From Cyanobium sp. NS01 (lineage in GTDB: Bacteria; Cyanobacteriota; Cyanobacteriia; PCC-6307; Cyanobiaceae), in NCBI RefSeq assembly GCF_014280235.1, contig NZ_CP047940.1, positions 186,001 through 250,000 on the forward strand: 64,000 bases of DNA. Reading direction: 5' to 3'. The notes beneath the pieces are model-generated. The model saw only the letters and a list, made by a program, of their open reading frames with translations, made no database searches and was not told where the DNA came from. Below, piece by piece: positions 1 to 64,000 of the stretch. Numbering within the stretch: position 1 is the first letter of the stretch; each line of letters starts with the position of its first letter. A program made the translations under genes and the position numbers.

Positions 1-623
1 TGAGGCCGGAATTCCGCCAGCCGGCCGTCCCTCCGTCCTGGCTGCCCGCCGGCGAGGGCCCCTTGCTGCTGGTGATGGGCGGCAGTCAGGGAGCCCTGGG
101 CCTGAACCGGATGGTGCGGCCGCTGCTGCCCCGGCTGAGCGCCGCGGGGGTGAGGGTGGTGCACCTCACCGGCAGCAGTGATCCGGAGGCTGGCGCCCCC
201 CTGCCCCCGGGCGTGGTGGAGCGGCCCTTCAGTGATGAGATGGCGGGGTTGCTGGAAGCCACGTCCCTGGCCATCAGTCGCTCCGGGGCTGGAGCGCTCA
301 GCGAGCTGGCGGCTTGTGGCACCCCGGCCATCCTGGTGCCCTATCCCAGCGCGGCCGACCGTCACCAGGACGCCAATGCCGAGGCGGCCGCGAGCCTGGC
401 GGCCGCGGTGATCGTGCAGCAGCACGCGCCTGAGCTGCCCACCCTGGAGCGGGCCGTCTGGCGGCTGCTGGGCCCGCGCCTGCGCCGGGTGACGCACCAG
501 GCCGATCCGCTCACGGCGATGGCCGAGGGCATGGCCCGGCTGGACACCCCGGATGCCGATCGGCAGCTGGCCAGCCTGCTCGAGGATCTGGTGGCGGCCA
601 GACGGGTCCGATCCCGCTCCTGA
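1..623 (+). CDS. murG: MurG, UDP-GlcNAc transferase of peptidoglycan synthesis (C-terminal part, 5' end outside window)
   Basis: The frame is open from the first bases, so the gene starts before the window. It begins with 'RPEFRQP', the interdomain segment usual in MurG (NPVRPEF-like), followed by the C-domain motif 'LLVMGGSQGALGLNR'. Further on come 'ISRSGAGALSELAACGTPAILVP' split features, that is the acceptor/UDP-GlcNAc binding loop with the SGA(G) and GxP elements, and 'DRHQDANA'. MurG transfers GlcNAc to lipid I at the cytoplasmic face of the membrane to make lipid II. About 207 codons are visible of a family length near 350. The gene ends 25 bp before the stop of the convergent aminotransferase gene. 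Family assignment is strong; the N-terminal half cannot be judged. Confidence 0.9.
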   Translation, partial: RPEFRQPAVPPSWLPAGEGPLLLVMGGSQGALGLNRMVRPLLPRLSAAGVRVVHLTGSSDPEAGAPLPPGVVERPFSDEMAGLLEATSLAISRSGAGALSELAACGTPAILVPYPSAADRHQDANAEAAASLAAAVIVQQHAPELPTLERAVWRLLGPRLRRVTHQADPLTAMAEGMARLDTPDADRQLASLLEDLVAARRVRSRS

Positions 624-647
624 GCACCAGCTTGAGCGCGGGCCTGA

Positions 648-1799
648 TCAGTCGGTGGGGGGCAGCTCCTGGGCCAGGGCCGCCAGCAGCCGCCGATGGC
701 CGCGGCGGTCCTGCAGGCCGAGTCGCAGCCAGCTGGCGCCGAGCCCCTCGAACGACCGGCAGTCACGCAGCAGGATGCCGTGGCGGCGCTCCATGGCCTG
801 GCGCAGTTCCACCAGCGGGCCGCTGCCCCGCAGCAGCAGGAAGTTGGCCGCCGAGGGCATGGCCGTGAACTGGCCCCAGCGCCCGAGCTGCCGCCGCAGC
901 CAGGGCTGCTCCCGGGCCAGCCAGCCCTGCACCCGCAGGGTCCAGCCCGCCAGGGCCGACGGATCGGCCAGCAGCTGCTCCACCGCCGCCAGGGCGAGGC
1001 CGTTGACGGGCCAGGGATCGCGCCAGGCGGCCCAGCGCCGCAGCCGTTCGGGGCTGCCGAGGGCGTAGCCGATGCGCAGGCCGGCGCAGGCCAGCAGCTT
1101 GGTGAGGCTGCGCACCACCACCAGATTCGGATGGCGCTGCAGCAGGGGCAACAGCGACTGGGCCTCCCCGCCCGGCACCAGGGGCAGGAAGGCCTCGTCG
1201 CACACCACCAGGCGGTGGCGCTCCAGCAGCGGTTCGAGGGAGTGGCGGCTCCACAGCTGGCCGGTGGGGTTGTGGGGGTTGCAGATCCACAGCACCTGGG
1301 CCTCGCTCGCTGGGCTGGGGCTGTCAGGGAGGGCCGGGAAGGGCTGGGGGAAGGCCTCGGGCCAGGTCAGCGGCAGGGGCAGCCCCTGCCACCGGCCGCC
1401 CCAGCAGGCCAGGGCCCGGCTGTAGTCGGCGAAACCCGGCTGGGGCACCAGGCTGAGCCCCGCTGCGGCGGCGTCGCGGCCCGCCCAGGTGAACAGTTCA
1501 GCGGCGCCATTGCCCGGCAGCACATCGGCCGGCTCCAGCCCATGCAGCGCGGCCAGCTGCCCCCGCAGCCGCTGCCAGCCGCGGTCGGGGTAGACCCGCA
1601 CGGCCGAACCGAGGGACGCCCCCAGCAGGGCACGGCGCAGGGCCCAGGGCGGCCCGAAGGGCACCAGGGAGGCACTGGCATCGAGCAGCCGGCCGGGGGG
1701 CTGGCCCAGGCGGGCGGCGGCGGCAGTCAGGTTGCCGCCATGTCGCTCCCCCGTATCGCTCACCCGTATCGCCACTGTCCAGGGCCGAACGCTAGACAC
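648..1799 (-). CDS. PLP-dependent class I/II aminotransferase, CobD/HisC-like
   Basis: A 383-codon fold-type I aminotransferase. The opening 'RHGGNLTAAAARLG' and 'LLDASASLVPFGPP' are the L-threonine-O-3-phosphate decarboxylase (CobD/CobC) style of N-terminus. 'ICNPHNPTGQLW' carries the PLP-binding NPxNPTG motif, and 'VVRSLTKLLACAGLRIGY' carries the Schiff-base Lys and the phosphate-binding Arg. Known CobD proteins make the aminopropanol linker of cobalamin; HisC relatives act in histidine synthesis. The CobD reading fits the N-terminus better, but substrate specificity cannot be read from sequence alone. The first possible start is GTG at 1799; the GTG 12 codons later, just before 'SDTGERHGGN', is as likely. 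It is divergent from the pentapeptide-repeat gene. Confidence 0.8.
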   Translation of the reverse strand: MSSVRPWTVAIRVSDTGERHGGNLTAAAARLGQPPGRLLDASASLVPFGPPWALRRALLGASLGSAVRVYPDRGWQRLRGQLAALHGLEPADVLPGNGAAELFTWAGRDAAAAGLSLVPQPGFADYSRALACWGGRWQGLPLPLTWPEAFPQPFPALPDSPSPASEAQVLWICNPHNPTGQLWSRHSLEPLLERHRLVVCDEAFLPLVPGGEAQSLLPLLQRHPNLVVVRSLTKLLACAGLRIGYALGSPERLRRWAAWRDPWPVNGLALAAVEQLLADPSALAGWTLRVQGWLAREQPWLRRQLGRWGQFTAMPSAANFLLLRGSGPLVELRQAMERRHGILLRDCRSFEGLGASWLRLGLQDRRGHRRLLAALAQELPPTD

Positions 1800-1840
1800 T
1801 GAGCCATGGCGCTATAAATCAAACAATCGAGAGCCGGGCC

Positions 1841-2692
1841 ATGGCACGGGACTGGTGGGCATGCCGAGGCCTGGGCCCGCTCCGAGGCACCACCTCCCTC
1901 ATGCTGCTGGCTGCCCTCAGCCTGGGATCTCCTGCGCTACAGAGCAGGGCCGCCCTCGCCGGCTCCACCGACGACCTGCTGCAGCTGCTGGAGCAGCGGC
2001 AGTGCCCGCGCTGCAACCTCACCGGCGCCGATCTGGTGCACGCCCGGCTCGACGATGTGGACCTGCGCCAGGCTCGCCTCCAGCGCGCCAACCTCGGTCA
2101 GGCGCGGCTGGATGGCGCCCAGCTGATGGGCGCGGATCTGAGCTTCACCACGCTGCAGGGCGCCTCTCTGCGTGGAGCAGACCTGCGCGGCGCCCGGCTG
2201 GAGGGCACCGACCTGCGTCAGGCGGATCTGAGCGGTGCCCTGCTCGATCCGGGAGCCCTCTCCCGCGCCCACTGGCAGGGAGCCCGGGGAGTGGACCATG
2301 GTCAGCTGAGCTTCGGGGAACTCCACAACGCCGGTGTGCAGGCCGCTCAGCAGGGCCGCTATCCCGAGGCAGAGCAGTTCTTCAGTTCGGCGATCCGGCA
2401 GCAACCCGCTGCGGCCGTGAGCTGGGTGGCCCGGGGCATCACCCGCGGTGAGCAGGGCAAGGCCCAGCTGGCCGCCAACGACTTCAACTACGCCGCCAGC
2501 CTCTACGCCGCCGGCGGCGAGGAGACCCAGGCGGCCCAGCTGCGCCAGGCCGCTGCCACCATCAGCGCGCCACCGGGCCAGCCGGGGGGTGGAGGCAATG
2601 GCGTCGGCTCGGCGCTGGTGGGCGGCACGATGGGTGCCCTGCAGTTCCTGCTGCCCCTGGCCGCCAAGGCCTTCATGCCCCTCCCGTTCTGA
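1841..2692 (+). CDS. Exported pentapeptide-repeat protein with TPR-like C-terminal half
   Basis: The N-terminus contains a hydrophobic segment 'LMLLAALSLGSPAL' ending near 'ALAG', which reads as a signal peptide. A second ATG at 1901 would place that segment directly at the N-terminus. Residues about 60-145 are tandem A(D/N)LxX pentapeptides (e.g. 'GADLRGARLEGTDLRQADL'), which form a right-handed square beta-helix. Residues about 165-235 look like one or two tetratricopeptide helices ('AAQQGRYPEAEQFFSSAIR'). The tail is Gly/Pro-rich and ends in a hydrophobic stretch. The combination is common in cyanobacterial periplasmic or thylakoid-lumen proteins; function is unknown. Thirty-two bases separate it from selD. 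Confidence 0.75.
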   Translation: MARDWWACRGLGPLRGTTSLMLLAALSLGSPALQSRAALAGSTDDLLQLLEQRQCPRCNLTGADLVHARLDDVDLRQARLQRANLGQARLDGAQLMGADLSFTTLQGASLRGADLRGARLEGTDLRQADLSGALLDPGALSRAHWQGARGVDHGQLSFGELHNAGVQAAQQGRYPEAEQFFSSAIRQQPAAAVSWVARGITRGEQGKAQLAANDFNYAASLYAAGGEETQAAQLRQAAATISAPPGQPGGGGNGVGSALVGGTMGALQFLLPLAAKAFMPLPF

Positions 2693-2724
2693 GCCCCACC
2701 CGCTCCGGCCCGCTCCGCCCGCCC

Positions 2725-4854
2725 ATGCGTTCCTCCGGCCCGGCCGGCCACCTGCTTCTGGCCGGTGGCGGCCACACCCACGCCCTGGTGCTGCTGCGCT
2801 GGGCCATTGGGCGCGGCCGGCGGCCCCAACCGGGCCAGGTGAGCCTGGTGAGCCGGCACAGCACAGCCCTGTACTCGGGCATGGTGCCGGGCCTGGTGGC
2901 TGGCCTCTACAGCCGCGACGAGGCCAGCATCGATCTGCGCCAGCTGTGCCAGCGGGCCGGCGTGGCCTTCATCCGCGCCGAGATCACCGGCCTCGATCCC
3001 CAGCGCTGCCAGTTGCCTCTGCAGGGCCGCCCCGCGCTGCGCTGGGACTGGCTCAGCCTGGACGTGGGCGCCGTGACGGCCGGCACAAGCGCAGCGCCGG
3101 CCCTGGCCGTGAAGCCCCTGGAGCCCCTGCTCGCCTGGCTGGACGGCCTGGAGCCCCTCGATCGCAGGCTGCGCATCCGGGGAGGCGGCGCCGCTGCCGT
3201 GGAGCTGGCCCTGGCCCTGCGCCGTCGTGGTCAGCAGGTGGAGCTGCTGCTGCGGGGCCAGGGGTTGCACCTCGGCTCGGGAGCGGCCAACCGGCTCGGA
3301 GAGCGGCTGCTGCGGGCCGCCCAGGTGGGGGTGCGCAGGGGCGTGGAGCCAGCGGCCGCTGCCGATCTGGCCTGTACGGGCAGCGCCGCTCCCGCCTGGC
3401 TCGCCGCCGCCGGCCTGGCCTGTGACCGGCGCGGCCGGGTGCTCACCGAGGCCAGCCTGCAGGTGCAGGGCCACCCCGCGATCCTGGCCTGCGGCGACTG
3501 CGCCGTGCTGGCCGGCGCGCCCCGGGCGCCGGCGGGGGTGTGGGCCGTGCGGGCGGCGCCCACCCTCGCTGTGAACCTGGAGCGGCTGCTAGCGGCTGAT
3601 CCTGCCCGGCTGCCGGCCCTGCGCCCCTGGCGGCCCCAGCGCTGGGCGCTGCAGCTGCTCGGCGACGGCGGTGGTGCCACGGGCCGGCCTCCGCGGGCCA
3701 TCGCCCTGTGGGGCCCCCTGGCGCTCGGCCCCAGCCGCTGGCTGTGGCGCTGGAAAGACCAGATCGACCGGCGCTTCATGCAGCGCTTTCTGCCCGATGG
3801 CGCCATGGCGCCCGGCCCCGCTGACGCCATGGCCTGCCGCGGCTGCGCCGCCAAGCTGCCGGCCGCACCGCTTCTGGCGGCCCTGGCCCAGAGCGGCCAG
3901 AGCACCTCAGCTGAAGACGCCGCCTCGGTGACACGCACGGCCAATGGGGCGCTGCTGCTGCAGAGCGTGGATGGCTTCCCCGCCCTGGTGGCCGATGCCT
4001 GGCTCAACGCCCGCCTCTCCACCCTGCACGCCTGCAGCGATCTCTGGGCCAGCGGCGCCCAGGTGCACAGCGCCCTGGCGGTGCTGACCCTGCCCCAGGC
4101 CGCGGCGACCCTGCAGCAGGAGCTGCTGCACCAGAGCCTGGCCGGGATCCGCTCGGTGCTGGAGCCCCTGCAGGCCCCCCTGCTTGGGGGCCACACCCTG
4201 GAGGCCCGCGACGGCGGTGGGCTGGTGGTGGCCCTCAGCGTCAATGGGGTGGTGGAGCCGCGGCAGCACTGGCCGAAGGGGCCGCTGCAGCCAGGCGATG
4301 CCCTGCTGCTCAGCCGTCCGCTGGGCACGGGGGTGCTGTTCGCTGCCGCCATGGCCGGGGCGGCCCGGCCTCGCTGGATCGACGCCGCCCTCGAGCAGCT
4401 GCAGCAGAGCCAGGCCCCCCTGGTGCCCCTGCTGCGGCAGCACGGCTGCCGCGCCTGCACGGACGTGACCGGCTACGGGCTGCTGGGGCACCTGGGCGAG
4501 ATGCTGGCGGCGCGTGGAGCCGGGCTGGAGGTGGTGCTGGCGGGCGGGGCTATTCCGAGCTTGGCGGGGGCCCTGGAGCTGCTGCAGCAGGGCCATGCCA
4601 GCAGCCTGGCGCCAGCCAACGCCAGCGCCCTGGAGCTGCTGGCGGGCCCGGTGCGGCTGGAGCCTGGCGCCGGAGCTGGCCCAGGCAGGGCAGCCCAGGA
4701 CACGGCCCTGCGGGCCCTGCTGATCGACCCCCAGACCTGCGGCCCCCTGCTGGCGGCCGTGCCGGGCGAGGCGGCTGAGGCCGCCGTGGCAAGCCTGCGC
4801 CGGGGGGGCTTCCCGGCTGCGGCCGTGGTGGGGCGGGTGTTGGTGGAAGAATGA
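2725..4854 (+). CDS. selD: Selenide, water dikinase (SelD) with N-terminal NDH-like FAD/NAD domain
   Basis: A 709-residue two-domain protein. Residues 1-350 resemble a type II NADH dehydrogenase/pyridine nucleotide-disulfide oxidoreductase: 'LLAGGGHTHALVLL' is a GxGxxH dinucleotide loop, and 'ILACGDCAVL' is the second FAD-binding motif. Residues from about 369 are SelD: 'MACRGCAAKLP' holds Cys374 and Lys377, matching the catalytic Cys17/Lys20 pair of the E. coli enzyme. 'LLGGHTLEARDGGGL', 'DVTGYGLLGHLGEM' and 'DPQTCGPLLAAV' are AIRS-family ATP/Mg motifs. SelD makes selenophosphate from selenide and ATP. Fusions of this kind are known in cyanobacteria. The stop overlaps the kdsD start as ATGA, indicating translational coupling. 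No selA, selB, tRNA-Sec or 2-selenouridine synthase gene is visible here. Confidence 0.88.
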   Translation: MRSSGPAGHLLLAGGGHTHALVLLRWAIGRGRRPQPGQVSLVSRHSTALYSGMVPGLVAGLYSRDEASIDLRQLCQRAGVAFIRAEITGLDPQRCQLPLQGRPALRWDWLSLDVGAVTAGTSAAPALAVKPLEPLLAWLDGLEPLDRRLRIRGGGAAAVELALALRRRGQQVELLLRGQGLHLGSGAANRLGERLLRAAQVGVRRGVEPAAAADLACTGSAAPAWLAAAGLACDRRGRVLTEASLQVQGHPAILACGDCAVLAGAPRAPAGVWAVRAAPTLAVNLERLLAADPARLPALRPWRPQRWALQLLGDGGGATGRPPRAIALWGPLALGPSRWLWRWKDQIDRRFMQRFLPDGAMAPGPADAMACRGCAAKLPAAPLLAALAQSGQSTSAEDAASVTRTANGALLLQSVDGFPALVADAWLNARLSTLHACSDLWASGAQVHSALAVLTLPQAAATLQQELLHQSLAGIRSVLEPLQAPLLGGHTLEARDGGGLVVALSVNGVVEPRQHWPKGPLQPGDALLLSRPLGTGVLFAAAMAGAARPRWIDAALEQLQQSQAPLVPLLRQHGCRACTDVTGYGLLGHLGEMLAARGAGLEVVLAGGAIPSLAGALELLQQGHASSLAPANASALELLAGPVRLEPGAGAGPGRAAQDTALRALLIDPQTCGPLLAAVPGEAAEAAVASLRRGGFPAAAVVGRVLVEE

Positions 4855-5900
4855 GGACACTCCCTGTGCCGCCCTTGTCTGCCCTTACCCGCTGCCTGCA
4901 GGAAGAGGCCTCTGCGATCGCCGCTGCCGCCGAGCGCCTCGATCCCCAGCAGGTGGAGGCCGCGCTGGAGCTTCTGGAGAGCTGCCGGCAGCGCCGGGGC
5001 AAGCTGCTCGTCACCGGCGTGGGCAAGAGCGGCATCGTGGCACGTAAGATTGCTGCCACTTTCTCTTCGATCGGCCTCACGGCGGTGTTCCTCAACCCCG
5101 TGGACGCCCTGCACGGTGACCTGGGCATCGTGGCCGCCGATGACGTGACCCTGCTGCTCTCCAACAGCGGAGAGACGCATGAGCTGCTGGCCATCCTTCC
5201 CCACCTGAAGCGGCGGGGCACCAGCCGTATTGCCCTGGTGGGACGGCAGAAGTCGAGCCTGGCCCGCGGCTGCGACCTCGTTCTCGAAGGGGCCGTGGAC
5301 CGCGAGGCCTGCCCCCTCAATCTGGCCCCCACCGCCAGCACGGCCGTGGCCATGGCCATTGGGGATGCCCTGGCGGCGGTGTGGATGGAGAGGGCAGGCA
5401 TTTCGCCGGTGGACTTTGCCATCAACCATCCGGCCGGCTCCCTTGGCCGGCGCCTCACCCTCACAGTGGGCGACCTGATGGTGCCCGCCGGCGAAATTCA
5501 GGCCCTGCATCCGGAGGCGCGCCTGCCAGTGGTGATCGCCCACCTCACCCAGGGGAGTCCTGGGCGGGGCAGTCTCGGGGCCAGCTGGGTGCATGGCAGC
5601 GATCCTTCCACGCTGGCGGGGCTGATCACTGACGGTGACCTTCGCCGCACCCTGCAGCGCTATGGCCCGGGGGACTGGGACCGGATCACCGCCGCTGAGA
5701 TGGCCACCAGGGATCCGATCACCGTGACCCCCGAGGTGCTGGCCGCCGAGGCCCTTGAGCTGATGGAGCGCAACCGCCGCAAGGCGATTTCGGTGCTGCC
5801 AGTGGTGTCGCTGGAGGCCCCCCTGCGCCTTCAGGGGCTGCTACGCCTGCATGATCTGGTCAAGGCCGGCTTCAGTGCGTCAGCCACCTTCCCCAGCTGA
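4851..5900 (+). CDS. kdsD: Arabinose-5-phosphate isomerase (KdsD/KpsF/GutQ family)
   Basis: A 349-residue SIS domain plus CBS pair. The SIS part (about residues 45-180) carries '[19 protein letters not shown]', 'HGDLGIV' and '[13 protein letters not shown]', the signature of D-arabinose 5-phosphate isomerases. Residues about 205-340 form two CBS modules, with '[13 protein letters not shown]' in the first. The enzyme converts ribulose 5-phosphate to arabinose 5-phosphate, the first committed step to Kdo. It lies directly upstream of kdsA and kdsC, so the pathway assignment is strongly supported by context. The ATG overlaps the selD stop by 4 bp. Confidence 0.93.
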
Positions 5901-5920
5901 ATCCTTTTGTCACCCTCCCG

Positions 5921-6742
5921 ATGAGCTTCCGCCTGATTGCCGGACCCTGCGTGATCGAGAGTCGAGATCTCGTGCTGCAGGTGGCCGAGCGAGTGAGCGA
6001 ACTGTGCGCCGAGTTGGGCATCAGCTACGTCTTCAAGGCCAGCTTCGACAAGGCCAATCGCAGCTCGGGCCGCTCGTTCCGCGGGCCCGGTGCCGAGGAG
6101 GGCCTGGGGATCCTGAAAGAGGTGCGACAGCAGCTGGAGATCCCTGTGCTCACCGACATCCACGAGAGCCACCAGGCCGCCGCCGCCGCCGAAGCGGTGG
6201 ACGTGCTGCAGATCCCCGCCTTCCTCTGCCGCCAGACTGATTTGCTCGAGGCCGCCGCCCAGGCGGTGGCCGGCACGGACAAGGTGGTGAACGTGAAGAA
6301 GGGCCAGTTCCTGGCGCCGTGGGACATGGCCCAGGTGGTGAACAAGCTGGGCGAGGGTGGTCTGACGCCCGAAAGCGGCCGCCTCTGGCTCACCGAGCGG
6401 GGTTCCAGCTTCGGTTACAACACCCTGGTGGTGGACTACCGCAGCGTGCCCCAGATGCAGGCGTTGGGGTGCCCGGTGATCTTCGATGCCACCCACGCCG
6501 TGCAGCAGCCGGGCGGCCGCGGCTCCAGCTCCGGTGGTCAGCGGGAGTTCGTGGCTCCTCTGGCCCGGGCGGCGGTGGCGGCTGGGGTGGATGGGCTGTT
6601 CATGGAGGTTCACCCCGACCCTGACCAGGCCCTCAGTGATGGGCCAAACATGGTGCCCCTGCATCGCCTGGAAGCCCTGCTGCGCCAGCTGATGGAGCTG
6701 CGCGCCGTGGTGCAGGACGACCTGGCCGTGAGCACCTATTGA
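5921..6742 (+). CDS. kdsA: 3-deoxy-8-phosphooctulonate synthase (KdsA), metal-dependent type
   Basis: A 273-residue TIM-barrel aldolase that condenses arabinose 5-phosphate with phosphoenolpyruvate to Kdo-8-phosphate in the cytoplasm. '[10 protein letters not shown]' at the N-terminus has Cys10, where metal-dependent KdsA enzymes have Cys and the E. coli metal-independent type has Asn. The other metal-ligand regions are visible: '[12 protein letters not shown]' (His) and '[16 protein letters not shown]' (Glu, Asp). '[12 protein letters not shown]' is the PEP/A5P-binding strand. It starts 20 bp after kdsD. Its TGA is followed within 6 bp by the preferred kdsC ATG. Confidence 0.95.
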
Positions 6743-6747
6743 CCTCC

Positions 6748-7323
6748 ATGGCCGCTCCTTTGCAGGCCCTGCGCTCGAGGATCCGGCGTCTGGCAATCGG
6801 CCCGAGGCTGGCCGCTGTGAAGCTGCTTGTGTGCGATGTGGACGGGGTACTCACTGATGGCGGTCTCTATTACGAAGCCAGCGGTGGCGTGACCAAGCGT
6901 TTCAACGTGCGCGATGGCCTGGCGATCCGCATGCTGCAGCGCGCCGGTATTGAGGTGGCTCTGCTCAGCGGCGGCCGCCGCGGTGCCATCGAGCATCGGG
7001 CCCGCCATCTGCAGATCTGCCATTGCCGCGCCGAGGTGGGCGACAAGTTGCTGGGGCTGCGCGAGTTGCAGGCTGAGCTGGACCGCGGCCGGGAGGCCAC
7101 GGCCTTCATCGGCGACGACCTCAACGATCTGGCAGTTCGGCCGGCCACCGCCTTGTTGGTGGCGCCGGCAGACGCGGCCCGGGGCCTGCGCCAGCGGGCC
7201 GATTGGGTGCTGCGTAGTCATGGAGGCCATGGCGCTGTGCGGGAGTTGGCGGAGGCGCTGCTGGAGAGCCGTGGAGCCCTGGCAGCCCTGCACAGGGACG
7301 GCTGGCGTGAGGGCAACGCCTGA
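6748..7323 (+). CDS. kdsC: 3-deoxy-D-manno-octulosonate 8-phosphate phosphatase (KdsC), HAD family
   Basis: A HAD subclass C0 phosphatase of about 190 residues. The nucleophile motif is 'CDVDGVLTDGGLYY' (DxDGxxT), motif II lies in 'VALLSGGRRGA', and motif IV is 'FIGDDLNDL'. It dephosphorylates Kdo-8-phosphate to Kdo, the last step before CMP activation. ATG at 6748 is preferred over an in-frame TTG at 6739 that overlaps the kdsA stop. It closes the selD-kdsD-kdsA-kdsC operon. The next 700 bp contain only decayed sequence. Confidence 0.92.
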   Translation: MAAPLQALRSRIRRLAIGPRLAAVKLLVCDVDGVLTDGGLYYEASGGVTKRFNVRDGLAIRMLQRAGIEVALLSGGRRGAIEHRARHLQICHCRAEVGDKLLGLRELQAELDRGREATAFIGDDLNDLAVRPATALLVAPADAARGLRQRADWVLRSHGGHGAVRELAEALLESRGALAALHRDGWREGNA

Positions 7324-7399
7324 ACCTGGAACCCGAACCAGTGGTAAGGGTGGGGCGAGGTCAGCACCGTATGTGCCAGCTCACAACCGATCTAACCCT

Positions 7400-7735
7400 C
7401 ACTGCGACCGGTCACTGATCAGGTCGATCCCGGCAAAGCGGCGCATGGTAGGTACCTCAATTAGGATCTCTTGCATTGCCGGATCACTGAGTAAACAACA
7501 CTGCTGCAGCAGGTGAATCCGCAGCATGGTTGCCAGCGGGTACGGAGGCCTTCTGCCCTACTTGCTCGTTTTTGGATAATCAGGGCTAGATCAGCTCAAT
7601 CGGTGCCTACCAGGGAACAGGGAACCATAGCCTTCATCTCCGACAGCAACTTCTTCCAGTTGGTCTGCTTCTGGGCGGTGGTCTGCTCGTCATCAGAGAA
7701 GCCGAGCTTTTTACAGCCTATCAACCCAGTCCTTG
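7400..7735 (-). pseudogene. IS5-family transposase remnant (N-terminal third)
   Basis: On the minus strand several short frames match the start of an IS5-type transposase. From about 7720 'CKKLGFSDDEQTTAQKQT' runs on to 'LLSEMKAMVP'. Then, in a shifted frame, comes 'PDYPKTSK', followed by a stop. Next is 'GRRPPYPLATMLRIHLLQQ' and then 'LLSDPAMQEILIEVPTMRR', ending in 'FAGIDLISDR'. These are the conserved 'EPHYPKTSKKGGRPPYPLATMLRIHLLQQ' block and the following block of the family, here broken by at least one frameshift and two stops and cut off after about 110 residues. Matching is from memory of the family. The element is dead. Confidence 0.8.
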
Positions 7736-8014
7736 CTTAGGATCAAGGGGGCCGTTGTCTCGCAGGTGAGTTGGATTTTCCAGAGTCTCCCTAAGTCAAG
7801 CCACCATCTCCAAAGTTGCAGTGTGATTGGCTTCACTGAGGCCAAGGGCCAGAGAATGACGTAATGGCGAAATCTCATTACAGGGGCAAGGCAGGCGAGG
7901 AACCCGGGGGCGATCCACGCATAGCATGCTTATAGCCATACCTTCGATTCATAGCTCATCCACGCCAGAACTCATGGCCTGAGAGGGTCCTGATGTCAAG
8001 CTGAAGCAGTAGCT
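7736..8014. other. Non-coding gap between IS5 remnant and HIT gene
   Basis: No convincing gene, RNA or terminator is seen. Stops occur in all frames within short distances, and I could not match any translated fragment to a family. It may include the outer flank of the decayed IS5 copy; no clear terminal inverted repeat was found. Confidence 0.4.
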
Positions 8015-8506
8015 TTATGATGGGATATCCAGCCACGACCGGTCACTCTCGACGTATTCTCGGCCGCGGTCCACAAGTTCGCCCACACGCCCTGGATCGG
8101 CCGCCGGCCGTTTATTCTCAGCCACTAACCGGTATTGGTCTGCTACGCTCCACGCAGCAGTATGTAGATCCGAGACTTGGCGGGGGATGAGATGTAGATG
8201 CAGGTGTGGTGCCCCTTCTCCAAAGGCGATGGCATACACGCGGTCGCAGCCTGTGAGCCTCTGCACTAATTGGCTTGCATACCGCACGGCATGGCCCCAG
8301 CTAAGAGCTTCCTTGTTGCTGAACTCCAGCGGTCCGGCTAGGTGGCGGCGCGCATCGAGCAGCAGCCAGCCGGGCAGGGGAGCTGGATTGGGATGGTGCC
8401 GCAGCAGCCAGAGGTCGGAGCGGGCGATTTCGTAGGCAATGACGCTGGCGGCATCTTCGTGAAGAAGACAGATGGCGCATGGTCGACGGGATCGGGTGGG
8501 GGCCAT
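8015..8506 (-). CDS. HIT-family nucleotide hydrolase/transferase
   Basis: A 163-residue protein ending its core with 'HLHLHLIPRQ', the His-phi-His-phi-His-phi-phi triad in which the middle His is the nucleophile attacking a nucleotide alpha-phosphate. The N-terminus 'CAICLLHEDAASVIAYE' resembles the Cys-containing start of HIT proteins, and 'LWLLRHHP...PGWLLLDARRH' is the usual first strand pair. The C-terminus is longer than in minimal HIT proteins (about 110-140 residues). Substrate is unknown. It stands alone among IS remnants, so it may have been carried in or stranded there. It appears intact. Confidence 0.8.
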   Translation of the reverse strand: MAPTRSRRPCAICLLHEDAASVIAYEIARSDLWLLRHHPNPAPLPGWLLLDARRHLAGPLEFSNKEALSWGHAVRYASQLVQRLTGCDRVYAIAFGEGAPHLHLHLIPRQVSDLHTAAWSVADQYRLVAENKRPAADPGRVGELVDRGREYVESDRSWLDIPS

Positions 8507-8999
8507 GCCAGAAGGAATACTAATTCGATGACATCACTGCGCATCGCCTTCCAGATTCACCAGGCGGCACGGGCAGCAGTCGGTACCAGACTACGTCCTT
8601 TTTGATCTGTCGCTCTACCAGGGCGAGATCAGCAGTTAGGGGTTTCCTGAATCCGTGATTATCGATCAAAGCCTCACCGTGCTGACTCTAGGGACAGTGA
8701 TGAACTACTGCTCGTAATCGATTGGACTAATCTAGTCCATCGTTGAGTGGAAGTACTCTCGCTTGTCAGGCCCTCGATCCAGAAAGCCAGATCACGCTGG
8801 AGCCGCTGGGAAGAGATCAGTACTTCTCGATCCTCATCAAGATCCAGATCAAGTACGAGGCCGAAGATGAAGATCTCTATCGCTGCATTATCCCCGTAGC
8901 AGTCATTGGCAGATATGCTGCGGAGGCCCATGTTTTATCAGCAGATCGTGGTAGCCGGTAGCTCGGCGTTGAGCGGATCTAACCCCGATATGTGCAATA
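8507..8999. other. Non-coding, probably decayed sequence
   Basis: About 490 bp with only short frames. The longest (8743-8961 on plus and 8674-8931 on minus) are not recognisable and have no supporting start signal. No tRNA or terminator is seen. Given the transposase remnants on either side, degenerate mobile DNA is the simplest explanation. Confidence 0.4.
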
Positions 9000-9108
9000 C
9001 CTGTTTAATGGTTCAGAGTGGGTGCTCAGCAAGAGCCTCTGCTTGTGTTCGTCATCCCAGTGTTTTCGTGGTCGGCCGTTGAGAGCCAGAGCAACGGCAT
9101 TCAAGTCC
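9000..9108 (-). pseudogene. IS30-family transposase remnant (C-terminal end)
   Basis: The minus strand reads 'DLNAVALALNGRPRKH'. After adding one base it continues 'RKTLG', stop, 'RTQAEALAEH'. IS30-type transposases end in 'ALNGRPRKTLGWRTPAEAL', so this copy carries a one-base frameshift and a Trp-to-stop change. It abuts an IS3-type remnant at about 9109, with no spacer, as expected from one element having landed in or beside another. Only the last 35 or so residues survive. Confidence 0.75.
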
Positions 9109-9109
9109 G

Positions 9110-9454
9110 TACCTGGAATCGCTGTTCCGCACGGCGAAATACTAGCCCGACTCGTCCAACCAGCCAGTCGCCAGTTTGGAGGAGGCCTGCCTGTGGGCGG
9201 ATGCATTTGTGGGCTGGTGCAACCACCAGCACCGCCGCAGCGGCATCAAATTTGCGAAGCCCCACCAGGGCCACAGTGAAGCTTCAGTAGAAGTCTGCCG
9301 GTATCGCGCCTGTGTCTACGAGCATGCACGCAAACGGCATCAACGCCGCTGGTCACGATCGACACGTTGCTGGCGTCAACCAAAGGTTGTGTGGATCAAT
9401 CAGCCACCACCAGGAATCGATGCTCAAGCAGGTACATTAGCCATGGATACCTGA
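9110..9454 (+). pseudogene. IS3-family transposase (OrfB) remnant, C-terminal part
   Basis: The plus frame reads 'YLESLFRTAKY', an in-frame stop, then after a few residues 'SLEEACLWADAFVGWCNH', 'HRRSGIKFAKPHQ' and 'RRWSRSTRCWRQPKVVWINQ'. This is the end of the DDE integrase domain of an IS3-type OrfB: the 'EAFVDWYNHxHRHSGIKFVTP' helix followed by the 'VYExARxRxPxRWSRxTRxW' tail. The N-terminal part and the catalytic Asp residues are gone, and a stop interrupts what remains. It runs opposite to the neighbouring IS30 fragment. Confidence 0.82.
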
Positions 9455-9585
9455 AAGAATCGGAGGCAGCATCATTCCTGGTAGTCACCGCGGGAGGAAG
9501 GGCAGCTCGAGCTCGGTGGCCGGAGCCCCCCAGAAGGTCCAACGCATGCATAGTGAAAGCGGGGGCAAAATCAGCTGTGAAAAGA

Positions 9586-10626
9586 CTAGCCAGCGAATGT
9601 CTGTAGTCGGCTCTCAATTCGGGCGAGAGCGCCGCCAAGTGCACTACGAAGAGAACTTGGAGAATAGAGCGCTAAGATCTTCTCAGACAACAGAGACTGG
9701 CGCTTGGCCTGGGCAGTTGAGTCAATACGTTCCACAATAATGAAGTCACGCAAAGCATTAGTAATACCATTCCAGTCGCCATATTCAACAGAACAGCCGG
9801 CCTCAAAGCGTTCACCGATAGAATATAGTTCACGGCCACCAAGCCCACTATATCCAATGCAGTAGCAACCACAGGCCATTGCTTCAGCAACGGGCAGGCC
9901 GAATCCCTCAGGGTGCCCAAATGAAAGAAAGACCATAGATTCACGCAGAATATGAGCAACATCATGCTGATGCATATTTTCAATAGCAGCAAACTCGTAA
10001 TGAGCGAACCAAGGCTGCTTTTCTATGAGTTTAACCAATAGCGAAGAGTCGAGTTCGTTCTTTCGTGGCATGTAGGCCACGATAGGCTTCTTAGCGGAAG
10101 GAGTATAATAAAAACAGGACTCAATGCTATTGGGTACAATCGACACCTTGCTACTGCTGAGACCAAGCGACTGGACAAGAAAACGGGAGTCGTAATCGGA
10201 AACGCACAAGACGTGGATCAACTCTGGATTATCAAGATAGCAGGCGAGAACTTGATCGAAGTAGCCTGAAATTGAAGACTTCGGAACCCCCTTAGGAGCC
10301 AAGAACGTATAGTGGCCATTTTGGTTATAGATAACTTTTGGGAACTGTGGAGCATACGTAGAAAAGGATGAGATATATGTTTCAGGAAGAATGATGATAT
10401 CGCGGGCAGGCGTAAGGTCCTTGATCGTCTTCCAACGATTGAGGTCAACAGTTTTGACATTACTCACGAACCAGCCCGGATGGAATGAAGCATCGGTTTG
10501 AATGAGAGACACATCGCGACCAAGTGAAGATAGCCCTTCAGCAAGGCGATGCATCTGCTTGACGCCACCAATTGGCTTTGTTCTATCAGGATGAAGGGCG
10601 AGCCAATATCGAGCACCAAAGGCCAT
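9586..10626 (-). CDS. Glycosyltransferase, GT4-like (GT-B fold)
   Basis: 346 residues. The N-terminal half has 'PIGGVKQMHRLAEGLSSLG', the Gly-rich entry loop of GT4 enzymes. The C-terminal half has 'FLSFGHPEGFGLPVAEAMAC', the EPEGFGLPxxEAMACG donor-nucleotide motif, followed by 'YSGLGGRELY'. Such enzymes transfer a sugar from a nucleotide donor to a growing surface glycan at the cytoplasmic side of the membrane. The acceptor is unknown. Base composition is clearly lower in GC than the flanking core genes and marks the start of the 9.6-36.6 kb island. It is the last gene of a three-gene minus-strand run. Confidence 0.85.
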   Translation of the reverse strand: MAFGARYWLALHPDRTKPIGGVKQMHRLAEGLSSLGRDVSLIQTDASFHPGWFVSNVKTVDLNRWKTIKDLTPARDIIILPETYISSFSTYAPQFPKVIYNQNGHYTFLAPKGVPKSSISGYFDQVLACYLDNPELIHVLCVSDYDSRFLVQSLGLSSSKVSIVPNSIESCFYYTPSAKKPIVAYMPRKNELDSSLLVKLIEKQPWFAHYEFAAIENMHQHDVAHILRESMVFLSFGHPEGFGLPVAEAMACGCYCIGYSGLGGRELYSIGERFEAGCSVEYGDWNGITNALRDFIIVERIDSTAQAKRQSLLSEKILALYSPSSLRSALGGALARIESRLQTFAG

Positions 10627-10640
10627 TAAGTTTAAGAGAG

Positions 10641-11756
10641 TTAAGTAGCGGGCTTCTGGGGGTTTAGTTTTGCATCAGAGTTATGCCAGGTGTCCTCGAA
10701 TCTAAACGAAGAGTGATGACTTGTATTCATAGATTTATTGATCTGTTCACGAAGAGAGGATAAGATCGGAGCTGATGGATCGATTCCGGCTGCTCGGTCA
10801 AGATAGTGCAGCGCAAGACTATAGTCGCGCCTCATTTGGGCGAAACTTGCCAAGTTGATAAACGAAGAGAAAGAAGAGTCCCCAAGCACGACCGATTGAA
10901 GCTGGCAGTTCTCAGCTTCCCTAGTTCTGCCGAGTCTCAAGTAAGATTGGGATGCAATGGAGTAACAAAGACTAGAAGGCAAGGTTTGCAATGCAAGGAT
11001 TGATGTACATAGCTTGAGGGCTTCCAGAGAGTTCCCCTCGCTCATGAGTGCGGTAGCAAGCCTGAGCTGATCAGAGGCAATCTGATTACTCGTGGGTACA
11101 GGGATACTATCAACAAGCTTGCGAAACAGAACTTGGCTAAGACGCTGATTTTTACGATAGCGTTGCTGGGTATCGTGGATCTCTTGCTCCGAAAAGGCGT
11201 CAGCAAGTGGGTCCCAGGGAGAGTCCGAGTCTATGTGAAGAATGCCATCAGGAGGAGACTCAGCGCGCAGCTGTTCCTGATTAGCATCATCATGGGCAAC
11301 ACGTTCTCTGTAGGCTAGTCGATTGAGGTTTGTACGTGCATCGACATAGTCAGGGTAGTTTTCGACAAGTGCCTGTAGCATTAGTCGAGCTTCGCGATAC
11401 TCGCCGAGATCGATTAGTAGATTGGCGTAGTTATTCTGCGGCTCCTTTGCAGTGGGGTCAGCTGCAAGAGCTTTTTTGAGCAGCCGTTTTGCTAGGTTTA
11501 ATTTGCCAAGACGGCGGCAAGTGGCACCATAAAGAGATAGGTAGGATGCATCGGAACTATAGTCGGCTTCAATTGGCTCAAGAAAGCTTAAAGCATCTTG
11601 GTATTGACCAAGAGAAAAGTAAGAAGCTGCAATAATAAAGCCAATACGAGGCTCATCGATAGAACCAGGGGAAATAGACTTAGCAGCCTCTACAACGTCT
11701 TGGTGCCGATGCTGGCGGAAGGAGTGAAGTAAAGAAGTAGAATCAACGGTAGGCAT
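10641..11756 (-). CDS. Tetratricopeptide-repeat protein
   Basis: About 371 residues from the ATG at 11756, two bases after the upstream stop; an earlier in-frame start at 11807 would run into that gene. Residues 1-150 are TPR helices ('GQYQDALSFLEPI', 'LGKLNLAKRLLKKALAADP', 'LGEYREARLMLQALVENYP'). A charged linker follows, and a second set of three TPR-like repeats lies near residues 230-340 ('LRLGRTREAENCQLQSV'). No catalytic domain is visible. TPR proteins act as protein-interaction scaffolds. Position between a TPR-glycosyltransferase and a GT4 enzyme suggests a partner in protein or surface glycosylation; that is inference. Confidence 0.75.
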   Translation of the reverse strand: MPTVDSTSLLHSFRQHRHQDVVEAAKSISPGSIDEPRIGFIIAASYFSLGQYQDALSFLEPIEADYSSDASYLSLYGATCRRLGKLNLAKRLLKKALAADPTAKEPQNNYANLLIDLGEYREARLMLQALVENYPDYVDARTNLNRLAYRERVAHDDANQEQLRAESPPDGILHIDSDSPWDPLADAFSEQEIHDTQQRYRKNQRLSQVLFRKLVDSIPVPTSNQIASDQLRLATALMSEGNSLEALKLCTSILALQTLPSSLCYSIASQSYLRLGRTREAENCQLQSVVLGDSSFSSFINLASFAQMRRDYSLALHYLDRAAGIDPSAPILSSLREQINKSMNTSHHSSFRFEDTWHNSDAKLNPQKPAT

Positions 11757-11758
11757 TG

Positions 11759-13507
11759 TCACTCGATAGCAGGTTGGTTTGAATAGGGTCCACAAGGCAT
11801 CGGGCAATCATCATTGATCCATTGGAGGGTGGAATCCACGGCGGGTTGCCAGTCACCTGATACCGATTGACGTGCAATGCCAACACTGGGATACCAGTAG
11901 GAGCGCTGAATGGCAGAGCCCCTTAGCCATCGCCAATCGCTGGGCTCACAAAGAAGACACATGGTTGGTATGTTGAGGCTACCAGCTCCATGAATTGTGG
12001 TGTTGGCTACGCTGACAATGGCATCACATGCCGCAACTTGCTGGAGCCAAGAATCCATATCAAGCAGGGCGTCGATGTCTGGGTCGTGAATAATGGGAAT
12101 TCCCTGGGATTTCCATGCCTCAACCCGTTGTGCTACATCGCCATACTGGAGACTGACAAAGATGGTGTTATTGGCACCCTTGAGTAGCTCTTGAAACAAT
12201 GCAACGGGCATAGACTTCGCTTTGACCCGTGACTTTGTGCCTCCACCACTCCAGCTCACACCAATCAACTTTGTGGACGCTGCAGCACCAACTTGATCCA
12301 GATAGTTCTGCCTTAGACGAGAGACATGGGAGGGACTTATAGTAAGCAGCGGAACCTTGGGAGCATAGCAGTCAATCGTGGTGAATCTGTACTGGGGGAT
12401 AGATCCTAGCGCTGTTTGAAAAGCAAATGTAGCTGGGTTGAAAGTTTGATCTTCAAATTCATGATGGGTCCAGACCCTGGCCTGGCCTGTAAATACACGC
12501 CGATAGATGGGTTCTAGGCGTTCGCCAACAATCAAATCAACACTCTCCGCTTCAGACAGTATGGTTGGCAACAAAGTCAAGAACATCATGGAATCACCGA
12601 TTCCTTGTTCTTCGAGCACAAGAAGGTGTTTACCCTCTAAAGGTTCTCCACGCCAGATTGGAACCTGTTTGATGGAAAAAGGCTTTCTCAATGCCCTCTG
12701 CCATTGTTGAGGACTCTTTGATGGGGTTCGAAGCCCATAGTCATAGAGCTTCCAGCCTTGGGCGAACTCCTCCTCCTTAAGTAGCATACAAGCCATATTC
12801 CAGCTATGGCTTGTAATTAGGCTTTGTATTTTTTTTCGTTCGGCCAATTGAAGCTGATCAGACTGTAGAGGTAGAAGGCGAAGGGCTTGATGATAAAAGG
12901 AGGTGGACTGCTCAGAAAACCCTTGATCCGCACAATGGAAAGCGATAGCCAATAGTGTATCTATACGCTGAGTCACCGGAAGTGTGGCAGTTACATTCTG
13001 CAGTGACTGAAGGATTTGCAGGTGTAACTTAGTCTTAAGAATAGGAGATGTGCGATCCGCACAACGCCCCAAGAGATCGAGAATCTGGATGATTAATCGA
13101 GTGTCGGCACAGCCAGCCAGAAGTGATTGCTTGGCAACATGAAGAGCGTAGTCTTTGCAATCAAAGTCAACAAGGATTGCGATAGCTGTGACCCACGAGT
13201 TAACCAGCGATGGATTTGCCTTCAAGGCGTCAAAGATGTCAAAGAGTGCAGTTGCAGGCTTCGAATCCTTGTAGATGTTCGCTCTATTTGCCAGAATCCC
13301 AGGATCCTTTGGACAAACATCAAGACCAAGCTTGTAAATGCTAAGGGCCTCAGGTATTTTACCCTGTTCTCGCAAGAGAGCGCCTAGGTTTTGAAAGACA
13401 GAAGGCTTAGCCACCTGGGACGCGATGAGCTGCCGGTAAAGGCGTTCAGCCTCACCTAGATCCCCACGTTGGTGGGCTTGGATGGCTTGCTTGATTGTGG
13501 CTGCCAC
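11759..13507 (-). CDS. TPR-glycosyltransferase fusion
   Basis: About 582 residues. The first 110 residues are TPRs ('QAHQRGDLGEAERLYRQLI', 'QGKIPEALSIYKLGLDVCP'). After a helical middle section, the C-terminal 300 residues carry 'FAQGWKLYDYGLR', 'GKHLLVLEEQGIGDSMMF', 'LIGVSWSGGGTKSR' and 'VANTTIHGAGSLNIPT'. This is the GT-B domain often found after TPRs in bacterial proteins related to the GT41/GT9 enzymes. GT41 relatives modify Ser/Thr of proteins with GlcNAc. The likely start is GTG at 13507, giving the usual 'MAATIKQAIQAHQ' opening; a TTG at 13525 is the alternative. It is divergent from the next gene with only about 20 bp between starts. Confidence 0.8.
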   Translation of the reverse strand: MAATIKQAIQAHQRGDLGEAERLYRQLIASQVAKPSVFQNLGALLREQGKIPEALSIYKLGLDVCPKDPGILANRANIYKDSKPATALFDIFDALKANPSLVNSWVTAIAILVDFDCKDYALHVAKQSLLAGCADTRLIIQILDLLGRCADRTSPILKTKLHLQILQSLQNVTATLPVTQRIDTLLAIAFHCADQGFSEQSTSFYHQALRLLPLQSDQLQLAERKKIQSLITSHSWNMACMLLKEEEFAQGWKLYDYGLRTPSKSPQQWQRALRKPFSIKQVPIWRGEPLEGKHLLVLEEQGIGDSMMFLTLLPTILSEAESVDLIVGERLEPIYRRVFTGQARVWTHHEFEDQTFNPATFAFQTALGSIPQYRFTTIDCYAPKVPLLTISPSHVSRLRQNYLDQVGAAASTKLIGVSWSGGGTKSRVKAKSMPVALFQELLKGANNTIFVSLQYGDVAQRVEAWKSQGIPIIHDPDIDALLDMDSWLQQVAACDAIVSVANTTIHGAGSLNIPTMCLLCEPSDWRWLRGSAIQRSYWYPSVGIARQSVSGDWQPAVDSTLQWINDDCPMPCGPYSNQPAIE

Positions 13508-13512
13508 AGAAA

Positions 13513-13524
13513 TGAGTATACTCA
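13513..13524. promoter_or_regulatory. Perfect 12-bp palindrome between divergent starts
   Basis: TGAGTATACTCA is a perfect inverted repeat lying between the start of the minus-strand TPR-glycosyltransferase (GTG 13507) and the plus-strand glycosyltransferase (ATG 13529). A dyad placed in so short a divergent spacer could be an operator, but no other copy was found in the island and no regulator is adjacent. If the TTG start at 13525 is used, the palindrome is inside that coding sequence. Confidence 0.3.
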
Positions 13525-13528
13525 ATGC

Positions 13529-14722
13529 ATGAAGGTACTCATTCTACACCCGAACTTCCCAGCCCAATTTAGGGAGCGCGCCTTCTGGCTCGTGCGTCAA
13601 GGCCACGATGTAACATTCCTTTGCCAAACCCACTATGGACGCAAGATTGATGGTGTCAAGCGGATCACCTTGAAGGGTGACTTAGGTCATGAACGACTGA
13701 AGGCAGCTACAAGGTCTGCCTATGACGAAGCAGTTCATCGCTCTGCACAATATAGGGCTGCTTTACAACAGCTCAAGGCAAATGACTATACGCCCGATGT
13801 GGTGATCAGCCATACTGGATGGGGATGCGGCTTAGCTTTAGCAGACCTATGGCCTCACGCTCACAGGATTGGATATGTAGAATGGTGGTTTCAATCCACT
13901 TCCAGCCTGACTACCTTTAACGAGGGATGTAGGTGGCCTGTTTTTAAGCGCTCAAACAAGAAGTGGTCACCAGGAAATGGTGGGCGCAATGCACTGATCC
14001 TTCAAGAACTTGAGAATTGCGATACTGTGATAAGCCCCACCCATTGGCAGAGGGCTCAATTACCTCGTACAATACGGCGTCGTTGCATTGTGATTCCGGA
14101 TGGAATTGAAATCAACTATTTTAGAAGGACAATTCCAAGCCCAGATATATCTGATATAAAATACTTAACCTACGGCACGCGTGGCATGGAGGTTGTTCGT
14201 GGATTTCCAGAGTTTATCCTGGAATTGCCAAGTGTGCTTGCCCAATACGAAGATATTGTAGTGCAGATCGCAGGTGAAGACGAGATTAACTATGGAGGTA
14301 AGCAGCCACTTGAGGGTAGCTGGGGCAAATGGGCGATAAAATACCTCAAAGAAGCTGGCTTGGATCATCGTGTTCAGTTCCTGGGAAGATTGTCGCGACA
14401 TAACTACAGGGATTGGCTGTATCGTTCGTGGTGTCATGTCTACTTAACCCAGCCCTACGTAGCAAGCTGGAGCTTGTTGGAGTCTATGGCTTGTGGTGCA
14501 CTTTTAGTAGCCTCAGACGTTGAGCCAGTGCGTGAGTTCGTGACGAATTACGAAGGATTCCTGGTCGATCACCGCCAACCTGGATGGCTGCATGCTAAAA
14601 TAGAACAAATATATTTAAACCAAGAGGTTTTTATAAGCCTAAGAAAGAGATTGGCAGAAAAAGTATTAGCATATGATATATCAGCAAGTAATTTGCTGTG
14701 GCAGTCTTGCATCTGTCACTGA
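13529..14722 (+). CDS. Glycosyltransferase, GT4-like
   Basis: About 397 residues from the ATG at 13529 ('MKVLILHPNFPAQFRERAFW'); the upstream extension would overlap the divergent gene. The N-terminal domain reads 'LVRQGHDVTFLCQTHYG' and 'DVVISHTGWGCGLALADL'. The C-terminal domain has 'VIPDGIEINYFRR', 'VVRGFPEFILELPSVLAQYE', 'VQFLGRLSRHNY' and 'WSLLESMACGALLVASD', where E(x)7-like 'LLESMACG' binds the nucleotide. It is a cytoplasmic GT-B enzyme for a surface glycan. It lies immediately upstream of the RTX-like secreted protein, and low GC groups it with the island. Confidence 0.85.
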   Translation: MKVLILHPNFPAQFRERAFWLVRQGHDVTFLCQTHYGRKIDGVKRITLKGDLGHERLKAATRSAYDEAVHRSAQYRAALQQLKANDYTPDVVISHTGWGCGLALADLWPHAHRIGYVEWWFQSTSSLTTFNEGCRWPVFKRSNKKWSPGNGGRNALILQELENCDTVISPTHWQRAQLPRTIRRRCIVIPDGIEINYFRRTIPSPDISDIKYLTYGTRGMEVVRGFPEFILELPSVLAQYEDIVVQIAGEDEINYGGKQPLEGSWGKWAIKYLKEAGLDHRVQFLGRLSRHNYRDWLYRSWCHVYLTQPYVASWSLLESMACGALLVASDVEPVREFVTNYEGFLVDHRQPGWLHAKIEQIYLNQEVFISLRKRLAEKVLAYDISASNLLWQSCICH

Positions 14723-14803
14723 ATCCACACAAATCTGGTTGTCATTCAGGAGCGCTTGGAGTAAGATCTCGTTTGGGTATGACCCATTCACTAGTTCGTT
14801 GCC

Positions 14804-16123
14804 ATGGCCATTTTCACCGCTCTCGCGTCAGGCCAAGTCCTGACGGGCACAGACAATCCAGACCTTTTCATCCTCTCCGCCACCACAAGCGTTTCAATCT
14901 TTGGGCAAGGTGGCGCTGACACCGTTGAAGGTTTCACCAAGACCGGCGACCTCAACCAGACTTTCGTCTCTCTCGCCGGCGGACCTGACCTCGTTGTCCT
15001 CACTGGTGATATGTCAAGTAGCCAGGTTCGCCTGGGTGCTGGCGGAGACACCATGATTGTTTCTGGAAATGGAGATTCAATCGACAGCTCCCGAGTTTGG
15101 GCTGGCGCTGGAAGCGACAACATTCAAGCTGGCGACCAAGTTGAGGATTCAACCATTGAGCTTGGCGGAGGTGCCGACTCGTTGTTTGTTTCTGCTGAAA
15201 TTGATAGCTCCAGTGTGTTTGCCGGTGCTGGTAAAGACACAATCTTCGTTAAGGGCTCTGTTTCAGCATCCACTATCGAACTCGGAGGAGGTAGTGATCT
15301 CTTCCGTGTAAGTGGCGTCTCCGACTCAGACGTTGGCGCCGGGGCAGGGATGGACACCGTCCTGGTAGGCGAAGACATTGACAGCTCGACTGTGACACTG
15401 GGAGGGAACCAAGATCTCCTCATTGCCAGCGCGCTGACTGGAAATAGCACCATCAATGGCGGTGCAGGCTCGGACACCATCGTTATTTCTGGTAATGTCG
15501 GTTCATCCAAGATCTTTGGTGATAACGGAAGCGACAGCATCGTTCTCCTCGATCCCGGTGATGCCGGCAGCTCCGTTGTCGACGGCGGCGCTGGAGCCGA
15601 CACCATTGTAATTGGAAGCGGTGACAGTGGCGAAGTCAACGTATTTGGTGGACAAGGTGCCGACCTGATCGAATTCGGTGAAACATCCGATATTGACATC
15701 AAGTACACCGATGCCACAGAGTCAAACATCAACATCACTGACACTGTGGGAGTGTCACAGGCCGTAGGGTTTGGCGCCACAGCAACGGCATGGGTTGCTG
15801 TCTCTGCAGTGCTTCCTCAGGAAGTCAAAGTTGCCTCTTCCATCATCGGGCCTAACTTCAACGTTAATAACTCGGGTCGTGTGACCTTCAAAGGTGGTGT
15901 TGGCGCTGGCTTGGATGAACGCGTCAGCGTGCTCAATCAAGATCTCAATGCAGGTCAATTCGTCCTTTTCGATGCAGAAGGTTCCCAATACGTCTTTATG
16001 GGTGGTAACAACCTCAATGACGTAGACGACGATCTGCTGATCCGTCTCAAGGACAACACCAATGTTGACGGCCTTGACACTGCCGGCAATTCACGTATCC
16101 GGGTTGAGTTCTTTACTAACTGA
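14804..16123 (+). CDS. RTX-like repeat protein, probable type I secretion substrate / surface-layer protein
   Basis: 439 residues, no signal peptide, strongly acidic, almost no Cys or Lys. Residues about 30-290 are a dozen repeats of roughly 22 residues with the core GxGxDxhxV, e.g. 'GGAGSDTIVISGNV' and 'GAGKDTIFVKGSV'. These are related to the Ca2+-binding nonapeptide repeats of RTX proteins. The repeats are rich in Ser/Thr ('DSSTVTLGG'). Residues about 330-439 form a non-repeat C-terminal domain ending in 'SRIRVEFFTN', where type I signals normally lie. The island encodes an ABC exporter and HlyD adaptor nearby, which supports secretion by T1SS. A strong terminator follows, so it is likely transcribed alone and at a high level. 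Identity as an S-layer protein is inference. Confidence 0.8.
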   Translation: MAIFTALASGQVLTGTDNPDLFILSATTSVSIFGQGGADTVEGFTKTGDLNQTFVSLAGGPDLVVLTGDMSSSQVRLGAGGDTMIVSGNGDSIDSSRVWAGAGSDNIQAGDQVEDSTIELGGGADSLFVSAEIDSSSVFAGAGKDTIFVKGSVSASTIELGGGSDLFRVSGVSDSDVGAGAGMDTVLVGEDIDSSTVTLGGNQDLLIASALTGNSTINGGAGSDTIVISGNVGSSKIFGDNGSDSIVLLDPGDAGSSVVDGGAGADTIVIGSGDSGEVNVFGGQGADLIEFGETSDIDIKYTDATESNINITDTVGVSQAVGFGATATAWVAVSAVLPQEVKVASSIIGPNFNVNNSGRVTFKGGVGAGLDERVSVLNQDLNAGQFVLFDAEGSQYVFMGGNNLNDVDDDLLIRLKDNTNVDGLDTAGNSRIRVEFFTN

Positions 16124-16171
16124 AGCCCTTCTAGGCCTTCGGTTAGGATCCTGAACATCTTGTAAGTTCCC

Positions 16172-16198
16172 AGGCGCCTTTTTACAGGCGCCTTTTTT
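16172..16198 (+). terminator. Rho-independent terminator of the RTX-like gene
   Basis: AGGCGCC (16172-16178) pairs perfectly with GGCGCCT (16187-16193) across an 8-base loop, followed by a run of six T. It lies about 50 bp after the RTX-like stop codon. Confidence 0.85.
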
Positions 16199-16199
16199 C

Positions 16200-16964
16200 T
16201 TGACTCAAGCAACACCATTGCAACACGCTGACATCCATCAACCTGAGGAGTGGTTAACTGAGGATCGCCGCAAGCGCATACAGATTTGTTTTGCTGACGC
16301 AAAGACTTCTCTCGCAATATCTGGGCTCCTTCCTGCTGCGATCCGCGGCTGGATACGTCAAGAGGTGGCTGCAGAGGTTGATTGGAAGATCGACGAACGA
16401 ATGCAGCTATCTGATTCACTTCTCGATGAATGGCGAAAACACAACAGCGCAACAGAGCTGGGCCTAAACGAACAAACACTTCCTAAGCACCTCACCGTGA
16501 GTGAAGGTGTGCACAGATGGTCTTCAATGCTCTGGAGTGAACAGGTAGAGGCTTTATTTTTAGCCAACAAAGAAGACTACGATCAAGCTAGCTTCTACTT
16601 GTTAAGGGTAGCCAACTTGCCTCTGGCTAAAGAACTTTATCATCGGCTCAAGTCTCGAGAAACGACCTTCCCAGAACTGAGTATGAAGTATGGAGAGGGT
16701 AAGGAAGCCCGAGCAGGGGGCCATTTTCCCCTCTGCCTGTTCAAGGATGTACCCTATTCCCTCGGACCGGCTCTCCGTACAATGACACCCAGTCACGTGG
16801 AGCCACCGATAGCCCTTGGCAGACGTTTTGCCATACTGATGCTAACAGAATATATCCCAGCAGAATACAGTCAAGACCTGCGAAGGAAGCTTCTGAAGGA
16901 TAGGTTTAATCAATGGCTTATAGACATGCAAAAGAAGGTCCTTGAGGCCCTATCGATTGACTGA
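16200..16964 (+). CDS. Parvulin-like peptidyl-prolyl isomerase / foldase associated with secretion
   Basis: 254 residues. The N-terminal 130 residues are helical and SurA-like ('LPAAIRGWIRQEVAAEVDW'). The C-terminal part fits a degenerate rotamase domain: 'ANLPLAKELYHRLKSRETTF', 'LSMKYGEGKEARAGGHFPL' and 'IALGRRFAILMLTEYIPAEY'. Proteins of this design sit next to HlyD and ABC exporter genes in cyanobacterial type I secretion and peptide-export loci. A role in folding or targeting the neighbouring RTX-like protein is therefore likely but not shown. No signal peptide is visible. The start is uncertain: the first candidate is TTG at 16200, just after the terminator, while a GAGGAG sits further in with no obvious start after it. 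Confidence 0.65.
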   Translation: MTQATPLQHADIHQPEEWLTEDRRKRIQICFADAKTSLAISGLLPAAIRGWIRQEVAAEVDWKIDERMQLSDSLLDEWRKHNSATELGLNEQTLPKHLTVSEGVHRWSSMLWSEQVEALFLANKEDYDQASFYLLRVANLPLAKELYHRLKSRETTFPELSMKYGEGKEARAGGHFPLCLFKDVPYSLGPALRTMTPSHVEPPIALGRRFAILMLTEYIPAEYSQDLRRKLLKDRFNQWLIDMQKKVLEALSID

Positions 16965-17025
16965 TGAGCTTGCTACACGGCCTCCATGCCGACACCAGTC
17001 TTCTCAACGCACTTGATGCTAGTTC

Positions 17026-17997
17026 ATGACGGCTGACTGTACTCTATTCTTACATGTGGGGCCACCGCGTACAGCCACCACAACCCTCCAAAAGTATGTC
17101 CTTACATCAGCAGAACACTATCTGTGTTTGCAGAAGCGTGCCTATAGATCCCACAACGCTGCAGCCCAAGACGAAGGCCTGCAGACTACTAATGTGGGTT
17201 ATATCGTAGACTATAATGACTTCATTTCTCGATTAGAGAGTCTCCAGGATAGAGGCCTTGCTTCGACAGACGAGAAGGATCTCCTATTCCTTATTATCAA
17301 TGAGACTGCCGGTATTCTTTGCAGACAGCAACTCCATAGCAGACGCCGCTGGCAACAGCTGTTAACTCAAGCCTTGGGGCTAGCTGCGCGAGTAGTAGTG
17401 TGTGGTTCAGAATACAGGGGGATGGTGATCGCCTCTGAGTCACTTTCGAATACACCTCTAGCAATCACAGGTAAGCTATCAAGTGTATATGACAGTATCA
17501 CGCTGCCAACACAAGTGATCTGCGACGCCTGGAAGGCAAATGGCCTGGGTCCACTACCATGCATATCCTTTTGCCTTCGTGATCCCGAAGAGTATGTACT
17601 CTCCAGGTATATGCGCTATTCGGCTAACAAGATGATGCGAGGTGAAGGCCGTACAGCACTCAGCCCTGAGGAATGGCTAACGGTTCAAGTACAGGGTCAT
17701 AAGCTGAAACCGTGGAGCTCCGCATTGTTTCCTGCCTATCATAAGTCTTACATCCGGTATCATTCTCAGTATGGCTTTGTCCGTCCTTACGGATTTCGTG
17801 AACTGTTGGCCAGCGAAGATGTGTTTGATCTAATTGGCCTTGCCGGGGAACGAAGGGTGGCCTTCAGTGCATTTCCCACAGAAAACAGTTTCCCTACGCT
17901 GATGGAGGTGGCATGCGATGCTAGAAAAAGGATTTGTGGGCTTCTCAGTAATCTGCAGATTCTTTCCCAACTGCACAAGGAGCAGCTCTTCGAGTAG
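17026..17997 (+). CDS. Sulfotransferase-like P-loop protein
   Basis: 323 residues starting 'MTADCTLFLHVGPPRTATTT'. The GPPRTATTTLQ segment is the 5'-phosphosulfate-binding loop of PAPS-dependent sulfotransferases. The 3'-phosphate-binding strand is probably 'CISFCLRDPEEYVLSRYMR'. It is a paralogue of the minus-strand gene at 25449-26348: both share the P-loop, a 'VV(C/I)SSE(R/Y)' motif, the 'LRxPxxYxxSxYxR' motif and 'FPTENSFP'/'FPRENQLP' near the C-terminus. It presumably sulfates a glycan or protein using PAPS; the substrate is unknown. About 220 bp without a gene follow. Confidence 0.7.
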   Translation: MTADCTLFLHVGPPRTATTTLQKYVLTSAEHYLCLQKRAYRSHNAAAQDEGLQTTNVGYIVDYNDFISRLESLQDRGLASTDEKDLLFLIINETAGILCRQQLHSRRRWQQLLTQALGLAARVVVCGSEYRGMVIASESLSNTPLAITGKLSSVYDSITLPTQVICDAWKANGLGPLPCISFCLRDPEEYVLSRYMRYSANKMMRGEGRTALSPEEWLTVQVQGHKLKPWSSALFPAYHKSYIRYHSQYGFVRPYGFRELLASEDVFDLIGLAGERRVAFSAFPTENSFPTLMEVACDARKRICGLLSNLQILSQLHKEQLFE

Positions 17998-18218
17998 CCA
18001 GCCCATGGTGGGGCTTGGCCGCCTGGCTTCTGAAGCTGATGGCGATGCCCTGCCACTCCTGCAGAGCCGGGATATGGGGCGAGCTCCTACTCTGCTAAGA
18101 TCAATTTGTAAGTTGCTATGTCGCAGATAGCAAACTCTATCAGCTCAGCCGTCCTTTATTCTAACACTCACGAAAGGGCTTAACCAACGACCTTTTAGTT
18201 CCACACAGCAGGACAATC

Positions 18219-21188
18219 TTGACGACTCCATCTGCAATGCTTGCTGAGAAGCTTTATCCTGCTCTTCGTAGCCGTGAACCGTTTTCCCTGCTGACTAGCA
18301 ATGAACTTGATTCCTGGCTCCAAGAAGGCGAGCTGAGGGAGTTCTCAATTGGATCGATATTAGTACGACCTGATGAGCTGCCTTCACATATCTTCCTTGT
18401 CTTGGCCGGAGAAGTGAGATGTTTGGTACCCAGTGCAGCGACGAAAGATGAGATCACGCTCGCAAAGATTGGGGCCGGCACCTTGGTTGGCTGGAGCTCT
18501 CTACTACGTGGAGAATCATGTGAACATGTGATCGCATCTGAGCAGGTACGCTGCTTGGCTTTGCCTGCGAAAGCCTATATCAAGTTGTTCAAGAACAACT
18601 CGGAGTTTGAAGCCTACTTCTCTTCCTTAGTCAGTCCGCAGGAAGCTTATATCGTTGCCCTGGCCTCGGCACAGCACACTGCCAAGCGCGTGCAGGGATG
18701 GAGCGATGACCTTGCCGATCGTGCCCTGCACGCACAGGCACAGACTTGTCGGCCTGGCGAGCCCTTCGAAGCCCCCACTGGGGCTCCCGGTCTGGAGTGG
18801 TTCCTCAGCACGGCTGGTGTTCCGGAGCATGCTGTGGGGCAACACATCCTCTCTGGTGATTCCCTACCCAGTCGTTCTGGCTATCAACTTCCCTACCGGG
18901 TAATCGGGCTGCCACCATCCGATCGGTTGCCTGCGTCTGAGCAGGTGATTGCCGTCACTCCATTGTCTTCTGTAGAAACGGAACCAAGGCAGCTGGATCA
19001 ACTAGGGATCCTTGAAGCTGACCACCTCAAGGACAACGACAGATTTCCCGTCGTGCGGGGTCGGGGACAGCTAGCTGAAGCCATGGCCGTGGTCGAGATG
19101 GTCGCTCTTGAGCAGCAGGTACCGTTTCGCAATGATGCGATCCAGAAAGTGCTTGAAGATCAATTCCGCCGCGACAAGGGGATGTCCATTGAGCTCCTTG
19201 CGGGCCTATGTGAGTTGCTTGGCCTTAACACCCAGCTCGCGGAAGTGGAGAGTCGATTCATCGCAAGCATTGAAGCGCCGGCAATCTGGCTATGGGGAGG
19301 AATCCCTGTGGTATTTTTCGGGGCACGCAAGAATAAGGCGATCTTAGGTCACCCCCACAAAGGGCTGCAACGCATCAATATCTCAGATCTTGAGAATCAG
19401 CTCGGTGATCGTTTCCGCCTAGCCCTGCCTAGGCGCGTAACTGCAACCCCTACAAGCCGTTTTGGTTGGAGTTGGTTCACTCCATTACTGGGCAAATACA
19501 AAGGTGCCCTGATCATGGTATTCGTAGCCTCATTGCTGGCTCAACTCTTTGGAATCGCCATCCCCCTGCTCATTCAGCAGATCATTGACAAGGTACTGAG
19601 CCAGGGAAATCTCAGTAGCCTCAACGTGCTGGGGTCGGCGATGGTGGTGATGGCCCTATTCAGTGGGATTCTCATGGCACTACGCACATATATCTTTATC
19701 GACACTACAGATCGGATGGATCTAACTCTCGGAAGTGCGGTAATTGATCGACTACTAACTCTCCCTCTGGCCTATTTTGAAAAGCGCCCTGTTGGTGAAC
19801 TTAGTCAACGCCTTGGAGAGCTGAATAATATCCGTAACTTCCTCACGGGAACAGCACTGATCTCAGTGCTTAACCTCATCTTTGCTGTCACTTATCTCGT
19901 GGTGATGCTGCTGTATTCTCCGTTACTCACGGCAGTGTCTCTCAGCATACTTCCACTTTATTTGTTATTGGTATTTGGTGTTGCTCCGATCTACAAGAGC
20001 TTGATCCGCAAGCGAGCCATCGCCCAGGCTCGTACCCAAAGCCATCTTATTGAAGTGCTGAATGGTATTCAGACAGTTAAAGCTCAGCATTTTGAGCTAA
20101 CGGCGCGCTGGAAGTGGCAGGATCGATATCGCCACTTTATTGATGAGGGTTTCAAAAGTACTGCTCTAGGGGCAACCTCTCGTGAGATTGGCAACTTCCT
20201 GAATCAGCTCAGCGGTCTGCTGGTGCTGTGGGTTGGCATGTGGCTTGTGCTTGAAGGTGATTTCACCCTAGGCATGTTGATTGCTTTTCGAATCATCTCG
20301 TCCAACGTAACAAGCCCTCTTCTTCAACTCAGTGGACTCTATCAAGGCTTCCAAGGTGTACAGTTATCCATGGAGCGTTTAAGCGATATTCTCGATCAGA
20401 ATCCAGAGCTCAACAAAGCCGATGAAGTGGGTCAGATTTCATTGCCGCCTATTATTGGCAACATTCGCTTTGAGAATGTTAGCTTTCGGTTTAAGTCCAA
20501 GGGGCCTTATCAAGTCAACGACGTAAGCATCAATGTGCCTGCAGGCAGTTTCGTAGGGATTGTTGGGCAGAGTGGCAGCGGAAAGAGCACCTTGATGAAG
20601 CTTTTACCAAGGCTTTACGACCCAGAGCAAGGGAGGATTTTCATAGATGATTATGATATTGGCAAGGTCGACCTCTCAAGCCTTAGGCGTCAAGTTGGAA
20701 TTGTTCCTCAAGATTCACTCCTCTTTGAGGGGACTATTGCGGAGAATATCTCTCTAAACGACCCACTGGCAAGCAGTGAATCAATTATCGAAGCTGCAAC
20801 AATAGCCTGTGCTCATGACTTTATTATGAGTTTAGGCCAGGGTTATGCCACTCAGCTCACAGAGCGTGGTGGCAATCTCTCTGGAGGCCAGCGCCAACGA
20901 ATTGCCATTGCGCGCACCATCCTTTCAAATCCGCAACTTCTCGTCATGGACGAAGCAACTAGTGCGCTGGACTTTGATACTGAAAGGAGACTCTGTGCTA
21001 ATCTCCAACGTTGGGCAGCAGCACGTACAGTGTTCTTCATCACTCACCGACTAAGCACTGTGAAGTCAAGTGATTTGATTGTAGTCATGCATGATGGTCG
21101 CCTCGAGGAGCTTGGCAAGCATCAAGACTTGATGCAGAAGAAAGGAAGATATTCGGTGCTCTATCGACAGCAGGCTCACAGCGAATGA
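18219..21188 (+). CDS. ABC exporter with N-terminal cyclic-nucleotide-binding-like domain (type I secretion ATPase/permease)
   Basis: 989 residues. Residues about 20-130 form a cNMP-binding-like beta roll ('FSIGSILVRPDELPSHIFLV', 'AGTLVGWSSLL'). Residues about 280-410 resemble a C39-peptidase-like domain without a recognisable catalytic Cys ('APAIWLWGGIPVVFF'). Residues 425-700 are a six-helix ABC membrane domain, and 745-985 are the ATPase: Walker A 'GIVGQSGSGKSTLMK' (Lys789), Q-loop 'VGIVPQDSLLFEGT', signature 'LSGGQRQRIAIAR', Walker B 'LLVMDEATSALD'. The architecture is like HetC and other cyanobacterial exporters. A dead peptidase domain suggests an uncleaved C-terminal signal, fitting the RTX-like substrate. 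The TTG start has AGGA 6 bases upstream. Its stop overlaps the next gene as ATGA. Confidence 0.9.
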   Translation: MTTPSAMLAEKLYPALRSREPFSLLTSNELDSWLQEGELREFSIGSILVRPDELPSHIFLVLAGEVRCLVPSAATKDEITLAKIGAGTLVGWSSLLRGESCEHVIASEQVRCLALPAKAYIKLFKNNSEFEAYFSSLVSPQEAYIVALASAQHTAKRVQGWSDDLADRALHAQAQTCRPGEPFEAPTGAPGLEWFLSTAGVPEHAVGQHILSGDSLPSRSGYQLPYRVIGLPPSDRLPASEQVIAVTPLSSVETEPRQLDQLGILEADHLKDNDRFPVVRGRGQLAEAMAVVEMVALEQQVPFRNDAIQKVLEDQFRRDKGMSIELLAGLCELLGLNTQLAEVESRFIASIEAPAIWLWGGIPVVFFGARKNKAILGHPHKGLQRINISDLENQLGDRFRLALPRRVTATPTSRFGWSWFTPLLGKYKGALIMVFVASLLAQLFGIAIPLLIQQIIDKVLSQGNLSSLNVLGSAMVVMALFSGILMALRTYIFIDTTDRMDLTLGSAVIDRLLTLPLAYFEKRPVGELSQRLGELNNIRNFLTGTALISVLNLIFAVTYLVVMLLYSPLLTAVSLSILPLYLLLVFGVAPIYKSLIRKRAIAQARTQSHLIEVLNGIQTVKAQHFELTARWKWQDRYRHFIDEGFKSTALGATSREIGNFLNQLSGLLVLWVGMWLVLEGDFTLGMLIAFRIISSNVTSPLLQLSGLYQGFQGVQLSMERLSDILDQNPELNKADEVGQISLPPIIGNIRFENVSFRFKSKGPYQVNDVSINVPAGSFVGIVGQSGSGKSTLMKLLPRLYDPEQGRIFIDDYDIGKVDLSSLRRQVGIVPQDSLLFEGTIAENISLNDPLASSESIIEAATIACAHDFIMSLGQGYATQLTERGGNLSGGQRQRIAIARTILSNPQLLVMDEATSALDFDTERRLCANLQRWAAARTVFFITHRLSTVKSSDLIVVMHDGRLEELGKHQDLMQKKGRYSVLYRQQAHSE

Positions 21189-22339
21189 CTTCAGCTACAC
21201 ACCAAGCCTTGGTCGCTGAACTCAACACAGCATCATATTTCAAGGGCAATAATGTCTTGTTCATTCACAACTGGCGATGTGCAGGCACTTCGCTACATTC
21301 ACTCCTCAAAGCAAATCTCAGGAAAAGGTATCTTAAGATTGGCGACCCCCTTAACAGGTATGGCAAAGGCAGGCATAATCCCAACTTAGCAAGTCTAAGC
21401 ACTTCTCTCCGTTATCTACGAGGCCGTTCAACGAAGGGGGCAGTGGTAGCAGGGCACATCTTTATGGGACTCGAATCCTTCTTGCCCGGCAATTGGGACT
21501 TTTGGATGAATGCTCGTGAACCAGTCGCAAGACTGCGAAGTGGTTTACTGCGTTTTCATGCTCGGGACACCACTCATGGCAAGCGCAAGAGCTATGATCT
21601 CATCAAGCCGTCGCGAGGGTTGGTAGATCGTGATTCGCTAGCCGATGTTCTTGCCACATCCCTCCAGAGAGAGAGGAATGGAATCTGCAGGCGGCTCGCA
21701 TCCATGACGCTTGCCAAACGCTTTAGCCTACTAGATACCGATAACATAGAACAAATCAGTATTCTCGAAGAAGGCTATACCGATGAAGACTTATTCAATG
21801 CCTCCCTTGAGAGACTAGATCGAATCAACGCACTGTTTCTGGCCGAACACTTTCATGCATCTGTGCTTAGCATTGAAAAGATATATGGACTTGCCCCCCT
21901 TATCAATCCGTTTACAGTTCTGCGTCACAACTCGGCGCGCGTGTCCGGGTTCACGACTGAACACGAGAAGTGTGTGGACGCGAACTTAGACCTTATCATG
22001 GAGTCTCAGGTCGCTGATTTGAAGTTGTGGCCGTTGCTCTTGAAAAAGTTTAGATATCAAATCAGTGAGCTTGGAATCTCAAAGCAAGAAATAGCAACTC
22101 GTGAGCTCATTCATCATCAACCTCTTTTCAACGATGAATGGTTTGCCGAAGAGGAAGACCAAGAGAAGGTAGTCGAACTGATGGCAACGGCTGTCGTCAA
22201 GCGCGCAAGAAGCAAGCCGGAACTTGCCGCTTCACTATGCTCCACCATTCTCGCGTGGCCGCTGCTCTCCGATCTAAGTCGTGAACGCCTAGACCTCGCA
22301 CTCAAGCGTATGATGTCCAAGCATGTGACTAGCGTTTAG
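21185..22339 (+). CDS. Sulfotransferase family 2-like protein
   Basis: 384 residues. 'VLFIHNWRCAGTSLHSLL' corresponds to the 'FIHIPKTGGTSL' P-loop of membrane-type (heparan/chondroitin-like) sulfotransferases. 'VVAGHIFMGLESFLPGNWDF' with 'MNAREPVARLRSGLLRFH' matches the 'xGH...xxLRdPvxRxxSxxxxxr' PAPS 3'-phosphate region. The C-terminal 150 residues are helical and not recognised. The gene overlaps the ABC transporter gene by 4 bp, so the two are co-translated, tying sulfation to export. Substrate unknown. Confidence 0.7.
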   Translation: MTSATHQALVAELNTASYFKGNNVLFIHNWRCAGTSLHSLLKANLRKRYLKIGDPLNRYGKGRHNPNLASLSTSLRYLRGRSTKGAVVAGHIFMGLESFLPGNWDFWMNAREPVARLRSGLLRFHARDTTHGKRKSYDLIKPSRGLVDRDSLADVLATSLQRERNGICRRLASMTLAKRFSLLDTDNIEQISILEEGYTDEDLFNASLERLDRINALFLAEHFHASVLSIEKIYGLAPLINPFTVLRHNSARVSGFTTEHEKCVDANLDLIMESQVADLKLWPLLLKKFRYQISELGISKQEIATRELIHHQPLFNDEWFAEEEDQEKVVELMATAVVKRARSKPELAASLCSTILAWPLLSDLSRERLDLALKRMMSKHVTSV

Positions 22340-22342
22340 AGT

Positions 22343-23560
22343 CTACTGCTGTCGAATGCTTCTTACGGCATCAAGTTGATCAACTAGCAGGTCACTGAGC
22401 AGGCTTATCACTGGCTTATCACGTAGTTTCAGATTTGTCGTAACTGCCATGCCGCTGCGAAGTGGGATCTTGATTCCACGTGTTTCAAGATAGGGACGTT
22501 TAAGGCTGATGCGCGCTGGAAATCTGTAGATAGGGTTGGTCTCGTCGGGGGGCAATGCATCGGCTCCAATATCTTCTACTATGCCAGGTACATCACCATA
22601 GCGAGCGAAGGGGAAGGCGTCGATCCGCACTCTTGCCTCTTGGCCTGGCTTGACAAAGCCGATGTCCATGTTGGGAATGAACACGCGGGCATGTAGGGAA
22701 TCCTGAGGAACAAGTGTCAGGATCGTTTCCCCTGGCTGAAGCACACTCTGAGGACGGACTTTAGGATCAAAGACAATTCCAGCCACTGGGGCCTCTACAT
22801 TCTGGTATTGTAGTTGCAGATTAGCTTTCACCAAGCTATTGCGCATTTGACTAATATTCCTTTCGCTCTCCAGTCTCAGCTGCGTAGCCTGAAAGGTCAA
22901 TTGCTGCAGCTCTTCGTCAAGCTGATTGAGTTGTGCTTGCAACTCAAGCAGCTCATCAGTCTGCTCAAGGAATGGGAGCCTTGTGTACGCTCCACTTTCC
23001 ACCAGGCCCCGTAGTGAATCCAGGATCTCAGTCTTGGTCTTAATCTTTGTCTCTAAAACAACTCTTTGACCCTTGATAACCTCTGTCCGGCTGACGAATG
23101 TTGCCAGTTGCTGCTCAAGCTCTGATGTCTCAAGTGAGATCATGAGAGTCAGAGTTTCTGCTTCCTTAGCAGCCGCTGTGGTGTCATATTTAAGCAGTAA
23201 CTTGCCTTTTGGAACAAACTCTCCATCTTTAAAGAACACCTGGGCCACTTGGCCCCCAGATGGGGTCATCACATCCGTAGATCCCTCCACAGCATTCAGC
23301 TGGCCCTGCACCGTGACGACTTCATCAATCCGAAAGAGAAAACCACCGACGACCGCAATCGTGCCCAGAGCGGTGAACACCACAGCAAGGCTTTTAGCCC
23401 ACACGGGTGACTGACGCAGCACCAGCGATCGATTTTTTGCCAGCCACTCGTTGGCCGCATCGCCCAAGGCACCGGTTGATTGGCCCTTTTTGAGCTCACC
23501 TCTCTCCGAGGTCACCCGAGGTCTTGGGGGAAGCTGCTTCTTGCTGCTGGTTCTGGGCAT
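22343..23560 (-). CDS. HlyD-family membrane fusion protein (type I secretion adaptor)
   Basis: About 405 residues. A cytoplasmic N-terminus precedes one membrane span ('LAVVFTALGTIAVVGGFLF', near residue 65). Then come the first half of a lipoyl-like domain ('VEGSTDVMTPSGGQVAQVFF'), a long alpha-helical hairpin (residues about 140-250) and the second half ('APVAGIVFDPKVR'). A beta-barrel region with 'ARVRIDAFPFARYG' and 'PLRSGMAVTTNLKL' follows. It bridges the inner-membrane ABC exporter to an outer-membrane channel. ATG at 23560 ('MPRTSSKKQ') is preferred because the upstream start at 23602 overlaps the divergent gene. No TolC gene is in the window. Confidence 0.92.
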   Translation of the reverse strand: MPRTSSKKQLPPRPRVTSERGELKKGQSTGALGDAANEWLAKNRSLVLRQSPVWAKSLAVVFTALGTIAVVGGFLFRIDEVVTVQGQLNAVEGSTDVMTPSGGQVAQVFFKDGEFVPKGKLLLKYDTTAAAKEAETLTLMISLETSELEQQLATFVSRTEVIKGQRVVLETKIKTKTEILDSLRGLVESGAYTRLPFLEQTDELLELQAQLNQLDEELQQLTFQATQLRLESERNISQMRNSLVKANLQLQYQNVEAPVAGIVFDPKVRPQSVLQPGETILTLVPQDSLHARVFIPNMDIGFVKPGQEARVRIDAFPFARYGDVPGIVEDIGADALPPDETNPIYRFPARISLKRPYLETRGIKIPLRSGMAVTTNLKLRDKPVISLLSDLLVDQLDAVRSIRQQ

Positions 23561-23600
23561 TGCACCTGCCAGGATACTCCTCAATCGTAGGGCCTGAGCC

Positions 23601-25157
23601 ATGCAGTCGTTTTCTCATGCCCTGGGTGCCGCTGGTGATGCTCAACTGGTGCTGGTGAGCGGTGCTCCCCGCACGGGAATCGCCGCCCTGGCTGGCCAGC
23701 TTGCTCAACACCCCGATGCCCTTCTCGTGGATGGTACAAACACCCAGGCTCTGGTCTGGTTGTCGTGTCTGATTGATGAACCTGATCACCTGGAATCTCT
23801 GCAGCTGGAGATGGAAGCACAGCTGCGTGAGATCCATGGAGCCATTCCAGCTCAAGCACCAACACACCTGATCTTGCCAGTTCAGGGCCTTATCGCGGAT
23901 CCGGTGCTGCAAGACAAGTTACTGGTTTCAAACCTTTCCGGTCGTATGCGTCTGCTGCTCACCCAACGAGGTCGCAATGATACCATGGCTTCCTTAGCCC
24001 GGTTTCCCCATCTCCAGCCGGATCTGCCCGATCCACACCACCATCAGGGTGCTTATCTGGTGGCAGCAGATCAACTGCTGACTGAGGCAAGGGCTCAGGT
24101 CAACCACCTCCAGAGCCAATGGGCCAGCGCCGGACTCACCTGGTTTTTGGTGAACTTTGAAGCACTCACCAGTAACCCTGATCTGCGACTGTCTCAGCTG
24201 CGAAAGCAGCTCGGATTGCGGCACCTGGAATCTGAAGAGAGACAGCCAAGGCGTAGGGGCATCAGCCTCAGTGTGTGCTGCAGGGAACGCAAAATCGATG
24301 CCTCTAGCGTGGGGCGCTGGCAGCGTCAGTTAGACATCCAAATGGCAAGCTCCGAGGATATAACCAGCAGTGCACCCCTCACCCCCGGAGAACCCAACCA
24401 GCCTCCCGTGATCCTCACAGGGCGTGGGGGAAGCGGCACCCGGCTGCTCGCTGAAGTGTGTATGGGTTTCGGGCTCCATCTCGGCGACAGCCTGAACCGC
24501 AGTCTGGATTCCTTGCAGTGGGTAGATTTGATCTACGAAGCCGTGCTGACCAACCTGGCTGGCCACGCCAACCCTTGGCGCGGCAGCTGGGCCGCGGAAC
24601 TTCGGAACCGCGCACGCTGGCACAGATCAGCACACACCCCCCTAGACCAGCCCTGGGGCTTCAAGCTTCCCGAGGCCATGCTGGTCGGACAGGAATTGAT
24701 GGAGGCCTGGCCTAAGGCAAAGCTTGTGCACTTGGTGCGTCACCCCCTCGATGTGTGCTTACGGCGTACTCACATGACATCGCGTACCACAAATCCAATT
24801 GGTCGCGCCACACTGGGAGCGGCCTACCGGGCCCTCGGCCGCAATTTAGATCCCCAGATTGACCCTCCTCACTGGCGCAATGCCGTGAGTTGGTGGTTCC
24901 AGCTGTCGCGCATGCAGAGCTACAAGCATCGATCTGGTCATCGGATCCTGGAAGTGCGCTACGAGGATCTCTGTGACCACACCACCGCAGCCGCAGCCAA
25001 GCTAGCTCGAGAGCTAAATCTCCAGACAAGCTCGATCCAACTCCAGGTGGACGCCGAGCGCCGCAGGCGATGGGAGCCTGACGATCCCCACATTGCGGAG
25101 ATCTGGGACCTTTGTGGCCCCATTGCCAGTCTATATGGATATACACTCGAATCATAG
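23601..25157 (+). CDS. Tandem sulfotransferase-like protein (two P-loop domains)
   Basis: 518 residues with two separate P-loops. The first is 'QLVLVSGAPRTGIAALAGQL' near residue 14, in a domain with 'LSGRMRLLLTQRGRNDTMAS' and 'WFLVNFEALTSNPDLRLSQL'. The second is 'PPVILTGRGGSGTRLLAEVC' near residue 274, in a domain with 'AKLVHLVRHPLDVCLRR' (3'-phosphate motif) and 'RILEVRYEDLCDHTTAA'. Both halves have the order of PAPS-dependent sulfotransferases. The first P-loop lacks the usual Ser/Thr after the 'TG' and may be non-catalytic. It is divergent from hlyD, with 40 bp between starts. Higher GC than its neighbours. Substrate unknown. Confidence 0.72.
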   Translation: MQSFSHALGAAGDAQLVLVSGAPRTGIAALAGQLAQHPDALLVDGTNTQALVWLSCLIDEPDHLESLQLEMEAQLREIHGAIPAQAPTHLILPVQGLIADPVLQDKLLVSNLSGRMRLLLTQRGRNDTMASLARFPHLQPDLPDPHHHQGAYLVAADQLLTEARAQVNHLQSQWASAGLTWFLVNFEALTSNPDLRLSQLRKQLGLRHLESEERQPRRRGISLSVCCRERKIDASSVGRWQRQLDIQMASSEDITSSAPLTPGEPNQPPVILTGRGGSGTRLLAEVCMGFGLHLGDSLNRSLDSLQWVDLIYEAVLTNLAGHANPWRGSWAAELRNRARWHRSAHTPLDQPWGFKLPEAMLVGQELMEAWPKAKLVHLVRHPLDVCLRRTHMTSRTTNPIGRATLGAAYRALGRNLDPQIDPPHWRNAVSWWFQLSRMQSYKHRSGHRILEVRYEDLCDHTTAAAAKLARELNLQTSSIQLQVDAERRRRWEPDDPHIAEIWDLCGPIASLYGYTLES

Positions 25158-25448
25158 ATAACCCATGGTTATCTACTACTCTAATCGCCATACTCTCGTT
25201 CGGGACTGCCCCATGTTTTGTGGGCTTGCTGGCAGGCTTCATGCCGTGAATGCCAGACTTTCCATCGACGATACCCCATCAACTTGGTTGACAGAGACCA
25301 GAAAGGGCAATCATTCTTGATGCTGATCATAGCTACTGGCACGGATCCTCTGCCAGCATTCAACTTCCAATTCCTAGCTTGCAGGGACAGCGCTACGCCA
25401 GGGCCTGATTCCCCATGCACAAGTACCAGACTTGATCAGCCAAGCCAG
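25158..25448. other. Intergenic gap with no recognised feature
   Basis: About 290 bp between convergent genes. A minus-strand frame (25181-25420) is open but has no start signal and matches nothing I recognise; it may be decayed coding sequence. No hairpin-plus-T-run terminator was found. Confidence 0.35.
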
Positions 25449-26348
25449 CTAATCAAATCTCTTGCTTAGCATGATCTTGTCATAGTAGGTCGTTGACTTC
25501 AGAGCCCTAATCACTTCCAGCCGAACGTATTCTTCCTCCTCTATGGAGTAGGGGAGTTGATTCTCGCGGGGAAAGTCTCGAAAGGCATGCAGAGGCTGAC
25601 CAGTGAATCCTAGCTGAGCAAAGACATCATTGGATTGAATCAGAACCCTGAATCCAACGGCATGGACAGCACTGCAGGCCTGCAGAGTTTTCAGGAATCT
25701 GGAATGCTGAGCTGGCGATAGTACTGAAGTCCCAGGGCAACTCTCCTCTAGAGCGACTTGCTTGATGATATATTCATAAGGCGTTATAAGTCGCGCCCCA
25801 ATCGCTCGCCTCTGACCCAAGGTCCGCAGATATTTTGATCTCAGATAGCCCAGAGGCTCGCGCAAGCAAATCAACACTCTTGGTTCTATTCCAATAGCAC
25901 GCATGTTGCTCATTAGCACAAAGACCGGGAAGACCTTCTCTCCTTTCTGCCTGCTCGCGCCATTCAGCGATGAGTATGTATCCATCAAGCGCTCGCTTGA
26001 GATCACGACACTTTCTTGATCTCCTCCACGGCTGACAAGATGCAACAGCTCTTGAAGCAATCTCTGCACATCAACCCTGCTATTATCAACCGCCAAGGAG
26101 AAGCAGGCCGTGTAGATCGCACGAAAAAGCCTTAGCCTAATCGCTGAAGACGACTTTATACCTACCGCGTCACCCTCTACCGACCCAATCAGCCTCTTAA
26201 GATCACGAAGTGTATATGGATACAAGAGCGACTTTTCGCCATAAGCCTTGCTCAAGAGGAGAGTTCTTTCCGCCCTGGGGAACACATGTTGTTGCAGCAC
26301 AGTAGTGCCTGTGCGGGGAAGTCCAGGATGGATGATTACTTCGCGCAT
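25449..26348 (-). CDS. Sulfotransferase-like P-loop protein
   Basis: 299 residues beginning 'MREVIIHPGLPRTGTTVLQQ', a classic 5'-phosphosulfate loop (PRTGTT) close to the N-terminus. 'VVISSERLMDTYSSLN' and 'RVLICLREPLGYLRSKYLR' match the 3'-phosphate-binding and adjoining motifs. 'FRDFPRENQLPYSIEEEEY' is shared with the plus-strand paralogue at 17026-17997. It presumably uses PAPS to sulfate a surface glycan; target unknown. Its promoter side is formed by a decayed IS1182-type element ending about 30 bp upstream, so that element may have altered its expression. Confidence 0.75.
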   Translation of the reverse strand: MREVIIHPGLPRTGTTVLQQHVFPRAERTLLLSKAYGEKSLLYPYTLRDLKRLIGSVEGDAVGIKSSSAIRLRLFRAIYTACFSLAVDNSRVDVQRLLQELLHLVSRGGDQESVVISSERLMDTYSSLNGASRQKGEKVFPVFVLMSNMRAIGIEPRVLICLREPLGYLRSKYLRTLGQRRAIGARLITPYEYIIKQVALEESCPGTSVLSPAQHSRFLKTLQACSAVHAVGFRVLIQSNDVFAQLGFTGQPLHAFRDFPRENQLPYSIEEEEYVRLEVIRALKSTTYYDKIMLSKRFD

Positions 26349-26380
26349 CGAACGAGTGTTGCTATACTCTCATCTGCAGT

Positions 26381-26740
26381 CTATGTGACTGCACTGGCTC
26401 AGGCTCACGAGGCCTGCTTTCTGACAGAGCCGGAGTACAAGAACAAACAACCTGGCCTGAGCATTGAGCTGGCGGCGGCGGGAGTCACTGATCAGGCTCT
26501 GGTCAGGCTGCTGATTGCCGTTCCGCAAGCGAAAGAGGATGGCGGCCCAACACAGTAGACGTCAAGAAGCAGCACCTCCCACCAACCGCTACGGAGAAGA
26601 GGGCGTTGAAGGCCTCCAGATCGAGCTCAGCTGCCAGATCCAGCAAGAAGAACTCTAGGGGTTCTCCGGCAACCCGTCAACTGGCGATGCCGGCAGCAGC
26701 AGCGTCTGCTCGGGGTTCCAGGTACGGAAGGGCTAGGAGC
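26381..26740 (-). pseudogene. IS1182-family transposase remnant with internal deletion
   Basis: Minus-strand frames read 'FRTWNPEQTLLLPASPVDGL' then 'PENP', a shift, and 'LEFFLLDLAAELDLEAFNAL'. After a gap of unmatched residues comes 'NGNQQPDQSLISDSRRRQL' and 'LVLRLCQKAGLVSL'. These are the N-terminal landmarks of IS1182-type transposases (FRPWNPEQTLLLPPSP; FFLLDLAAELDL; TGNQQPDHSRISDFRRR; LCQKAGLV). About 40 residues between them are missing, a frameshift is present and the catalytic part is absent. A plus-strand frame over the same bases is a shadow. Confidence 0.8.
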
Positions 26741-26773
26741 CTGGGCGCGGATCTACGCGCGACAGGCTCCTAG
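26733..26773. repeat. Long hairpin beside the IS1182 remnant
   Basis: CTAGGAGCCTG (26733-26743) is perfectly complementary to CAGGCTCCTAG (26763-26773). Inside the 19-base loop GCGCG and CGCGC can pair again, giving a nearly continuous stem. There is no T-run on either side, so a simple terminator is unlikely. It overlaps the position where the transposase start codon would lie and may be a leftover structural end of the element. Confidence 0.55.
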
Positions 26774-26919
26774 TGGTGACTCGCGAGACCGCTTGCTAGA
26801 GTTTCCACAAAGAGCATCCCTCAGCTCGCCTACGCCTCACGAAAGTTTGACGCCTGTGCGCTAGCGGAGTGAGCTGCATAACACATGGCTCCTGCTAAGC
26901 CATTTCCCCTTCTTTGTGG

Positions 26920-27885
26920 ATGTACCCCCAACTCCTCCTGATTACCCAATTGCATCGCAGCGGGGGTACTTTATTTTCGCAGCTTTTAGATGGCCACTCT
27001 GGTATTCAGGCCCACCCGCACGAACTGTTCATCGGGAAGCCCCAGAAGTGGAATTGGCCCAAGCTAGCTAAACTCCTCAACTCACCTGAGCCACTCTTTG
27101 AATCGCTTCAGGAAGACAAGATTGCTGCCATCGGCAGGCAGGGTGTCTTTATCAAGCCAGGCAGCAATCTCGAGGCTGGCAAGCAAGATGTTTCGTTTAC
27201 CTACAGTCTCACGGAGCACCGCCAACGGTTCGTAGAGCTCTACTCCAAAGCTCCAGTGAAGACGCAGCGCTTTGCCATCCAGATCTATTTCCATACTTTC
27301 TTCGCCTCATGGCCTGAGCATCACAGCTCGGGCCATGAGCGTTATATGTCTTGCTTTTTGCCTCACCTCATCCTGCATTCCGATTCCCTGCAGCGATTAT
27401 TCGCTGATTTTCCGGACGTCATGTTGGTGAGTCTCCTGAGGCGTCCAGACTCCTGGATCGCCTCTCTAGTGAATCATATTTCACTCAGCCTTGCTGATAC
27501 TGAGACTGTACAGAAGCATCTTGAGCGTTGGCGGTTCTCTGTCAAAGCCATCCTGTCTTTGCATCGGAATCCAGCCACCTATAGCTTCACCACCACCTAC
27601 GAAGCTCTCGTATCTGATCCCAGAGTAGAGCTTCAACGCTTCTGCGCCTTGGCTGGCCTTCCCTTTGAACCCATCATGCTCACTCCAACGGTCGGCGGAT
27701 GTCCCGTGCTGCCCAATTCCAGTTACAGCCGCGCTGAACACGGAGTGAACCAAGCTTCCCTGCGGCCACAGCAGCCCATGCCAACCTCTGTCCAGCAGAT
27801 CCTGCAGGAAGTCTACCTTCCGGTCTATGTCCAAGCCGTCACCCAGCTCGGCATGGATCCCTTAGACCTCGACCTTGCCTCCTGA
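26920..27885 (+). CDS. Sulfotransferase-like protein
   Basis: About 321 residues from ATG 26920 ('MYPQLLLITQLHRSGGTLFS'); a TTG two codons upstream is less likely. 'LHRSGGTLFSQLLDGH' is the 5'-phosphosulfate loop, and 'VMLVSLLRRPDSWIASLVNH' is the 3'-phosphate strand with Arg and Ser. 'FTTTYEALVSDPRVELQRFC' matches the 'xxYExLxxxPxxxxxxL' motif of the family. It is 5 bp upstream of the sialidase-like gene and heads a six-gene run (26920-32714) of coupled or overlapping genes. Substrate unknown. Confidence 0.75.
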   Translation: MYPQLLLITQLHRSGGTLFSQLLDGHSGIQAHPHELFIGKPQKWNWPKLAKLLNSPEPLFESLQEDKIAAIGRQGVFIKPGSNLEAGKQDVSFTYSLTEHRQRFVELYSKAPVKTQRFAIQIYFHTFFASWPEHHSSGHERYMSCFLPHLILHSDSLQRLFADFPDVMLVSLLRRPDSWIASLVNHISLSLADTETVQKHLERWRFSVKAILSLHRNPATYSFTTTYEALVSDPRVELQRFCALAGLPFEPIMLTPTVGGCPVLPNSSYSRAEHGVNQASLRPQQPMPTSVQQILQEVYLPVYVQAVTQLGMDPLDLDLAS

Positions 27886-27890
27886 CTCGC

Positions 27891-29057
27891 TTGGAGCATC
27901 CTCGAGTCCATGATCTCAACGCTCGTTTGAGCTGGGGTCGTCTTTATCGTTCGCCTTTCGTCTCGGGATTGTGGGCCCTGCTCGAGCCAGCTGGTCTCCA
28001 GAACCACGCAGCTCAGCTGGCCTGGCTTACCCCTGGCACCCTGGCCTGCGTCTGGATGGCGGGAGATCGAGAAGGAACTGCGGGAATGAGCGTCTACCTC
28101 TCCGTCCTCCGTCCTCGATCATCCTCGTGGAGTTCTCCTCGGCTGATTTCCCAGGATCCCATCCGTTCAGAACAGAATCCTCTGCTGTTCATAGCCGAGG
28201 GGCAACTGAGGCTGATTCATACCGCCCAGCATTGCCGCAGGCCTTCTGATCCCGCAGAGCCTGATCGTCCCTTCTCCATGCAGTGGACGGCGAGCCTGCG
28301 CGTTCAGTCGCGCGCCCCCCGCGGCCGTCGCTGGTGCCCGGCCGCCGATCTCATCGATCAGCCCGCCTTCTGCCGCCATCAGCCCCATCGCCGCCCCGAT
28401 GGGCGCTGGCTGCTGCCGATCTACCGTTGCCTGGAGCAGGGCCAGGCCTTCGGCTCTGATCTCTCCGAGGTGCTCCTGTTGGAGCCGGATGGCCGGTTCA
28501 GCGGCACTGTCGTGCCCGTACCCGAAAGCACCGGCCGGGTGCATGGATCGATCGTGGCCAGTGCCGATGGAGCCTCCCTGCTTCAGTTCTTCCGCAGCCG
28601 GCTGGCCGATCGCATCTACTGCTCCAGGAGCACGGCCGATGGCCTGTGCTGGAGCGCACCCCAACCCACCAGCCTGCCCAACAACAACAGCTCGATTCAG
28701 GCCCTGCGGCTTGCCAGCGGCCGGCTGGCGATGATCTTCAACCGTTGCTCGGAGGAAACGGAGCCGGCAGCGCCGGAGCGCTGGGGGCAAGCGCGATGGG
28801 GATGCCCACGCTGGCCACTCACTGTGGCTCTCAGCAACGACGACGGCCACAGCTGGCCCTGGATGCGGGATATCGACTGCGGTGAGGGTTTCTGTGGCGA
28901 GGCCAACCGGCTCTGTAATACAAATGCAGCCTACCCAACGATTGTGGAGGGCCAGCCAGGCGAACTCCACATCGCCTATTCCTGGGGCGATCGGTTTGCC
29001 ATCCGCTACCTGTGCCTCTCCGAGCAGGCGATCCTCGGCGTGCAGGAGCCTGCATGA
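27891..29057 (+). CDS. Sialidase-like (BNR-type six-bladed propeller) protein
   Basis: 388 residues without a clear signal peptide. It resembles the bacterial exo-alpha-sialidase-like family: 'PDGRWLLPIYRCLEQGQAFG', 'GRVHGSIVASADGASLLQFF', 'NNNSSIQALRLASGRLAMIF', 'LTVALSNDDGHSWPW' (Asp-box-like) and 'AAYPTIVEGQPGELHIAYSW'. In true sialidases an Arg triad binds the carboxylate and a Tyr/Glu pair is catalytic; I cannot assign these confidently. The position among sulfotransferases and glycosyltransferases suggests a glycan-trimming or glycan-binding role. The start used is TTG 27891, and it ends as ATGA with the next gene. Confidence 0.68.
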   Translation: MEHPRVHDLNARLSWGRLYRSPFVSGLWALLEPAGLQNHAAQLAWLTPGTLACVWMAGDREGTAGMSVYLSVLRPRSSSWSSPRLISQDPIRSEQNPLLFIAEGQLRLIHTAQHCRRPSDPAEPDRPFSMQWTASLRVQSRAPRGRRWCPAADLIDQPAFCRHQPHRRPDGRWLLPIYRCLEQGQAFGSDLSEVLLLEPDGRFSGTVVPVPESTGRVHGSIVASADGASLLQFFRSRLADRIYCSRSTADGLCWSAPQPTSLPNNNSSIQALRLASGRLAMIFNRCSEETEPAAPERWGQARWGCPRWPLTVALSNDDGHSWPWMRDIDCGEGFCGEANRLCNTNAAYPTIVEGQPGELHIAYSWGDRFAIRYLCLSEQAILGVQEPA

Positions 29058-30553
29058 ACTTCCTGTCCAGGTCCTCCGAAGGGGTGTTGCTGGTGGCCAC
29101 AGGGCGCCGCCACCGTAACGAAGCCATCACAGCCGTTCCCCGGATCCGCCCCTGGCTCGGGGGCAGACCGCTGTGGCTGCTGACCGACAAACCCGCTCGC
29201 GTTCCGGCGGCTGCCTTCGATCGGGTCATGCCCCATCCCGATCCGCGCCGGACCTATCGCGACAAGATCACGGCCCTCCTCCGGCTGCCCTTTCGTCGCA
29301 CCCTCTTCCTCGACAGCGACGTTGAGCTGCTGGCCCCGCTTGACGATGTGTTCAAGCTGCTGGACGTGGTGGACCTGGTGGGATGCCATGCTCCGGTGCG
29401 CAGTTTCCAGTGGCGTGATCCCCAGGTGCCTGAGGGTGTCTGTGAGCTCAACAGCGGCGTTCTGGCCCTCCGCAGCGGACGGGCCCAGCACCGACTGGTG
29501 CGACGCTGGCTCACCACCTACGATGAAGTAGGCGTGGAGGTTGACCAGGCCGCCCTGCGTTCAGCTCTCTGGTGGGCCATGCAGCGCGGCCTGCGCAGCT
29601 GGGTGCTACCACCGGAATACAACCTGCGCACCACCAAACCCTGGATCGCCGGCGCGGGAATGGCCGTGAAGGTGGTGCATGGCCGCATCCCTGACAGCAT
29701 GCGCGCGCCCCTCGCCGGCTATCTCAACAAAGACCCCAGCCGCTTCCGGGCCAGCAGCGCCTTCCCCACTGGCCAGAACACCGCTGTGGCGCCCTGGCCC
29801 CCAGTTGCCCCCCAGCGCCTCTTTGTCCTCGGGGCCGGGCGCAGCGGCACCAGCCTCCTGGCGGGGCTGTTCCGGAGGAGCGGCCTGTTCATGGGTGAGG
29901 CCTCCCCCTACAAACCCCGTGCGGCCAACCCCTTGGGCTTCTTTGAAGACAGGGAAGTGAACGCCATCAATGAAGACCTCCTGGGCCCGCTGGTGCCCCC
30001 ACCGCTTGGGGAAGGGCAACGTTGGCTGGCAAGCCTGCCCAGCTCGGCCCGGGTGGCGATCACGCCCGAGCTACGTCGCCGCATCCGCACGCTCCTGTCA
30101 CGCGGCCCCTTCTGCTTCAAGGATCCTCGCTTCTGCTACACCCTGGATGCTTGGATCCAGGAGCTCCCGGAGCAGGAGCGTGATCAGGTGCAGTGTCTCT
30201 GTGTGTTTCGCCATCCCTCGGTGGTGGTGGCGAGCATATTGAAGGAAATTGGCTCGGCCCCCTATCTCGAGGGTCTGCAGCTCACCGCAGAGCAGGTCCT
30301 GCAGGTCTGGGAGGCCCACTACCAGGCCGTGCTCAAGCGACAACGGAGCCAGGGGCGGTGGCTGTTCATCCACTACGAGGAGTTGCTGCAGCCCACGGGG
30401 CTGGCTCGGCTGGAGGCCTTCACGGGCCTGGAGCTCGACCACAGCATCGTTGACCTCAGCCTGCGTCGCAGTGAAGCCCATATTGAGGCCACGCCGACTT
30501 CCCTGAGGTTGTACCGAACCCTGCTGGATCTGGCCAAGTGCGAAGAGCCATGA
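29054..30553 (+). CDS. Bifunctional glycosyltransferase (GT8-like)-sulfotransferase fusion
   Basis: 499 residues from ATG 29054. Residues 1-250 read as a GT-A enzyme: 'TYRDKITALLRLPFRRTLFL' leads into 'DSDVELL', the metal-binding DxD, then 'CELNSGVLALRSGRA' and 'VEVDQAALRSALWW', as in GT8-type enzymes. Residues about 255-499 are a sulfotransferase: P-loop 'LFVLGAGRSGTSLLAGLF', 'NPLGFFEDREVNAINE', 'CLCVFRHPSVVVASILKE' and 'WLFIHYEELLQP'. One chain could thus add a sugar and sulfate it or its neighbour. It overlaps the previous and next genes by 4 bp each (ATGA). Confidence 0.82.
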   Translation: MNFLSRSSEGVLLVATGRRHRNEAITAVPRIRPWLGGRPLWLLTDKPARVPAAAFDRVMPHPDPRRTYRDKITALLRLPFRRTLFLDSDVELLAPLDDVFKLLDVVDLVGCHAPVRSFQWRDPQVPEGVCELNSGVLALRSGRAQHRLVRRWLTTYDEVGVEVDQAALRSALWWAMQRGLRSWVLPPEYNLRTTKPWIAGAGMAVKVVHGRIPDSMRAPLAGYLNKDPSRFRASSAFPTGQNTAVAPWPPVAPQRLFVLGAGRSGTSLLAGLFRRSGLFMGEASPYKPRAANPLGFFEDREVNAINEDLLGPLVPPPLGEGQRWLASLPSSARVAITPELRRRIRTLLSRGPFCFKDPRFCYTLDAWIQELPEQERDQVQCLCVFRHPSVVVASILKEIGSAPYLEGLQLTAEQVLQVWEAHYQAVLKRQRSQGRWLFIHYEELLQPTGLARLEAFTGLELDHSIVDLSLRRSEAHIEATPTSLRLYRTLLDLAKCEEP

Positions 30554-31188
30554 GCCGAGCCAAAGTGTTTGGCATCGGCCTGAACAAGACCGGCACCACA
30601 ACGCTGGGGGTCTGTCTCAGCCGCCTTGGGTATCGGCACTGCAGCTTCGATCTCAGCCTGCTGGAGCAAGTTCGTCATGGTGACTTGAAAGGATTGCGAG
30701 CTGTGGTGGATCGTCACGACTCCTTCGAAGACTGGCCCTACCCGATGGTGTTCGAGCAGCTCGACCACCTCTATCCAGGCAGTCGGTTCATCCTCACCAG
30801 GCGACGCTCAGCACGGGCTTGGCTTCGAAGCCTCCAGGAGCACAGCCTGCGCACCGATCCCGCCATCGGCTCCCGCTCCCGCACCCTGGCCTACGGCTGG
30901 CCCTATCCCCAGCTGAATCCACGTGCCCACCTGAGCCTCTATCGGGCCCACCTCCTCCGGGTGCGTCATTACTTTCGGCAGCGTCCCCAAGACCTGCTGG
31001 AGGTGTGCTGGGAGGAGCAGGCCAGCTGGGCTCCACTCTGCTCCTTTCTCGGGCAGCCACTGCCGGGGGTACCGTTTCCGCACGCCAACCCTGGCTGCTG
31101 CGGCAGTAGGCAGCGACTGCTGCATAATCAAGAGTTAATCCGTCGGGGATTTGACGATGCGCTTGGTGATGACGTTGCTCTGCCGTGA
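30550..31188 (+). CDS. Sulfotransferase-like protein
   Basis: 212 residues from ATG 30550, which overlaps the preceding TGA. 'VFGIGLNKTGTTTLGVCLSR' is the P-loop of the 'GxxKTGTTxL' sulfotransferase subfamily, followed by 'LGYRHCSFDLSLL'. 'SRFILTRRRSARAWLRSLQE' is the 3'-phosphate motif (TRR..W..S). 'LLEVCWEEQASWAPLCSFLG' is the family's C-terminal motif, and 'PGVPFPHANP' is typical. It is one of eight sulfotransferase genes in the island. Confidence 0.8.
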   Translation: MSRAKVFGIGLNKTGTTTLGVCLSRLGYRHCSFDLSLLEQVRHGDLKGLRAVVDRHDSFEDWPYPMVFEQLDHLYPGSRFILTRRRSARAWLRSLQEHSLRTDPAIGSRSRTLAYGWPYPQLNPRAHLSLYRAHLLRVRHYFRQRPQDLLEVCWEEQASWAPLCSFLGQPLPGVPFPHANPGCCGSRQRLLHNQELIRRGFDDALGDDVALP

Positions 31189-32005
31189 CGAAGTCGATAT
31201 CATTGCCAGCACTATCCGGTTTCACCTTGATCATGGTGTCGATCATCTGATCATCACTGATAATGGCTCCGTAGATGGCACGCTAGAGACTTTGCAGGGG
31301 TTTCTACCTAGCGGGAGAATGACTCTGCTTCAGGAACCTCGACATGACCACAACCAGGCCGTGTGGGTCACCCGGATGGCCCGCATGGCCGCCACAGAGT
31401 TGAATGCCGATTGGCTGATTCATGGCGACGCTGACGAATTCTGGTGGCCAGCCTGCGGGAATCTAAAGGCGGAATTGCAATGCGTACCAGCCGAATGGAA
31501 TGCTGTGCACATTGAACGCCGTAATTTCCTGCCTCCACCTCAGCGAGCAGACAGCGCCGAACCAGTTCCATTCTACAAGCTTCAGCTAATCCGGGAGCGC
31601 CAGTCTCTGAACTCCCAGGGATTGCCCTTGCCAGGCAAGGTGTGTCACCGTGCCCACCCTGAGGCGGAAGTCAGTGACGGCAATCATAGCGTTAGCCTTG
31701 CTGGAGAGTTTGTACATGCGCCGTTAGTCAAAGACATCGAGATCTTGCACTTTCCCACTCGTAGCTACGATCAGTTCGCCCGCAAGATTCGCCAGGGCAC
31801 CGAAGCACTAATGCGCAATACCCGTATTGCCGTGGAAGTAGGAAGCACTTGGCGCCACGTTTACGAGGAATACCTACAGCGAGGTCGCCTAGAGGATTAT
31901 TATCATAAGCTGCAGATGTGCCAACAGGATCGGGAGGCCCTCTTAAGCACTGGTGCTCTGATTGTCGACGATCGCTTGTGTCGGGCTCTCCAACGTGACC
32001 GCTGA
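31157..32005 (+). CDS. Glycosyltransferase, GT2-like (GT-A fold)
   Basis: About 282 residues from ATG 31157. 'LLCRDEVDIIASTIRFHLDH' and 'LIITDNGSVDGTLETLQGF' are the N-terminal nucleotide-binding motifs of the Glyco_tranf_2_4 group, and 'DWLIHGDADEFWWP' contains the metal-binding DADE. 'VLHFPTRSYDQFARKI'-type wording near residue 195 ('LHFPTRSYDQFARKIRQGTE') is usual in this group. The start lies within the last 32 bases of the upstream sulfotransferase gene. Here base composition drops again to the low-GC type. Confidence 0.82.
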   Translation: MRLVMTLLCRDEVDIIASTIRFHLDHGVDHLIITDNGSVDGTLETLQGFLPSGRMTLLQEPRHDHNQAVWVTRMARMAATELNADWLIHGDADEFWWPACGNLKAELQCVPAEWNAVHIERRNFLPPPQRADSAEPVPFYKLQLIRERQSLNSQGLPLPGKVCHRAHPEAEVSDGNHSVSLAGEFVHAPLVKDIEILHFPTRSYDQFARKIRQGTEALMRNTRIAVEVGSTWRHVYEEYLQRGRLEDYYHKLQMCQQDREALLSTGALIVDDRLCRALQRDR

Positions 32006-32714
32006 ATCGCGAGCCATTGCCAAAGTGGCCGTAATCACCCCTTACCACCGCGAGGGCTTGGAGCTATTAGAGCAGTGCCACCGTAGCGTGAAAGCCCAAA
32101 CCATGGCCTGCCGGCATGTGCTGGTGGCCGATGGACATCCGCAGCCTGAACTGCAGGACTGGGGAATCGATCATGTGTTGCTGCCCACCAGCCATGACGA
32201 CATCGGCTCCACGCCGCGGCTGATCGGCAGCTATCACGCCATCGGGCTTGGTGTGGATGCCGTGGCGTTCCTGGATGCCGATAATTGGTATGAGCCCCAT
32301 CACATCGAGCAGATGATGGTTTGCCGTGAGCAGAGTGGTGCTGCCTTTGTGTCGTCATCTCGCCTGCTGTGCAGATTGGACGGATCGCCCATTGGTCCTT
32401 GTCCCATCACGGATCCTGACTGCTTCATCGATACCAGTTGCATGCTTTTCGGCCGTGAGGCATTTCATCTCCTACATCACTGGGCTCTGATGCCACCCTA
32501 CGCTCACTTGATTGGAGACCGCGTGATGCTTCATCATGTTCGTGAATCTGGCCTTATCCGGCACCATCTCAATGATCCCAGTGTGTGCTATCGCTGCGGC
32601 AAGGAGGGCCTCTACCGTCAAATGGGTGAGGTGATCCCACCGGGCGTGCAACCAATGCCCAACTATGAAGCTGCCTTTCGCCAATGGCAGCAGGACGGCT
32701 ACCCCCCTCTTTAA
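31995..32714 (+). CDS. Glycosyltransferase, GT2-like
   Basis: About 239 residues if GTG 31995 is the start ('TAESRAIAKVAVITPYHRE'), overlapping the previous gene by 11 bp. 'VAVITPYHREGLELLEQCHR' and 'HVLVADGHPQP' form the N-terminal Rossmann-like motifs. 'VDAVAFLDADNWYEPHHIEQ' holds the DAD metal site, and 'CYRCGKEGLYRQMGEVIPPG' is near the C-terminus. It is a small GT-A enzyme for surface-glycan assembly; donor and acceptor unknown. Confidence 0.8.
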   Translation: MTAESRAIAKVAVITPYHREGLELLEQCHRSVKAQTMACRHVLVADGHPQPELQDWGIDHVLLPTSHDDIGSTPRLIGSYHAIGLGVDAVAFLDADNWYEPHHIEQMMVCREQSGAAFVSSSRLLCRLDGSPIGPCPITDPDCFIDTSCMLFGREAFHLLHHWALMPPYAHLIGDRVMLHHVRESGLIRHHLNDPSVCYRCGKEGLYRQMGEVIPPGVQPMPNYEAAFRQWQQDGYPPL

Positions 32715-32846
32715 GCCAGATCAATACAGCGCGCCCAGGATGGGGACGGTTGAGCTCAACAGTTGAGTCACAATTCTTTAGGGACTGGTCTTTCGTAGTC
32801 AATGCCCCCATGAGGCTAAACTGGAGCAAAGGATGAGGGACTACTG

Positions 32847-33605
32847 ATGCATGCACCCGCGATTCCCCAGAAGACCCTGGGATTTCTTGACGAAGTCGCT
32901 GCTTTCTCCCAACAGAAATTAGAAGGCTCCACACGTAATCGCGAGCCATTCCCCCACCTGTATTTACCAAAGCTCCTGCCCAAAGCTTTCTTTGAAGAAC
33001 TTTGCAGACTCTATCCAACCTCGGAGTGCATGGAGTCAATGCCTGCCCGCCGTACAGGCAATCCCTATGCTCATAAGTATCGACGCCTGCTGAATCTCAA
33101 CGACGAGACGTTGTCTGCACTGACTCCCGAGCAAAGCCGATTCTGGGCATTCTTTTTGCAGTTCGCAGAACGAATTGGGCCTTCGATGCTTGCGGCACTA
33201 CCAAAGCCATCGGCCGACCATAAGTACCTCACCATTCCCGAGCATGGCCTGAAGACAAGAGTTGATCTATGGGCTGACCACGGAGGCTACCAAATTTCGC
33301 CCCACACCGACGCGCCACACAAACTGGCAACTTTTTTGCTGTATTGTTCTCCGAATCCAGAACTTGCTCGAGAAGGCACTTCAATATTTGTTCCACGGAG
33401 CACGGATTTGCGCTGTTGGTCTGGGAAACAATGGCCTTTAGACGAATTTCACGAGGTTTTTCGAGCTCACTATGGCGCCAATTGTTTGTTTGGATTTCGC
33501 AAGACTGATCGCTCATTTCATGGCAAATATCCTGTTGCTATCTCAACTCTAGAACGCCGCACCATTGCGATCACTGTTCAGGTGAAAGAGGGCTACGTTG
33601 CCTAA
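32847..33605 (+). CDS. 2-oxoglutarate/Fe(II) oxygenase-like protein
   Basis: 252 residues. 'FPHLYLPKLLPKAFFEELCR' is the common opening of the 2OG-Fe(II) (prolyl 4-hydroxylase-like) superfamily found in polysaccharide clusters. 'GGYQISPHTDAPHKLATFLL' supplies the HxD pair of the facial triad, and 'GFRKTDRSFHGKYPV' supplies the distal His. Arg lies in the following strand ('LERRTIAITVQV'). Predicted to hydroxylate or oxidise a sugar, lipid or peptide; substrate unknown. About 130 bp of non-coding DNA precede it, so it may open a new transcript covering the next three genes. Confidence 0.75.
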   Translation: MHAPAIPQKTLGFLDEVAAFSQQKLEGSTRNREPFPHLYLPKLLPKAFFEELCRLYPTSECMESMPARRTGNPYAHKYRRLLNLNDETLSALTPEQSRFWAFFLQFAERIGPSMLAALPKPSADHKYLTIPEHGLKTRVDLWADHGGYQISPHTDAPHKLATFLLYCSPNPELAREGTSIFVPRSTDLRCWSGKQWPLDEFHEVFRAHYGANCLFGFRKTDRSFHGKYPVAISTLERRTIAITVQVKEGYVA

Positions 33606-33628
33606 GGCCATTCAGGCACGAACCGCTC

Positions 33629-34453
33629 TTGTCATCTCAGCCGGCCCCAGCCAACGTTAGTTTCATTGTTCCAGTTCGTAACCGTGCGGCCTTGCTGCGC
33701 ACAGCGCTTGCGAGCTGTGTTTCTCAGTCGATCGAGTCTTGGGAAGCCATTATTCTTGATGATCATAGTGATGAAGATATTGAGGGTGTTGTTGCATCAT
33801 TCAATGATTCCCGTATCCGCTACCAACGGCAGGATTCAGGTTGCTCCGGAGTTGCTGCCGCACGCGAGGCTGCAATCCGGGTTGCACACAGCGATGTATT
33901 CATCACTCTCGATGCCGACGACATCAACCATCCTCACCGCGCCCATCGTTGTGCCGAACTGCTGGCATTAACCTGTCCCCGACTTATCTATACGCGTGTG
34001 CGCTTCTTCGACCACAAGACAGGCAGCAATCGGCCGAAACCAGTCTTTCAGCCCTTTTGCGCTCAACTCTTCCGCTACTTTAATTTCATTACCAACCCCG
34101 GCACAGCCTTTAACCGCTCTGCATATGAAGCCGCAGGAGGCTACTACGACCATCACTTGTGTGTTGCCGAAGATTATGATCTCTATCTCCGGATGTCCAA
34201 GGCGGGCGTGCAGATACTTGGTCTAGATGAGGAGCATGTGAGCTATCGCAAAGGATCCGGCTCTACGACGGAAGGGCAGAGGGAAGAGATCCGAAAAGCA
34301 TTGGAATCAATTCGTGCCAAGCATGTGTTGCCGCCCTTTTCGTTTGAATCCGTGATGCAGCTCTACGCCCTGCCAGAACTCGCTCAGACTATGCTGGACA
34401 ACCCCACCACGAAAGCGCTTTGGAGCGATGACCGCTGGCAACCAGACATCTGA
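33629..34453 (+). CDS. Glycosyltransferase family 2
   Basis: 274 residues. 'VSFIVPVRNRAALLRTALAS' and 'WEAIILDDHSDEDIEGVV' are the GT2 nucleotide-binding motifs; 'VFITLDADDINHPHRAHRCA' has the DAD(D) metal site. 'NFITNPGTAFNRSAYEAAGG' and 'VAEDYDLYLRMSKAG' (ED, catalytic base region) complete the fold. The start appears to be TTG 33629. The 3' end overlaps the next gene by 26 bp. Confidence 0.9.
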   Translation: MSSQPAPANVSFIVPVRNRAALLRTALASCVSQSIESWEAIILDDHSDEDIEGVVASFNDSRIRYQRQDSGCSGVAAAREAAIRVAHSDVFITLDADDINHPHRAHRCAELLALTCPRLIYTRVRFFDHKTGSNRPKPVFQPFCAQLFRYFNFITNPGTAFNRSAYEAAGGYYDHHLCVAEDYDLYLRMSKAGVQILGLDEEHVSYRKGSGSTTEGQREEIRKALESIRAKHVLPPFSFESVMQLYALPELAQTMLDNPTTKALWSDDRWQPDI

Positions 34454-35078
34454 TCCAGCCACTCCCAGGATATTTCTGATTGGCTTCAACAAGTGCGGCA
34501 CCACATCGTTTCATAATTTCTTTCTTGCCAACGGCTTATCCTCGGTGCATTGGCGAGCCAATACCTTGGCGATGACAATCCATCGCCACCTCCAGCAGGA
34601 CCACTGGCCTGTGTTAGACGGACTCGACCACTGGACGGCATACACAGATATGATTTGTCTTCCTGGAACACCTTGGAATCATTCCAATAGTTTTGAGCAG
34701 CCGGTCATTGAGGCTTGTCGATACTTTCGTGAGCTGCATTCATCCTATCCGAATAGCTTATTTATCCTCAATAGTCGCGATCCCGAGCGATGGGTTGAAT
34801 CTCGCCTTCGGCATGATGATGGTCGTTTTGCCCAGGCCTATTTGGAGGCGATAAGGCATGAAGGTATTGACGACAAATCTGCGCTTTGTGAGCGCTGGCT
34901 TAACGACTGGGATAATCACCATTCCGACGTACTTGGCTATTTCGCGACGATTGCCACGGATCAGTTTCTTTTCTTTCAGCTTGGTAGTACGCCCCCGAGC
35001 GAGTTAGCAAGTTTTTTGGGTCGTTATTTCTCCTTACCATCTCCTCAGTTCCCCCATCATCACAAGTCGCCTGTATAG
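34428..35078 (+). CDS. Sulfotransferase-like protein
   Basis: 216 residues. 'RIFLIGFNKCGTTSFHNFFL' is a 5'-phosphosulfate loop with Lys-Cys-Gly-Thr-Thr. 'SLFILNSRDPERWVESRLRH' is the 3'-phosphate motif (SRDPERW..S). 'DQFLFFQLGSTPPSELASFL' is at the position of the family's C-terminal motif. It is similar in size and layout to the gene at 30550-31188. It probably sulfates the same surface material; target unknown. Confidence 0.78.
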   Translation: MTAGNQTSDPATPRIFLIGFNKCGTTSFHNFFLANGLSSVHWRANTLAMTIHRHLQQDHWPVLDGLDHWTAYTDMICLPGTPWNHSNSFEQPVIEACRYFRELHSSYPNSLFILNSRDPERWVESRLRHDDGRFAQAYLEAIRHEGIDDKSALCERWLNDWDNHHSDVLGYFATIATDQFLFFQLGSTPPSELASFLGRYFSLPSPQFPHHHKSPV

Positions 35079-35081
35079 TCC

Positions 35082-35765
35082 ATGCAGCTGGTGATACCTA
35101 CGCTTTGGAAGTCAAAGTCTCTTGTCGAGTCCTTGAATAGGTATCTGCAGCTCTCCTTTGTAGAGAGGATTCTCCTGGTCGACAACGCTGCCCTGGAACG
35201 TCCTGGAGATCTTGGATCTCTCGCTAAAGATGCTCGCCTTCTGATGTTGCCACAGCATCAGAATATCTATGTAAATCCCTCCTGGAATCTTGCAGTCGCC
35301 CAGATCTCTGATCCGAATACCCTTGTGGGCATCCTCAATGATGATGTCAGTTTATCACCGAAGGCTCTTGCAGAGATGAATGCTCGATCTTGGCAGGTTG
35401 GGGAGGTTGTTGGCTTGATGCCTGATTCTGACTTGACCGATCTTTCTCTGAGCAGGGAGACTGGGATCAGGCTCATCCCTGTTCACCATGATGTCAAGCA
35501 GTCGATCGGCCAGCAATTACCAGGGTTTGGATCGGCTATGTTTCTGCTTCGAGCCACCTACAGAACAATTCCCCCCTGTTTTCAGATTTGGTATGGTGAC
35601 GACTGGCTTTTACGCTCAGCCACAAGAATCTTTGGCATCCACGACCCTGGCTTGAGGCGCGAGCATCATGTCACGATGAGAGATTTGAGGAAGTCTTCCA
35701 GCTTTCGATCAATACTAAGCAATGATCGGCGTTCTGCAGCTCAGTTATTTGGATTTGAACAGTAA
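35082..35765 (+). CDS. Glycosyltransferase-like protein (GT2/GT-A)
   Basis: 227 residues starting 'MQLVIPTLWKSKSLVESLNR'. 'FVERILLVDNAALERPGD' and 'NIYVNPSWNLAVAQ' are the donor-binding motifs, and 'LVGILNDDVSLSPKALAEMN' has the NDDV metal site in place of DxD. 'GFGSAMFLLRATYRTIPP' and 'WYGDDWLLRSATR' are the acceptor/base region. Shorter than a typical GT2. Its last 25 bp overlap the tail of the convergent GT8 gene. Confidence 0.72.
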   Translation: MQLVIPTLWKSKSLVESLNRYLQLSFVERILLVDNAALERPGDLGSLAKDARLLMLPQHQNIYVNPSWNLAVAQISDPNTLVGILNDDVSLSPKALAEMNARSWQVGEVVGLMPDSDLTDLSLSRETGIRLIPVHHDVKQSIGQQLPGFGSAMFLLRATYRTIPPCFQIWYGDDWLLRSATRIFGIHDPGLRREHHVTMRDLRKSSSFRSILSNDRRSAAQLFGFEQ

Positions 35766-36601
35766 GTTGGAAGGTCTCTTGGGCTTTTCCCAATATTGAG
35801 ATGCTTGTGAATTGCCAACCAGTATGTGTCGATGGGCTCCAGGCGTTCATTGGGGAGGCGGTCTGGAAGTGCTCCGGCTGAGAGATGCGCAATCACCAGA
35901 TTACGCCGCGCATCCGCCAATGAGTTTACCATCGGATTTGCGGCTTGGTCATGCCAAGTATGGGTTGCATTCCTCTCCCTCATCCAGGATAAGTAGTTGT
36001 ACTGGAGAGGCAGATACTGTACCCGATTCTTGAGTAGTGCATTCAAGGCGCACTGCTCGCGAAATCGGCACAAGGCTGGGTTCGCTTGATAGAAATCAAC
36101 AATCTCTTTGCAACTTATACAAGCTCGCAGGTGCTCTGCGTCAAACAGCATGACGCCAGCATTGAAATAATGATAAGAGCTTTTGAGGTCGAGTATCAGC
36201 TGCCTGTCTGGCATCGGCCGCCCATGAGAGCAAGAGGCTATGGGCTTGTCAGCGGTGAGGGGGAGTTGCTCAAGTGCCGTCATGTTGGAGACGCAAAGCG
36301 TATCTGCGTCAATGCAAAGGTAGCGGCCAGGTATGGGAGCCAGTTCGAGGGCTTCTACACAGTAAAAGTAGGGTCTCACTGACGGTGGAAGTGAGTGTAA
36401 AGGGCTATTGTCTCGAATGTGAACTTGTTCTAGCTCTGAGGAAAAGGAACTCGCGATTTCTGGAAGACGTGAAAGTAGACAGTCCTTGGGGGTCACCACC
36501 ATGACCCTGGCGATCTTGTTATGGAGCAACACTGAGCAGAGAGCAATGGCCGCCAACTCCTCGTACCCTGAATCAATGGAAAAAACCAGGGTCAGCTCCA
36601 T
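35741..36601 (-). CDS. Glycosyltransferase family 8-like
   Basis: 286 residues. 'LVFSIDSGYEELAAIALCSV' is the GT8 opening; 'GRYLCIDADTLCVSNMTALE' holds the DADT metal site; 'YHYFNAGVMLFDAEHLRA' and 'FREQCALNALLKNRVQYLP' are the FNxGVMLxD and DQ(x)2LN-like motifs. The start is 7 bp after the glgP stop on the same strand, so it may be transcribed as the third gene of the xfp-glgP unit, although its composition is that of the glycan island. A role in glycogen priming is possible but unsupported by motif; surface-glycan synthesis is more likely. Confidence 0.85.
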   Translation of the reverse strand: MELTLVFSIDSGYEELAAIALCSVLLHNKIARVMVVTPKDCLLSRLPEIASSFSSELEQVHIRDNSPLHSLPPSVRPYFYCVEALELAPIPGRYLCIDADTLCVSNMTALEQLPLTADKPIASCSHGRPMPDRQLILDLKSSYHYFNAGVMLFDAEHLRACISCKEIVDFYQANPALCRFREQCALNALLKNRVQYLPLQYNYLSWMRERNATHTWHDQAANPMVNSLADARRNLVIAHLSAGALPDRLPNERLEPIDTYWLAIHKHLNIGKSPRDLPTYCSNPNN

Positions 36602-36608
36602 GCCCCAC

Positions 36609-39131
36609 TCACTCGGTCTCGCAGGTGATCTTCACCGGGTAGGGCTTCACCTGCCAGATCTTGTCGGCGTAGTCCTGGATCGAGCGGTCGGAGGAGAAGA
36701 AGCCGCTGCGGGCGGTGTTGAGCAGGGCCATGCGGTTCCAGCGGGAACGGTCGGCCCAAGCCTCACCCACGCTCTGCTGAGCGCGGAGGTAGTCGTCGAA
36801 GTCGGCCAGCACGAAGTAGGGATCCCGGCCGGTGAGGTTCTGCAGCAGCGGGCGGAACAGCTCTCCGTCGCCATTGCTGAAGTGCCCCTGCTCCACCAGG
36901 CGCAACACCTCGGCCAGTTCCGGCATGGAGCCGATCAGTTCCCAGGGGCGGTAGCCGCCGCTGCGCAGTTCGGCGATCTCTGAGGTGGTCTTGCCGAACA
37001 GGAAGAAGTTGTCTTCTCCCACTTGCTCCCTGATCTCCACATTGGCCCCATCGAGGGTGCCGATGGTGAGGGCGCCATTCATGGCGAACTTCATGTTGCC
37101 GGTGCCGGAGGCCTCCATGCCGGCGGTGGAGATCTGCTCGGAGAGGTCGGAGGCGGGGTAGACCCTCTCGCCCAGCTTCACGTTGTAATCCGCCAGGAAG
37201 ATCACCCGCAGACGACCCTCCATCTCGGGGTCCGAGTTGATCGTTTCGGCGATGCCGTTGATGAACCGGATGATCAGCTTGGCCATGTAATAGCCGGGAG
37301 CGGCCTTGCCACCGAAGATCACCGTGCGGGGCGGCAGATGGTCACCATCGCCGTGTTTGATGCGCAGGTACTGGGCGACCACCTGCAGCGCGTTGAGATG
37401 CTGGCGCTTGTACTCATGGATCCGCTTCACCTGCACGTCGAACAGGGAAGCCGGGTCGACGAGCACGCCGTTATGGCGATGGATGTAATGGCTGAGCTGG
37501 GTCTTCACGGCCAGCTTGGTGGCATCCCAGCGCTCCAGGAAGGCGCTGTCATCCACCAAGCCCTCCAGCCGCTTCAGCTGGCTGAGATCGCGCACCCAGC
37601 CTTCACCGATCGCCTCGTTGAGCAGATCGCTCAGCTGTGGATTGGAGAGCGCCATCCAGCGCCGGGGGGTGACGCCGTTGGTGACGTTGGTGAACTTCTC
37701 AGGCCAGAACGTGGCGAAGTCCGGAAAGAGGTCGGTGGTGACCAGCTGGCTGTGCAGGGCCGCCACGCCATTGACGTGATGGGAGGCCACCGTGGCCAGA
37801 TTCGCCATCCGAACAGCCTTGCCGCCGTCCTCATCGATGATCGACATCCGCCTGAGCACGCCCTCATCTCCCGGGTAGCGCAGGCGCACCTGCTGCAGGA
37901 AACGGCGGTTGATCTCGAAGATCAGCTCCAGGTGCCGGGGCAGCAGCGAGCCGAACAGGTCCAGGCCCCACTTCTCGAGGGCCTCGGGCAGCAGGGTGTG
38001 GTTGGTGTAGGAGAGCGAGCGGCTGGTGATGTCCCAGGCGGTGTCCCAGGGCAGTTGCTTCTCATCGATCAGCAGCCGCATCAGTTCGGCCACCGCGATG
38101 GAGGGGTGGGTGTCGTTGAGCTGCACCGCCCAGTGATCGGGAAACTCCTCGATCGGCAGACCGCGGCCCTCCAGGCTGCGCAGCATGTCCTGCAGGGAGC
38201 AACTCACAAAGAAGTGCTGCTGCTTGAGGCGCAGACGCCGGCCCTCGTCGGTGCCGTCGTTCGGGTAGAGCACCTTGGAGAGGGTTTCGCTGCCCACCTT
38301 CTCCTCCACGGCGCCGTAGTAATCGCCGATGTTGAAGGCGTAGAAGTCGAAGCTCTCGGTGGCATCGGCGCGCCACAGGCGCAACCGGTTGCAGGTGTTC
38401 ACCCGGTAGCCGAGCACGGGCACATCGTGGGGGATGCCGATGGCATGCTCCGCCGGAATCCAGCGCACCCGCTGCTCGCCCTTGCTGTCGCGATAGGTCT
38501 CGGTGCGGCCGCCGAAACCAACGAAGCAGGCCTGATCGGGCTGGGGCAACTCCCAGGGCCAGCCGGCCTTGAGCCACTTGTCGGTGACCTCCACCTGCCA
38601 ACCATCGCGGATCAGCTGATCGAAGATGCCGAACTCGTAGCGAATGCCGTATCCGGAGGCAGGGATTTCCAGCGAGGAGAGCGATTCGAGGAAGCAGGCG
38701 GCCAGGCGGCCCAGGCCGCCGTTGCCCAACCCGGGCTCCTCCTCCACGTCCAGGATCTGGTTGAGATCGTCGATGCCGAAGCGCTTCAGGGCCTGGCTCG
38801 CCGCCTCCTCGATGCCCAGCATCAGCAGGTTGTTGCCCAGCTGCGGCCCGATCAGGAACTCGGCCGAGAGATAGGCCACCACCCGGGTGGGAGCTGCCCG
38901 CAGGGCCTCCAGGCCAGCCAGGTAACGGGTCATCAGCCGGTCGCGCACGGCGTAGCTGAGGGCCACGTAGAGGTCGTGGCGGGTGGCGGTGGGGGCGAGC
39001 TTGCCGAGGCTGAAGAACAGATGCCCGGTCATGCCGTCAAACAGGTCCTCCGGCCCGGAGCCGCTGCGGTCGGAGTCGGCGTAACAGCCCGGGGTGGGCA
39101 GGCGCAGAGGCCTGGGTTGGATGGTGGTCAT
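36609..39131 (-). CDS. glgP: Glycogen phosphorylase
   Basis: 840 residues, normal length. Phosphorylase motifs run from 'YLSAEFLIGPQLGNNLLMLG' through 'GLGNGGLGRLAACFLESL' to the PLP site 'EASGTGNMKFAMNGALTIG', with the Schiff-base Lys at residue 681. The enzyme releases glucose 1-phosphate from glycogen with inorganic phosphate. The start codon overlaps the stop of the phosphoketolase gene (ATGA), so the pair is translationally coupled. High GC marks it as core sequence. A long plus-strand frame over this gene is a codon-bias shadow. Confidence 0.97.
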   Translation of the reverse strand: MTTIQPRPLRLPTPGCYADSDRSGSGPEDLFDGMTGHLFFSLGKLAPTATRHDLYVALSYAVRDRLMTRYLAGLEALRAAPTRVVAYLSAEFLIGPQLGNNLLMLGIEEAASQALKRFGIDDLNQILDVEEEPGLGNGGLGRLAACFLESLSSLEIPASGYGIRYEFGIFDQLIRDGWQVEVTDKWLKAGWPWELPQPDQACFVGFGGRTETYRDSKGEQRVRWIPAEHAIGIPHDVPVLGYRVNTCNRLRLWRADATESFDFYAFNIGDYYGAVEEKVGSETLSKVLYPNDGTDEGRRLRLKQQHFFVSCSLQDMLRSLEGRGLPIEEFPDHWAVQLNDTHPSIAVAELMRLLIDEKQLPWDTAWDITSRSLSYTNHTLLPEALEKWGLDLFGSLLPRHLELIFEINRRFLQQVRLRYPGDEGVLRRMSIIDEDGGKAVRMANLATVASHHVNGVAALHSQLVTTDLFPDFATFWPEKFTNVTNGVTPRRWMALSNPQLSDLLNEAIGEGWVRDLSQLKRLEGLVDDSAFLERWDATKLAVKTQLSHYIHRHNGVLVDPASLFDVQVKRIHEYKRQHLNALQVVAQYLRIKHGDGDHLPPRTVIFGGKAAPGYYMAKLIIRFINGIAETINSDPEMEGRLRVIFLADYNVKLGERVYPASDLSEQISTAGMEASGTGNMKFAMNGALTIGTLDGANVEIREQVGEDNFFLFGKTTSEIAELRSGGYRPWELIGSMPELAEVLRLVEQGHFSNGDGELFRPLLQNLTGRDPYFVLADFDDYLRAQQSVGEAWADRSRWNRMALLNTARSGFFSSDRSIQDYADKIWQVKPYPVKITCETE

Positions 39132-41569
39132 GCCTCGGGTGTACTCCAGCGCCAGTTGGTGATCTCGGGGGCATCCATGCCATGGGTGTGGGCATGGGCG
39201 CGATTGGCCAGGATGGCGTTCTTCATCCGTTCCTTCACATGGGCGGCCCTTGAGCCGAGCCCGGTAACACGATCAATCACGTCAATCACGAGATTGAAGC
39301 GATCGATCTGGTTGTTCATCGCCAGCTCCAGAGGCGTGTTGATGTTGCCTTTTTCCTTGTAACCACGCACGTGGAAGTTGGGGTGGTTGGTGCGGCGGTA
39401 GACCAGCCGGTGAATCAGCCAGGGATAGCCGTGGAAGTTGAAGATCACCGGCTTGTCGGTGGTGAACAGGCTGTCGAAATCCCGATCACTGAGGCCGTGG
39501 GGATGTTCCGAGGGTTCGGTGAGGGCAAACAGCTTCACCACATTGAGCACCCTGATCTTCAACCTGGGGCACTCATGACGAAGGATCTGCACCGCCGCCA
39601 GGGTTTCCTTGGTGGGGATGTCGCCGGCGCAGGCCATCACCACATCGGGCTCATCGGGTTCAGTGCCGCTGTCATCGTTGCTGGCCCAGCTGAAGATGCT
39701 GATGCCCTTGGCCACATGGGCACGGGCCTGCTCCAGGCTGAGGTACTGGAGGTGTTTCTGCTTGTCGGAAACGATGATGTTGCAGACGTTGGGCTCCACC
39801 AGGGCCTCTTCCGCCACCGCCAGCAGGGAGTTGGCATCGGCCGGCAGGTAGACGCGAACCACTTCGCCACTCTTGTTGCCGGCCAGATCGATGAAGCCCG
39901 GATCCTGGTGGGTGAAGCCGTTGTGATCCTGGCGCCACACCGTGGAGGAGATCAGGCAGTTCCAGGCGCCGATCGGGGCCCGCCAGGTGGCGTGGTGGAT
40001 GCAGCTCTCCAGCCACTTGGCGTGCTGGTTGAACATCGAGGCGATCACATGGGCAAAGGCCTCGTAGGTGTGGAAGAAGCCGTAGCGGCCGGTGAGCAGG
40101 TAGCCCTCCATCATCCCCACCAGGGTGTGCTCGGAGAGCATCTCCACCACGCGGCCCTCGCGGGCCAGTTCGCTGCCGTTGAGGTCTTCGGGGAGGAAGT
40201 CCTCCATCCACACCTTCTTGCTCACCTCGTAGATCGCCTGCAGGCGGTTGGAGGCGGTTTCATCCGGGCCGAACACCCGCAGCGAATCGGGGTTGCGCGC
40301 AATGGAATCGCGCAGCAGGCAACCCAGGGGCGCCGTGTTCTCGTGCTCAGTGGCTCCTGGCTGCTCCACTGGCACGGCATAGGCCTCCACCGGCGCCAGG
40401 CGCAGCTTGCGGCGCAGCTGGCCGCCATTGGCATGGGGGCTGGAGCCCATCCGCCTGGGGCCCACCGGCGCGAGAGCCTCAAGGTCGGGCCAGAGATGGC
40501 CTTCGCTGTCGAACAGCTCCTCAGGCCGGTAGCTGCGCATCCAGGCCTCCAGCATGGCCAGCTGCTGGGGATCGGTCTTGGGGGCGGCCAGGGGCACCTG
40601 GTGAGCCCTCCAGAAGTTCTCGATCTTCTTGTCGCCGAGGGCGGCGGGGCCGGTCCAGCCCTTGGGGGAGCGCAGCACGATCATCGGCCAGGCCGGGCGC
40701 ACGGCCTCGCCGCTGGCCCGGCAGGTGGCGCGCACCTGCTGGATCGCATCGACGGCCTGGTCCATGGCCGCGGCCATGGCGGCGTGCATGGCGTGGGGCT
40801 CATGGCCCTCCACCAGGATCGGCTCCCAGCCGTAACCGCGCAGCAGGCTCACCAGCTCCTCGCGCGGGATGCGGGCCAGCAGGGTGGGGTTGGCGATCTT
40901 GTAGCCGTTGAGGTGCAGCACCGGCAGCACCGCCCCATCCGAAATCGGGTTGAGGAATTTGTTGATGTGCCAGCTGGTGGCCAGCGGGCCGGTTTCGGCC
41001 TCGCCATCGCCCACGCAGGCCACGGCGATCAGCTCGGGGTTGTCGAACACCGCGCCGCAGGCGTGCGAGAGCACGTAGCCCAGCTCGCCGCCCTCATGGA
41101 TCGAGCCGGGGGTTTCCGGGGTGCAGTGGGAGCCGATGTGGCCCGGGAAGGAGAACTGCTTGAAGAAGCGCCGCATCCCCTCGCTGTCGCGGGAGATGTC
41201 GGGGTACACCTCGCTGTAGCTGCCATCGAGGTAGGTGGGGGCCAGCACGCCTGGGGCGCCATGGCCTGGCCCAGAGAGGTAGAGCATGTCCAGGTCGCGC
41301 TCCCGGATCAGCCGGTTGGCATGGGCCCAGATGAAGGCCTGGCCTGGGCTCGACCCCCAGTGGCCCAGCAGCCGGTTCTTGATGTGCTCGGGCTGGAGGG
41401 GCTGCTGCAGGAGGGGATTGTCCTGCAGATAGATCATCCCTACCGCCAGATAGTTGGCGGCGCGCCACCAGCGATCGATCAGGGCCAGGTCCTGCTGGGA
41501 GGGCGTGGTGGAGGGAGGCGGCAGGCTGCTGGTGAGGCTCGGGATGGCGGTGGAGAGCAGTTCTCCCAT
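39128..41569 (-). CDS. xfp: Phosphoketolase (xylulose-5-P/fructose-6-P)
   Basis: 813 residues from ATG 41569 ('MGELLSTAIPS'). The frame stays open far upstream, but that extension is the antisense shadow of the antiporter gene. Signatures: 'YLSGPGHGAPGVLAPTYLDG', 'HIGSHCTPETPGSIHEGGEL', the thiamine-diphosphate site 'VGDGEAETGPLATSWH', and 'TGRYGFFHTYEAFAHV'. It splits xylulose 5-phosphate or fructose 6-phosphate with phosphate to acetyl phosphate and a shorter sugar phosphate. In cyanobacteria this gives acetyl units from sugar without losing CO2. Coupled to glgP it forms a glycogen-to-acetyl-phosphate unit. Confidence 0.95.
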   Translation of the reverse strand: MGELLSTAIPSLTSSLPPPSTTPSQQDLALIDRWWRAANYLAVGMIYLQDNPLLQQPLQPEHIKNRLLGHWGSSPGQAFIWAHANRLIRERDLDMLYLSGPGHGAPGVLAPTYLDGSYSEVYPDISRDSEGMRRFFKQFSFPGHIGSHCTPETPGSIHEGGELGYVLSHACGAVFDNPELIAVACVGDGEAETGPLATSWHINKFLNPISDGAVLPVLHLNGYKIANPTLLARIPREELVSLLRGYGWEPILVEGHEPHAMHAAMAAAMDQAVDAIQQVRATCRASGEAVRPAWPMIVLRSPKGWTGPAALGDKKIENFWRAHQVPLAAPKTDPQQLAMLEAWMRSYRPEELFDSEGHLWPDLEALAPVGPRRMGSSPHANGGQLRRKLRLAPVEAYAVPVEQPGATEHENTAPLGCLLRDSIARNPDSLRVFGPDETASNRLQAIYEVSKKVWMEDFLPEDLNGSELAREGRVVEMLSEHTLVGMMEGYLLTGRYGFFHTYEAFAHVIASMFNQHAKWLESCIHHATWRAPIGAWNCLISSTVWRQDHNGFTHQDPGFIDLAGNKSGEVVRVYLPADANSLLAVAEEALVEPNVCNIIVSDKQKHLQYLSLEQARAHVAKGISIFSWASNDDSGTEPDEPDVVMACAGDIPTKETLAAVQILRHECPRLKIRVLNVVKLFALTEPSEHPHGLSDRDFDSLFTTDKPVIFNFHGYPWLIHRLVYRRTNHPNFHVRGYKEKGNINTPLELAMNNQIDRFNLVIDVIDRVTGLGSRAAHVKERMKNAILANRAHAHTHGMDAPEITNWRWSTPEA

Positions 41570-41698
41570 CTCAGTCAGCCCAGAAACGGCATGTGCGGAC
41601 GGTAGCGACCATGGCCACGGTGGAACGGCGCCGCTGGTTAGAGATCTGCGTCCGAACACCGGCGCCGACGACCCGATCGGCCCCAGCTGAACCTCTCC

Positions 41699-43054
41699 AT
41701 GACCCTGCCAGCCCTGTTGCTCGCTGTCGACAGTCACCAGTCGGAGGTGGCCGAAACGCTGATTTCCGTTGGCGAATTCCTGGTGATCTTCGTGGCGGCT
41801 CGGGTGCTCGCTGAGCTGATGGTGCGCCTGCAGCTGCCCACGATCCTGGGCGAGCTGGTGGCTGGCGTTGTGATCGGCGTGTCGGGGCTGCACCTGATCG
41901 TGCCGCCGGACACCCAGGCCCAGCTGTCCGCATGGAGCCTTTCGGTGCTCGGATCGCTCTCCGGCCTGGAGCCGGCCAGCGTGCAGGATCTCTACGCCGA
42001 AACCTTCCCCAACCTCAAGCAGGTGTCGGAGATCGGGCTCTACGCCCTGCTGTTCCTCACCGGCCTGGAGAGTGAGCTCGATGAGCTGGTGGCCGTGGGC
42101 GCCCAGGCCACCACCGTGGCGGTGACGGGCGTGGTGCTGCCCTTCGCCCTGGGCACGGCCGGCCTCTACTACCTCTTTGACGTGCCGTTGATTCCTGCCG
42201 TGTTCGCCGGAGCGGCCATGACGGCCACCTCGATCGGTATCACCGCCAGCGTGTTCGGGGAGCTCAAGTTCCTGCGCACCCGTGAGGGGCAGACGGTGAT
42301 CGGCGCGGCCGTGCTCGATGACATCCTCGGCATCGTGATCCTGGCCGTGGTGGTGAGCCTGGCCGGGGGCGGCAGCTTCGAGCTGGCCCCGCTGCTGAAA
42401 CTGGTGGTGGCCGCCGGGGTGTTCGTGGCTGCGGCGCTGTTCCTGAGCCGCACGGCCGCGCCTGCCTTTGACTGGGTGCTGGATCGGCTCAAGGCCCCTG
42501 GCGAGGTGGTGGTGGCCGGTTTCGTGGTGCTCACCCTGTGCTGTTTCGCCGCCCAGGCGATCGGCCTGGAGGCGGCGCTGGGTGCCTTCGCGGCGGGCCT
42601 GATCCTGAGCGGCTCCAAGCACACCCATGCGATCCAGGGCACGGTGCAGCCGCTGGTGGCCCTGTTCGCCACGATCTTCTTCGTGCTGATCGGCACCGGC
42701 ATGGATCTCTCGGTGCTCAACCCGATGAACCCCGAGAACCACGAGGGGCTGATCGTGGCCGCCTTCCTGCTGGTGGTGGCGATCCTGGGCAAGGTGGCGG
42801 CGGGCTGGAGCTACGTGAGCAAGGTGAAGACCAACCGGCTGGTGGTGGGGCTGGGGATGATGCCCCGCGGCGAGGTGGGACTGATCTTCCTGGGGCTCGG
42901 CAGCCAGGCCGGCCTGCTCACCAAGTCGCTGGAGGCGGCCATCCTGCTGATGGTGATCGGCACCACCTTCCTGGCCCCGATCCTGCTCAGACTGGTGCTC
43001 GGCGGCCAATCCGGAGGACCCGACCTTGACCCCCTCGCCGAAATCCCCACCTGA
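41699..43054 (+). CDS. Cation:proton antiporter, CPA2 family (NapA/KefB-like)
   Basis: 451 residues with about twelve membrane segments. 'LPTILGELVAGVVIGVSGLH' is the family's second segment; 'ALLFLTGLESELDEL' is the re-entrant region. 'TATSIGITASVFGELKFL' followed by 'VIGAAVLDDILGIVILAVV' supplies the conserved Thr and the adjacent Asp-Asp of electrogenic members. No C-terminal RCK domain is present. It exchanges Na+ or K+ for H+ across the cytoplasmic or thylakoid membrane. Divergent from xfp with a 129-bp spacer; its 3' end overlaps the next gene. Confidence 0.9.
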   Translation: MTLPALLLAVDSHQSEVAETLISVGEFLVIFVAARVLAELMVRLQLPTILGELVAGVVIGVSGLHLIVPPDTQAQLSAWSLSVLGSLSGLEPASVQDLYAETFPNLKQVSEIGLYALLFLTGLESELDELVAVGAQATTVAVTGVVLPFALGTAGLYYLFDVPLIPAVFAGAAMTATSIGITASVFGELKFLRTREGQTVIGAAVLDDILGIVILAVVVSLAGGGSFELAPLLKLVVAAGVFVAAALFLSRTAAPAFDWVLDRLKAPGEVVVAGFVVLTLCCFAAQAIGLEAALGAFAAGLILSGSKHTHAIQGTVQPLVALFATIFFVLIGTGMDLSVLNPMNPENHEGLIVAAFLLVVAILGKVAAGWSYVSKVKTNRLVVGLGMMPRGEVGLIFLGLGSQAGLLTKSLEAAILLMVIGTTFLAPILLRLVLGGQSGGPDLDPLAEIPT

Positions 43055-43589
43055 TGCCGGTGTGTCGCCGCTGCGGCGCTGGGGCCTGAGCTGGGGCGGC
43101 TGGCGCGACAACCGCCGCGGCGAGTGGTGGTTGCTGGCCCAGTTGCTGCTGATCGCCGCCCACCTGCTGCCGCCCTGGCCGGCGCCTGGCTCCTGGGGCT
43201 ATGCCTGGCCCTTGCCCCTGGCCCTGGGCGGCGCAGTGCTGTTCCTGGTGGGGATGGGGCTGGCCCTGCAGGGCTTCCTGAGCCTGGGCGCCAGCCTCTC
43301 GCCCCTGCCGGAGCCGATTCCGGGGGCGGCCCTGGTCACCAGCGGCGCCTATGGCCGCTGCCGCCACCCCCTCTACCAGGCGGTGCTGCTCTGCTCCCTG
43401 GGGGTGACGCTGGCCCTCGGCAGCCTGCTGCACCTGGGCCTGCTGCTGGCCCTCGGCGCGGTACTGGGCGGCAAGGCGCGGCGAGAGGAGCGGGCCCTGG
43501 CCAGCACCCACCCCGACTACGCCGCCTACCGGCACTCCACCGCAGCGATCATTCCTCGTCTTCCCTGGCTCGACTGGCGAGAGCTGTGA
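43026..43589 (+). CDS. Isoprenylcysteine methyltransferase (ICMT)-like membrane protein
   Basis: 187 residues, three or four membrane segments. 'VTSGAYGRCRHPLYQAVLLC' is the RHPxY S-adenosylmethionine-site motif of the ICMT/phospholipid methyltransferase group, followed by 'KARREERALASTHPDYAAYR' with the E...(F/Y)xxY motif. In bacteria these enzymes methylate unknown substrates, often lipids or isoprenoids. The start (TTG 43026) lies 29 bases inside the antiporter gene, suggesting coupled translation. The 3' end overlaps a convergent small membrane-protein gene by 41 bp. Confidence 0.8.
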   Translation: MTPSPKSPPDAGVSPLRRWGLSWGGWRDNRRGEWWLLAQLLLIAAHLLPPWPAPGSWGYAWPLPLALGGAVLFLVGMGLALQGFLSLGASLSPLPEPIPGAALVTSGAYGRCRHPLYQAVLLCSLGVTLALGSLLHLGLLLALGAVLGGKARREERALASTHPDYAAYRHSTAAIIPRLPWLDWREL

Positions 43590-43890
43590 ACAGCCCCCAG
43601 CCCACGGCGATCAGGCCGAGGCTGGAGGCCCAGCTGGGGCCCAGGGCCAGGCCCAGGCCGATCTCCGTGAGGGCACCCACGGCCACGGCCGCGGCCAGAC
43701 TGAGCCCCACCAGCACCACCTGCTGCAGCAGGGGAGGCCAGCTGCCGGCCTCAAGGGCCTGCTCGAGCCTGGCCAGGGGCAGGCTGAGCGGCAGGTAAAG
43801 CGCCAGCGCCCAGAGGGCGATCCCCGGCAGCAGGGCGATCCAGTCGATGCTGGCGAGGGGCAAGGGTGAGCTCGCGGTGCTCCTTAGCAT
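43549..43890 (-). CDS. Small integral membrane protein, unknown function
   Basis: 113 residues from ATG 43890. Three hydrophobic segments are visible: 'WIALLPGIALWALALYLPL', 'VVLVGLSLAAAVAVGALTE' and 'LGLIAVGWGLFTALASRA'. The polar loop 'ARLEQALEAGSWPPLLQQ' lies between the first two. No family recognised. It is divergent from the alpha/beta hydrolase gene with 24 bp between starts. The longer minus frame reaching 44751 is a shadow of that hydrolase. Evidence for being real is the well-formed membrane pattern and clean spacing. Confidence 0.6.
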   Translation of the reverse strand: MLRSTASSPLPLASIDWIALLPGIALWALALYLPLSLPLARLEQALEAGSWPPLLQQVVLVGLSLAAAVAVGALTEIGLGLALGPSWASSLGLIAVGWGLFTALASRAREDEE

Positions 43891-43914
43891 CGACCCTCCC
43901 TGCCGGCCGCTGCC

Positions 43915-44877
43915 GTGCCCGATCAGCCGATTGCCCAGCCCTGGACCCACCTGGGCCACCCCGTGCACGCCGTGGTGGCGGGGCCGGAGCGGCCGCTGGG
44001 GCCTGCGGTGCTGCTGGTGCACGGCTTCGGGGCCTCCACCGACCACTGGCGCTACAACATCCCGGCCCTGGCCCGCAGCCACGAGGTGCATGCCGTGGAT
44101 CTGCTCGGCTTCGGCCGCAGCGCCAAGCCCGCCGGGCTGGCCTATGGCGGCGGACTCTGGCGCGATCAACTGGTGGCCTATGTGGCCGAGCGCATCGGCC
44201 GGCCCACGGTGCTGGTGGGCAACTCCCTCGGCGGCTTCGCCGCCCTGGCAGCGGCAGCGGCCCTCAAGGCCGAGGCCGCGCCGGGTCGCGAGGCGGCCGG
44301 GGTGGTGCTGGTGAATGCCGCCGGCCCCTTCAGCGATGAGCAGGCCCCGCCGAAGGGCTGGGGCGCCATCACCCGCCAGACGATCGGCGGCGCCTTGCTG
44401 CGCAGCCCCGTGCTGCAGCGGCTGCTGTTCGAGAACCTGCGCCGCCCCGCCACGATCCGCCGCACCCTGAACCAGGTGTACATCGACCGCACCAACGTCG
44501 ACGACGCCCTGGTGGAGGCGATCCGGCGGCCCTCCCTGGATCCGGGCGCCTTCGGCGTGTTCCGCACGGTGTTCGACATTCCCCGGGGCCAGCCCCTCGA
44601 TGAGCTGTTCGCCGAGCTGCGCTGCCCGCTGCTGCTGCTCTGGGGCATCCGCGATCCCTGGATCAACGCGGTGGGGCGCCGCCAGGCCTTCCAGCGCCAC
44701 GCGCCCGAGATCACCACCGAGGTGGTGCTGGAGGCGGGGCACTGCCCCCACGACGAAGTGCCCGACCAGGTGAATGAAGCCCTGCTCAGCTGGCTGGCGG
44801 GCCTCAGCCAGCCACAGGAGCCACGCCAGGCAGACGGCCCCGCGCCAGTTGCTGCTTCGGATCGAACTGCCGCTTGA
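43915..44877 (+). CDS. Alpha/beta hydrolase
   Basis: 320 residues, GTG start. 'VLLVHGFGASTDHWRYNIPA' is the oxyanion-hole strand-loop, 'VLVGNSLGGFAALAAAAAL' the nucleophile elbow GNSLGG with catalytic Ser, 'LLLLWGIRDPWINAVGRRQA' carries the acid Asp, and 'VVLEAGHCPHDEVPDQVNEA' the catalytic His. This subgroup, with the 'HWRYNIPALA' motif, is widespread in cyanobacteria and plastids (pheophytinase/haloperoxidase-like). Substrate not predictable. The 3' end overlaps the convergent glcE gene by 74 bp, which is large. Confidence 0.88.
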   Translation: MPDQPIAQPWTHLGHPVHAVVAGPERPLGPAVLLVHGFGASTDHWRYNIPALARSHEVHAVDLLGFGRSAKPAGLAYGGGLWRDQLVAYVAERIGRPTVLVGNSLGGFAALAAAAALKAEAAPGREAAGVVLVNAAGPFSDEQAPPKGWGAITRQTIGGALLRSPVLQRLLFENLRRPATIRRTLNQVYIDRTNVDDALVEAIRRPSLDPGAFGVFRTVFDIPRGQPLDELFAELRCPLLLLWGIRDPWINAVGRRQAFQRHAPEITTEVVLEAGHCPHDEVPDQVNEALLSWLAGLSQPQEPRQADGPAPVAASDRTAA

Positions 44878-45961
44878 GGGCCTCGATCAGGGGCCGGGAG
44901 GGCGCATCGAGCCAGGCGGGAAGGCTGCTGCCACTGGGCTGCCGCAGCAGGGTGAGCGCTCCTCCGGCCGCCTGGCAGTGGCGCCGCAGGCTCTCCACCC
45001 GGTGGGCCGGCACCGCGGCAGCGCTGCCCCAGGCGTAGCCCAGGCCACTGCCGGCGCCCATCACCAGCTCCAGGCCGCCGAGGGCCCGTTGCTCCAGCAG
45101 CTCCGGCAGCCGGTCGGGCAGCACCCCCAGGCGCAGCAACCAGTCGGGCTCGGGGTCACCCTGGCCGCAGCACTCCGCCGCGGCCAGGGCATCGGGCTTC
45201 AGGCAGCCGCAGCCCAGGCCTTCGCCGCCGGCCTTCGCCTCGATGCAGGCGATCTGCTCCTGGAGCGTCTGGGCACTGATGCTGGCCAGGCTCACCAGCA
45301 GGCTGGCCTCGCCGCCGCGGCGCTGCCAGTCGAGCCGCTCGGGGCTGAGGCTGGAGCCGAGCAGCCAGCGGCAGAAGCTGCCCAGGGCGGGGCTGGCCCC
45401 CTCAAGCCGCAGCCCCTGGCGGTGGGGCGGAATCGGCTGGGTGCGCAGGGTGACGGACGTGATCAGGGCCAGGGAGCCCCAACTGCCGCAGAGGGGGCGC
45501 ATCAGGTCGTAGCCGGCCACGTTCTTCACCACCTTGCCGCCGGCCCGGGCGGCCACGCCATCGCTGCGCAGCAGGTGGATGCCGATCAGCTGGTCGCGCA
45601 CGCCCAGGTAGCGCTGGCGGTAGCCGCCGGCCTGGCCGCGGGCCACCAGGCCGCCGACGGAGCCGGAAGCCTCGCCGCCGGGGCCGCTGCCCCAGGGCCA
45701 GTCCACGGGTAACCACTGGCCGTGGTGGGCCAGAGCCTGCTGCACCTCCACCAGTGGTGTTCCGGCCTCCACGCTGATGGTGAAGTCGCCCGGGTTGTGC
45801 TCCAGGATCCGGTTCAGCCGCCGGCAGCTCAGCACCGTGTGGGGCTGCGCCACCGGCGGTCCCCAGTCGAGGCGGCTGCCGAGCCCGGCGGGCAGCCAGG
45901 TGACGTTGCGCCGGTGCAGGTCCTGCACCACGGCCTGCAGATCGCTGGGCTCGGGAGTCAT
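44804..45961 (-). CDS. glcE: Glycolate dehydrogenase FAD-binding subunit GlcE
   Basis: 385 residues from ATG 45961; the frame further upstream is antisense shadow. 'LPAGLGSRLDWGPPVAQPHT', 'FTISVEAGTPLVEVQQALAH' and 'PWGSGPGGEASGSVGGLVA' are the PCMH/FAD_binding_4 motifs, followed by 'RYLGVRDQLIGIHLLRSDGV' and 'KNVAGYDLMRPLCGSWG'. GlcDEF oxidises photorespiratory glycolate to glyoxylate, passing electrons to the quinone pool. glcF lies about 14 kb away; glcD is not in the window. Divergent from the DUF1537 gene with a 17-bp spacer. Confidence 0.9.
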   Translation of the reverse strand: MTPEPSDLQAVVQDLHRRNVTWLPAGLGSRLDWGPPVAQPHTVLSCRRLNRILEHNPGDFTISVEAGTPLVEVQQALAHHGQWLPVDWPWGSGPGGEASGSVGGLVARGQAGGYRQRYLGVRDQLIGIHLLRSDGVAARAGGKVVKNVAGYDLMRPLCGSWGSLALITSVTLRTQPIPPHRQGLRLEGASPALGSFCRWLLGSSLSPERLDWQRRGGEASLLVSLASISAQTLQEQIACIEAKAGGEGLGCGCLKPDALAAAECCGQGDPEPDWLLRLGVLPDRLPELLEQRALGGLELVMGAGSGLGYAWGSAAAVPAHRVESLRRHCQAAGGALTLLRQPSGSSLPAWLDAPSRPLIEALKRQFDPKQQLARGRLPGVAPVAG

Positions 45962-45978
45962 CACGGCACGATGGTGCC

Positions 45979-47412
45979 ATGAAGGTTGTGGTGCTCGACG
46001 ACGACCCCACCGGATCCCAGACCGTGCACGGTTGTCTGCTGCTGCTGCGCTGGGATGTGGCGACGCTGCGGCGCGGCCTGCAGCACCCCTCACCACTGCT
46101 GTTCGTGCTGGCCGACAGCCGCGCCCTGGCCCCTGACGAGGCGGCCTCGAGGGTGGCAGAGATCTGCCGGGCCCTGCTCGAGGCGCTGAGGGCGGAGCAG
46201 GCCGAGGGGCGCTGCCGGCACTGGCTGGTGGTGAGCCGGGGCGATTCCACCCTGCGCAGCCATTTCCCCCTGGAGTGCGAGGTGATCGCCCGGGAGCTGG
46301 CACCGCTGCTGAGAGCGCAGGGGGAACGGGGCTCCGGAGGCTTCGATGCCACCCTGCTGGCACCGGCCTTCCTGCCGGGGGGGCGCACCACCGCAGGGGG
46401 AGTGCACCGCCTGAACGGCGTGCCGGTGCACACCACGCCCTTCGCCCGCGACGGCCTGTTCGGCTACAGCAGCAGCGACCTGGCGGCCTGGGTGGAGGAA
46501 AAGAGTGCGGGCCGGCTGCCGGCCAGGAGCGTGCAGCGGCTCGGCCTGGCGGAACTCAACGCGGCGGCGGCCTCGGCGGATGGCCTTGCGGCCCTCTGTG
46601 CACGCCTGGCCGCGCTGCGCGGCAACCCGGTGGTGGTGGTGGATGCGGAGCGGCCGCAGCAGCTGGCGGCCCTGGGAGCCGCGGTGCGGCAGCTCACGGC
46701 TGCAGCGGCCAGCGAGCGCTGGGGGCGGCCGCGGCGGTTCCTGTGCCAGTGCGCCGCCAGCCTGCTGAACGGCCTGGTGCCGCTGCCCCCCCAGCCGCTG
46801 ACACCCTCTGCCCTGGCGGGCCTGCGGCGCCGGGGGCCAGCCGGCTCCCTGCCGGGGCTGGTGCTGGTGGGCTCCCATGTGCCCCTAGCCGATGCCCAGC
46901 TGGAGGTCCTGCTGCAGGAGCCGACCTGCCAGGCGGTGGTGCTGCCGGTGCGCCGCCTGGCGCGGGTGCTGGAGGGGCCCCTGCCCGCTGAGCTGCTGGC
47001 CTCCCTGGAGGCCGACTGGCTGCAGCAGCTCGAGGCCGTGCTCCACAGCGGCCGCACGGCCGTGCTGCACACCAGCCGCGGCGAGCTGCGCTGCGCCAGT
47101 GCCGCCGAGCGGCTGCGACTGGGGCAGGGGCTGGCGGCCCTGATGGCCCGGCTGGCCGCAGCCGTGGTGCCGCAGCTGGGCTACGTGATCAGCAAGGGGG
47201 GCATCACCAGCTCGGCGCTGCTGCGCGACGGGCTGGCCCTGGAGGCCGTGGAGCTGCAGGGGCAGCTGCTGCCGGGGCTGTCGCTGGTGCTGCCGCCAGC
47301 CGAGGCGCCGCTGCCGCGGCTGCCCCTGCTCACCTTCCCAGGCAACCTCGGCGAGGCGGGCACCCTGCGGCAGGCCTGGCTCTGGATGGAGGGCGCGCAG
47401 GCAGCGGACTGA
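45979..47412 (+). CDS. Four-carbon acid sugar kinase family protein (DUF1537)
   Basis: 477 residues. N-domain: 'VVVLDDDPTGSQTVHGCLLL' (DDxTG), 'LLFVLADSRAL' and 'SRGDSTLRSHFPLE' are the substrate-binding motifs of the OtnK/DUF1537 family. C-domain: 'VLVGSHVPLADAQLEVLLQE' and 'YVISKGGITSSALLRDGLAL' bind ATP. Known members phosphorylate D-erythronate, D-threonate or related acid sugars. Here it is next to glcE, so a sugar-acid salvage role near glycolate metabolism is possible but unproven. Confidence 0.88.
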   Translation: MKVVVLDDDPTGSQTVHGCLLLLRWDVATLRRGLQHPSPLLFVLADSRALAPDEAASRVAEICRALLEALRAEQAEGRCRHWLVVSRGDSTLRSHFPLECEVIARELAPLLRAQGERGSGGFDATLLAPAFLPGGRTTAGGVHRLNGVPVHTTPFARDGLFGYSSSDLAAWVEEKSAGRLPARSVQRLGLAELNAAAASADGLAALCARLAALRGNPVVVVDAERPQQLAALGAAVRQLTAAAASERWGRPRRFLCQCAASLLNGLVPLPPQPLTPSALAGLRRRGPAGSLPGLVLVGSHVPLADAQLEVLLQEPTCQAVVLPVRRLARVLEGPLPAELLASLEADWLQQLEAVLHSGRTAVLHTSRGELRCASAAERLRLGQGLAALMARLAAAVVPQLGYVISKGGITSSALLRDGLALEAVELQGQLLPGLSLVLPPAEAPLPRLPLLTFPGNLGEAGTLRQAWLWMEGAQAAD

Positions 47413-47472
47413 AGCGAAACATCCGCCTGGGCCCCAGTCCGGTAAACCGGAGGAATTCCGTGCTCTGCTGCC

Positions 47473-48894
47473 GTGCCCCTGCCCGCCATGCTCCGGGCCC
47501 GGTTGGCTCGGCGGATCGCCTTCTGGATCTTTCTGAATTTCCTGGTGGTGGAGGCGCTGGTGCTGGTGCCCTCCGTGCTGCGCCAGGCCGACCGGCTCGG
47601 GGCGCAGCTGCGGCAGGTGAGCACCGCCAAAATCGATTGGCTGGTGGCCGAAGGTCAGGCGGGCTCATCGCCGCAGCTGCTGGCCGCGGTGCAGCGGCTG
47701 CGGAGCTCCTCGATGCTGCAGGACATCGAGGGGGCCGCGCTTTACCGGGCGTCCAGCGGGGAGAGGCTGGGCGGCTTCGGGGCACTGCCGCGGCTCTCAG
47801 GGGTCCAGGCCAGCCGGAATCGCATCGAGGGGCGCTGGTATCCGCTGCGCGGCAGCTACGACGCCGTGTGGGGGCCGGAAAGCCTGGGCGGCGACCATCT
47901 TCTGGTGATGCGCCACGAGGCCAGCAGCATCCGCGCAGGGCTGCTCAGCTACACCCTCAACATCACCCTGATCGTGCTGGGGATCGCGGCCTTCCTCACC
48001 CTGATCACCCTGGTGGTGATGCAGCGGCTGGTGATCGGTCGGATCGTGACCCTGCGGGATCGGCTGGTGCTGGCCGGGCGGGCCCTGGCCTCGGGCGCCA
48101 CCAGCAACCCGGAAACCCTGCTGCTGCCCCCCGGGGCTGCCGATGAGGTGGGGGAGGTGGAGCAGGCCTTCAACCAGTCGTTTCTCACCACGGCGGCCGA
48201 AATGGAGCGCCGCCAGGTGGCCGAGCGCAGTGCCCAGCAGGAGCAGGAGCGGGCCGACCGGCTGCTGCTCAACATCCTGCCGCCGCCGATCGCAATGGAG
48301 ATGAAGCGGGGACGGCGCACCATCGCCGAGACCCATGCCGATGTGAGCGTGCTGTTCGCCGACATCGAGGGGTTCACCGCCCTGGCGGCGCGGCTGCCCT
48401 GCCAGGCCCTGGTGCAGCTGCTGAACCAGGTGTTCAGCGCCTTCGATCAGCTCTGCGAACGCCATGGCCTGGAGAAGATCAAGACCATCGGCGACAACTA
48501 CATGGTGGTGGGGGGCCTGCCCCTGCCCCGCAAGAACCACGCCGATGCCATCGCCGCCATGGCCCTGGACATGCAGGCCTGGATGCGCGACTTCCGCAGC
48601 CCGGAGGCCGAGGGCATGGCCCTGCGGATCGGCATGCACTGCGGCCCGGTGGTGGCCGGTGTGATCGGCACCAAGAAGTTCATCTACGACCTCTGGGGCG
48701 AAACGGTGAACATCGCCAGCCGCATGGAAAGCCATGGCCTCGCCGGCCGCATCCAGCTGAGCGAGGCCCTGGCCCGCAGGCTGGAGCCACGCTTCCAGGT
48801 GCAGCAGCGCGGGTCCTTGCTGGTGAAGGGGGTGGGGGCAATGACCACTTACTGGCTGGAGCCGCCGGCGCCGGCCGCCCCGGGCTCCACCTGA
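47473..48894 (+). CDS. Class III adenylate cyclase with membrane sensor and HAMP domain
   Basis: 473 residues, GTG start (ATG 47488 alternative). One membrane helix near residues 14-35, an extracytoplasmic domain to about 155, a second helix ('LIVLGIAAFLTLITLVVM'), HAMP and a coiled coil ('AERSAQQEQERADRLLLNIL'), then the cyclase. Metal-binding Asp297 ('FADIEGFTALA') and Asp341 ('KIKTIGDNYMVVGG') are present. The Lys in 'KIKTIGD' and Asp in 'YDLWGETVNIASRME' are the adenine-specifying pair, and Asn and Arg of that last motif stabilise the transition state. It makes cAMP. The cNMP-binding-like domain of the island's ABC exporter is a conceivable but untested target. Confidence 0.92.
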   Translation: MPLPAMLRARLARRIAFWIFLNFLVVEALVLVPSVLRQADRLGAQLRQVSTAKIDWLVAEGQAGSSPQLLAAVQRLRSSSMLQDIEGAALYRASSGERLGGFGALPRLSGVQASRNRIEGRWYPLRGSYDAVWGPESLGGDHLLVMRHEASSIRAGLLSYTLNITLIVLGIAAFLTLITLVVMQRLVIGRIVTLRDRLVLAGRALASGATSNPETLLLPPGAADEVGEVEQAFNQSFLTTAAEMERRQVAERSAQQEQERADRLLLNILPPPIAMEMKRGRRTIAETHADVSVLFADIEGFTALAARLPCQALVQLLNQVFSAFDQLCERHGLEKIKTIGDNYMVVGGLPLPRKNHADAIAAMALDMQAWMRDFRSPEAEGMALRIGMHCGPVVAGVIGTKKFIYDLWGETVNIASRMESHGLAGRIQLSEALARRLEPRFQVQQRGSLLVKGVGAMTTYWLEPPAPAAPGST

Positions 48895-50213
48895 TCGGGG
48901 CTGGAACGCCGCGGGATCACCAGCCCGACGCTGGCCAGGGCGAGGGCCGCCAGGCTGTTGGCGCTGTCCTGCAGCAACGCCGCCGCCAGGAACGCCACCG
49001 ACACCAGGGCGATCAACAGGGGCGCCAGGGGGTAGGCGGGCAGCCGGAAGGGGCGCTCCAGCTCGGGCTCCCGTTGCCGCAGCACCGCCAGGGCGGCGAT
49101 GCCCACCAGGGGCAGGCACACGTAGAGGAAGGCGGCCATGGCCAGCAGGTGCTCGAAGGATCCCGCCAGTACCAGGGCCATGGAGGCCGCCAGGCTGAGG
49201 CCGAGGGCGCCTGTGGGGGTGCCGCCTGGGTTCACGCCCTGGGCCAGGGCCGGGAAGAGGCCATCGCGGCTGAGGCCGTAGAGGATGCGCGGCGCGGCCA
49301 TCACCACGGTGTTGATCAGCCCCAGCAGGGCCACCAGGGCCACCGCCGTGATCACCTGTCCGCCGATCGCACCGCCCAGCAACTGGGCCGCCGTGGTGGC
49401 CGGCAGGCTGGAGGCGGCCAGCTGCTGCGGTGTGAGCACATGCAGCAGGGCCCCGTTGATCAGCAGGTAGAGCACCAGCACGGCCAGCACGCCGCCGATC
49501 AGGGAGCGGGGCAGGTCATTGGCGGGATCGGTGAACTCCTCGGAGAAGTAGATCGGACTGGCCCAGCCGTCGTAGGTGGTGATCACCGGCTGCAGGGCCG
49601 TGAGGGCCACCAGGCCGAGGTTGCCCCAGGCCAAGGGCTCACCAGCGCCGGCGCTGGTGTAGACGCTGGTGGAGTCCAGCGGCGGCAGCAGGTAGCAGGC
49701 CGCCACCAGCCCCAGGAAGGCCACCGCCTTGGCCAGGCTGAGCAGCTCCTGGCTGGCGCTGCCAGCCCGCACCCCGCGCCACTGGATCAGGCCGAACAGG
49801 GCAATGGTGAGCAGGCCGACCAGGCGCTCGGACAGGCCGGCAGCGGGCAGCAGCTGCAGCACCACTTCGCCCGTGGTGGTGGCCACCCAGGCCAGGCCGA
49901 TGCAGTGGGCGAGCCAGTCGGTCCAGCCCACCAAGCCGCCGGCCCGGGCCCCGAAGGCCCGCTCGGCGTACACATACCAGCCGCCGGCGCGGGGCAGGCT
50001 GCTGGCCAGCTCGGCCACGCAGAGGGCGCCGAGCACCGCGTAGAGGCCACCCAGCAGCCAGGCCGCAAGGATCAGCCAGGGATCAAGCAGCTGGGCCGCC
50101 ACGATGCCGGGGGTGCGCAGGATGCCGGCCCCGATCGTGCCCCCCACAGCGCCGGCAAGGCCAAAGCCGAGCCCCAGCACCTGCTGCAGCCGGCCCGGAG
50201 AGGGCGTGCTCAT
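48849..50213 (-). CDS. APC-superfamily amino acid permease
   Basis: 454 residues with about twelve membrane helices. 'GLAGAVGGTIGAGILRTPGI' is the unwound first helix with the substrate-binding GxG; 'ASSLPRAGGWYVYAERAFG' and 'GWTDWLAHCIGLAWVATTTG' are the second and third. 'YDGWASPIYFSEEFTDPAND' and 'TVVMAAPRILYGLSRDGLFP' are typical of the LAT/APA branch. It transports an amino acid or amine across the inner membrane; substrate unknown. The 3' end overlaps the cyclase gene by 46 bp tail to tail. Confidence 0.9.
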   Translation of the reverse strand: MSTPSPGRLQQVLGLGFGLAGAVGGTIGAGILRTPGIVAAQLLDPWLILAAWLLGGLYAVLGALCVAELASSLPRAGGWYVYAERAFGARAGGLVGWTDWLAHCIGLAWVATTTGEVVLQLLPAAGLSERLVGLLTIALFGLIQWRGVRAGSASQELLSLAKAVAFLGLVAACYLLPPLDSTSVYTSAGAGEPLAWGNLGLVALTALQPVITTYDGWASPIYFSEEFTDPANDLPRSLIGGVLAVLVLYLLINGALLHVLTPQQLAASSLPATTAAQLLGGAIGGQVITAVALVALLGLINTVVMAAPRILYGLSRDGLFPALAQGVNPGGTPTGALGLSLAASMALVLAGSFEHLLAMAAFLYVCLPLVGIAALAVLRQREPELERPFRLPAYPLAPLLIALVSVAFLAAALLQDSANSLAALALASVGLVIPRRSSPDQVEPGAAGAGGSSQ

Positions 50214-50220
50214 CGGGCCA

Positions 50221-50523
50221 TCAGTACAGCGACTCGCAGATCGGCGTGGGGGTGAGCTTCATCAACGACCACAGGGCCTCGTACTGGGCGGCCGTGATCA
50301 CCAGCTCCTGCTCCATGAGCTCGGCCATGGGGGTGCCCGGGGCGGCGGTGGCACCCAGCTTCTGATTGATCAGGGCCAACCCCTCGCACATCGTCTCGAT
50401 ATCGGGGTTCAGGGGTTGGCGGGCCCTGGCGGCCTGGGGCTGCAGCACCAGGGGCAGCGCCACCACCAGCAGGGTCGTCACTGCCCTGCAGAGAGGGATC
50501 GCAGGCCGGGGGGGATGGGGCAT
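50221..50523 (-). CDS. Small secreted protein, unknown function
   Basis: About 100 residues if ATG 50523 is used ('MPHPPRPAIPLCRAVTTLL'). Residues 10-33 form a signal peptide ('VTTLLVVALPLVLQPQAARA'). The mature part has two Cys, 'DIETMCEGLALINQKLG' and 'PTPICESLY' at the very end, which could form a disulfide. No known family recognised. It lies 7 bp upstream of the APC permease stop-to-start boundary on the same strand and may be co-transcribed with it. Confidence 0.6.
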   Translation of the reverse strand: MPHPPRPAIPLCRAVTTLLVVALPLVLQPQAARARQPLNPDIETMCEGLALINQKLGATAAPGTPMAELMEQELVITAAQYEALWSLMKLTPTPICESLY

Positions 50524-50661
50524 GGAAAAGACCACACGGCAGGACCGCCTGGGGCGAGGGGTCATCATGGGCGGGCAAGGGGGACGGTGCAGCCTCAAAC
50601 CCAGGTTCGGCGAGCGGAATCACAGCCGATACCATGGGGCAAGCGCTTGGGCAGGTCTGCG

Positions 50662-50841
50662 GTGAAGCAACTTTCTGGCCCCCTGCGCAGAGCCTTGATC
50701 TATGGCCTGGTCAGCTACTCAGGCCTTGTTTTGATCAACAACTCAGAGCTGAATCTTCCCAACATGTGGGTGGCCTACCTGCCGATGTTCATCGGCGTCT
50801 ATGTGCTCACGCTGTGGCTCGATCGCAAGTTCGGGGACTGA
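50662..50841 (+). CDS. Small membrane protein
   Basis: 59 residues from GTG 50662 (TTG 50647 alternative). Two hydrophobic segments, 'ALIYGLVSYSGLVLINNSEL' and 'VAYLPMFIGVYVLTLWLD', are separated by 'NLPNMW', with a basic C-terminal 'RKFGD'. Short cyanobacterial thylakoid-associated proteins look like this, but I cannot name a family. Its 3' end overlaps the convergent hydrolase gene by 43 bp. The longer frame beginning at 50104 is not credible as coding. Confidence 0.55.
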   Translation: MKQLSGPLRRALIYGLVSYSGLVLINNSELNLPNMWVAYLPMFIGVYVLTLWLDRKFGD

Positions 50842-51545
50842 TCCCATTCAGGCTGAGCCCATCCAGGCGGTACCAGTCGGCGTAGGTGTCGATCGATCAG
50901 CGCTGCAACCTCATCGGCCCTCTCCAGGGCCAGGTCATGGGTGCCGCCGGGCAGAACCACCAACCGCGCGGCTGGCAGCAGCGAGGTGAGGCGTTGTGCC
51001 ACCCCCACCGGGCTGAGCGGATCGGCGTCGCCCCACAGGAGCAGGGTGGGAACGGCGACGGCGGGCAGCTGCTGGGAGAGATCCACCGACGCGGTGGCGA
51101 ACCAATCCGGCAGCTGGGGATGGGCGAGGCGGAAGGGCTCACGCCAGTCGGCGGCCCCGTGTTCCGCCATCGGCAGGCCGCCCGAGGTGGCGGCCAGCAC
51201 CAGGTGGGTGATCCGCTGGGGTGCCGCAAGGGCCGCCTGGAGAGCGAGCACGCCCCCCATCGACTGGGCGATCACGGCGCAGGGCTGATCGAGGCGGGCG
51301 AGCACCAGATTCAGGAGTGCATCGAATCCCGTGACCCGAGGATCCACCGGCGTCGCCCCGAAGCCAGGCCAACCCAGATGGATCCGTTCAGCGGCATGGA
51401 CGAGGCGCTCGGCCACGGGCCTCCAGTGAGCGGTATTGCCGGAGGCTCCGGGAAGGAACAGCAGCCTGGTAGGAGGATCCAATGCGGTCAGAGGAGGTTG
51501 ATGGAAGGCCGATGAGGGTGCCGCTGCGGCTGGCTGGGCGTCCAC
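50799..51545 (-). CDS. Alpha/beta hydrolase
   Basis: 248 residues. 'TRLLFLPGASGNTAHWRPVA' is the oxyanion region, 'CAVIAQSMGGVLALQAALA' holds the nucleophile elbow AQSMGG, 'LLLWGDADPLSPVGVAQRLT' the catalytic Asp and 'VVLPGGTHDLALERADEVAA' the His. Family fold is sure, substrate is not. The start region overlaps 64 bp of the truncated DUF296 gene on the other strand, and the 3' end overlaps the small membrane-protein gene. Confidence 0.82.
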   Translation of the reverse strand: MDAQPAAAAPSSAFHQPPLTALDPPTRLLFLPGASGNTAHWRPVAERLVHAAERIHLGWPGFGATPVDPRVTGFDALLNLVLARLDQPCAVIAQSMGGVLALQAALAAPQRITHLVLAATSGGLPMAEHGAADWREPFRLAHPQLPDWFATASVDLSQQLPAVAVPTLLLWGDADPLSPVGVAQRLTSLLPAARLVVLPGGTHDLALERADEVAALIDRHLRRLVPPGWAQPEWDQSPNLRSSHSVST

Positions 51546-51808
51546 AAAGAACGACTCTGGACGGCGATCTGGAAATTCTCAGCCTGGCCGGCACGCTCTC
51601 AGCCGATGGTGCCCACCTGCACATGGCCGTAGCCGACAAGACCGGAGCGGTGATCGGCGGCCATCTGGCCCCCGGTTCGCTGGTGCGCACCACCGCCGAG
51701 CTGCTGGTGGGGCTGCTGCCGCAGTGGCAGTTCCGGCGAGAGCTGGATCCAGCGACGGGTTACGCCGAACTGCAGATCCATCGGCACCCAAACGGCCACA
51801 ACGTGTGA
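51482..51808 (+). pseudogene. DUF296/PPC-domain protein, N-terminally truncated
   Basis: From 'PLRLAGRPQRTTLDGDLEIL' on, the sequence follows the C-terminal two thirds of the PPC/DUF296 domain: 'SLAGTLSADGAHLHMAVADK', 'VIGGHLAPGSLVRTTAELLV', 'FRRELDPATGYAELQI'. The first 35 or so residues of the domain, normally ending in the metal-binding His-rich strand before 'GSL', are missing. The sequence that should encode them is occupied by the start of the divergent hydrolase gene. The open frame of 108 codons may still be expressed, but a complete fold is doubtful. Confidence 0.6.
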
Positions 51809-51855
51809 GCCCAACGCAGGGCCTGGCCATACTCAGGTTCCAGGCTGCGCCTGCC

Positions 51856-52212
51856 ATGCCGAAACCCCTGAGCCATGCCCCCCTGACCATGGCGTTGATC
51901 AGCAGCGCACTGGCTGCAGCGGTTCTGGCCCCGGTGGTCCAGGCTCCCGCAGCCCTGGCCGAGCCCTGGAAGAGCTGTGCCTTCAACGACCAGCCGATCG
52001 GTTGCCGTGACAGCCACTCCGCCGATGGCACGGTGCGCATTGTCTGGGAGGACGGCATGGCGATGACCTACCGGCTGGTGAAGGAGGGCTTCCCCCTCTC
52101 GACGCTGCGGGATTCCCTCGGCGGCACCTGGGAGCGGCGTGTGTTTGTTCAGGGCAACGCCGAGTTCACCAACCCGGCCAACGGCAACCGGATCTTCGTG
52201 CCGCTGCGCTGA
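51856..52212 (+). CDS. Secreted protein, unknown function
   Basis: 118 residues from ATG 51856. Residues about 10-35 are a signal peptide ('LISSALAAAVLAPVVQAPAA') with a likely cut after 'ALA'. The mature part has 'WKSCAFNDQPIGCRDSHSAD', two Cys that could pair, then beta-rich 'GTVRIVWEDGMAMTYRLV' and 'GGTWERRVFVQGNAEFTNPA'. Similar small exported proteins occur in picocyanobacteria; no function known to me. Confidence 0.7.
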   Translation: MPKPLSHAPLTMALISSALAAAVLAPVVQAPAALAEPWKSCAFNDQPIGCRDSHSADGTVRIVWEDGMAMTYRLVKEGFPLSTLRDSLGGTWERRVFVQGNAEFTNPANGNRIFVPLR

Positions 52213-52351
52213 GTCTTGGGTGATCGACGTGCCGAAGCCCGATCCCCAGGGCTGCAGGTGTGGAACGGCTGATGGAGACACCGAATGGCTTCCACCACTA
52301 CCAAGCCCCGGGGGAGCCATGGATACGTTGAAGCTGTAGGCGTGGGGGGCG

Positions 52352-53770
<1,419 letters not shown>

Positions 53771-53799
53771 GCGAACGTCTTGTGGAGGCCTGAACCCCC

Positions 53800-54933
53800 G
53801 TGCTGCTGACCATCGCCACAGCGATTGCCCTCAAGCTGCTCAGCCTTGGGGCCCCGCTGCTGGGCGCCCAGACGTCGGCGCTGCCCCTGCCCTGCCCCAG
53901 CGACGCCGGCTGGGAGCTGGTGCGGGAGCTGGAGTTGCCCCGCCGCGGCAGGGCCTCAGAGCCGATCGGCGGTTTCTCCGCCCTGCTGCTGGATGGGCCG
54001 GCGGACCGACTCTGGCTGCTCAGCGATCTGCCCCAGGGCTCAATCGCCATCTGGAGCGGGCTGGAGGCAGCCCTGGCCGGCGCTGCCCCGCTGCGGCTGG
54101 AGCGCACCGTGCCGCTGCGCAGCGGCCTCGGCCAGACGCTGCCGCCGAAGATCGATGCTGAGGGGATGGTGCGGCTGGGTGGGCAGCTGTGGGTGGCCAG
54201 CGAGGGCCGCCGCGACGGCCCATTGCCGGCCCAGCTGCTGCGTTTCGAGGCCAGCAGCGGACTGCTGCTGCAGGCGCTGGAGCTGCCCTCCGCCTGGCAA
54301 CCGGGCCAGGGACGCGGACTGGGCAGCAACGCCGGGCCGGAGTCGCTGGCCCTGCTCGACGGCGGGGACGGCAAGCGGGCACTGCTGATGGCCGCCGAGC
54401 AGCCCCTGCTGCAGGATCCCCCCCGCCAGGTGCGGCTGCTGCGCTGGGGCTGGCGCGCTGATCAGGATCCCCGGCTCGACGCGCCCGAGGCCCGGGAGCA
54501 GGGGTCCCTGCTGCTGCCGTCCGGCGACGGCTGGGGGCTCACCGAGCTGCTGGTGCTTGATTCGGGCCAACTGCTGGCGCTGCTGCGGCGCTTCGAGCCG
54601 CCCTTCAGCTGGCAGATTCAGCTGGCGCTTTATCCCCTGCCGGCAGCCACCGATGAAGCCGCGGCGCCGCCGCTGGCGCAATGGGATCTGCTCGCCGCCG
54701 GCCTCAGTCCCGACAACTGGGAGGGCCTCATTCCCGGCCCGCCGCTCGCCGACGGCCGGCCGACGCTGCTGCTGCTGAGCGACGACAACCTCAATCCCCT
54801 GCAGGCCAACCGCCTGGCCCAACTGGCACCGCTGCACCCGCAGCCCCCTGCCGCCCAGGAGTGGCAGACCGATCCGCATGGTGCTGACTGTGCCTCCAAC
54901 GCAGGCGCAGGGTCGAGAACCCTGGCGGGCTGA
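53800..54933 (+). CDS. Exported esterase-like protein of the phytase-like family (PF13449 type)
   Basis: 377 residues with a hydrophobic N-terminus ('AIALKLLSLGAPLLGAQTS') consistent with export. 'GFSALLLDGPADRLWLLSDL' and 'DAEGMVRLGGQLWVASEGRR' are the SDxG/DxEGh-type motifs, and 'NAGPESLALL' and 'DNWEGLIPGPPLADGRPTLL' the later ones, of the esterase-like-activity-of-phytase family, a six-bladed propeller. Members are thought to act on phosphoesters in the periplasm. The start used is GTG 53800. Confidence 0.78.
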   Translation: MLLTIATAIALKLLSLGAPLLGAQTSALPLPCPSDAGWELVRELELPRRGRASEPIGGFSALLLDGPADRLWLLSDLPQGSIAIWSGLEAALAGAAPLRLERTVPLRSGLGQTLPPKIDAEGMVRLGGQLWVASEGRRDGPLPAQLLRFEASSGLLLQALELPSAWQPGQGRGLGSNAGPESLALLDGGDGKRALLMAAEQPLLQDPPRQVRLLRWGWRADQDPRLDAPEAREQGSLLLPSGDGWGLTELLVLDSGQLLALLRRFEPPFSWQIQLALYPLPAATDEAAAPPLAQWDLLAAGLSPDNWEGLIPGPPLADGRPTLLLLSDDNLNPLQANRLAQLAPLHPQPPAAQEWQTDPHGADCASNAGAGSRTLAG

Positions 54934-55006
54934 GAACACAACGTCTTGAGCGCCCCACAGAGCCAGGCGCATCACATTTAACCTGGCCTTAACCGGGCAA
55001 GGTCCA

Positions 55007-55432
55007 TTGGTTGAACTCCTGATTGCCGCTGCCGCCAGTGTTGGGGTTGCCGTGTCCATGGGAGATGGACACTGCGATCTGCAACCCAGGCTGTTGGGGG
55101 GCTGGGAAGCGGCTGCGGCGAATGTGTTCCTCTGCCCGGACGCCATTGAGCGCGAGGGCGCTGATCCGGAGGTGGTGCTCAGGCACGAACTGATCCATGT
55201 GATTCAGGACCGGGTGCCCGGCCCGCTGATTCCCGAACCACTGCTCACCGTGCTGACCCGTGATCGGGTGCCCTCCGGGGAAGCGCTGCTGGTGCTGGTG
55301 GGGGAAGAGGACAGCCAGCGCGAGTTCGAATGCCGAGTACTCACCGAACTGCTCTCATCCGAAGCGGTGGCGGACTGGTTGGAGCGCACCGCAGAACCCC
55401 AGCTGAATGAGGTGGGGCTGCAACAGCTCTAG
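55007..55432 (+). CDS. Small HExxH putative metalloprotein
   Basis: 141 residues from a TTG start; an internal start is possible. 'VVLRHELIHVIQDRVPGPLI' contains His60-Glu61-x-x-His64, the zinc-binding motif of gluzincin-type peptidases. A Glu-rich helix follows ('GEEDSQREFECRVLTELLSS') that could give the third ligand. Too small for a classical peptidase with substrate domain. Proteins like this are conserved hypothetical in cyanobacteria as far as I recall. No signal peptide beyond a weak hydrophobic start. Confidence 0.65.
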   Translation: MVELLIAAAASVGVAVSMGDGHCDLQPRLLGGWEAAAANVFLCPDAIEREGADPEVVLRHELIHVIQDRVPGPLIPEPLLTVLTRDRVPSGEALLVLVGEEDSQREFECRVLTELLSSEAVADWLERTAEPQLNEVGLQQL

Positions 55433-55797
55433 CCATGGGTGACCTGCGCTGCTCAGCTGGAGGCTTGTCCAAGCCAGCAGGCTGAAGCTGCAGTCCAGGG
55501 CACGACTGGATCCACTGGTCCAGATCCGCGGAAGCGGAATCTTCCGGGAACTCGGGGAGGGGCTAGGTGGCTGACAGCTTCGTATCCAGCCAGAGACTGC
55601 TCTTTCCGCATCGCCGCGCCCCACACCGAGGGCCAAGACCACTTGAACCCGGTCAATCCCAAAGCCAGAGTGCGACACCTCCTAGAGCCAAGGAGCCGCT
55701 GGTTACCGGGTCCGCATAAACTTCCTTGCCTTGCGAGCTTCGACCCCAAAGGCCTCTCAGGGCAAAGGTTTCAAGCGATTGCCGGCCAATGGAGGGG
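55433..55797. other. Non-coding stretch upstream of the cassette array
   Basis: About 365 bp with short, unconvincing frames on both strands. No integrase gene, attI-like promoter, tRNA or recognisable ncRNA was found. It separates the core gene at 55007-55432 from the first attC-like site. Confidence 0.4.
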
Positions 55798-55861
55798 CGC
55801 TTAGGCTGGCAAGAGCGCGACATAGACCGGTGTTATCGGACCCAGCTAATCAGCGTTATGC
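55798..55861 (+). other. attC-like recombination site 1 (weak left half)
   Basis: Right half is clear: R' box GTTATGC at 55855-55861 preceded by CCAGCTAATCAGCG (55842-55855). The left partner CGCTTAGGCTGG (55798-55809) pairs as CGCT/AGCG and TAG-CTGG/CCAGCTA with unpaired bases on both arms. A consensus R'' box (RYYYAAC) is not visible upstream, so the site may be degenerate or hybrid. Confidence 0.5.
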
Positions 55862-55974
55862 CGCTGGTTGATCGGTGGAGGCATAGCCGAAAACTTACCC
55901 GTTGGGATTCAGAGTCAGAATGTAATACTATCAACCGGGCTGTGTGTTGATGGTGATGGTGAGGCGATCTGAGT

Positions 55975-56487
55975 ATGATGCTGGAAACCAAACGGTTAAT
56001 TTTGAGAGAGATGACTCTTGATGACATAGACGATTTACTTGAAGTCCTATCCGATCCTAAAGCGATGCAGTTCTACCCAAAACCATTCGATCGCCAAATG
56101 ACTCAAATGTGGATTGAGCGGAATATGCAGAGATATGCTCAACATGGTTTTGGGCTATGGGCACTGATTCTTAAAGAGAGGGGCAAGCTGATTGGCGATT
56201 GTGGCTTGGTTCTTCAAGAAGTTGATGGTGTTGAAGAAGTGGAAGTTGGCTACCATATTCGTCGTGATTTATGGGGGCAAGGGTTAGCAAAGGAATCCGC
56301 TCTAGTCTGTCGTGATTATGGGTTTAGTCACTTAGTTTGTAGCAGACTCATCTCGTTGATTCATCCTGCCAATGTTGCCTCGCGGCGGGTTGCCGAAAAG
56401 ATTGGAATGAGGCTGATAAGAGAGGTGGAGTGGCGAAATAAACCGACCTGTGTTTATGCAGTTGAACGCAGTAGTAGCGCAGCATAA
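55975..56487 (+). CDS. GNAT-family N-acetyltransferase (cassette gene)
   Basis: 170 residues, RimJ/RimL-type acetyltransferase. 'METKRLILREMTLDDIDDLL'-like opening ('LETKRLILREMTLDDIDDLL'), 'AMQFYPKPFDRQMTQMWIER', then motif A 'EVGYHIRRDLWGQGLAKESA' with the acetyl-CoA loop, and 'HPANVASRRVAEKIGMRLIR'. It would acetylate an N-terminal amine, a small molecule or an antibiotic; target unknown. Composition is much AT-richer than the core genes. Its stop codon TAA lies within the R'' box GCATAAC of the following attC, which is the classical layout of an integron cassette. Confidence 0.88.
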   Translation: MMLETKRLILREMTLDDIDDLLEVLSDPKAMQFYPKPFDRQMTQMWIERNMQRYAQHGFGLWALILKERGKLIGDCGLVLQEVDGVEEVEVGYHIRRDLWGQGLAKESALVCRDYGFSHLVCSRLISLIHPANVASRRVAEKIGMRLIREVEWRNKPTCVYAVERSSSAA

Positions 56488-56568
56488 CAACGCGGCTGGA
56501 GCGGACTGGCAAAGTCGGTCGATGTTGTCGTAGAGTTTATTGGCAGCCGCTCAGCCGGAACGTTATGC
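56482..56568 (+). other. attC recombination site 2
   Basis: R'' GCATAAC (56482-56488) and R' GTTATGC (56562-56568) are perfectly complementary. Inside them CGGCTGGAGCGG (56493-56504) pairs with CCGCTCAGCCG (56547-56557) as two blocks of six and five base pairs with one extrahelical G, the hallmark of folded attC sites. Total length is 87 bases with a variable central loop. This is the best-formed site in the array. Confidence 0.82.
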
Positions 56569-56695
56569 GGCTACGCAAGCTCCCAATCCCCTTGTCTGCC
56601 TGGAGAGCTGCTTGGGTCACTGTTAAATGAATTAAATCTAATCATAATAACTTGCTTTGGGAAAGCAAATCCAATAACAATCCCATGATTACGTG

Positions 56696-58027
56696 CTAGT
56701 GGATGAGACGTTCAGCGAGAATACCTGGCCGTATGCCTAGAAGTCTCTGATAAAGCATAAGGATCTGCGGCTCGTCCATAGAGCAGATAATGTCTGCGGC
56801 AAGCCGAGCTGCCAATAATCTCTCTCCCATCGCCTCTTGCGCTTCACGCTCAAATCGTCTTGGAACCATGCCATCACTGCCATGAGCCTCGATTGAATCC
56901 ATCAAAGCATGGAACACTTCATTGATTAATCGCTTGTGACCATGTTGCTGTGCAAGCAGACTGTTGTCTTGGTAGACATATCGCTGCATTAGCAGCTTTA
57001 GAATCATAATTTCGAAGTTAAGCCATTGAGGTCGTGCGATCTGGACATCCTCGGCTGGATCAATTTGAATGGGAGAGAGATCTTCGGCGCATCCCAAGAA
57101 TCGTGTTATGTGACTAGAAGTTAGGGTATGGAGATCTTGTAGCTGCTCGCGTGTATTTACGAATGGTGCTCTAAGCGAGCTTGCTGCCCTCAAGCTCTCA
57201 AAGTACTCATTCCCCTTCGTGTCTACTTCCGAAGGTGAAAAACCCAATGATCGAGCCTTTGGATGGCAGCATATCCAATCCAAAAAGCTAGTTCTTGCAT
57301 CAGTTCCACTGATCAATTGATCAAGAGGAATCATTCCGGCTCGATAGAAGTCGTCTACATCATGGACTGAGTAGGCGATGTCATCAGCCAAATCCATGGC
57401 TGCCGCTTCAAGAGTCTGAAGACCTGATCGTCCATTAGGGGCGTGGGTTCTAGCAAACTGAAATGCTTCAGTTTCTTCTGGATAGAATCCCCATTTTCTG
57501 GTTTCTTTGCCCTTCATATCCGCTTGCGCCCAAGGATACTTGAGAATTGCATTAAGCGTTGCCGAAGTTAGGTTTAGCCCATCGCTTCTGGTCCGCCGGA
57601 TAGCTCGTCTTACAACAACTCTGAACGACTGCGCATTTCCTTCAAAGCCTAGATTTGGATCAATGGCTCCCAGGCACTGGTTTAGCACTTCTTCTGCTGC
57701 GTGGCCGAATGGTGGATGGCCCAAGTCATGTGCCAAACATGCGCATTCGACTACATCAACATCCAGGCCACCACAACTGTCGACCTCGCCCGGAAAGCGC
57801 AACTTAAGGTATTGGGCTAATCTGCGACCAACTTGAGCTACCTTAAGGCTATGCGTCAAACGATTGTGCAGGTTTGGACCTTCGGAAGCGTTTGCAGCCT
57901 GTGTGACTCCCGCTAAACGCCTAAATTCATATGAGTAAAGTACTCTATCTCGATCAACCTCAAAAGGAGTCCGTTCGTAGGTAGGCTCCTCAATTTGCCG
58001 TTGCTCGCGAGATGGCGTCACTGACAA
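56696..58027 (-). CDS. dGTPase-family HD-domain triphosphohydrolase
   Basis: 443 residues from TTG 58027 (GTG 58021 equally possible). 'YSYEFRRLAGVTQAANASEG' and 'HNRLTHSLKVAQVGRRLAQY' give the R..L..x(T/V)QV and first His motifs of dGTPases, and 'CACLAHDLGHPPFGHAAEEV' the HD pair. 'LEAAAMDLADDIAYSVHDVD' holds the distal Asp. Known members hydrolyse dGTP or other dNTPs to the nucleoside plus triphosphate; related enzymes deplete dNTPs to restrict phage. It is the second gene after a small partner (3-bp gap) and is transcribed against the attC polarity of its cassette. A defence role is inference. Confidence 0.88.
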   Translation of the reverse strand: MSVTPSREQRQIEEPTYERTPFEVDRDRVLYSYEFRRLAGVTQAANASEGPNLHNRLTHSLKVAQVGRRLAQYLKLRFPGEVDSCGGLDVDVVECACLAHDLGHPPFGHAAEEVLNQCLGAIDPNLGFEGNAQSFRVVVRRAIRRTRSDGLNLTSATLNAILKYPWAQADMKGKETRKWGFYPEETEAFQFARTHAPNGRSGLQTLEAAAMDLADDIAYSVHDVDDFYRAGMIPLDQLISGTDARTSFLDWICCHPKARSLGFSPSEVDTKGNEYFESLRAASSLRAPFVNTREQLQDLHTLTSSHITRFLGCAEDLSPIQIDPAEDVQIARPQWLNFEIMILKLLMQRYVYQDNSLLAQQHGHKRLINEVFHALMDSIEAHGSDGMVPRRFEREAQEAMGERLLAARLAADIICSMDEPQILMLYQRLLGIRPGILAERLIH

Positions 58028-58030
58028 GAA

Positions 58031-58261
58031 TCAGGCAAAAGCCATTGGTCGGCTAGTCACTTTGATCTTTCTGTCGTCGGTAAGATACAGCTTTCTATCT
58101 GCAAGCAACTGCAGAATGACTCTACCCACTGCGATTGCGGGCCTATCTTGAGAAAAATGCTCTTCTATTTCGCTTAGCTGAACGGGCTTATGCTGCTCTT
58201 CGATGAAAGAGATCACACTACGGGCAATCCGATCGAACTCGGCTTCTTGAGCTGAATGCAT
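58031..58261 (-). CDS. Small winged-helix-like protein upstream of the dGTPase
   Basis: 76 residues from ATG 58261, preceded by AAGGAG with a 6-base spacer. The earlier in-frame TTG at 58318 is part of a TTGACA promoter box and is rejected as a start. The sequence 'FDRIARSVISFIEEQHKPVQ' followed by 'LSEIEEHFSQDRPAIAVGRV' and 'ILQLLADRKLYLTDDRKIKV' reads as three helices plus a two-stranded wing. It could be a regulator or cofactor of the dGTPase. No known family recognised. Confidence 0.72.
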   Translation of the reverse strand: MHSAQEAEFDRIARSVISFIEEQHKPVQLSEIEEHFSQDRPAIAVGRVILQLLADRKLYLTDDRKIKVTSRPMAFA

Positions 58262-58288
58262 GGCTGGCTCCTTGGGAATGATCAGTGA

Positions 58289-58318
58289 GTGTTCTCGCAT
58301 GCCTTGGCGAACTGTCAA
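58289..58318 (-). promoter_or_regulatory. Sigma70-type promoter for the dGTPase operon
   Basis: On the minus strand TTGACA (58313-58318) is a perfect -35 box. Seventeen bases downstream AGAACA is a weak -10. The transcript would start about 20 bases before the AAGGAG ribosome-binding site of the small upstream gene. An internal promoter is needed because these genes face away from the array's reading direction. Confidence 0.5.
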
Positions 58319-58428
58319 GGGTTGCGAGTGGCAGTTGGGTTGGCTTGAGAAGCGTGGCCTTTGTTACTGGGTTGAAGGAGGGGCAAAGTCGAGCTTACCT
58401 TCGTATCCTAATAGAAACGTGGCCAGCG

Positions 58429-58503
58429 CGCTTTACTTGTCGTAATGGTGTAGCCTTCCCTACAGGATGAGCAGATATTCGTTGACTAACAAAGCGGTTA
58501 TGC
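58429..58503 (+). other. attC-like recombination site 3
   Basis: R' GTTATGC at 58497-58503. CGCTTT (58429-58434) pairs with AAAGCG (58491-58496), with a looser continuation ACTTGTCG against CGTTGACTAAC. The apex TGTAG (58449-58453) pairs with CTACA (58460-58464). The R'' box upstream (GGCCAGC region) is degenerate. It ends the dGTPase cassette. Confidence 0.55.
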
Positions 58504-58621
58504 TCTGACATGTCATTTCTGTACAGCTTGACTTTCAGCATCTTCACTTCAAGAAGCAAGGGGCTGACCACCAAGACATCGGTTACAGATTTCTCAATTC
58601 TGAGCGAAGGCAAAAATCACC

Positions 58622-58706
58622 GCATAACATCCAGATTCAGAAGACGGGAGCTGAGGCTGGGTTCTGTGCTGAGATCCCTCCCCGCTTCTGATCTGGAACG
58701 CTAGCC
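58622..58706 (+). other. attC-like recombination site 4 (degenerate R')
   Basis: R'' GCATAAC (58622-58628) is exact. CCAGATTCAGAAG (58631-58643) pairs with CTTCTGATCTGG (58685-58696), twelve base pairs with one extrahelical T. The expected R' box is degraded to GCTAGCC (58700-58706), so this site may no longer recombine. It closes the array; the about 200-bp unit before it has no convincing gene. Confidence 0.65.
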
Positions 58707-58799
58707 AGAGCAGATGAAATTGACGACGCCCACTGACATGACTACGATCTAGCCACGCCTCTGTGAGCGATCGTCGTTAAGGCAATGCTGCTTTTTTAG

Positions 58800-58970
58800 G
58801 TTGCGTGGCTGGCGGACGAGGCTGAAATCGAGGCTGCACCGCGTCTGCTGACAATCAGGCCGTCCGTTCAGCCAAGGGCAGGCTGGGCAGAGGCGGCAGC
58901 CGCCTACGACGTGGGGGGTCTTCTGGATGAAACGACTGCCACCCGGTTTGATCACGAAGGGTGGGCATAG
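58800..58970 (+). pseudogene. MazE-like antitoxin remnant (C-terminal part)
   Basis: Frame open from 58800, just after an in-frame stop, to TAG at 58968. It reads 'AWLADEAEIEAAPRLLTIRP', then 'RAGWAEAAAAYDVGGLLDE' and 'TRFDHEGWA'. This is the end of a MazE/AbrB-type antitoxin: the beta-strand '(I/V)E...LxIRP', 'PRAGW(A/E)EA' and the acidic toxin-wrapping tail 'TxFDxxEW'. No start codon and no N-terminal DNA-binding swapped hairpin are present, so it is broken. It overlaps the MazF-like frame as TAGTG. Confidence 0.68.
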
Positions 58971-59131
58971 TGAGAGAGGGAACTGTCTCAAGAGGGAACA
59001 TCTTTCTCGTTGCCCTTAATCCCACGCGTGGTTCTGAGATCAGGAAGCCAAGGCCATGCGGTATTGTCGCCTCCGAAGAGTTGAATGCCCATCTCCGCAC
59101 ATTCATTGTTGCACCACTAGTTGCACCACTA
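58970..59131 (+). pseudogene. MazF/PemK-like toxin remnant (N-terminal half)
   Basis: GTG at 58970 opens 'VREGTVSRGNIFLVALNPTR', then 'GSEIRKPRPCGIVASEELNA' and 'HLRTFIVAPL', the N-terminal beta strands of MazF endoribonuclease, including the 'RG(D/N)I' and 'PTxGsEixKxRPc' motifs. The homology stops after 'FIVAPL', where a 12-base unit GTTGCACCACTA is repeated in tandem (59108-59131). The frame then runs into unrelated sequence. The toxin is therefore truncated and presumably inactive. Confidence 0.75.
59108..59131 (+). repeat. 12-bp tandem duplication in the mazF remnant
   Basis: GTTGCACCACTA occurs twice without a spacer. It keeps frame ('VAPL' repeated) and lies exactly where similarity to MazF ends. 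Confidence 0.8.
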
Positions 59132-59193
59132 ACTGTGGCGGTGTTGCTGTGCGGGGTGGTGTGCGGCGGGCAGAAGGCTCGAACCCATGACGC

Positions 59194-59931
59194 TCACCCA
59201 CCCCTCAGCCGCACCGACAGATGCATCTGCGGGCTGCCGGGACTGATCGGCACCTCCTTCACCGTGAGGTAAGGCTGGGCCTTCACCAGTTCGCTCAGTT
59301 TGCGGAAGCCGTAGCTGCGCGCGTCGAACGACGGATCGTTCTTCTGCAGCAGGCTGCCCACCATGCCCAGGGGGGCCCAGCCGTCGTCCTGGGTGACGGC
59401 CGCGATCGCCTCACTGAGGAAGGGCTTGAGCGGGGGGACGCCGTCGTGGTCATGGCCGGCGCCGCCGCCACCGGAGCTGGGCCGGCCGCTGCCGCGTTTG
59501 AGCAGGTCGATGTAGAGAAAGCGGTCGCAGGCGGCCACGAAGGCCTTCGGCGTCTTGCGCTCCCCGAAGCCGATCACCAGCAGCCCCTGTTCCCGGATCC
59601 TGGTGGCCAGGCGGGTGAAGTCGCTGTCGGACGACACCAGACAGAAGCCCTCCACCCGGCCGCCGTGCAGCAGATCCATCGCATCGATGATCAGGGCCGA
59701 ATCGGTGGCGTTCTTGCCGGTGGTGTAGCTGAACTGCTGCACCGGCACGATCGCGTGCACATTCAGCACCTCCTTCCAGCTGCCCAGCTGCGGTGTGGTC
59801 CAGTCGCCGTAGGCGCGCTTCACGGTGGCGGTTCCCACCTGGGCGATCTCCGCCAGCAGGTCGCTGATCACGGCGGCCTGGGCGTTGTCGGAATCGATCA
59901 GCACCGCCAGATTCGGCGCCTCACGGGTCAT
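59194..59931 (-). CDS. NYN-domain (DUF88/LabA-like) protein with C-terminal OST-HTH/LOTUS-like domain
   Basis: 245 residues. Residues 1-150 are an NYN/PIN-fold nuclease domain: 'NLAVLIDSDNAQAAVISDLL' and 'GKNATDSALIIDAMDLLHGG' with 'FCLVSSDSDFTRLATRIREQ' supply the conserved Asp residues that bind metal. Residues about 170-245 ('FLSEAIAAVTQDDGWAPLGM', 'YGFRKLSELVKAQPYLTV') are an OST-HTH/LOTUS RNA-binding winged helix. An RNA-processing or decay role is likely from family knowledge. The stop-to-start side overlaps: its ATG region shares 4 bp with the glcF stop, so it is translated after glcF. Confidence 0.88.
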   Translation of the reverse strand: MTREAPNLAVLIDSDNAQAAVISDLLAEIAQVGTATVKRAYGDWTTPQLGSWKEVLNVHAIVPVQQFSYTTGKNATDSALIIDAMDLLHGGRVEGFCLVSSDSDFTRLATRIREQGLLVIGFGERKTPKAFVAACDRFLYIDLLKRGSGRPSSGGGGAGHDHDGVPPLKPFLSEAIAAVTQDDGWAPLGMVGSLLQKNDPSFDARSYGFRKLSELVKAQPYLTVKEVPISPGSPQMHLSVRLRGG

Positions 59932-61283
59932 CGGGGCTCTGCAGCGGCGGCGCTGCCCCCGGCCCGCCAGCTGCGATCGAGCAGCTGGATCGGATGCAGC
60001 ACCGGCAGCACGGCGGCGGCCTCACCATCGAGGTGCCGGCGCAGCTGCATGGTGCAGCCGATGTTGGCGCTCGCCACCAGGGCCGCTCCGGTGCCGGCCA
60101 GATCGGCGGCCTTGATGCGGCCCAGCTCGGCAGCCTCCTCCGGTTGCACCAGGTTGTAGATGCCGGCACTGCCGCAGCACACGCCGGCCTCGAAGGCCTC
60201 GCTGAGCGTCAGGTGGGGGATGGCGCGCAGGAGATCCCGCGGCTCACTGTGCAGGCCCTGGCCGTGGATCATGTGGCAGGCGTCATGGAAGGCCACCCGC
60301 AGCGGCCGCTCAGCGTTGGCGGTGCTGCCATCGGGGTGGGGCAGGGCCTGCAGTTGTTGACGGAACCCCTCGCTGAGGCCGAGCCGGGCCAGAAATTCAT
60401 GGATGTCGGCCACCGGCGCCGGGAAGCCGCGGCTGGCCAGGTGGTCGTAGGCCTTCATGGTGTGGCCGCAGCCGGAGGCCGCCACCAGCACCGCATCCAG
60501 CGGCTCAGGCCCAGCAGGGCGGCCCGGGCCCACCACGGCGCGGAAGCTCTGCACCAGCGCGTCAGCCAGCTGGCGGGTGTGCTCCTCTTCCCCCTGGTGA
60601 TGGGTCACAGCGCCGCAGCAGCCCTGCTCCGGCGGAATCACCACCTCGATGCCATTGGCGCTCAGCACCCGCACCGCCGCCGCGTTCACTTCCGGATCGA
60701 ACAGCCGCTGCACGCAGCCCAGCACCAGCCCCACCCGGGCGCGGCGCTCGCCCTGGGCCGGCACCACCGCTGGGAAGCCATCGCGGAAGGCCTCGGGCGC
60801 CAGGGGCGGCAACAGGCGCTCCAGGGCTTCGATCTGGGGGCCGAGCAGGCGGGTGAGGCCACTGCGGCGCACAAGACCCTGCAGAGGGGTGCCGGCGTAG
60901 AGCCGCAGGGGGCTGAGGGCGGCCCGCAGCCGCCGCGGGTAGGGCAACAGAGCGAACAGCAGCCGGCGGAAGGCGTTGGCGGCCGGGCTGCGCAGCTGCG
61001 GGGCGTTCAGCTTCGGGCGGGTGGCCTCGATCAGCTGGTCGTAGCGCACCCCCGAAGGACAGGCCGTGACGCAGGCCAGGCAACCCAGACAGGTGTCGAA
61101 GTGCTTCGCCACCGTGGCATCGAGCGGCAGCTCACCGGCCTCGATCGCCTTGAGGGCGTGGATGCGGCCCCGGGGCGAGTCCATCTCCGTGCCCAGCACC
61201 CGGTAGCTGGCGCAGCTGGGCAGGCAGAAGCCGCAGTGGACGCAGGGGTCGGTCGCCCCCGCCGGTAGACCAGGAAGAGTCAT
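59928..61283 (-). CDS. glcF: Glycolate dehydrogenase iron-sulfur subunit GlcF
   Basis: 451 residues. Two 4Fe-4S motifs, 'CVHCGFCLPSCASYRVLG' and 'CLGCLACVTACPSGVRYDQL', are followed by two CCG-type domains: 'GCCGAVTHHQGEEEHTRQLA' and 'CCGSAGIYNLVQPEEAAELG' with 'IGCTMQLRRHL'. It carries electrons from the GlcDE flavins. Paired with glcE at 44804-45961. Upstream spacer to isiB is 56 bp on the same strand, with no terminator seen. Confidence 0.94.
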   Translation of the reverse strand: MTLPGLPAGATDPCVHCGFCLPSCASYRVLGTEMDSPRGRIHALKAIEAGELPLDATVAKHFDTCLGCLACVTACPSGVRYDQLIEATRPKLNAPQLRSPAANAFRRLLFALLPYPRRLRAALSPLRLYAGTPLQGLVRRSGLTRLLGPQIEALERLLPPLAPEAFRDGFPAVVPAQGERRARVGLVLGCVQRLFDPEVNAAAVRVLSANGIEVVIPPEQGCCGAVTHHQGEEEHTRQLADALVQSFRAVVGPGRPAGPEPLDAVLVAASGCGHTMKAYDHLASRGFPAPVADIHEFLARLGLSEGFRQQLQALPHPDGSTANAERPLRVAFHDACHMIHGQGLHSEPRDLLRAIPHLTLSEAFEAGVCCGSAGIYNLVQPEEAAELGRIKAADLAGTGAALVASANIGCTMQLRRHLDGEAAAVLPVLHPIQLLDRSWRAGGSAAAAEPR

Positions 61284-61339
61284 GGGGTCAGTCTGCCGTC
61301 AGCGGGCACCCTCCTGGCTGGCTGCTGCGGCTTCGCCTG

Positions 61340-61855
61340 TCACACCAGCTCCCGCCGCAGCTGCTCGGCCCAGCGATTCAGCCGTTCATCGGTGAGATCG
61401 GGCTCGGAGTCTTCATCGATCGGCAGGCCGCAGAAGCGGCCATTCAGCACGCTCTTGGAGCTGTTGTAGTTGTAATCGCTGATGTCCACCTGGCCCACCA
61501 ACCGGGCACCGGCCCGCTCGAAGGCGCGATACAGCTCCTCCATCGCGTCGCAGAAGTAATCCCCATAGGAGGAGGAATCCCCCAGGCCCATGATCGCCAC
61601 GGGCTTGCCGTGCAGCTTCGTTGTTTCGATCGCCTCCACGTGGGCATCCCAGGCCGTGCCGGAACGCAGATCATCCGCGCCGGTGTTCCAGGTGGGCGTG
61701 CAGCAGATCAGAGCTGCGCAGGCCCCGAGCACCGAGGTGTCGTTGATGTCGGCCACATCAACGACGGCAGCAGCTTTCACCAGCGGCGCCAGGCGATGGG
61801 CGACATCTTCCGTCTTTCCCGTGGACGTGGCGAAGTAGATGGTGGGTACCAGCAT
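61340..61855 (-). CDS. isiB: Flavodoxin (IsiB type)
   Basis: 171 residues from ATG 61855 ('MLVPTIYFATSTGKTEDVAH'); the longer frame to 62146 is not needed. 'FATSTGKTEDVA' binds the FMN phosphate; 'PTWNTGADDL' and 'GLGDSSSYGDYFCDAMEELY' are the 50s and 90s loops with the flanking Trp/Tyr residues. The extra strand of long-chain flavodoxins is present ('DYNYNSSKSVLNGRFCGL'). It replaces ferredoxin as photosystem I acceptor when iron is short. No convincing Fur box was found in the 160-bp upstream spacer. Confidence 0.93.
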   Translation of the reverse strand: MLVPTIYFATSTGKTEDVAHRLAPLVKAAAVVDVADINDTSVLGACAALICCTPTWNTGADDLRSGTAWDAHVEAIETTKLHGKPVAIMGLGDSSSYGDYFCDAMEELYRAFERAGARLVGQVDISDYNYNSSKSVLNGRFCGLPIDEDSEPDLTDERLNRWAEQLRRELV

Positions 61856-62021
61856 GAGCAGAACAGCTCTAAAGAACTCGAAAAGTCTTGCCCTCGCCAG
61901 CGGCCATCTGAAGCCGGCAGGCCACAGCGTGCCGTGAGGATTGTCACGACTGCAGGTCGCCCGTGATCCCACCCCATCCAGCCCCCAGGGGTACGTTGGA
62001 GATGCTTTGCTGATCGCCAAT

Positions 62022-62318
62022 ATGAGCTCCCCATCTCCCTCCCCCAATCTGGTTTTGTGGGGCTGGGTCAGCCCCTCATCGGTGGCCTCTCCCAACACTT
62101 TACAGCTGCTGATGCGGCTACGCCGCGGTGATGATCTCGCCGCCATGTCAAAGGACTATCCAGAACTCACGGCGGAGCAACTCGACCTTGCCCGTCATCT
62201 GCAGGACCGGGAGTCTGAGCTGCATCGCCTCTATCAGGACATGCAGCGGGTCGAAAGCAGCAAACTTCAGCTTGAGCGTGAACTCACCCACTCCCTGCTG
62301 AACCAGCCCCTCGGCTGA
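62022..62318 (+). CDS. Small hypothetical protein
   Basis: 98 residues from ATG 62022 ('MSSPSPSPNLVLWGWVSPSS'). The middle and C-terminal part is helical and charged: 'DLAAMSKDYPELTAEQLDLA' and 'DMQRVESSKLQLERELTHSL', consistent with a short coiled coil. No family recognised. It is divergent from isiB and convergent with the isiA-type pseudogene. Confidence 0.62.
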   Translation: MSSPSPSPNLVLWGWVSPSSVASPNTLQLLMRLRRGDDLAAMSKDYPELTAEQLDLARHLQDRESELHRLYQDMQRVESSKLQLERELTHSLLNQPLG

Positions 62319-62366
62319 GCGATCACGGCTGCTGAGCGATCACTGCTGCTGAGCGACAACAGAAAG

Positions 62367-62385
62367 CCCTGGCCAGGGGCCAGGG
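62367..62385 (-). terminator. Terminator of the isiA-type pseudogene
   Basis: CCCTGGCC (62367-62374) and GGCCAGGG (62378-62385) form a perfect 8-bp stem with a 3-base loop. Reading on the minus strand, CTTTCT follows. It lies about 10 bp after the pseudogene stop. Confidence 0.7.
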
Positions 62386-62394
62386 CGATGGGAG

Positions 62395-63083
62395 TCAGGC
62401 CAGCTCCATGGCCTCCAGAGCCCTGTTCACCCGCTTGAAGTCAAAGCCGATGGCACGCAGGGCATGACGTGGCCGCCGACCACATCCTCCAGGCTGCTGA
62501 TCGAGAGAAAGTGGGTCTGGTACGACCAGATCGTGGCCAGATCCAGGTTCGGCTGCACCGTGCGCACCGTCTGGGTCGCCGTGTCGTAGAGGCCATGGCG
62601 TTGGGCCCATTCCACCAGTGCCGTGGCGCCCAGGCCCAGGAAGATCAGATGGTGGCCGAGAATCACGCCCAGCTGCTTGTGGTCGCTCCAGTCGAAGTCG
62701 AAGCGCCGGGCCGTTCCCTCCGCCTCCGCCAGATCCAGCGGGGCCCGGAACAGATGCCACATGCCACCAGCGGCCAGCACCGCTGCACTCACCAGGTGAA
62801 AGGCGGCGATGGCCACGATCGCCTCCGGCTGGGAGAGCACGCCCCCATCACCCACACCGATGCCGAGGCGAGCCAGATTGGGCAGCAGGATCAGGCTTTG
62901 TTCACCGAGGGGCTGATCGGTGGAATAGCGGCTCAGCTCATAAATGGTGAAGGATCCGGCCCAGAACATGATCAGGCCGGCATGGGCAGCATGGGCCGAA
63001 ATGAAGCTGCCCGACTGGCTGACAAAGCGAGAGTTACCAGCCCACCAGTCATAGGCTGGCTCTGGATTGCCGTAGGATTGCAT
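62395..63083 (-). pseudogene. isiA: IsiA/CP43'-like chlorophyll-binding protein with internal deletion and frameshift
   Basis: From ATG 63083 the frame reads '[20 protein letters not shown]', '[19 protein letters not shown]' and '[19 protein letters not shown]', the first three to four helices of the CP43'/IsiA/Pcb antenna family, up to '[10 protein letters not shown]'. There, near 62470, about 110-120 residues (large loop and later helices) are missing. The following bases encode '[18 protein letters not shown]' in another frame, which is the family's C-terminal tail. In the native frame a stop follows 11 residues later. The product would lack the last membrane helices. Either a true deletion, or an assembly error at a repeat. 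Confidence 0.82.
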
Positions 63084-63265
63084 TGATGTGACTGCATGGC
63101 CAAGCCAACCTATCGGCCGGAGAAAGTGGGCACGTGGGCAAAGCTTCGCGTCGAGGCAGGGTTCACAACAAGACTCTGTGGCAAAAGGTACACCGCTCTG
63201 TCAGATCCTGTGGGTGCAGTTCAGCTCCATCCGGCCAAAGTGCCATGGATTGATCACAGCATTTC
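63084..63265. other. Short spacer upstream of the isiA-type pseudogene
   Basis: About 180 bp. It would hold the promoter of the minus-strand isiA-type gene, but no clear Fur box or -10/-35 pair was identified. A plus-strand frame (63096-63467) overlaps the next gene in a different frame and looks spurious. Confidence 0.35.
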
Positions 63266-63490
63266 ATGGGGAAACCAATTCCAGCCCGCTACAGCAAGCC
63301 CGAAGACCGCGAACGGCGCATGCTCTCGATCACGCAGCTGCGCGACTGGTGCATGGGGCACCTCTCGGAGCTGGCCGCCAACGGTCAACACGACGATGCC
63401 CGTGCCCTCACGGCCGAACACCTCGAGATCCTCGAGAAGGTGGATGCCACGCGTGTGCTCTGGATGATCGTGGAGCCAGGCCCCGCCTGA
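63266..63490 (+). CDS. Small conserved-looking hypothetical protein
   Basis: 74 residues: 'MGKPIPARYSKPEDRERRML' followed by helical 'SITQLRDWCMGHLSELAANG' and 'DARALTAEHLEILEKVDATR', ending 'VLWMIVEPGPA'. Charged residues and helix pattern are those of a real soluble protein, and composition fits the core genome. No function known. It is about 120 bp upstream of the carbamoyltransferase. Confidence 0.6.
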   Translation: MGKPIPARYSKPEDRERRMLSITQLRDWCMGHLSELAANGQHDDARALTAEHLEILEKVDATRVLWMIVEPGPA

Positions 63491-63608
63491 GGGCCTCCAG
63501 GCCCGCACCTGAGGCGTGGCTGGAGGAGCGCTCCAGGAAGGCAGCGGAGCGCTGGGGCAGTTCCCATGGCAGGATTCCTTCCACAGCCATGCCGGTTTGA
63601 ACTCGCCT

Positions 63609-64000
63609 ATGCGGATTCTTGGACTTTCGGCCTACTACCACGATAGCGCTGCAGCGTTGATTGTGGACGGCGAAGTGGTTGCCGCAGCCCAAGAGGAGCG
63701 CTTCAGTCGCAAGAAACATGACGCTACCTTTCCCGCAAGCGCAGCTCATTATTGCCTCAGCAGCCAACATCTGACTCCCGCCGATCTCGATGCGGTGGTG
63801 TATTACGAGAAGCCGCTGCTCACATTCGAGCGCCTACTGGAAACCTACCTGGGCGCCGCACCACGCGGAGGACGCTCCTTTGTGGCCGCCATGCAGGTGT
63901 GGTTGAAGGAGAAGCTGTTCATCAAATCCCGCCTGAAGCAGGAGTTGCGCGCCCTCGCGAACCGCATGGCCGGGGACGTCCGTGGGGACGGGGCCAAGCT
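63609..64000 (+). CDS. Carbamoyltransferase, NodU/CmcH/TobZ family (N-terminal part, cut by window end)
   Basis: From ATG 63609 'MRILGLSAYYHDSAAALIVD' and 'GEVVAAAQEERFSRKKHDAT' are the YrdC-like/Kae1-like opening of carbamoyltransferases, with the 'HDSAAAL' metal-binding His and 'AAxEERFxRxKHD'. 'LDAVVYYEKPLLTFERLLET' follows. 130 codons are visible of a family length near 570-600. These enzymes O-carbamoylate sugars or natural products using carbamoyl phosphate. Next to a surface-glycan-rich chromosome segment, sugar carbamoylation is the most likely role. Confidence 0.92.
   Translation, partial: MRILGLSAYYHDSAAALIVDGEVVAAAQEERFSRKKHDATFPASAAHYCLSSQHLTPADLDAVVYYEKPLLTFERLLETYLGAAPRGGRSFVAAMQVWLKEKLFIKSRLKQELRALANRMAGDVRGDGAK

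Follow-up and report, generated by a model that had tools for sequence, protein, structure and literature searches.

P0001, a protein of 499 residues encoded in a picocyanobacterial gene island, is a fusion in which a predicted glycogenin/GT6-type glycosyltransferase (GT) domain is joined through a short linker to a predicted PAPS-type sulfotransferase (ST) domain. With moderate confidence we read it as a bifunctional, probably cytoplasmic glycan-building enzyme that would add a hexose onto a surface glycan and place a sulfate at or near that sugar; we infer the activities, the donor, the acceptor and the coupling from sequence. All positions refer to the window, the whole stretch of 64,000 nucleotides that was analyzed, and are collected in Table 1.

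One reading frame joins two intact domains

P0001 is encoded by a single open reading frame on the forward strand, running from an ATG at 29054 to a TGA at 30553 within a run of forward-strand genes that begins at 26914. Both ends overlap a neighbouring gene as ATGA: the start ATG with the stop codon of the BNR_2 gene before it, the TGA with the ATG (30550) of the Sulfotransfer_4 gene after it. The in-frame fusion of a GT to a complete sulfotransferase, which an earlier note on this DNA had claimed, was thus recovered at exactly 29054–30553, as one ORF with neither domain truncated.

The domain borders were delineated by comparison with separate-gene relatives. The segment SSxFPTGQN is common to P0001 and the free-standing GTs of Prochlorococcus, which end 13–17 residues beyond it, and the free-standing sulfotransferases of two genomes (G366 and G519) start 1–2 residues ahead of the first strand, that of a congener (G121) about 26 residues ahead. 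Free-standing GT relatives (57–59% identity) terminate at the P0001 junction and free-standing ST relatives (41–45%) start there, indicating that the fusion retains both domains whole, connected by a linker of about 12 residues.

The exact pair occurs in one of the genomes searched and codon 245 is an in-frame GTG, as would be expected if a sequencing error had erased a stop codon or if the ST domain were also made as a second protein from this codon. Such an explanation is nevertheless very unlikely, as the genome is a single contig of 2.75 Mb rated 100% complete, the reading frame and the homology are unbroken over the junction, and the third-position G+C content stays at 0.72–0.90 along the entire ORF, junction included. 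Furthermore, GTG245, the sole in-frame start-like codon near the junction, has no SD-like sequence upstream, and both ends of the ORF show the ATGA overlaps.

Table 1 Features of P0001 and of the surrounding gene island, in window coordinates.
Feature	Position	Strand	Evidence
GT/sulfotransferase fusion ORF, 499 aa (P0001)	29054..30553	+	One ORF, closed 2.75 Mb contig
Predicted GT-A glycosyltransferase domain, about residues 7–235	29072..29758	+	Homologues, PDB profile match to glycogenin, AlphaFold2 model and fold match
DxD motif D87-S88-D89	29312..29320	+	D87, D89 invariant in 11/11 rows; aligns with glycogenin DxD
Linker, residues 243–254 (~12 residues), last conserved GT segment to first sulfotransferase strand	29780..29815	+	
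Predicted sulfotransferase domain, residues 255–499 (PF13469)	29816..30550	+	Pfam, alignment, model
GRSGTS loop, 5′-PSB-type, residues 262–267	29837..29854	+	Invariant in 4/4 and 6/6 rows
R386...S394 segment, 3′-PB-type	30209..30235	+	R, S invariant in 4/4 and 6/6 rows
GT1-family glycosyltransferase	9586..10626	-	Homologue directly precedes free-standing GT in G043, G079
GT4-type glycosyltransferase	13469..14722	+	Conserved in G162/G089
RTX-like protein, probable type I secretion substrate	14804..16123	+	Weak Pfam match just below cut-off
PpiC-like protein, below Pfam cut-off	16200..16964	+	Homologue adjoins ABC gene in G162/G089
Type I secretion ABC transporter	18219..21188	+	61–63% identical in G162/G089
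HlyD-type membrane fusion protein	22343..23602	-	Pfam, homology
Sulfotransfer_3 protein, possibly two tandem P-loop units (by eye)	23601..25157	+	Pfam
Sulfotransfer_3 protein, first of forward run	26914..27885	+	Pfam
BNR_2 protein (sialidase-like propeller), overlaps fusion start	27891..29057	+	60% identical homologue L035:3116-4303 (-) near Prochlorococcus G028 free-standing GT
Sulfotransfer_4 protein, overlaps fusion stop	30550..31188	+	59% identical gene follows free-standing ST in G121
GT2-type glycosyltransferase (PF13704)	31151..32005	+	53–54% identical segment in G162, G089
GT2 glycosyltransferase	31962..32714	+	Homologues in G162, G089, G121
GT2 glycosyltransferase	33629..34453	+	Pfam, homology
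Sulfotransfer_4 protein	34428..35078	+	Conserved in G162/G089, 54–57%
Canonical Pfam GT8 protein (PF01501, 59.3 bits)	35741..36601	-	Pfam

The amino-terminal half resembles glycogenin in motifs and fold

No Pfam or NCBIfam model matched the amino-terminal half of P0001 above cut-off. Homologues covering residues 1–250 end to end were found at 17 loci in genome_contigs and additionally in family genomes, and in an alignment of P0001 with 10 of these 17 loci the residues D87, D89, N133, G135, D164, Q165, N190 and H209 were invariant in all 11 rows. The profile derived from this alignment matches glycogenin in the PDB (best E 2.4e-4), where D87/D89 and H209 align to the DxD motif and the histidine of glycogenin-2, corroborating the DxD motif previously claimed for this domain. 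The GT and ST domains were modelled separately with AlphaFold2. For the GT model (pLDDT 84, pTM 0.83) two fold matches were tied at Z 16.0, namely glycogenin-1 (3t7n; 195 aligned residues, 3.8 Å) and, on the GT6 side, a bacterial histo-blood group A synthase (4ayl; 185 aligned residues, 3.1 Å). As the profile finds glycogenin and the model matches glycogenin and GT6 equally, we assign the amino-terminal half as a predicted glycogenin/GT6-type GT-A domain. Given this profile and fold match but no match to PF01501 (Pfam GT8) up to an E-value of 1, the label 'GT8-like' used in the earlier note is appropriate in the sense of fold and motifs only, and not as strict membership of Pfam GT8.

The same type of GT domain is also located at the carboxy-terminus of other multidomain proteins (L126:4877-6217 and L133:3188-4972), whose amino-termini are weakly GrpE-like in one case and comprise an FkbM methyltransferase and TPR in the other.

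The carboxy-terminal half is a predicted sulfotransferase

Residues 256–461 match PF13469 (Sulfotransfer_3) over model positions 2–214 of 216 and score 32.8 bits, the cut-off being 27. The GRSGTS sequence at residues 262–267, which we take to be the 5′-PSB loop for PAPS, the segment KDPRF, and the pair R386/S394, presumably the 3′-PB arginine and serine for PAPS, are common to P0001 and three free-standing homologues (4/4 rows) and likewise present in five viral-contig homologues (six-row alignment including P0001). The AlphaFold2 model of this domain reached a moderate pLDDT of 78.7, and its best matches in the PDB were sulfotransferases, with mycobacterial Stf0 as the top Foldseek match (E 3.1e-4, TM 0.39–0.40) besides SULTs and the curacin ST, at generally low TM-scores of about 0.3–0.5. 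From its family match and motifs, the carboxy-terminal half is predicted to be a complete PAPS-type sulfotransferase domain.

One of the two domains might still be dead or act as a binding module, the GT-A domain for example binding a glycan or nucleotide sugar and positioning the acceptor for the ST domain. The GT domain does lie outside the Pfam families, and both activities of P0001 are sequence-based predictions; the aligned motifs of both domains, comprising DxD, NSG, DQ and His in the GT half, are however all intact and invariant among relatives, rendering a dead domain highly improbable.

Each half recurs separately, the exact pair in one genome

P0001 was searched in 13 genomes of the genus and in samples of 201 family and 386 phylum genomes, which overlap and each include the source genome. 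Any match to the protein was observed in 6/13 genus, 39/201 family and 52/386 phylum genomes, and a full-length match over both domains in the source genome alone in each of these sets. The check proposed earlier, a search for the same fusion in other genomes, therefore yielded a divided result, as the exact pair does not recur, whereas each half recurs free-standing with matching borders and other GT–ST fusions exist. With a single genome carrying the exact pair, the coupling need not have been selected for, and the fusion may be young.

The nearest GT relatives are free-standing genes of three Prochlorococcus single-cell genomes (AG-363-J23, -O16 and -B04; L065–L067, on the same contigs as L034–L036), which are 57–59% identical over the whole GT domain and share its motifs. 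Unlike P0001 they have no attached sulfotransferase; an alpha/beta hydrolase gene comes next in 3/3, and in 2/3 the GT gene lies beside a GT1 gene homologous to the one at 9586–10626 in the window. A tree of 17 GT domains places that of P0001 amid the three Prochlorococcus proteins with a support of 100/99, closer to them than to the GT domains of G162 and G089, two picocyanobacteria that share part of the surrounding cluster. Based on this placement the fused GT domain may have been exchanged.

For the ST domain, the congener G121 carries a free-standing Sulfotransfer_3 gene with 42% identity, followed by a Sulfotransfer_4 gene (59%) and, about 4 kb further on, a GT2 gene (59%), the latter two being homologous to genes downstream of P0001.

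A viral origin or exchange of the fusion was considered and rejected, since no viral fusion was found: no relatives of the GT domain were found in viral_contigs, and the ST relatives in five IMG/VR viral contigs (L134–L138; 27–35% identity, in gene-dense same-strand surroundings) are all free-standing. Searches of the phages collection gave no match to P0001, and those of plasmids three records only, each of them partial and restricted to a single domain.

Fusions of glycosyltransferases and sulfotransferases have arisen more than once

A second GT–ST fusion, P0002, is encoded in G121, a genome of the same genus (L032:4553-5875, - strand). It is the only match clearly crossing the domain border of P0001 from the GT side (P0001 residues 8–276), and its own sole border-crossing match is P0001 (residues 4–271); full-length matches to P0002 were limited to itself among the 201 family genomes and absent among the 386 phylum genomes. 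Like P0001, it comprises an amino-terminal, related GT-A domain, a short linker and a carboxy-terminal sulfotransferase. In contrast to P0001, its ST domain belongs to PF17784 (Sulfotransfer_4, 126 bits) and not to PF13469, and the GT domains are 30% identical and not sister; that of P0002 matches PF03407 (Nucleotid_trans) above cut-off with 36.9 bits and PF01501 below cut-off with 20.6 bits. A shared origin of the two fusions was rejected, as forcing their GT domains together costs 31 log units (p-AU 0.00018), for a pair set by architecture before the tree and with P0002 and some other rows forming long branches, the placement of P0002 being unsure. The GT tree thus indicates that the two fusions are of separate origin.

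Cyanobacteria commonly carry sulfotransferases fused to GTs of other families. ST-bearing frames were present at 72 loci, 36 of them with frames of at least 400 aa (P0002 counted twice, and many frames running off the fetched stretch), and nine of the 20 frames scanned from these 36 contained a GT domain, which was GT2 in L013, L014, L015, L016, L019, L021, L086 and L091 and GT1/GT4 in L028; for five of the nine the ST call derives from similarity in BLAST to the domain of P0001 and not from Pfam at 1e-5. A separate set of eight ST-bearing proteins contained GT2 domains in two (L011, L106). The GT2 or GT1/GT4 proteins with Sulfotransfer_3 (L015, L028, L086, L091, and L011 with TPR) resemble P0001 in combining GT and ST in one chain, but differ in their unrelated GT families (PF00535, PF00534), their order and their length, with ST domains about 30–38% identical. 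GT–ST multidomain proteins as such are hence already known, and what is new in P0001 is that a glycogenin-type GT is combined with Sulfotransfer_3, so that the rarity implied by the earlier note pertains to this exact pair and not to GT–ST fusions in general. In the literature, titles, abstract openings and an exact-phrase search yielded no GT–ST fusion, a statement that extends to these sources only.

Among other composite proteins, L112:844-2073 (- strand) encodes a fusion of Sulfotransfer_4 and 2OG-Fe(II) oxygenase domains; within the window, the gene at 32847–33605 may encode a 2OG-Fe(II) protein, with a match below cut-off.

The fusion of P0001 could also serve co-expression only, having arisen neutrally when a stop codon was lost within an operon, with each domain working by itself and on a different sugar or residue in one pathway. 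This would fit the occurrence of the exact pair in one genome, the separation of both genes in relatives and the several further island sulfotransferases that could act separately, whereas the independent GT–ST fusions, which differ in their GT and ST families, suggest a recurring advantage. We regard co-expression alone as possible, though on the unlikely side.

Glycan and type I secretion genes surround the fusion

The cluster spanning 9586–36601 is partly conserved in two other picocyanobacteria of the family, G162 and G089. Their homologues comprise the HlyD protein, the PpiC-like protein, the type I secretion (T1SS) ABC transporter (61–63% identity), the RTX-like protein (28–33%), the GT4 and two TPR proteins, together with the GT domain (36–40%, free-standing), the GT1, two GT2 segments, a third GT2, a Sulfotransfer_4 and the Pfam GT8 protein. 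The window genes at 17026, 21185, 23601, 25449, 26914, 27891, 30550, 32847 and 35082 were unmatched in the stretches fetched from these two genomes. In G162, a sulfatase gene adjoins the GT gene on the opposite strand.

The overlapping GT2 genes at 31151–32005 and 31962–32714 form one continuous ORF in G089 (L141:16678-18000, +) and apparently also in G162, where the ORF spans the border between two of the stretches fetched, suggesting that fusion and splitting of GT genes recurs in the island. Three proteins (17026–17997, 21185–22339 and 25449–26348 (-)) display amino-terminal P-loop motifs that appear sulfotransferase-like by eye (PPRTATT, RCAGTS, PRTGTT), with no Pfam sulfotransferase match; if real, they would increase the sulfotransferase count of the island.

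No Pfam match to Wzx, Wzy or a polysaccharide ABC exporter was obtained for the 22 of 23 island ORFs scanned (9586–36601, with 10641 left out and E-value limits varied), and the export genes among them are of the type I secretion type. The sulfated glycan may therefore be attached to the secreted RTX protein or to a polysaccharide exported by genes elsewhere. For comparison, the Xss cluster for synechan in Synechocystis PCC 6803 is described with eight GT genes, the two sulfotransferase genes xssA and xssE, and Wzx/Wzy genes, its sulfotransferase and glycosyltransferase genes being listed separately (PMC8205485). The island resembles this cluster, whose product is a sulfated glycan, in being cyanobacterial and containing several GTs and sulfotransferases, and differs from it, as described there, by the GT–ST fusion and by its type I secretion genes, Wzx/Wzy being unmatched among the ORFs scanned (PMC8205485). 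In Synechococcus, the RTX surface protein SwmA appears to be glycosylated (PMC3034196). The SwmA motility locus of strain WH8102 was considered as a counterpart of the island, an equivalence that we do not propose.

In the cluster common to the island, G162 and G089, an RTX gene and its T1SS exporter occur together with genes for GTs, for sulfotransferases and, in G162, for a sulfatase, and the scanned window ORFs gave no polysaccharide polymerase or exporter match. On these grounds the fusion could be part of a dedicated system that attaches a sulfated glycan to an RTX surface (S-layer-like) protein exported by type I secretion in picocyanobacteria. This lineage would then have enlarged the sulfation part of the system and permanently linked a single sulfation step with a single sugar transfer. 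We put this forward as a tentative and rather doubtful extension.

Proposed function and origin

As a bifunctional enzyme, P0001 would use its GT-A domain to transfer one sugar from a nucleotide sugar, probably a UDP-hexose, onto a growing surface glycan with Mn2+ held via D87, D89 and H209, and its ST domain would place PAPS-derived sulfate onto that newly added sugar or its neighbour. The fusion would raise the local concentration and fix which sugar gets sulfated. That sugar transfer and sulfation take place on the same acceptor, as the earlier note had suggested, is plausible and gains strength from the recurrence of GT–ST fusions and from the GT/sulfotransferase cluster surrounding P0001. 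The product would probably be a sulfated cell-surface glycan made by the 9.6–36.6 kb cluster.

Because G121 carries an unfused Sulfotransfer_3–Sulfotransfer_4 order homologous to the genes here, we propose that a GT gene like the free-standing one of Prochlorococcus arrived upstream of such a pair. Subsequent loss of the GT stop codon would then have tied sulfation to one particular sugar, an order of events that we infer.

Sequence tells hardly anything about which acceptor a bacterial sulfotransferase uses, and a sulfotransferase domain fused to a GT provides a direct and testable link between sulfate and sugar, so that P0001 offers a helpful hint on this specificity. Beyond a single curiosity, the repeated GT–ST fusions represent a pattern usable for prediction, and the island would serve as a compact system for sulfated surface glycans in picocyanobacteria.
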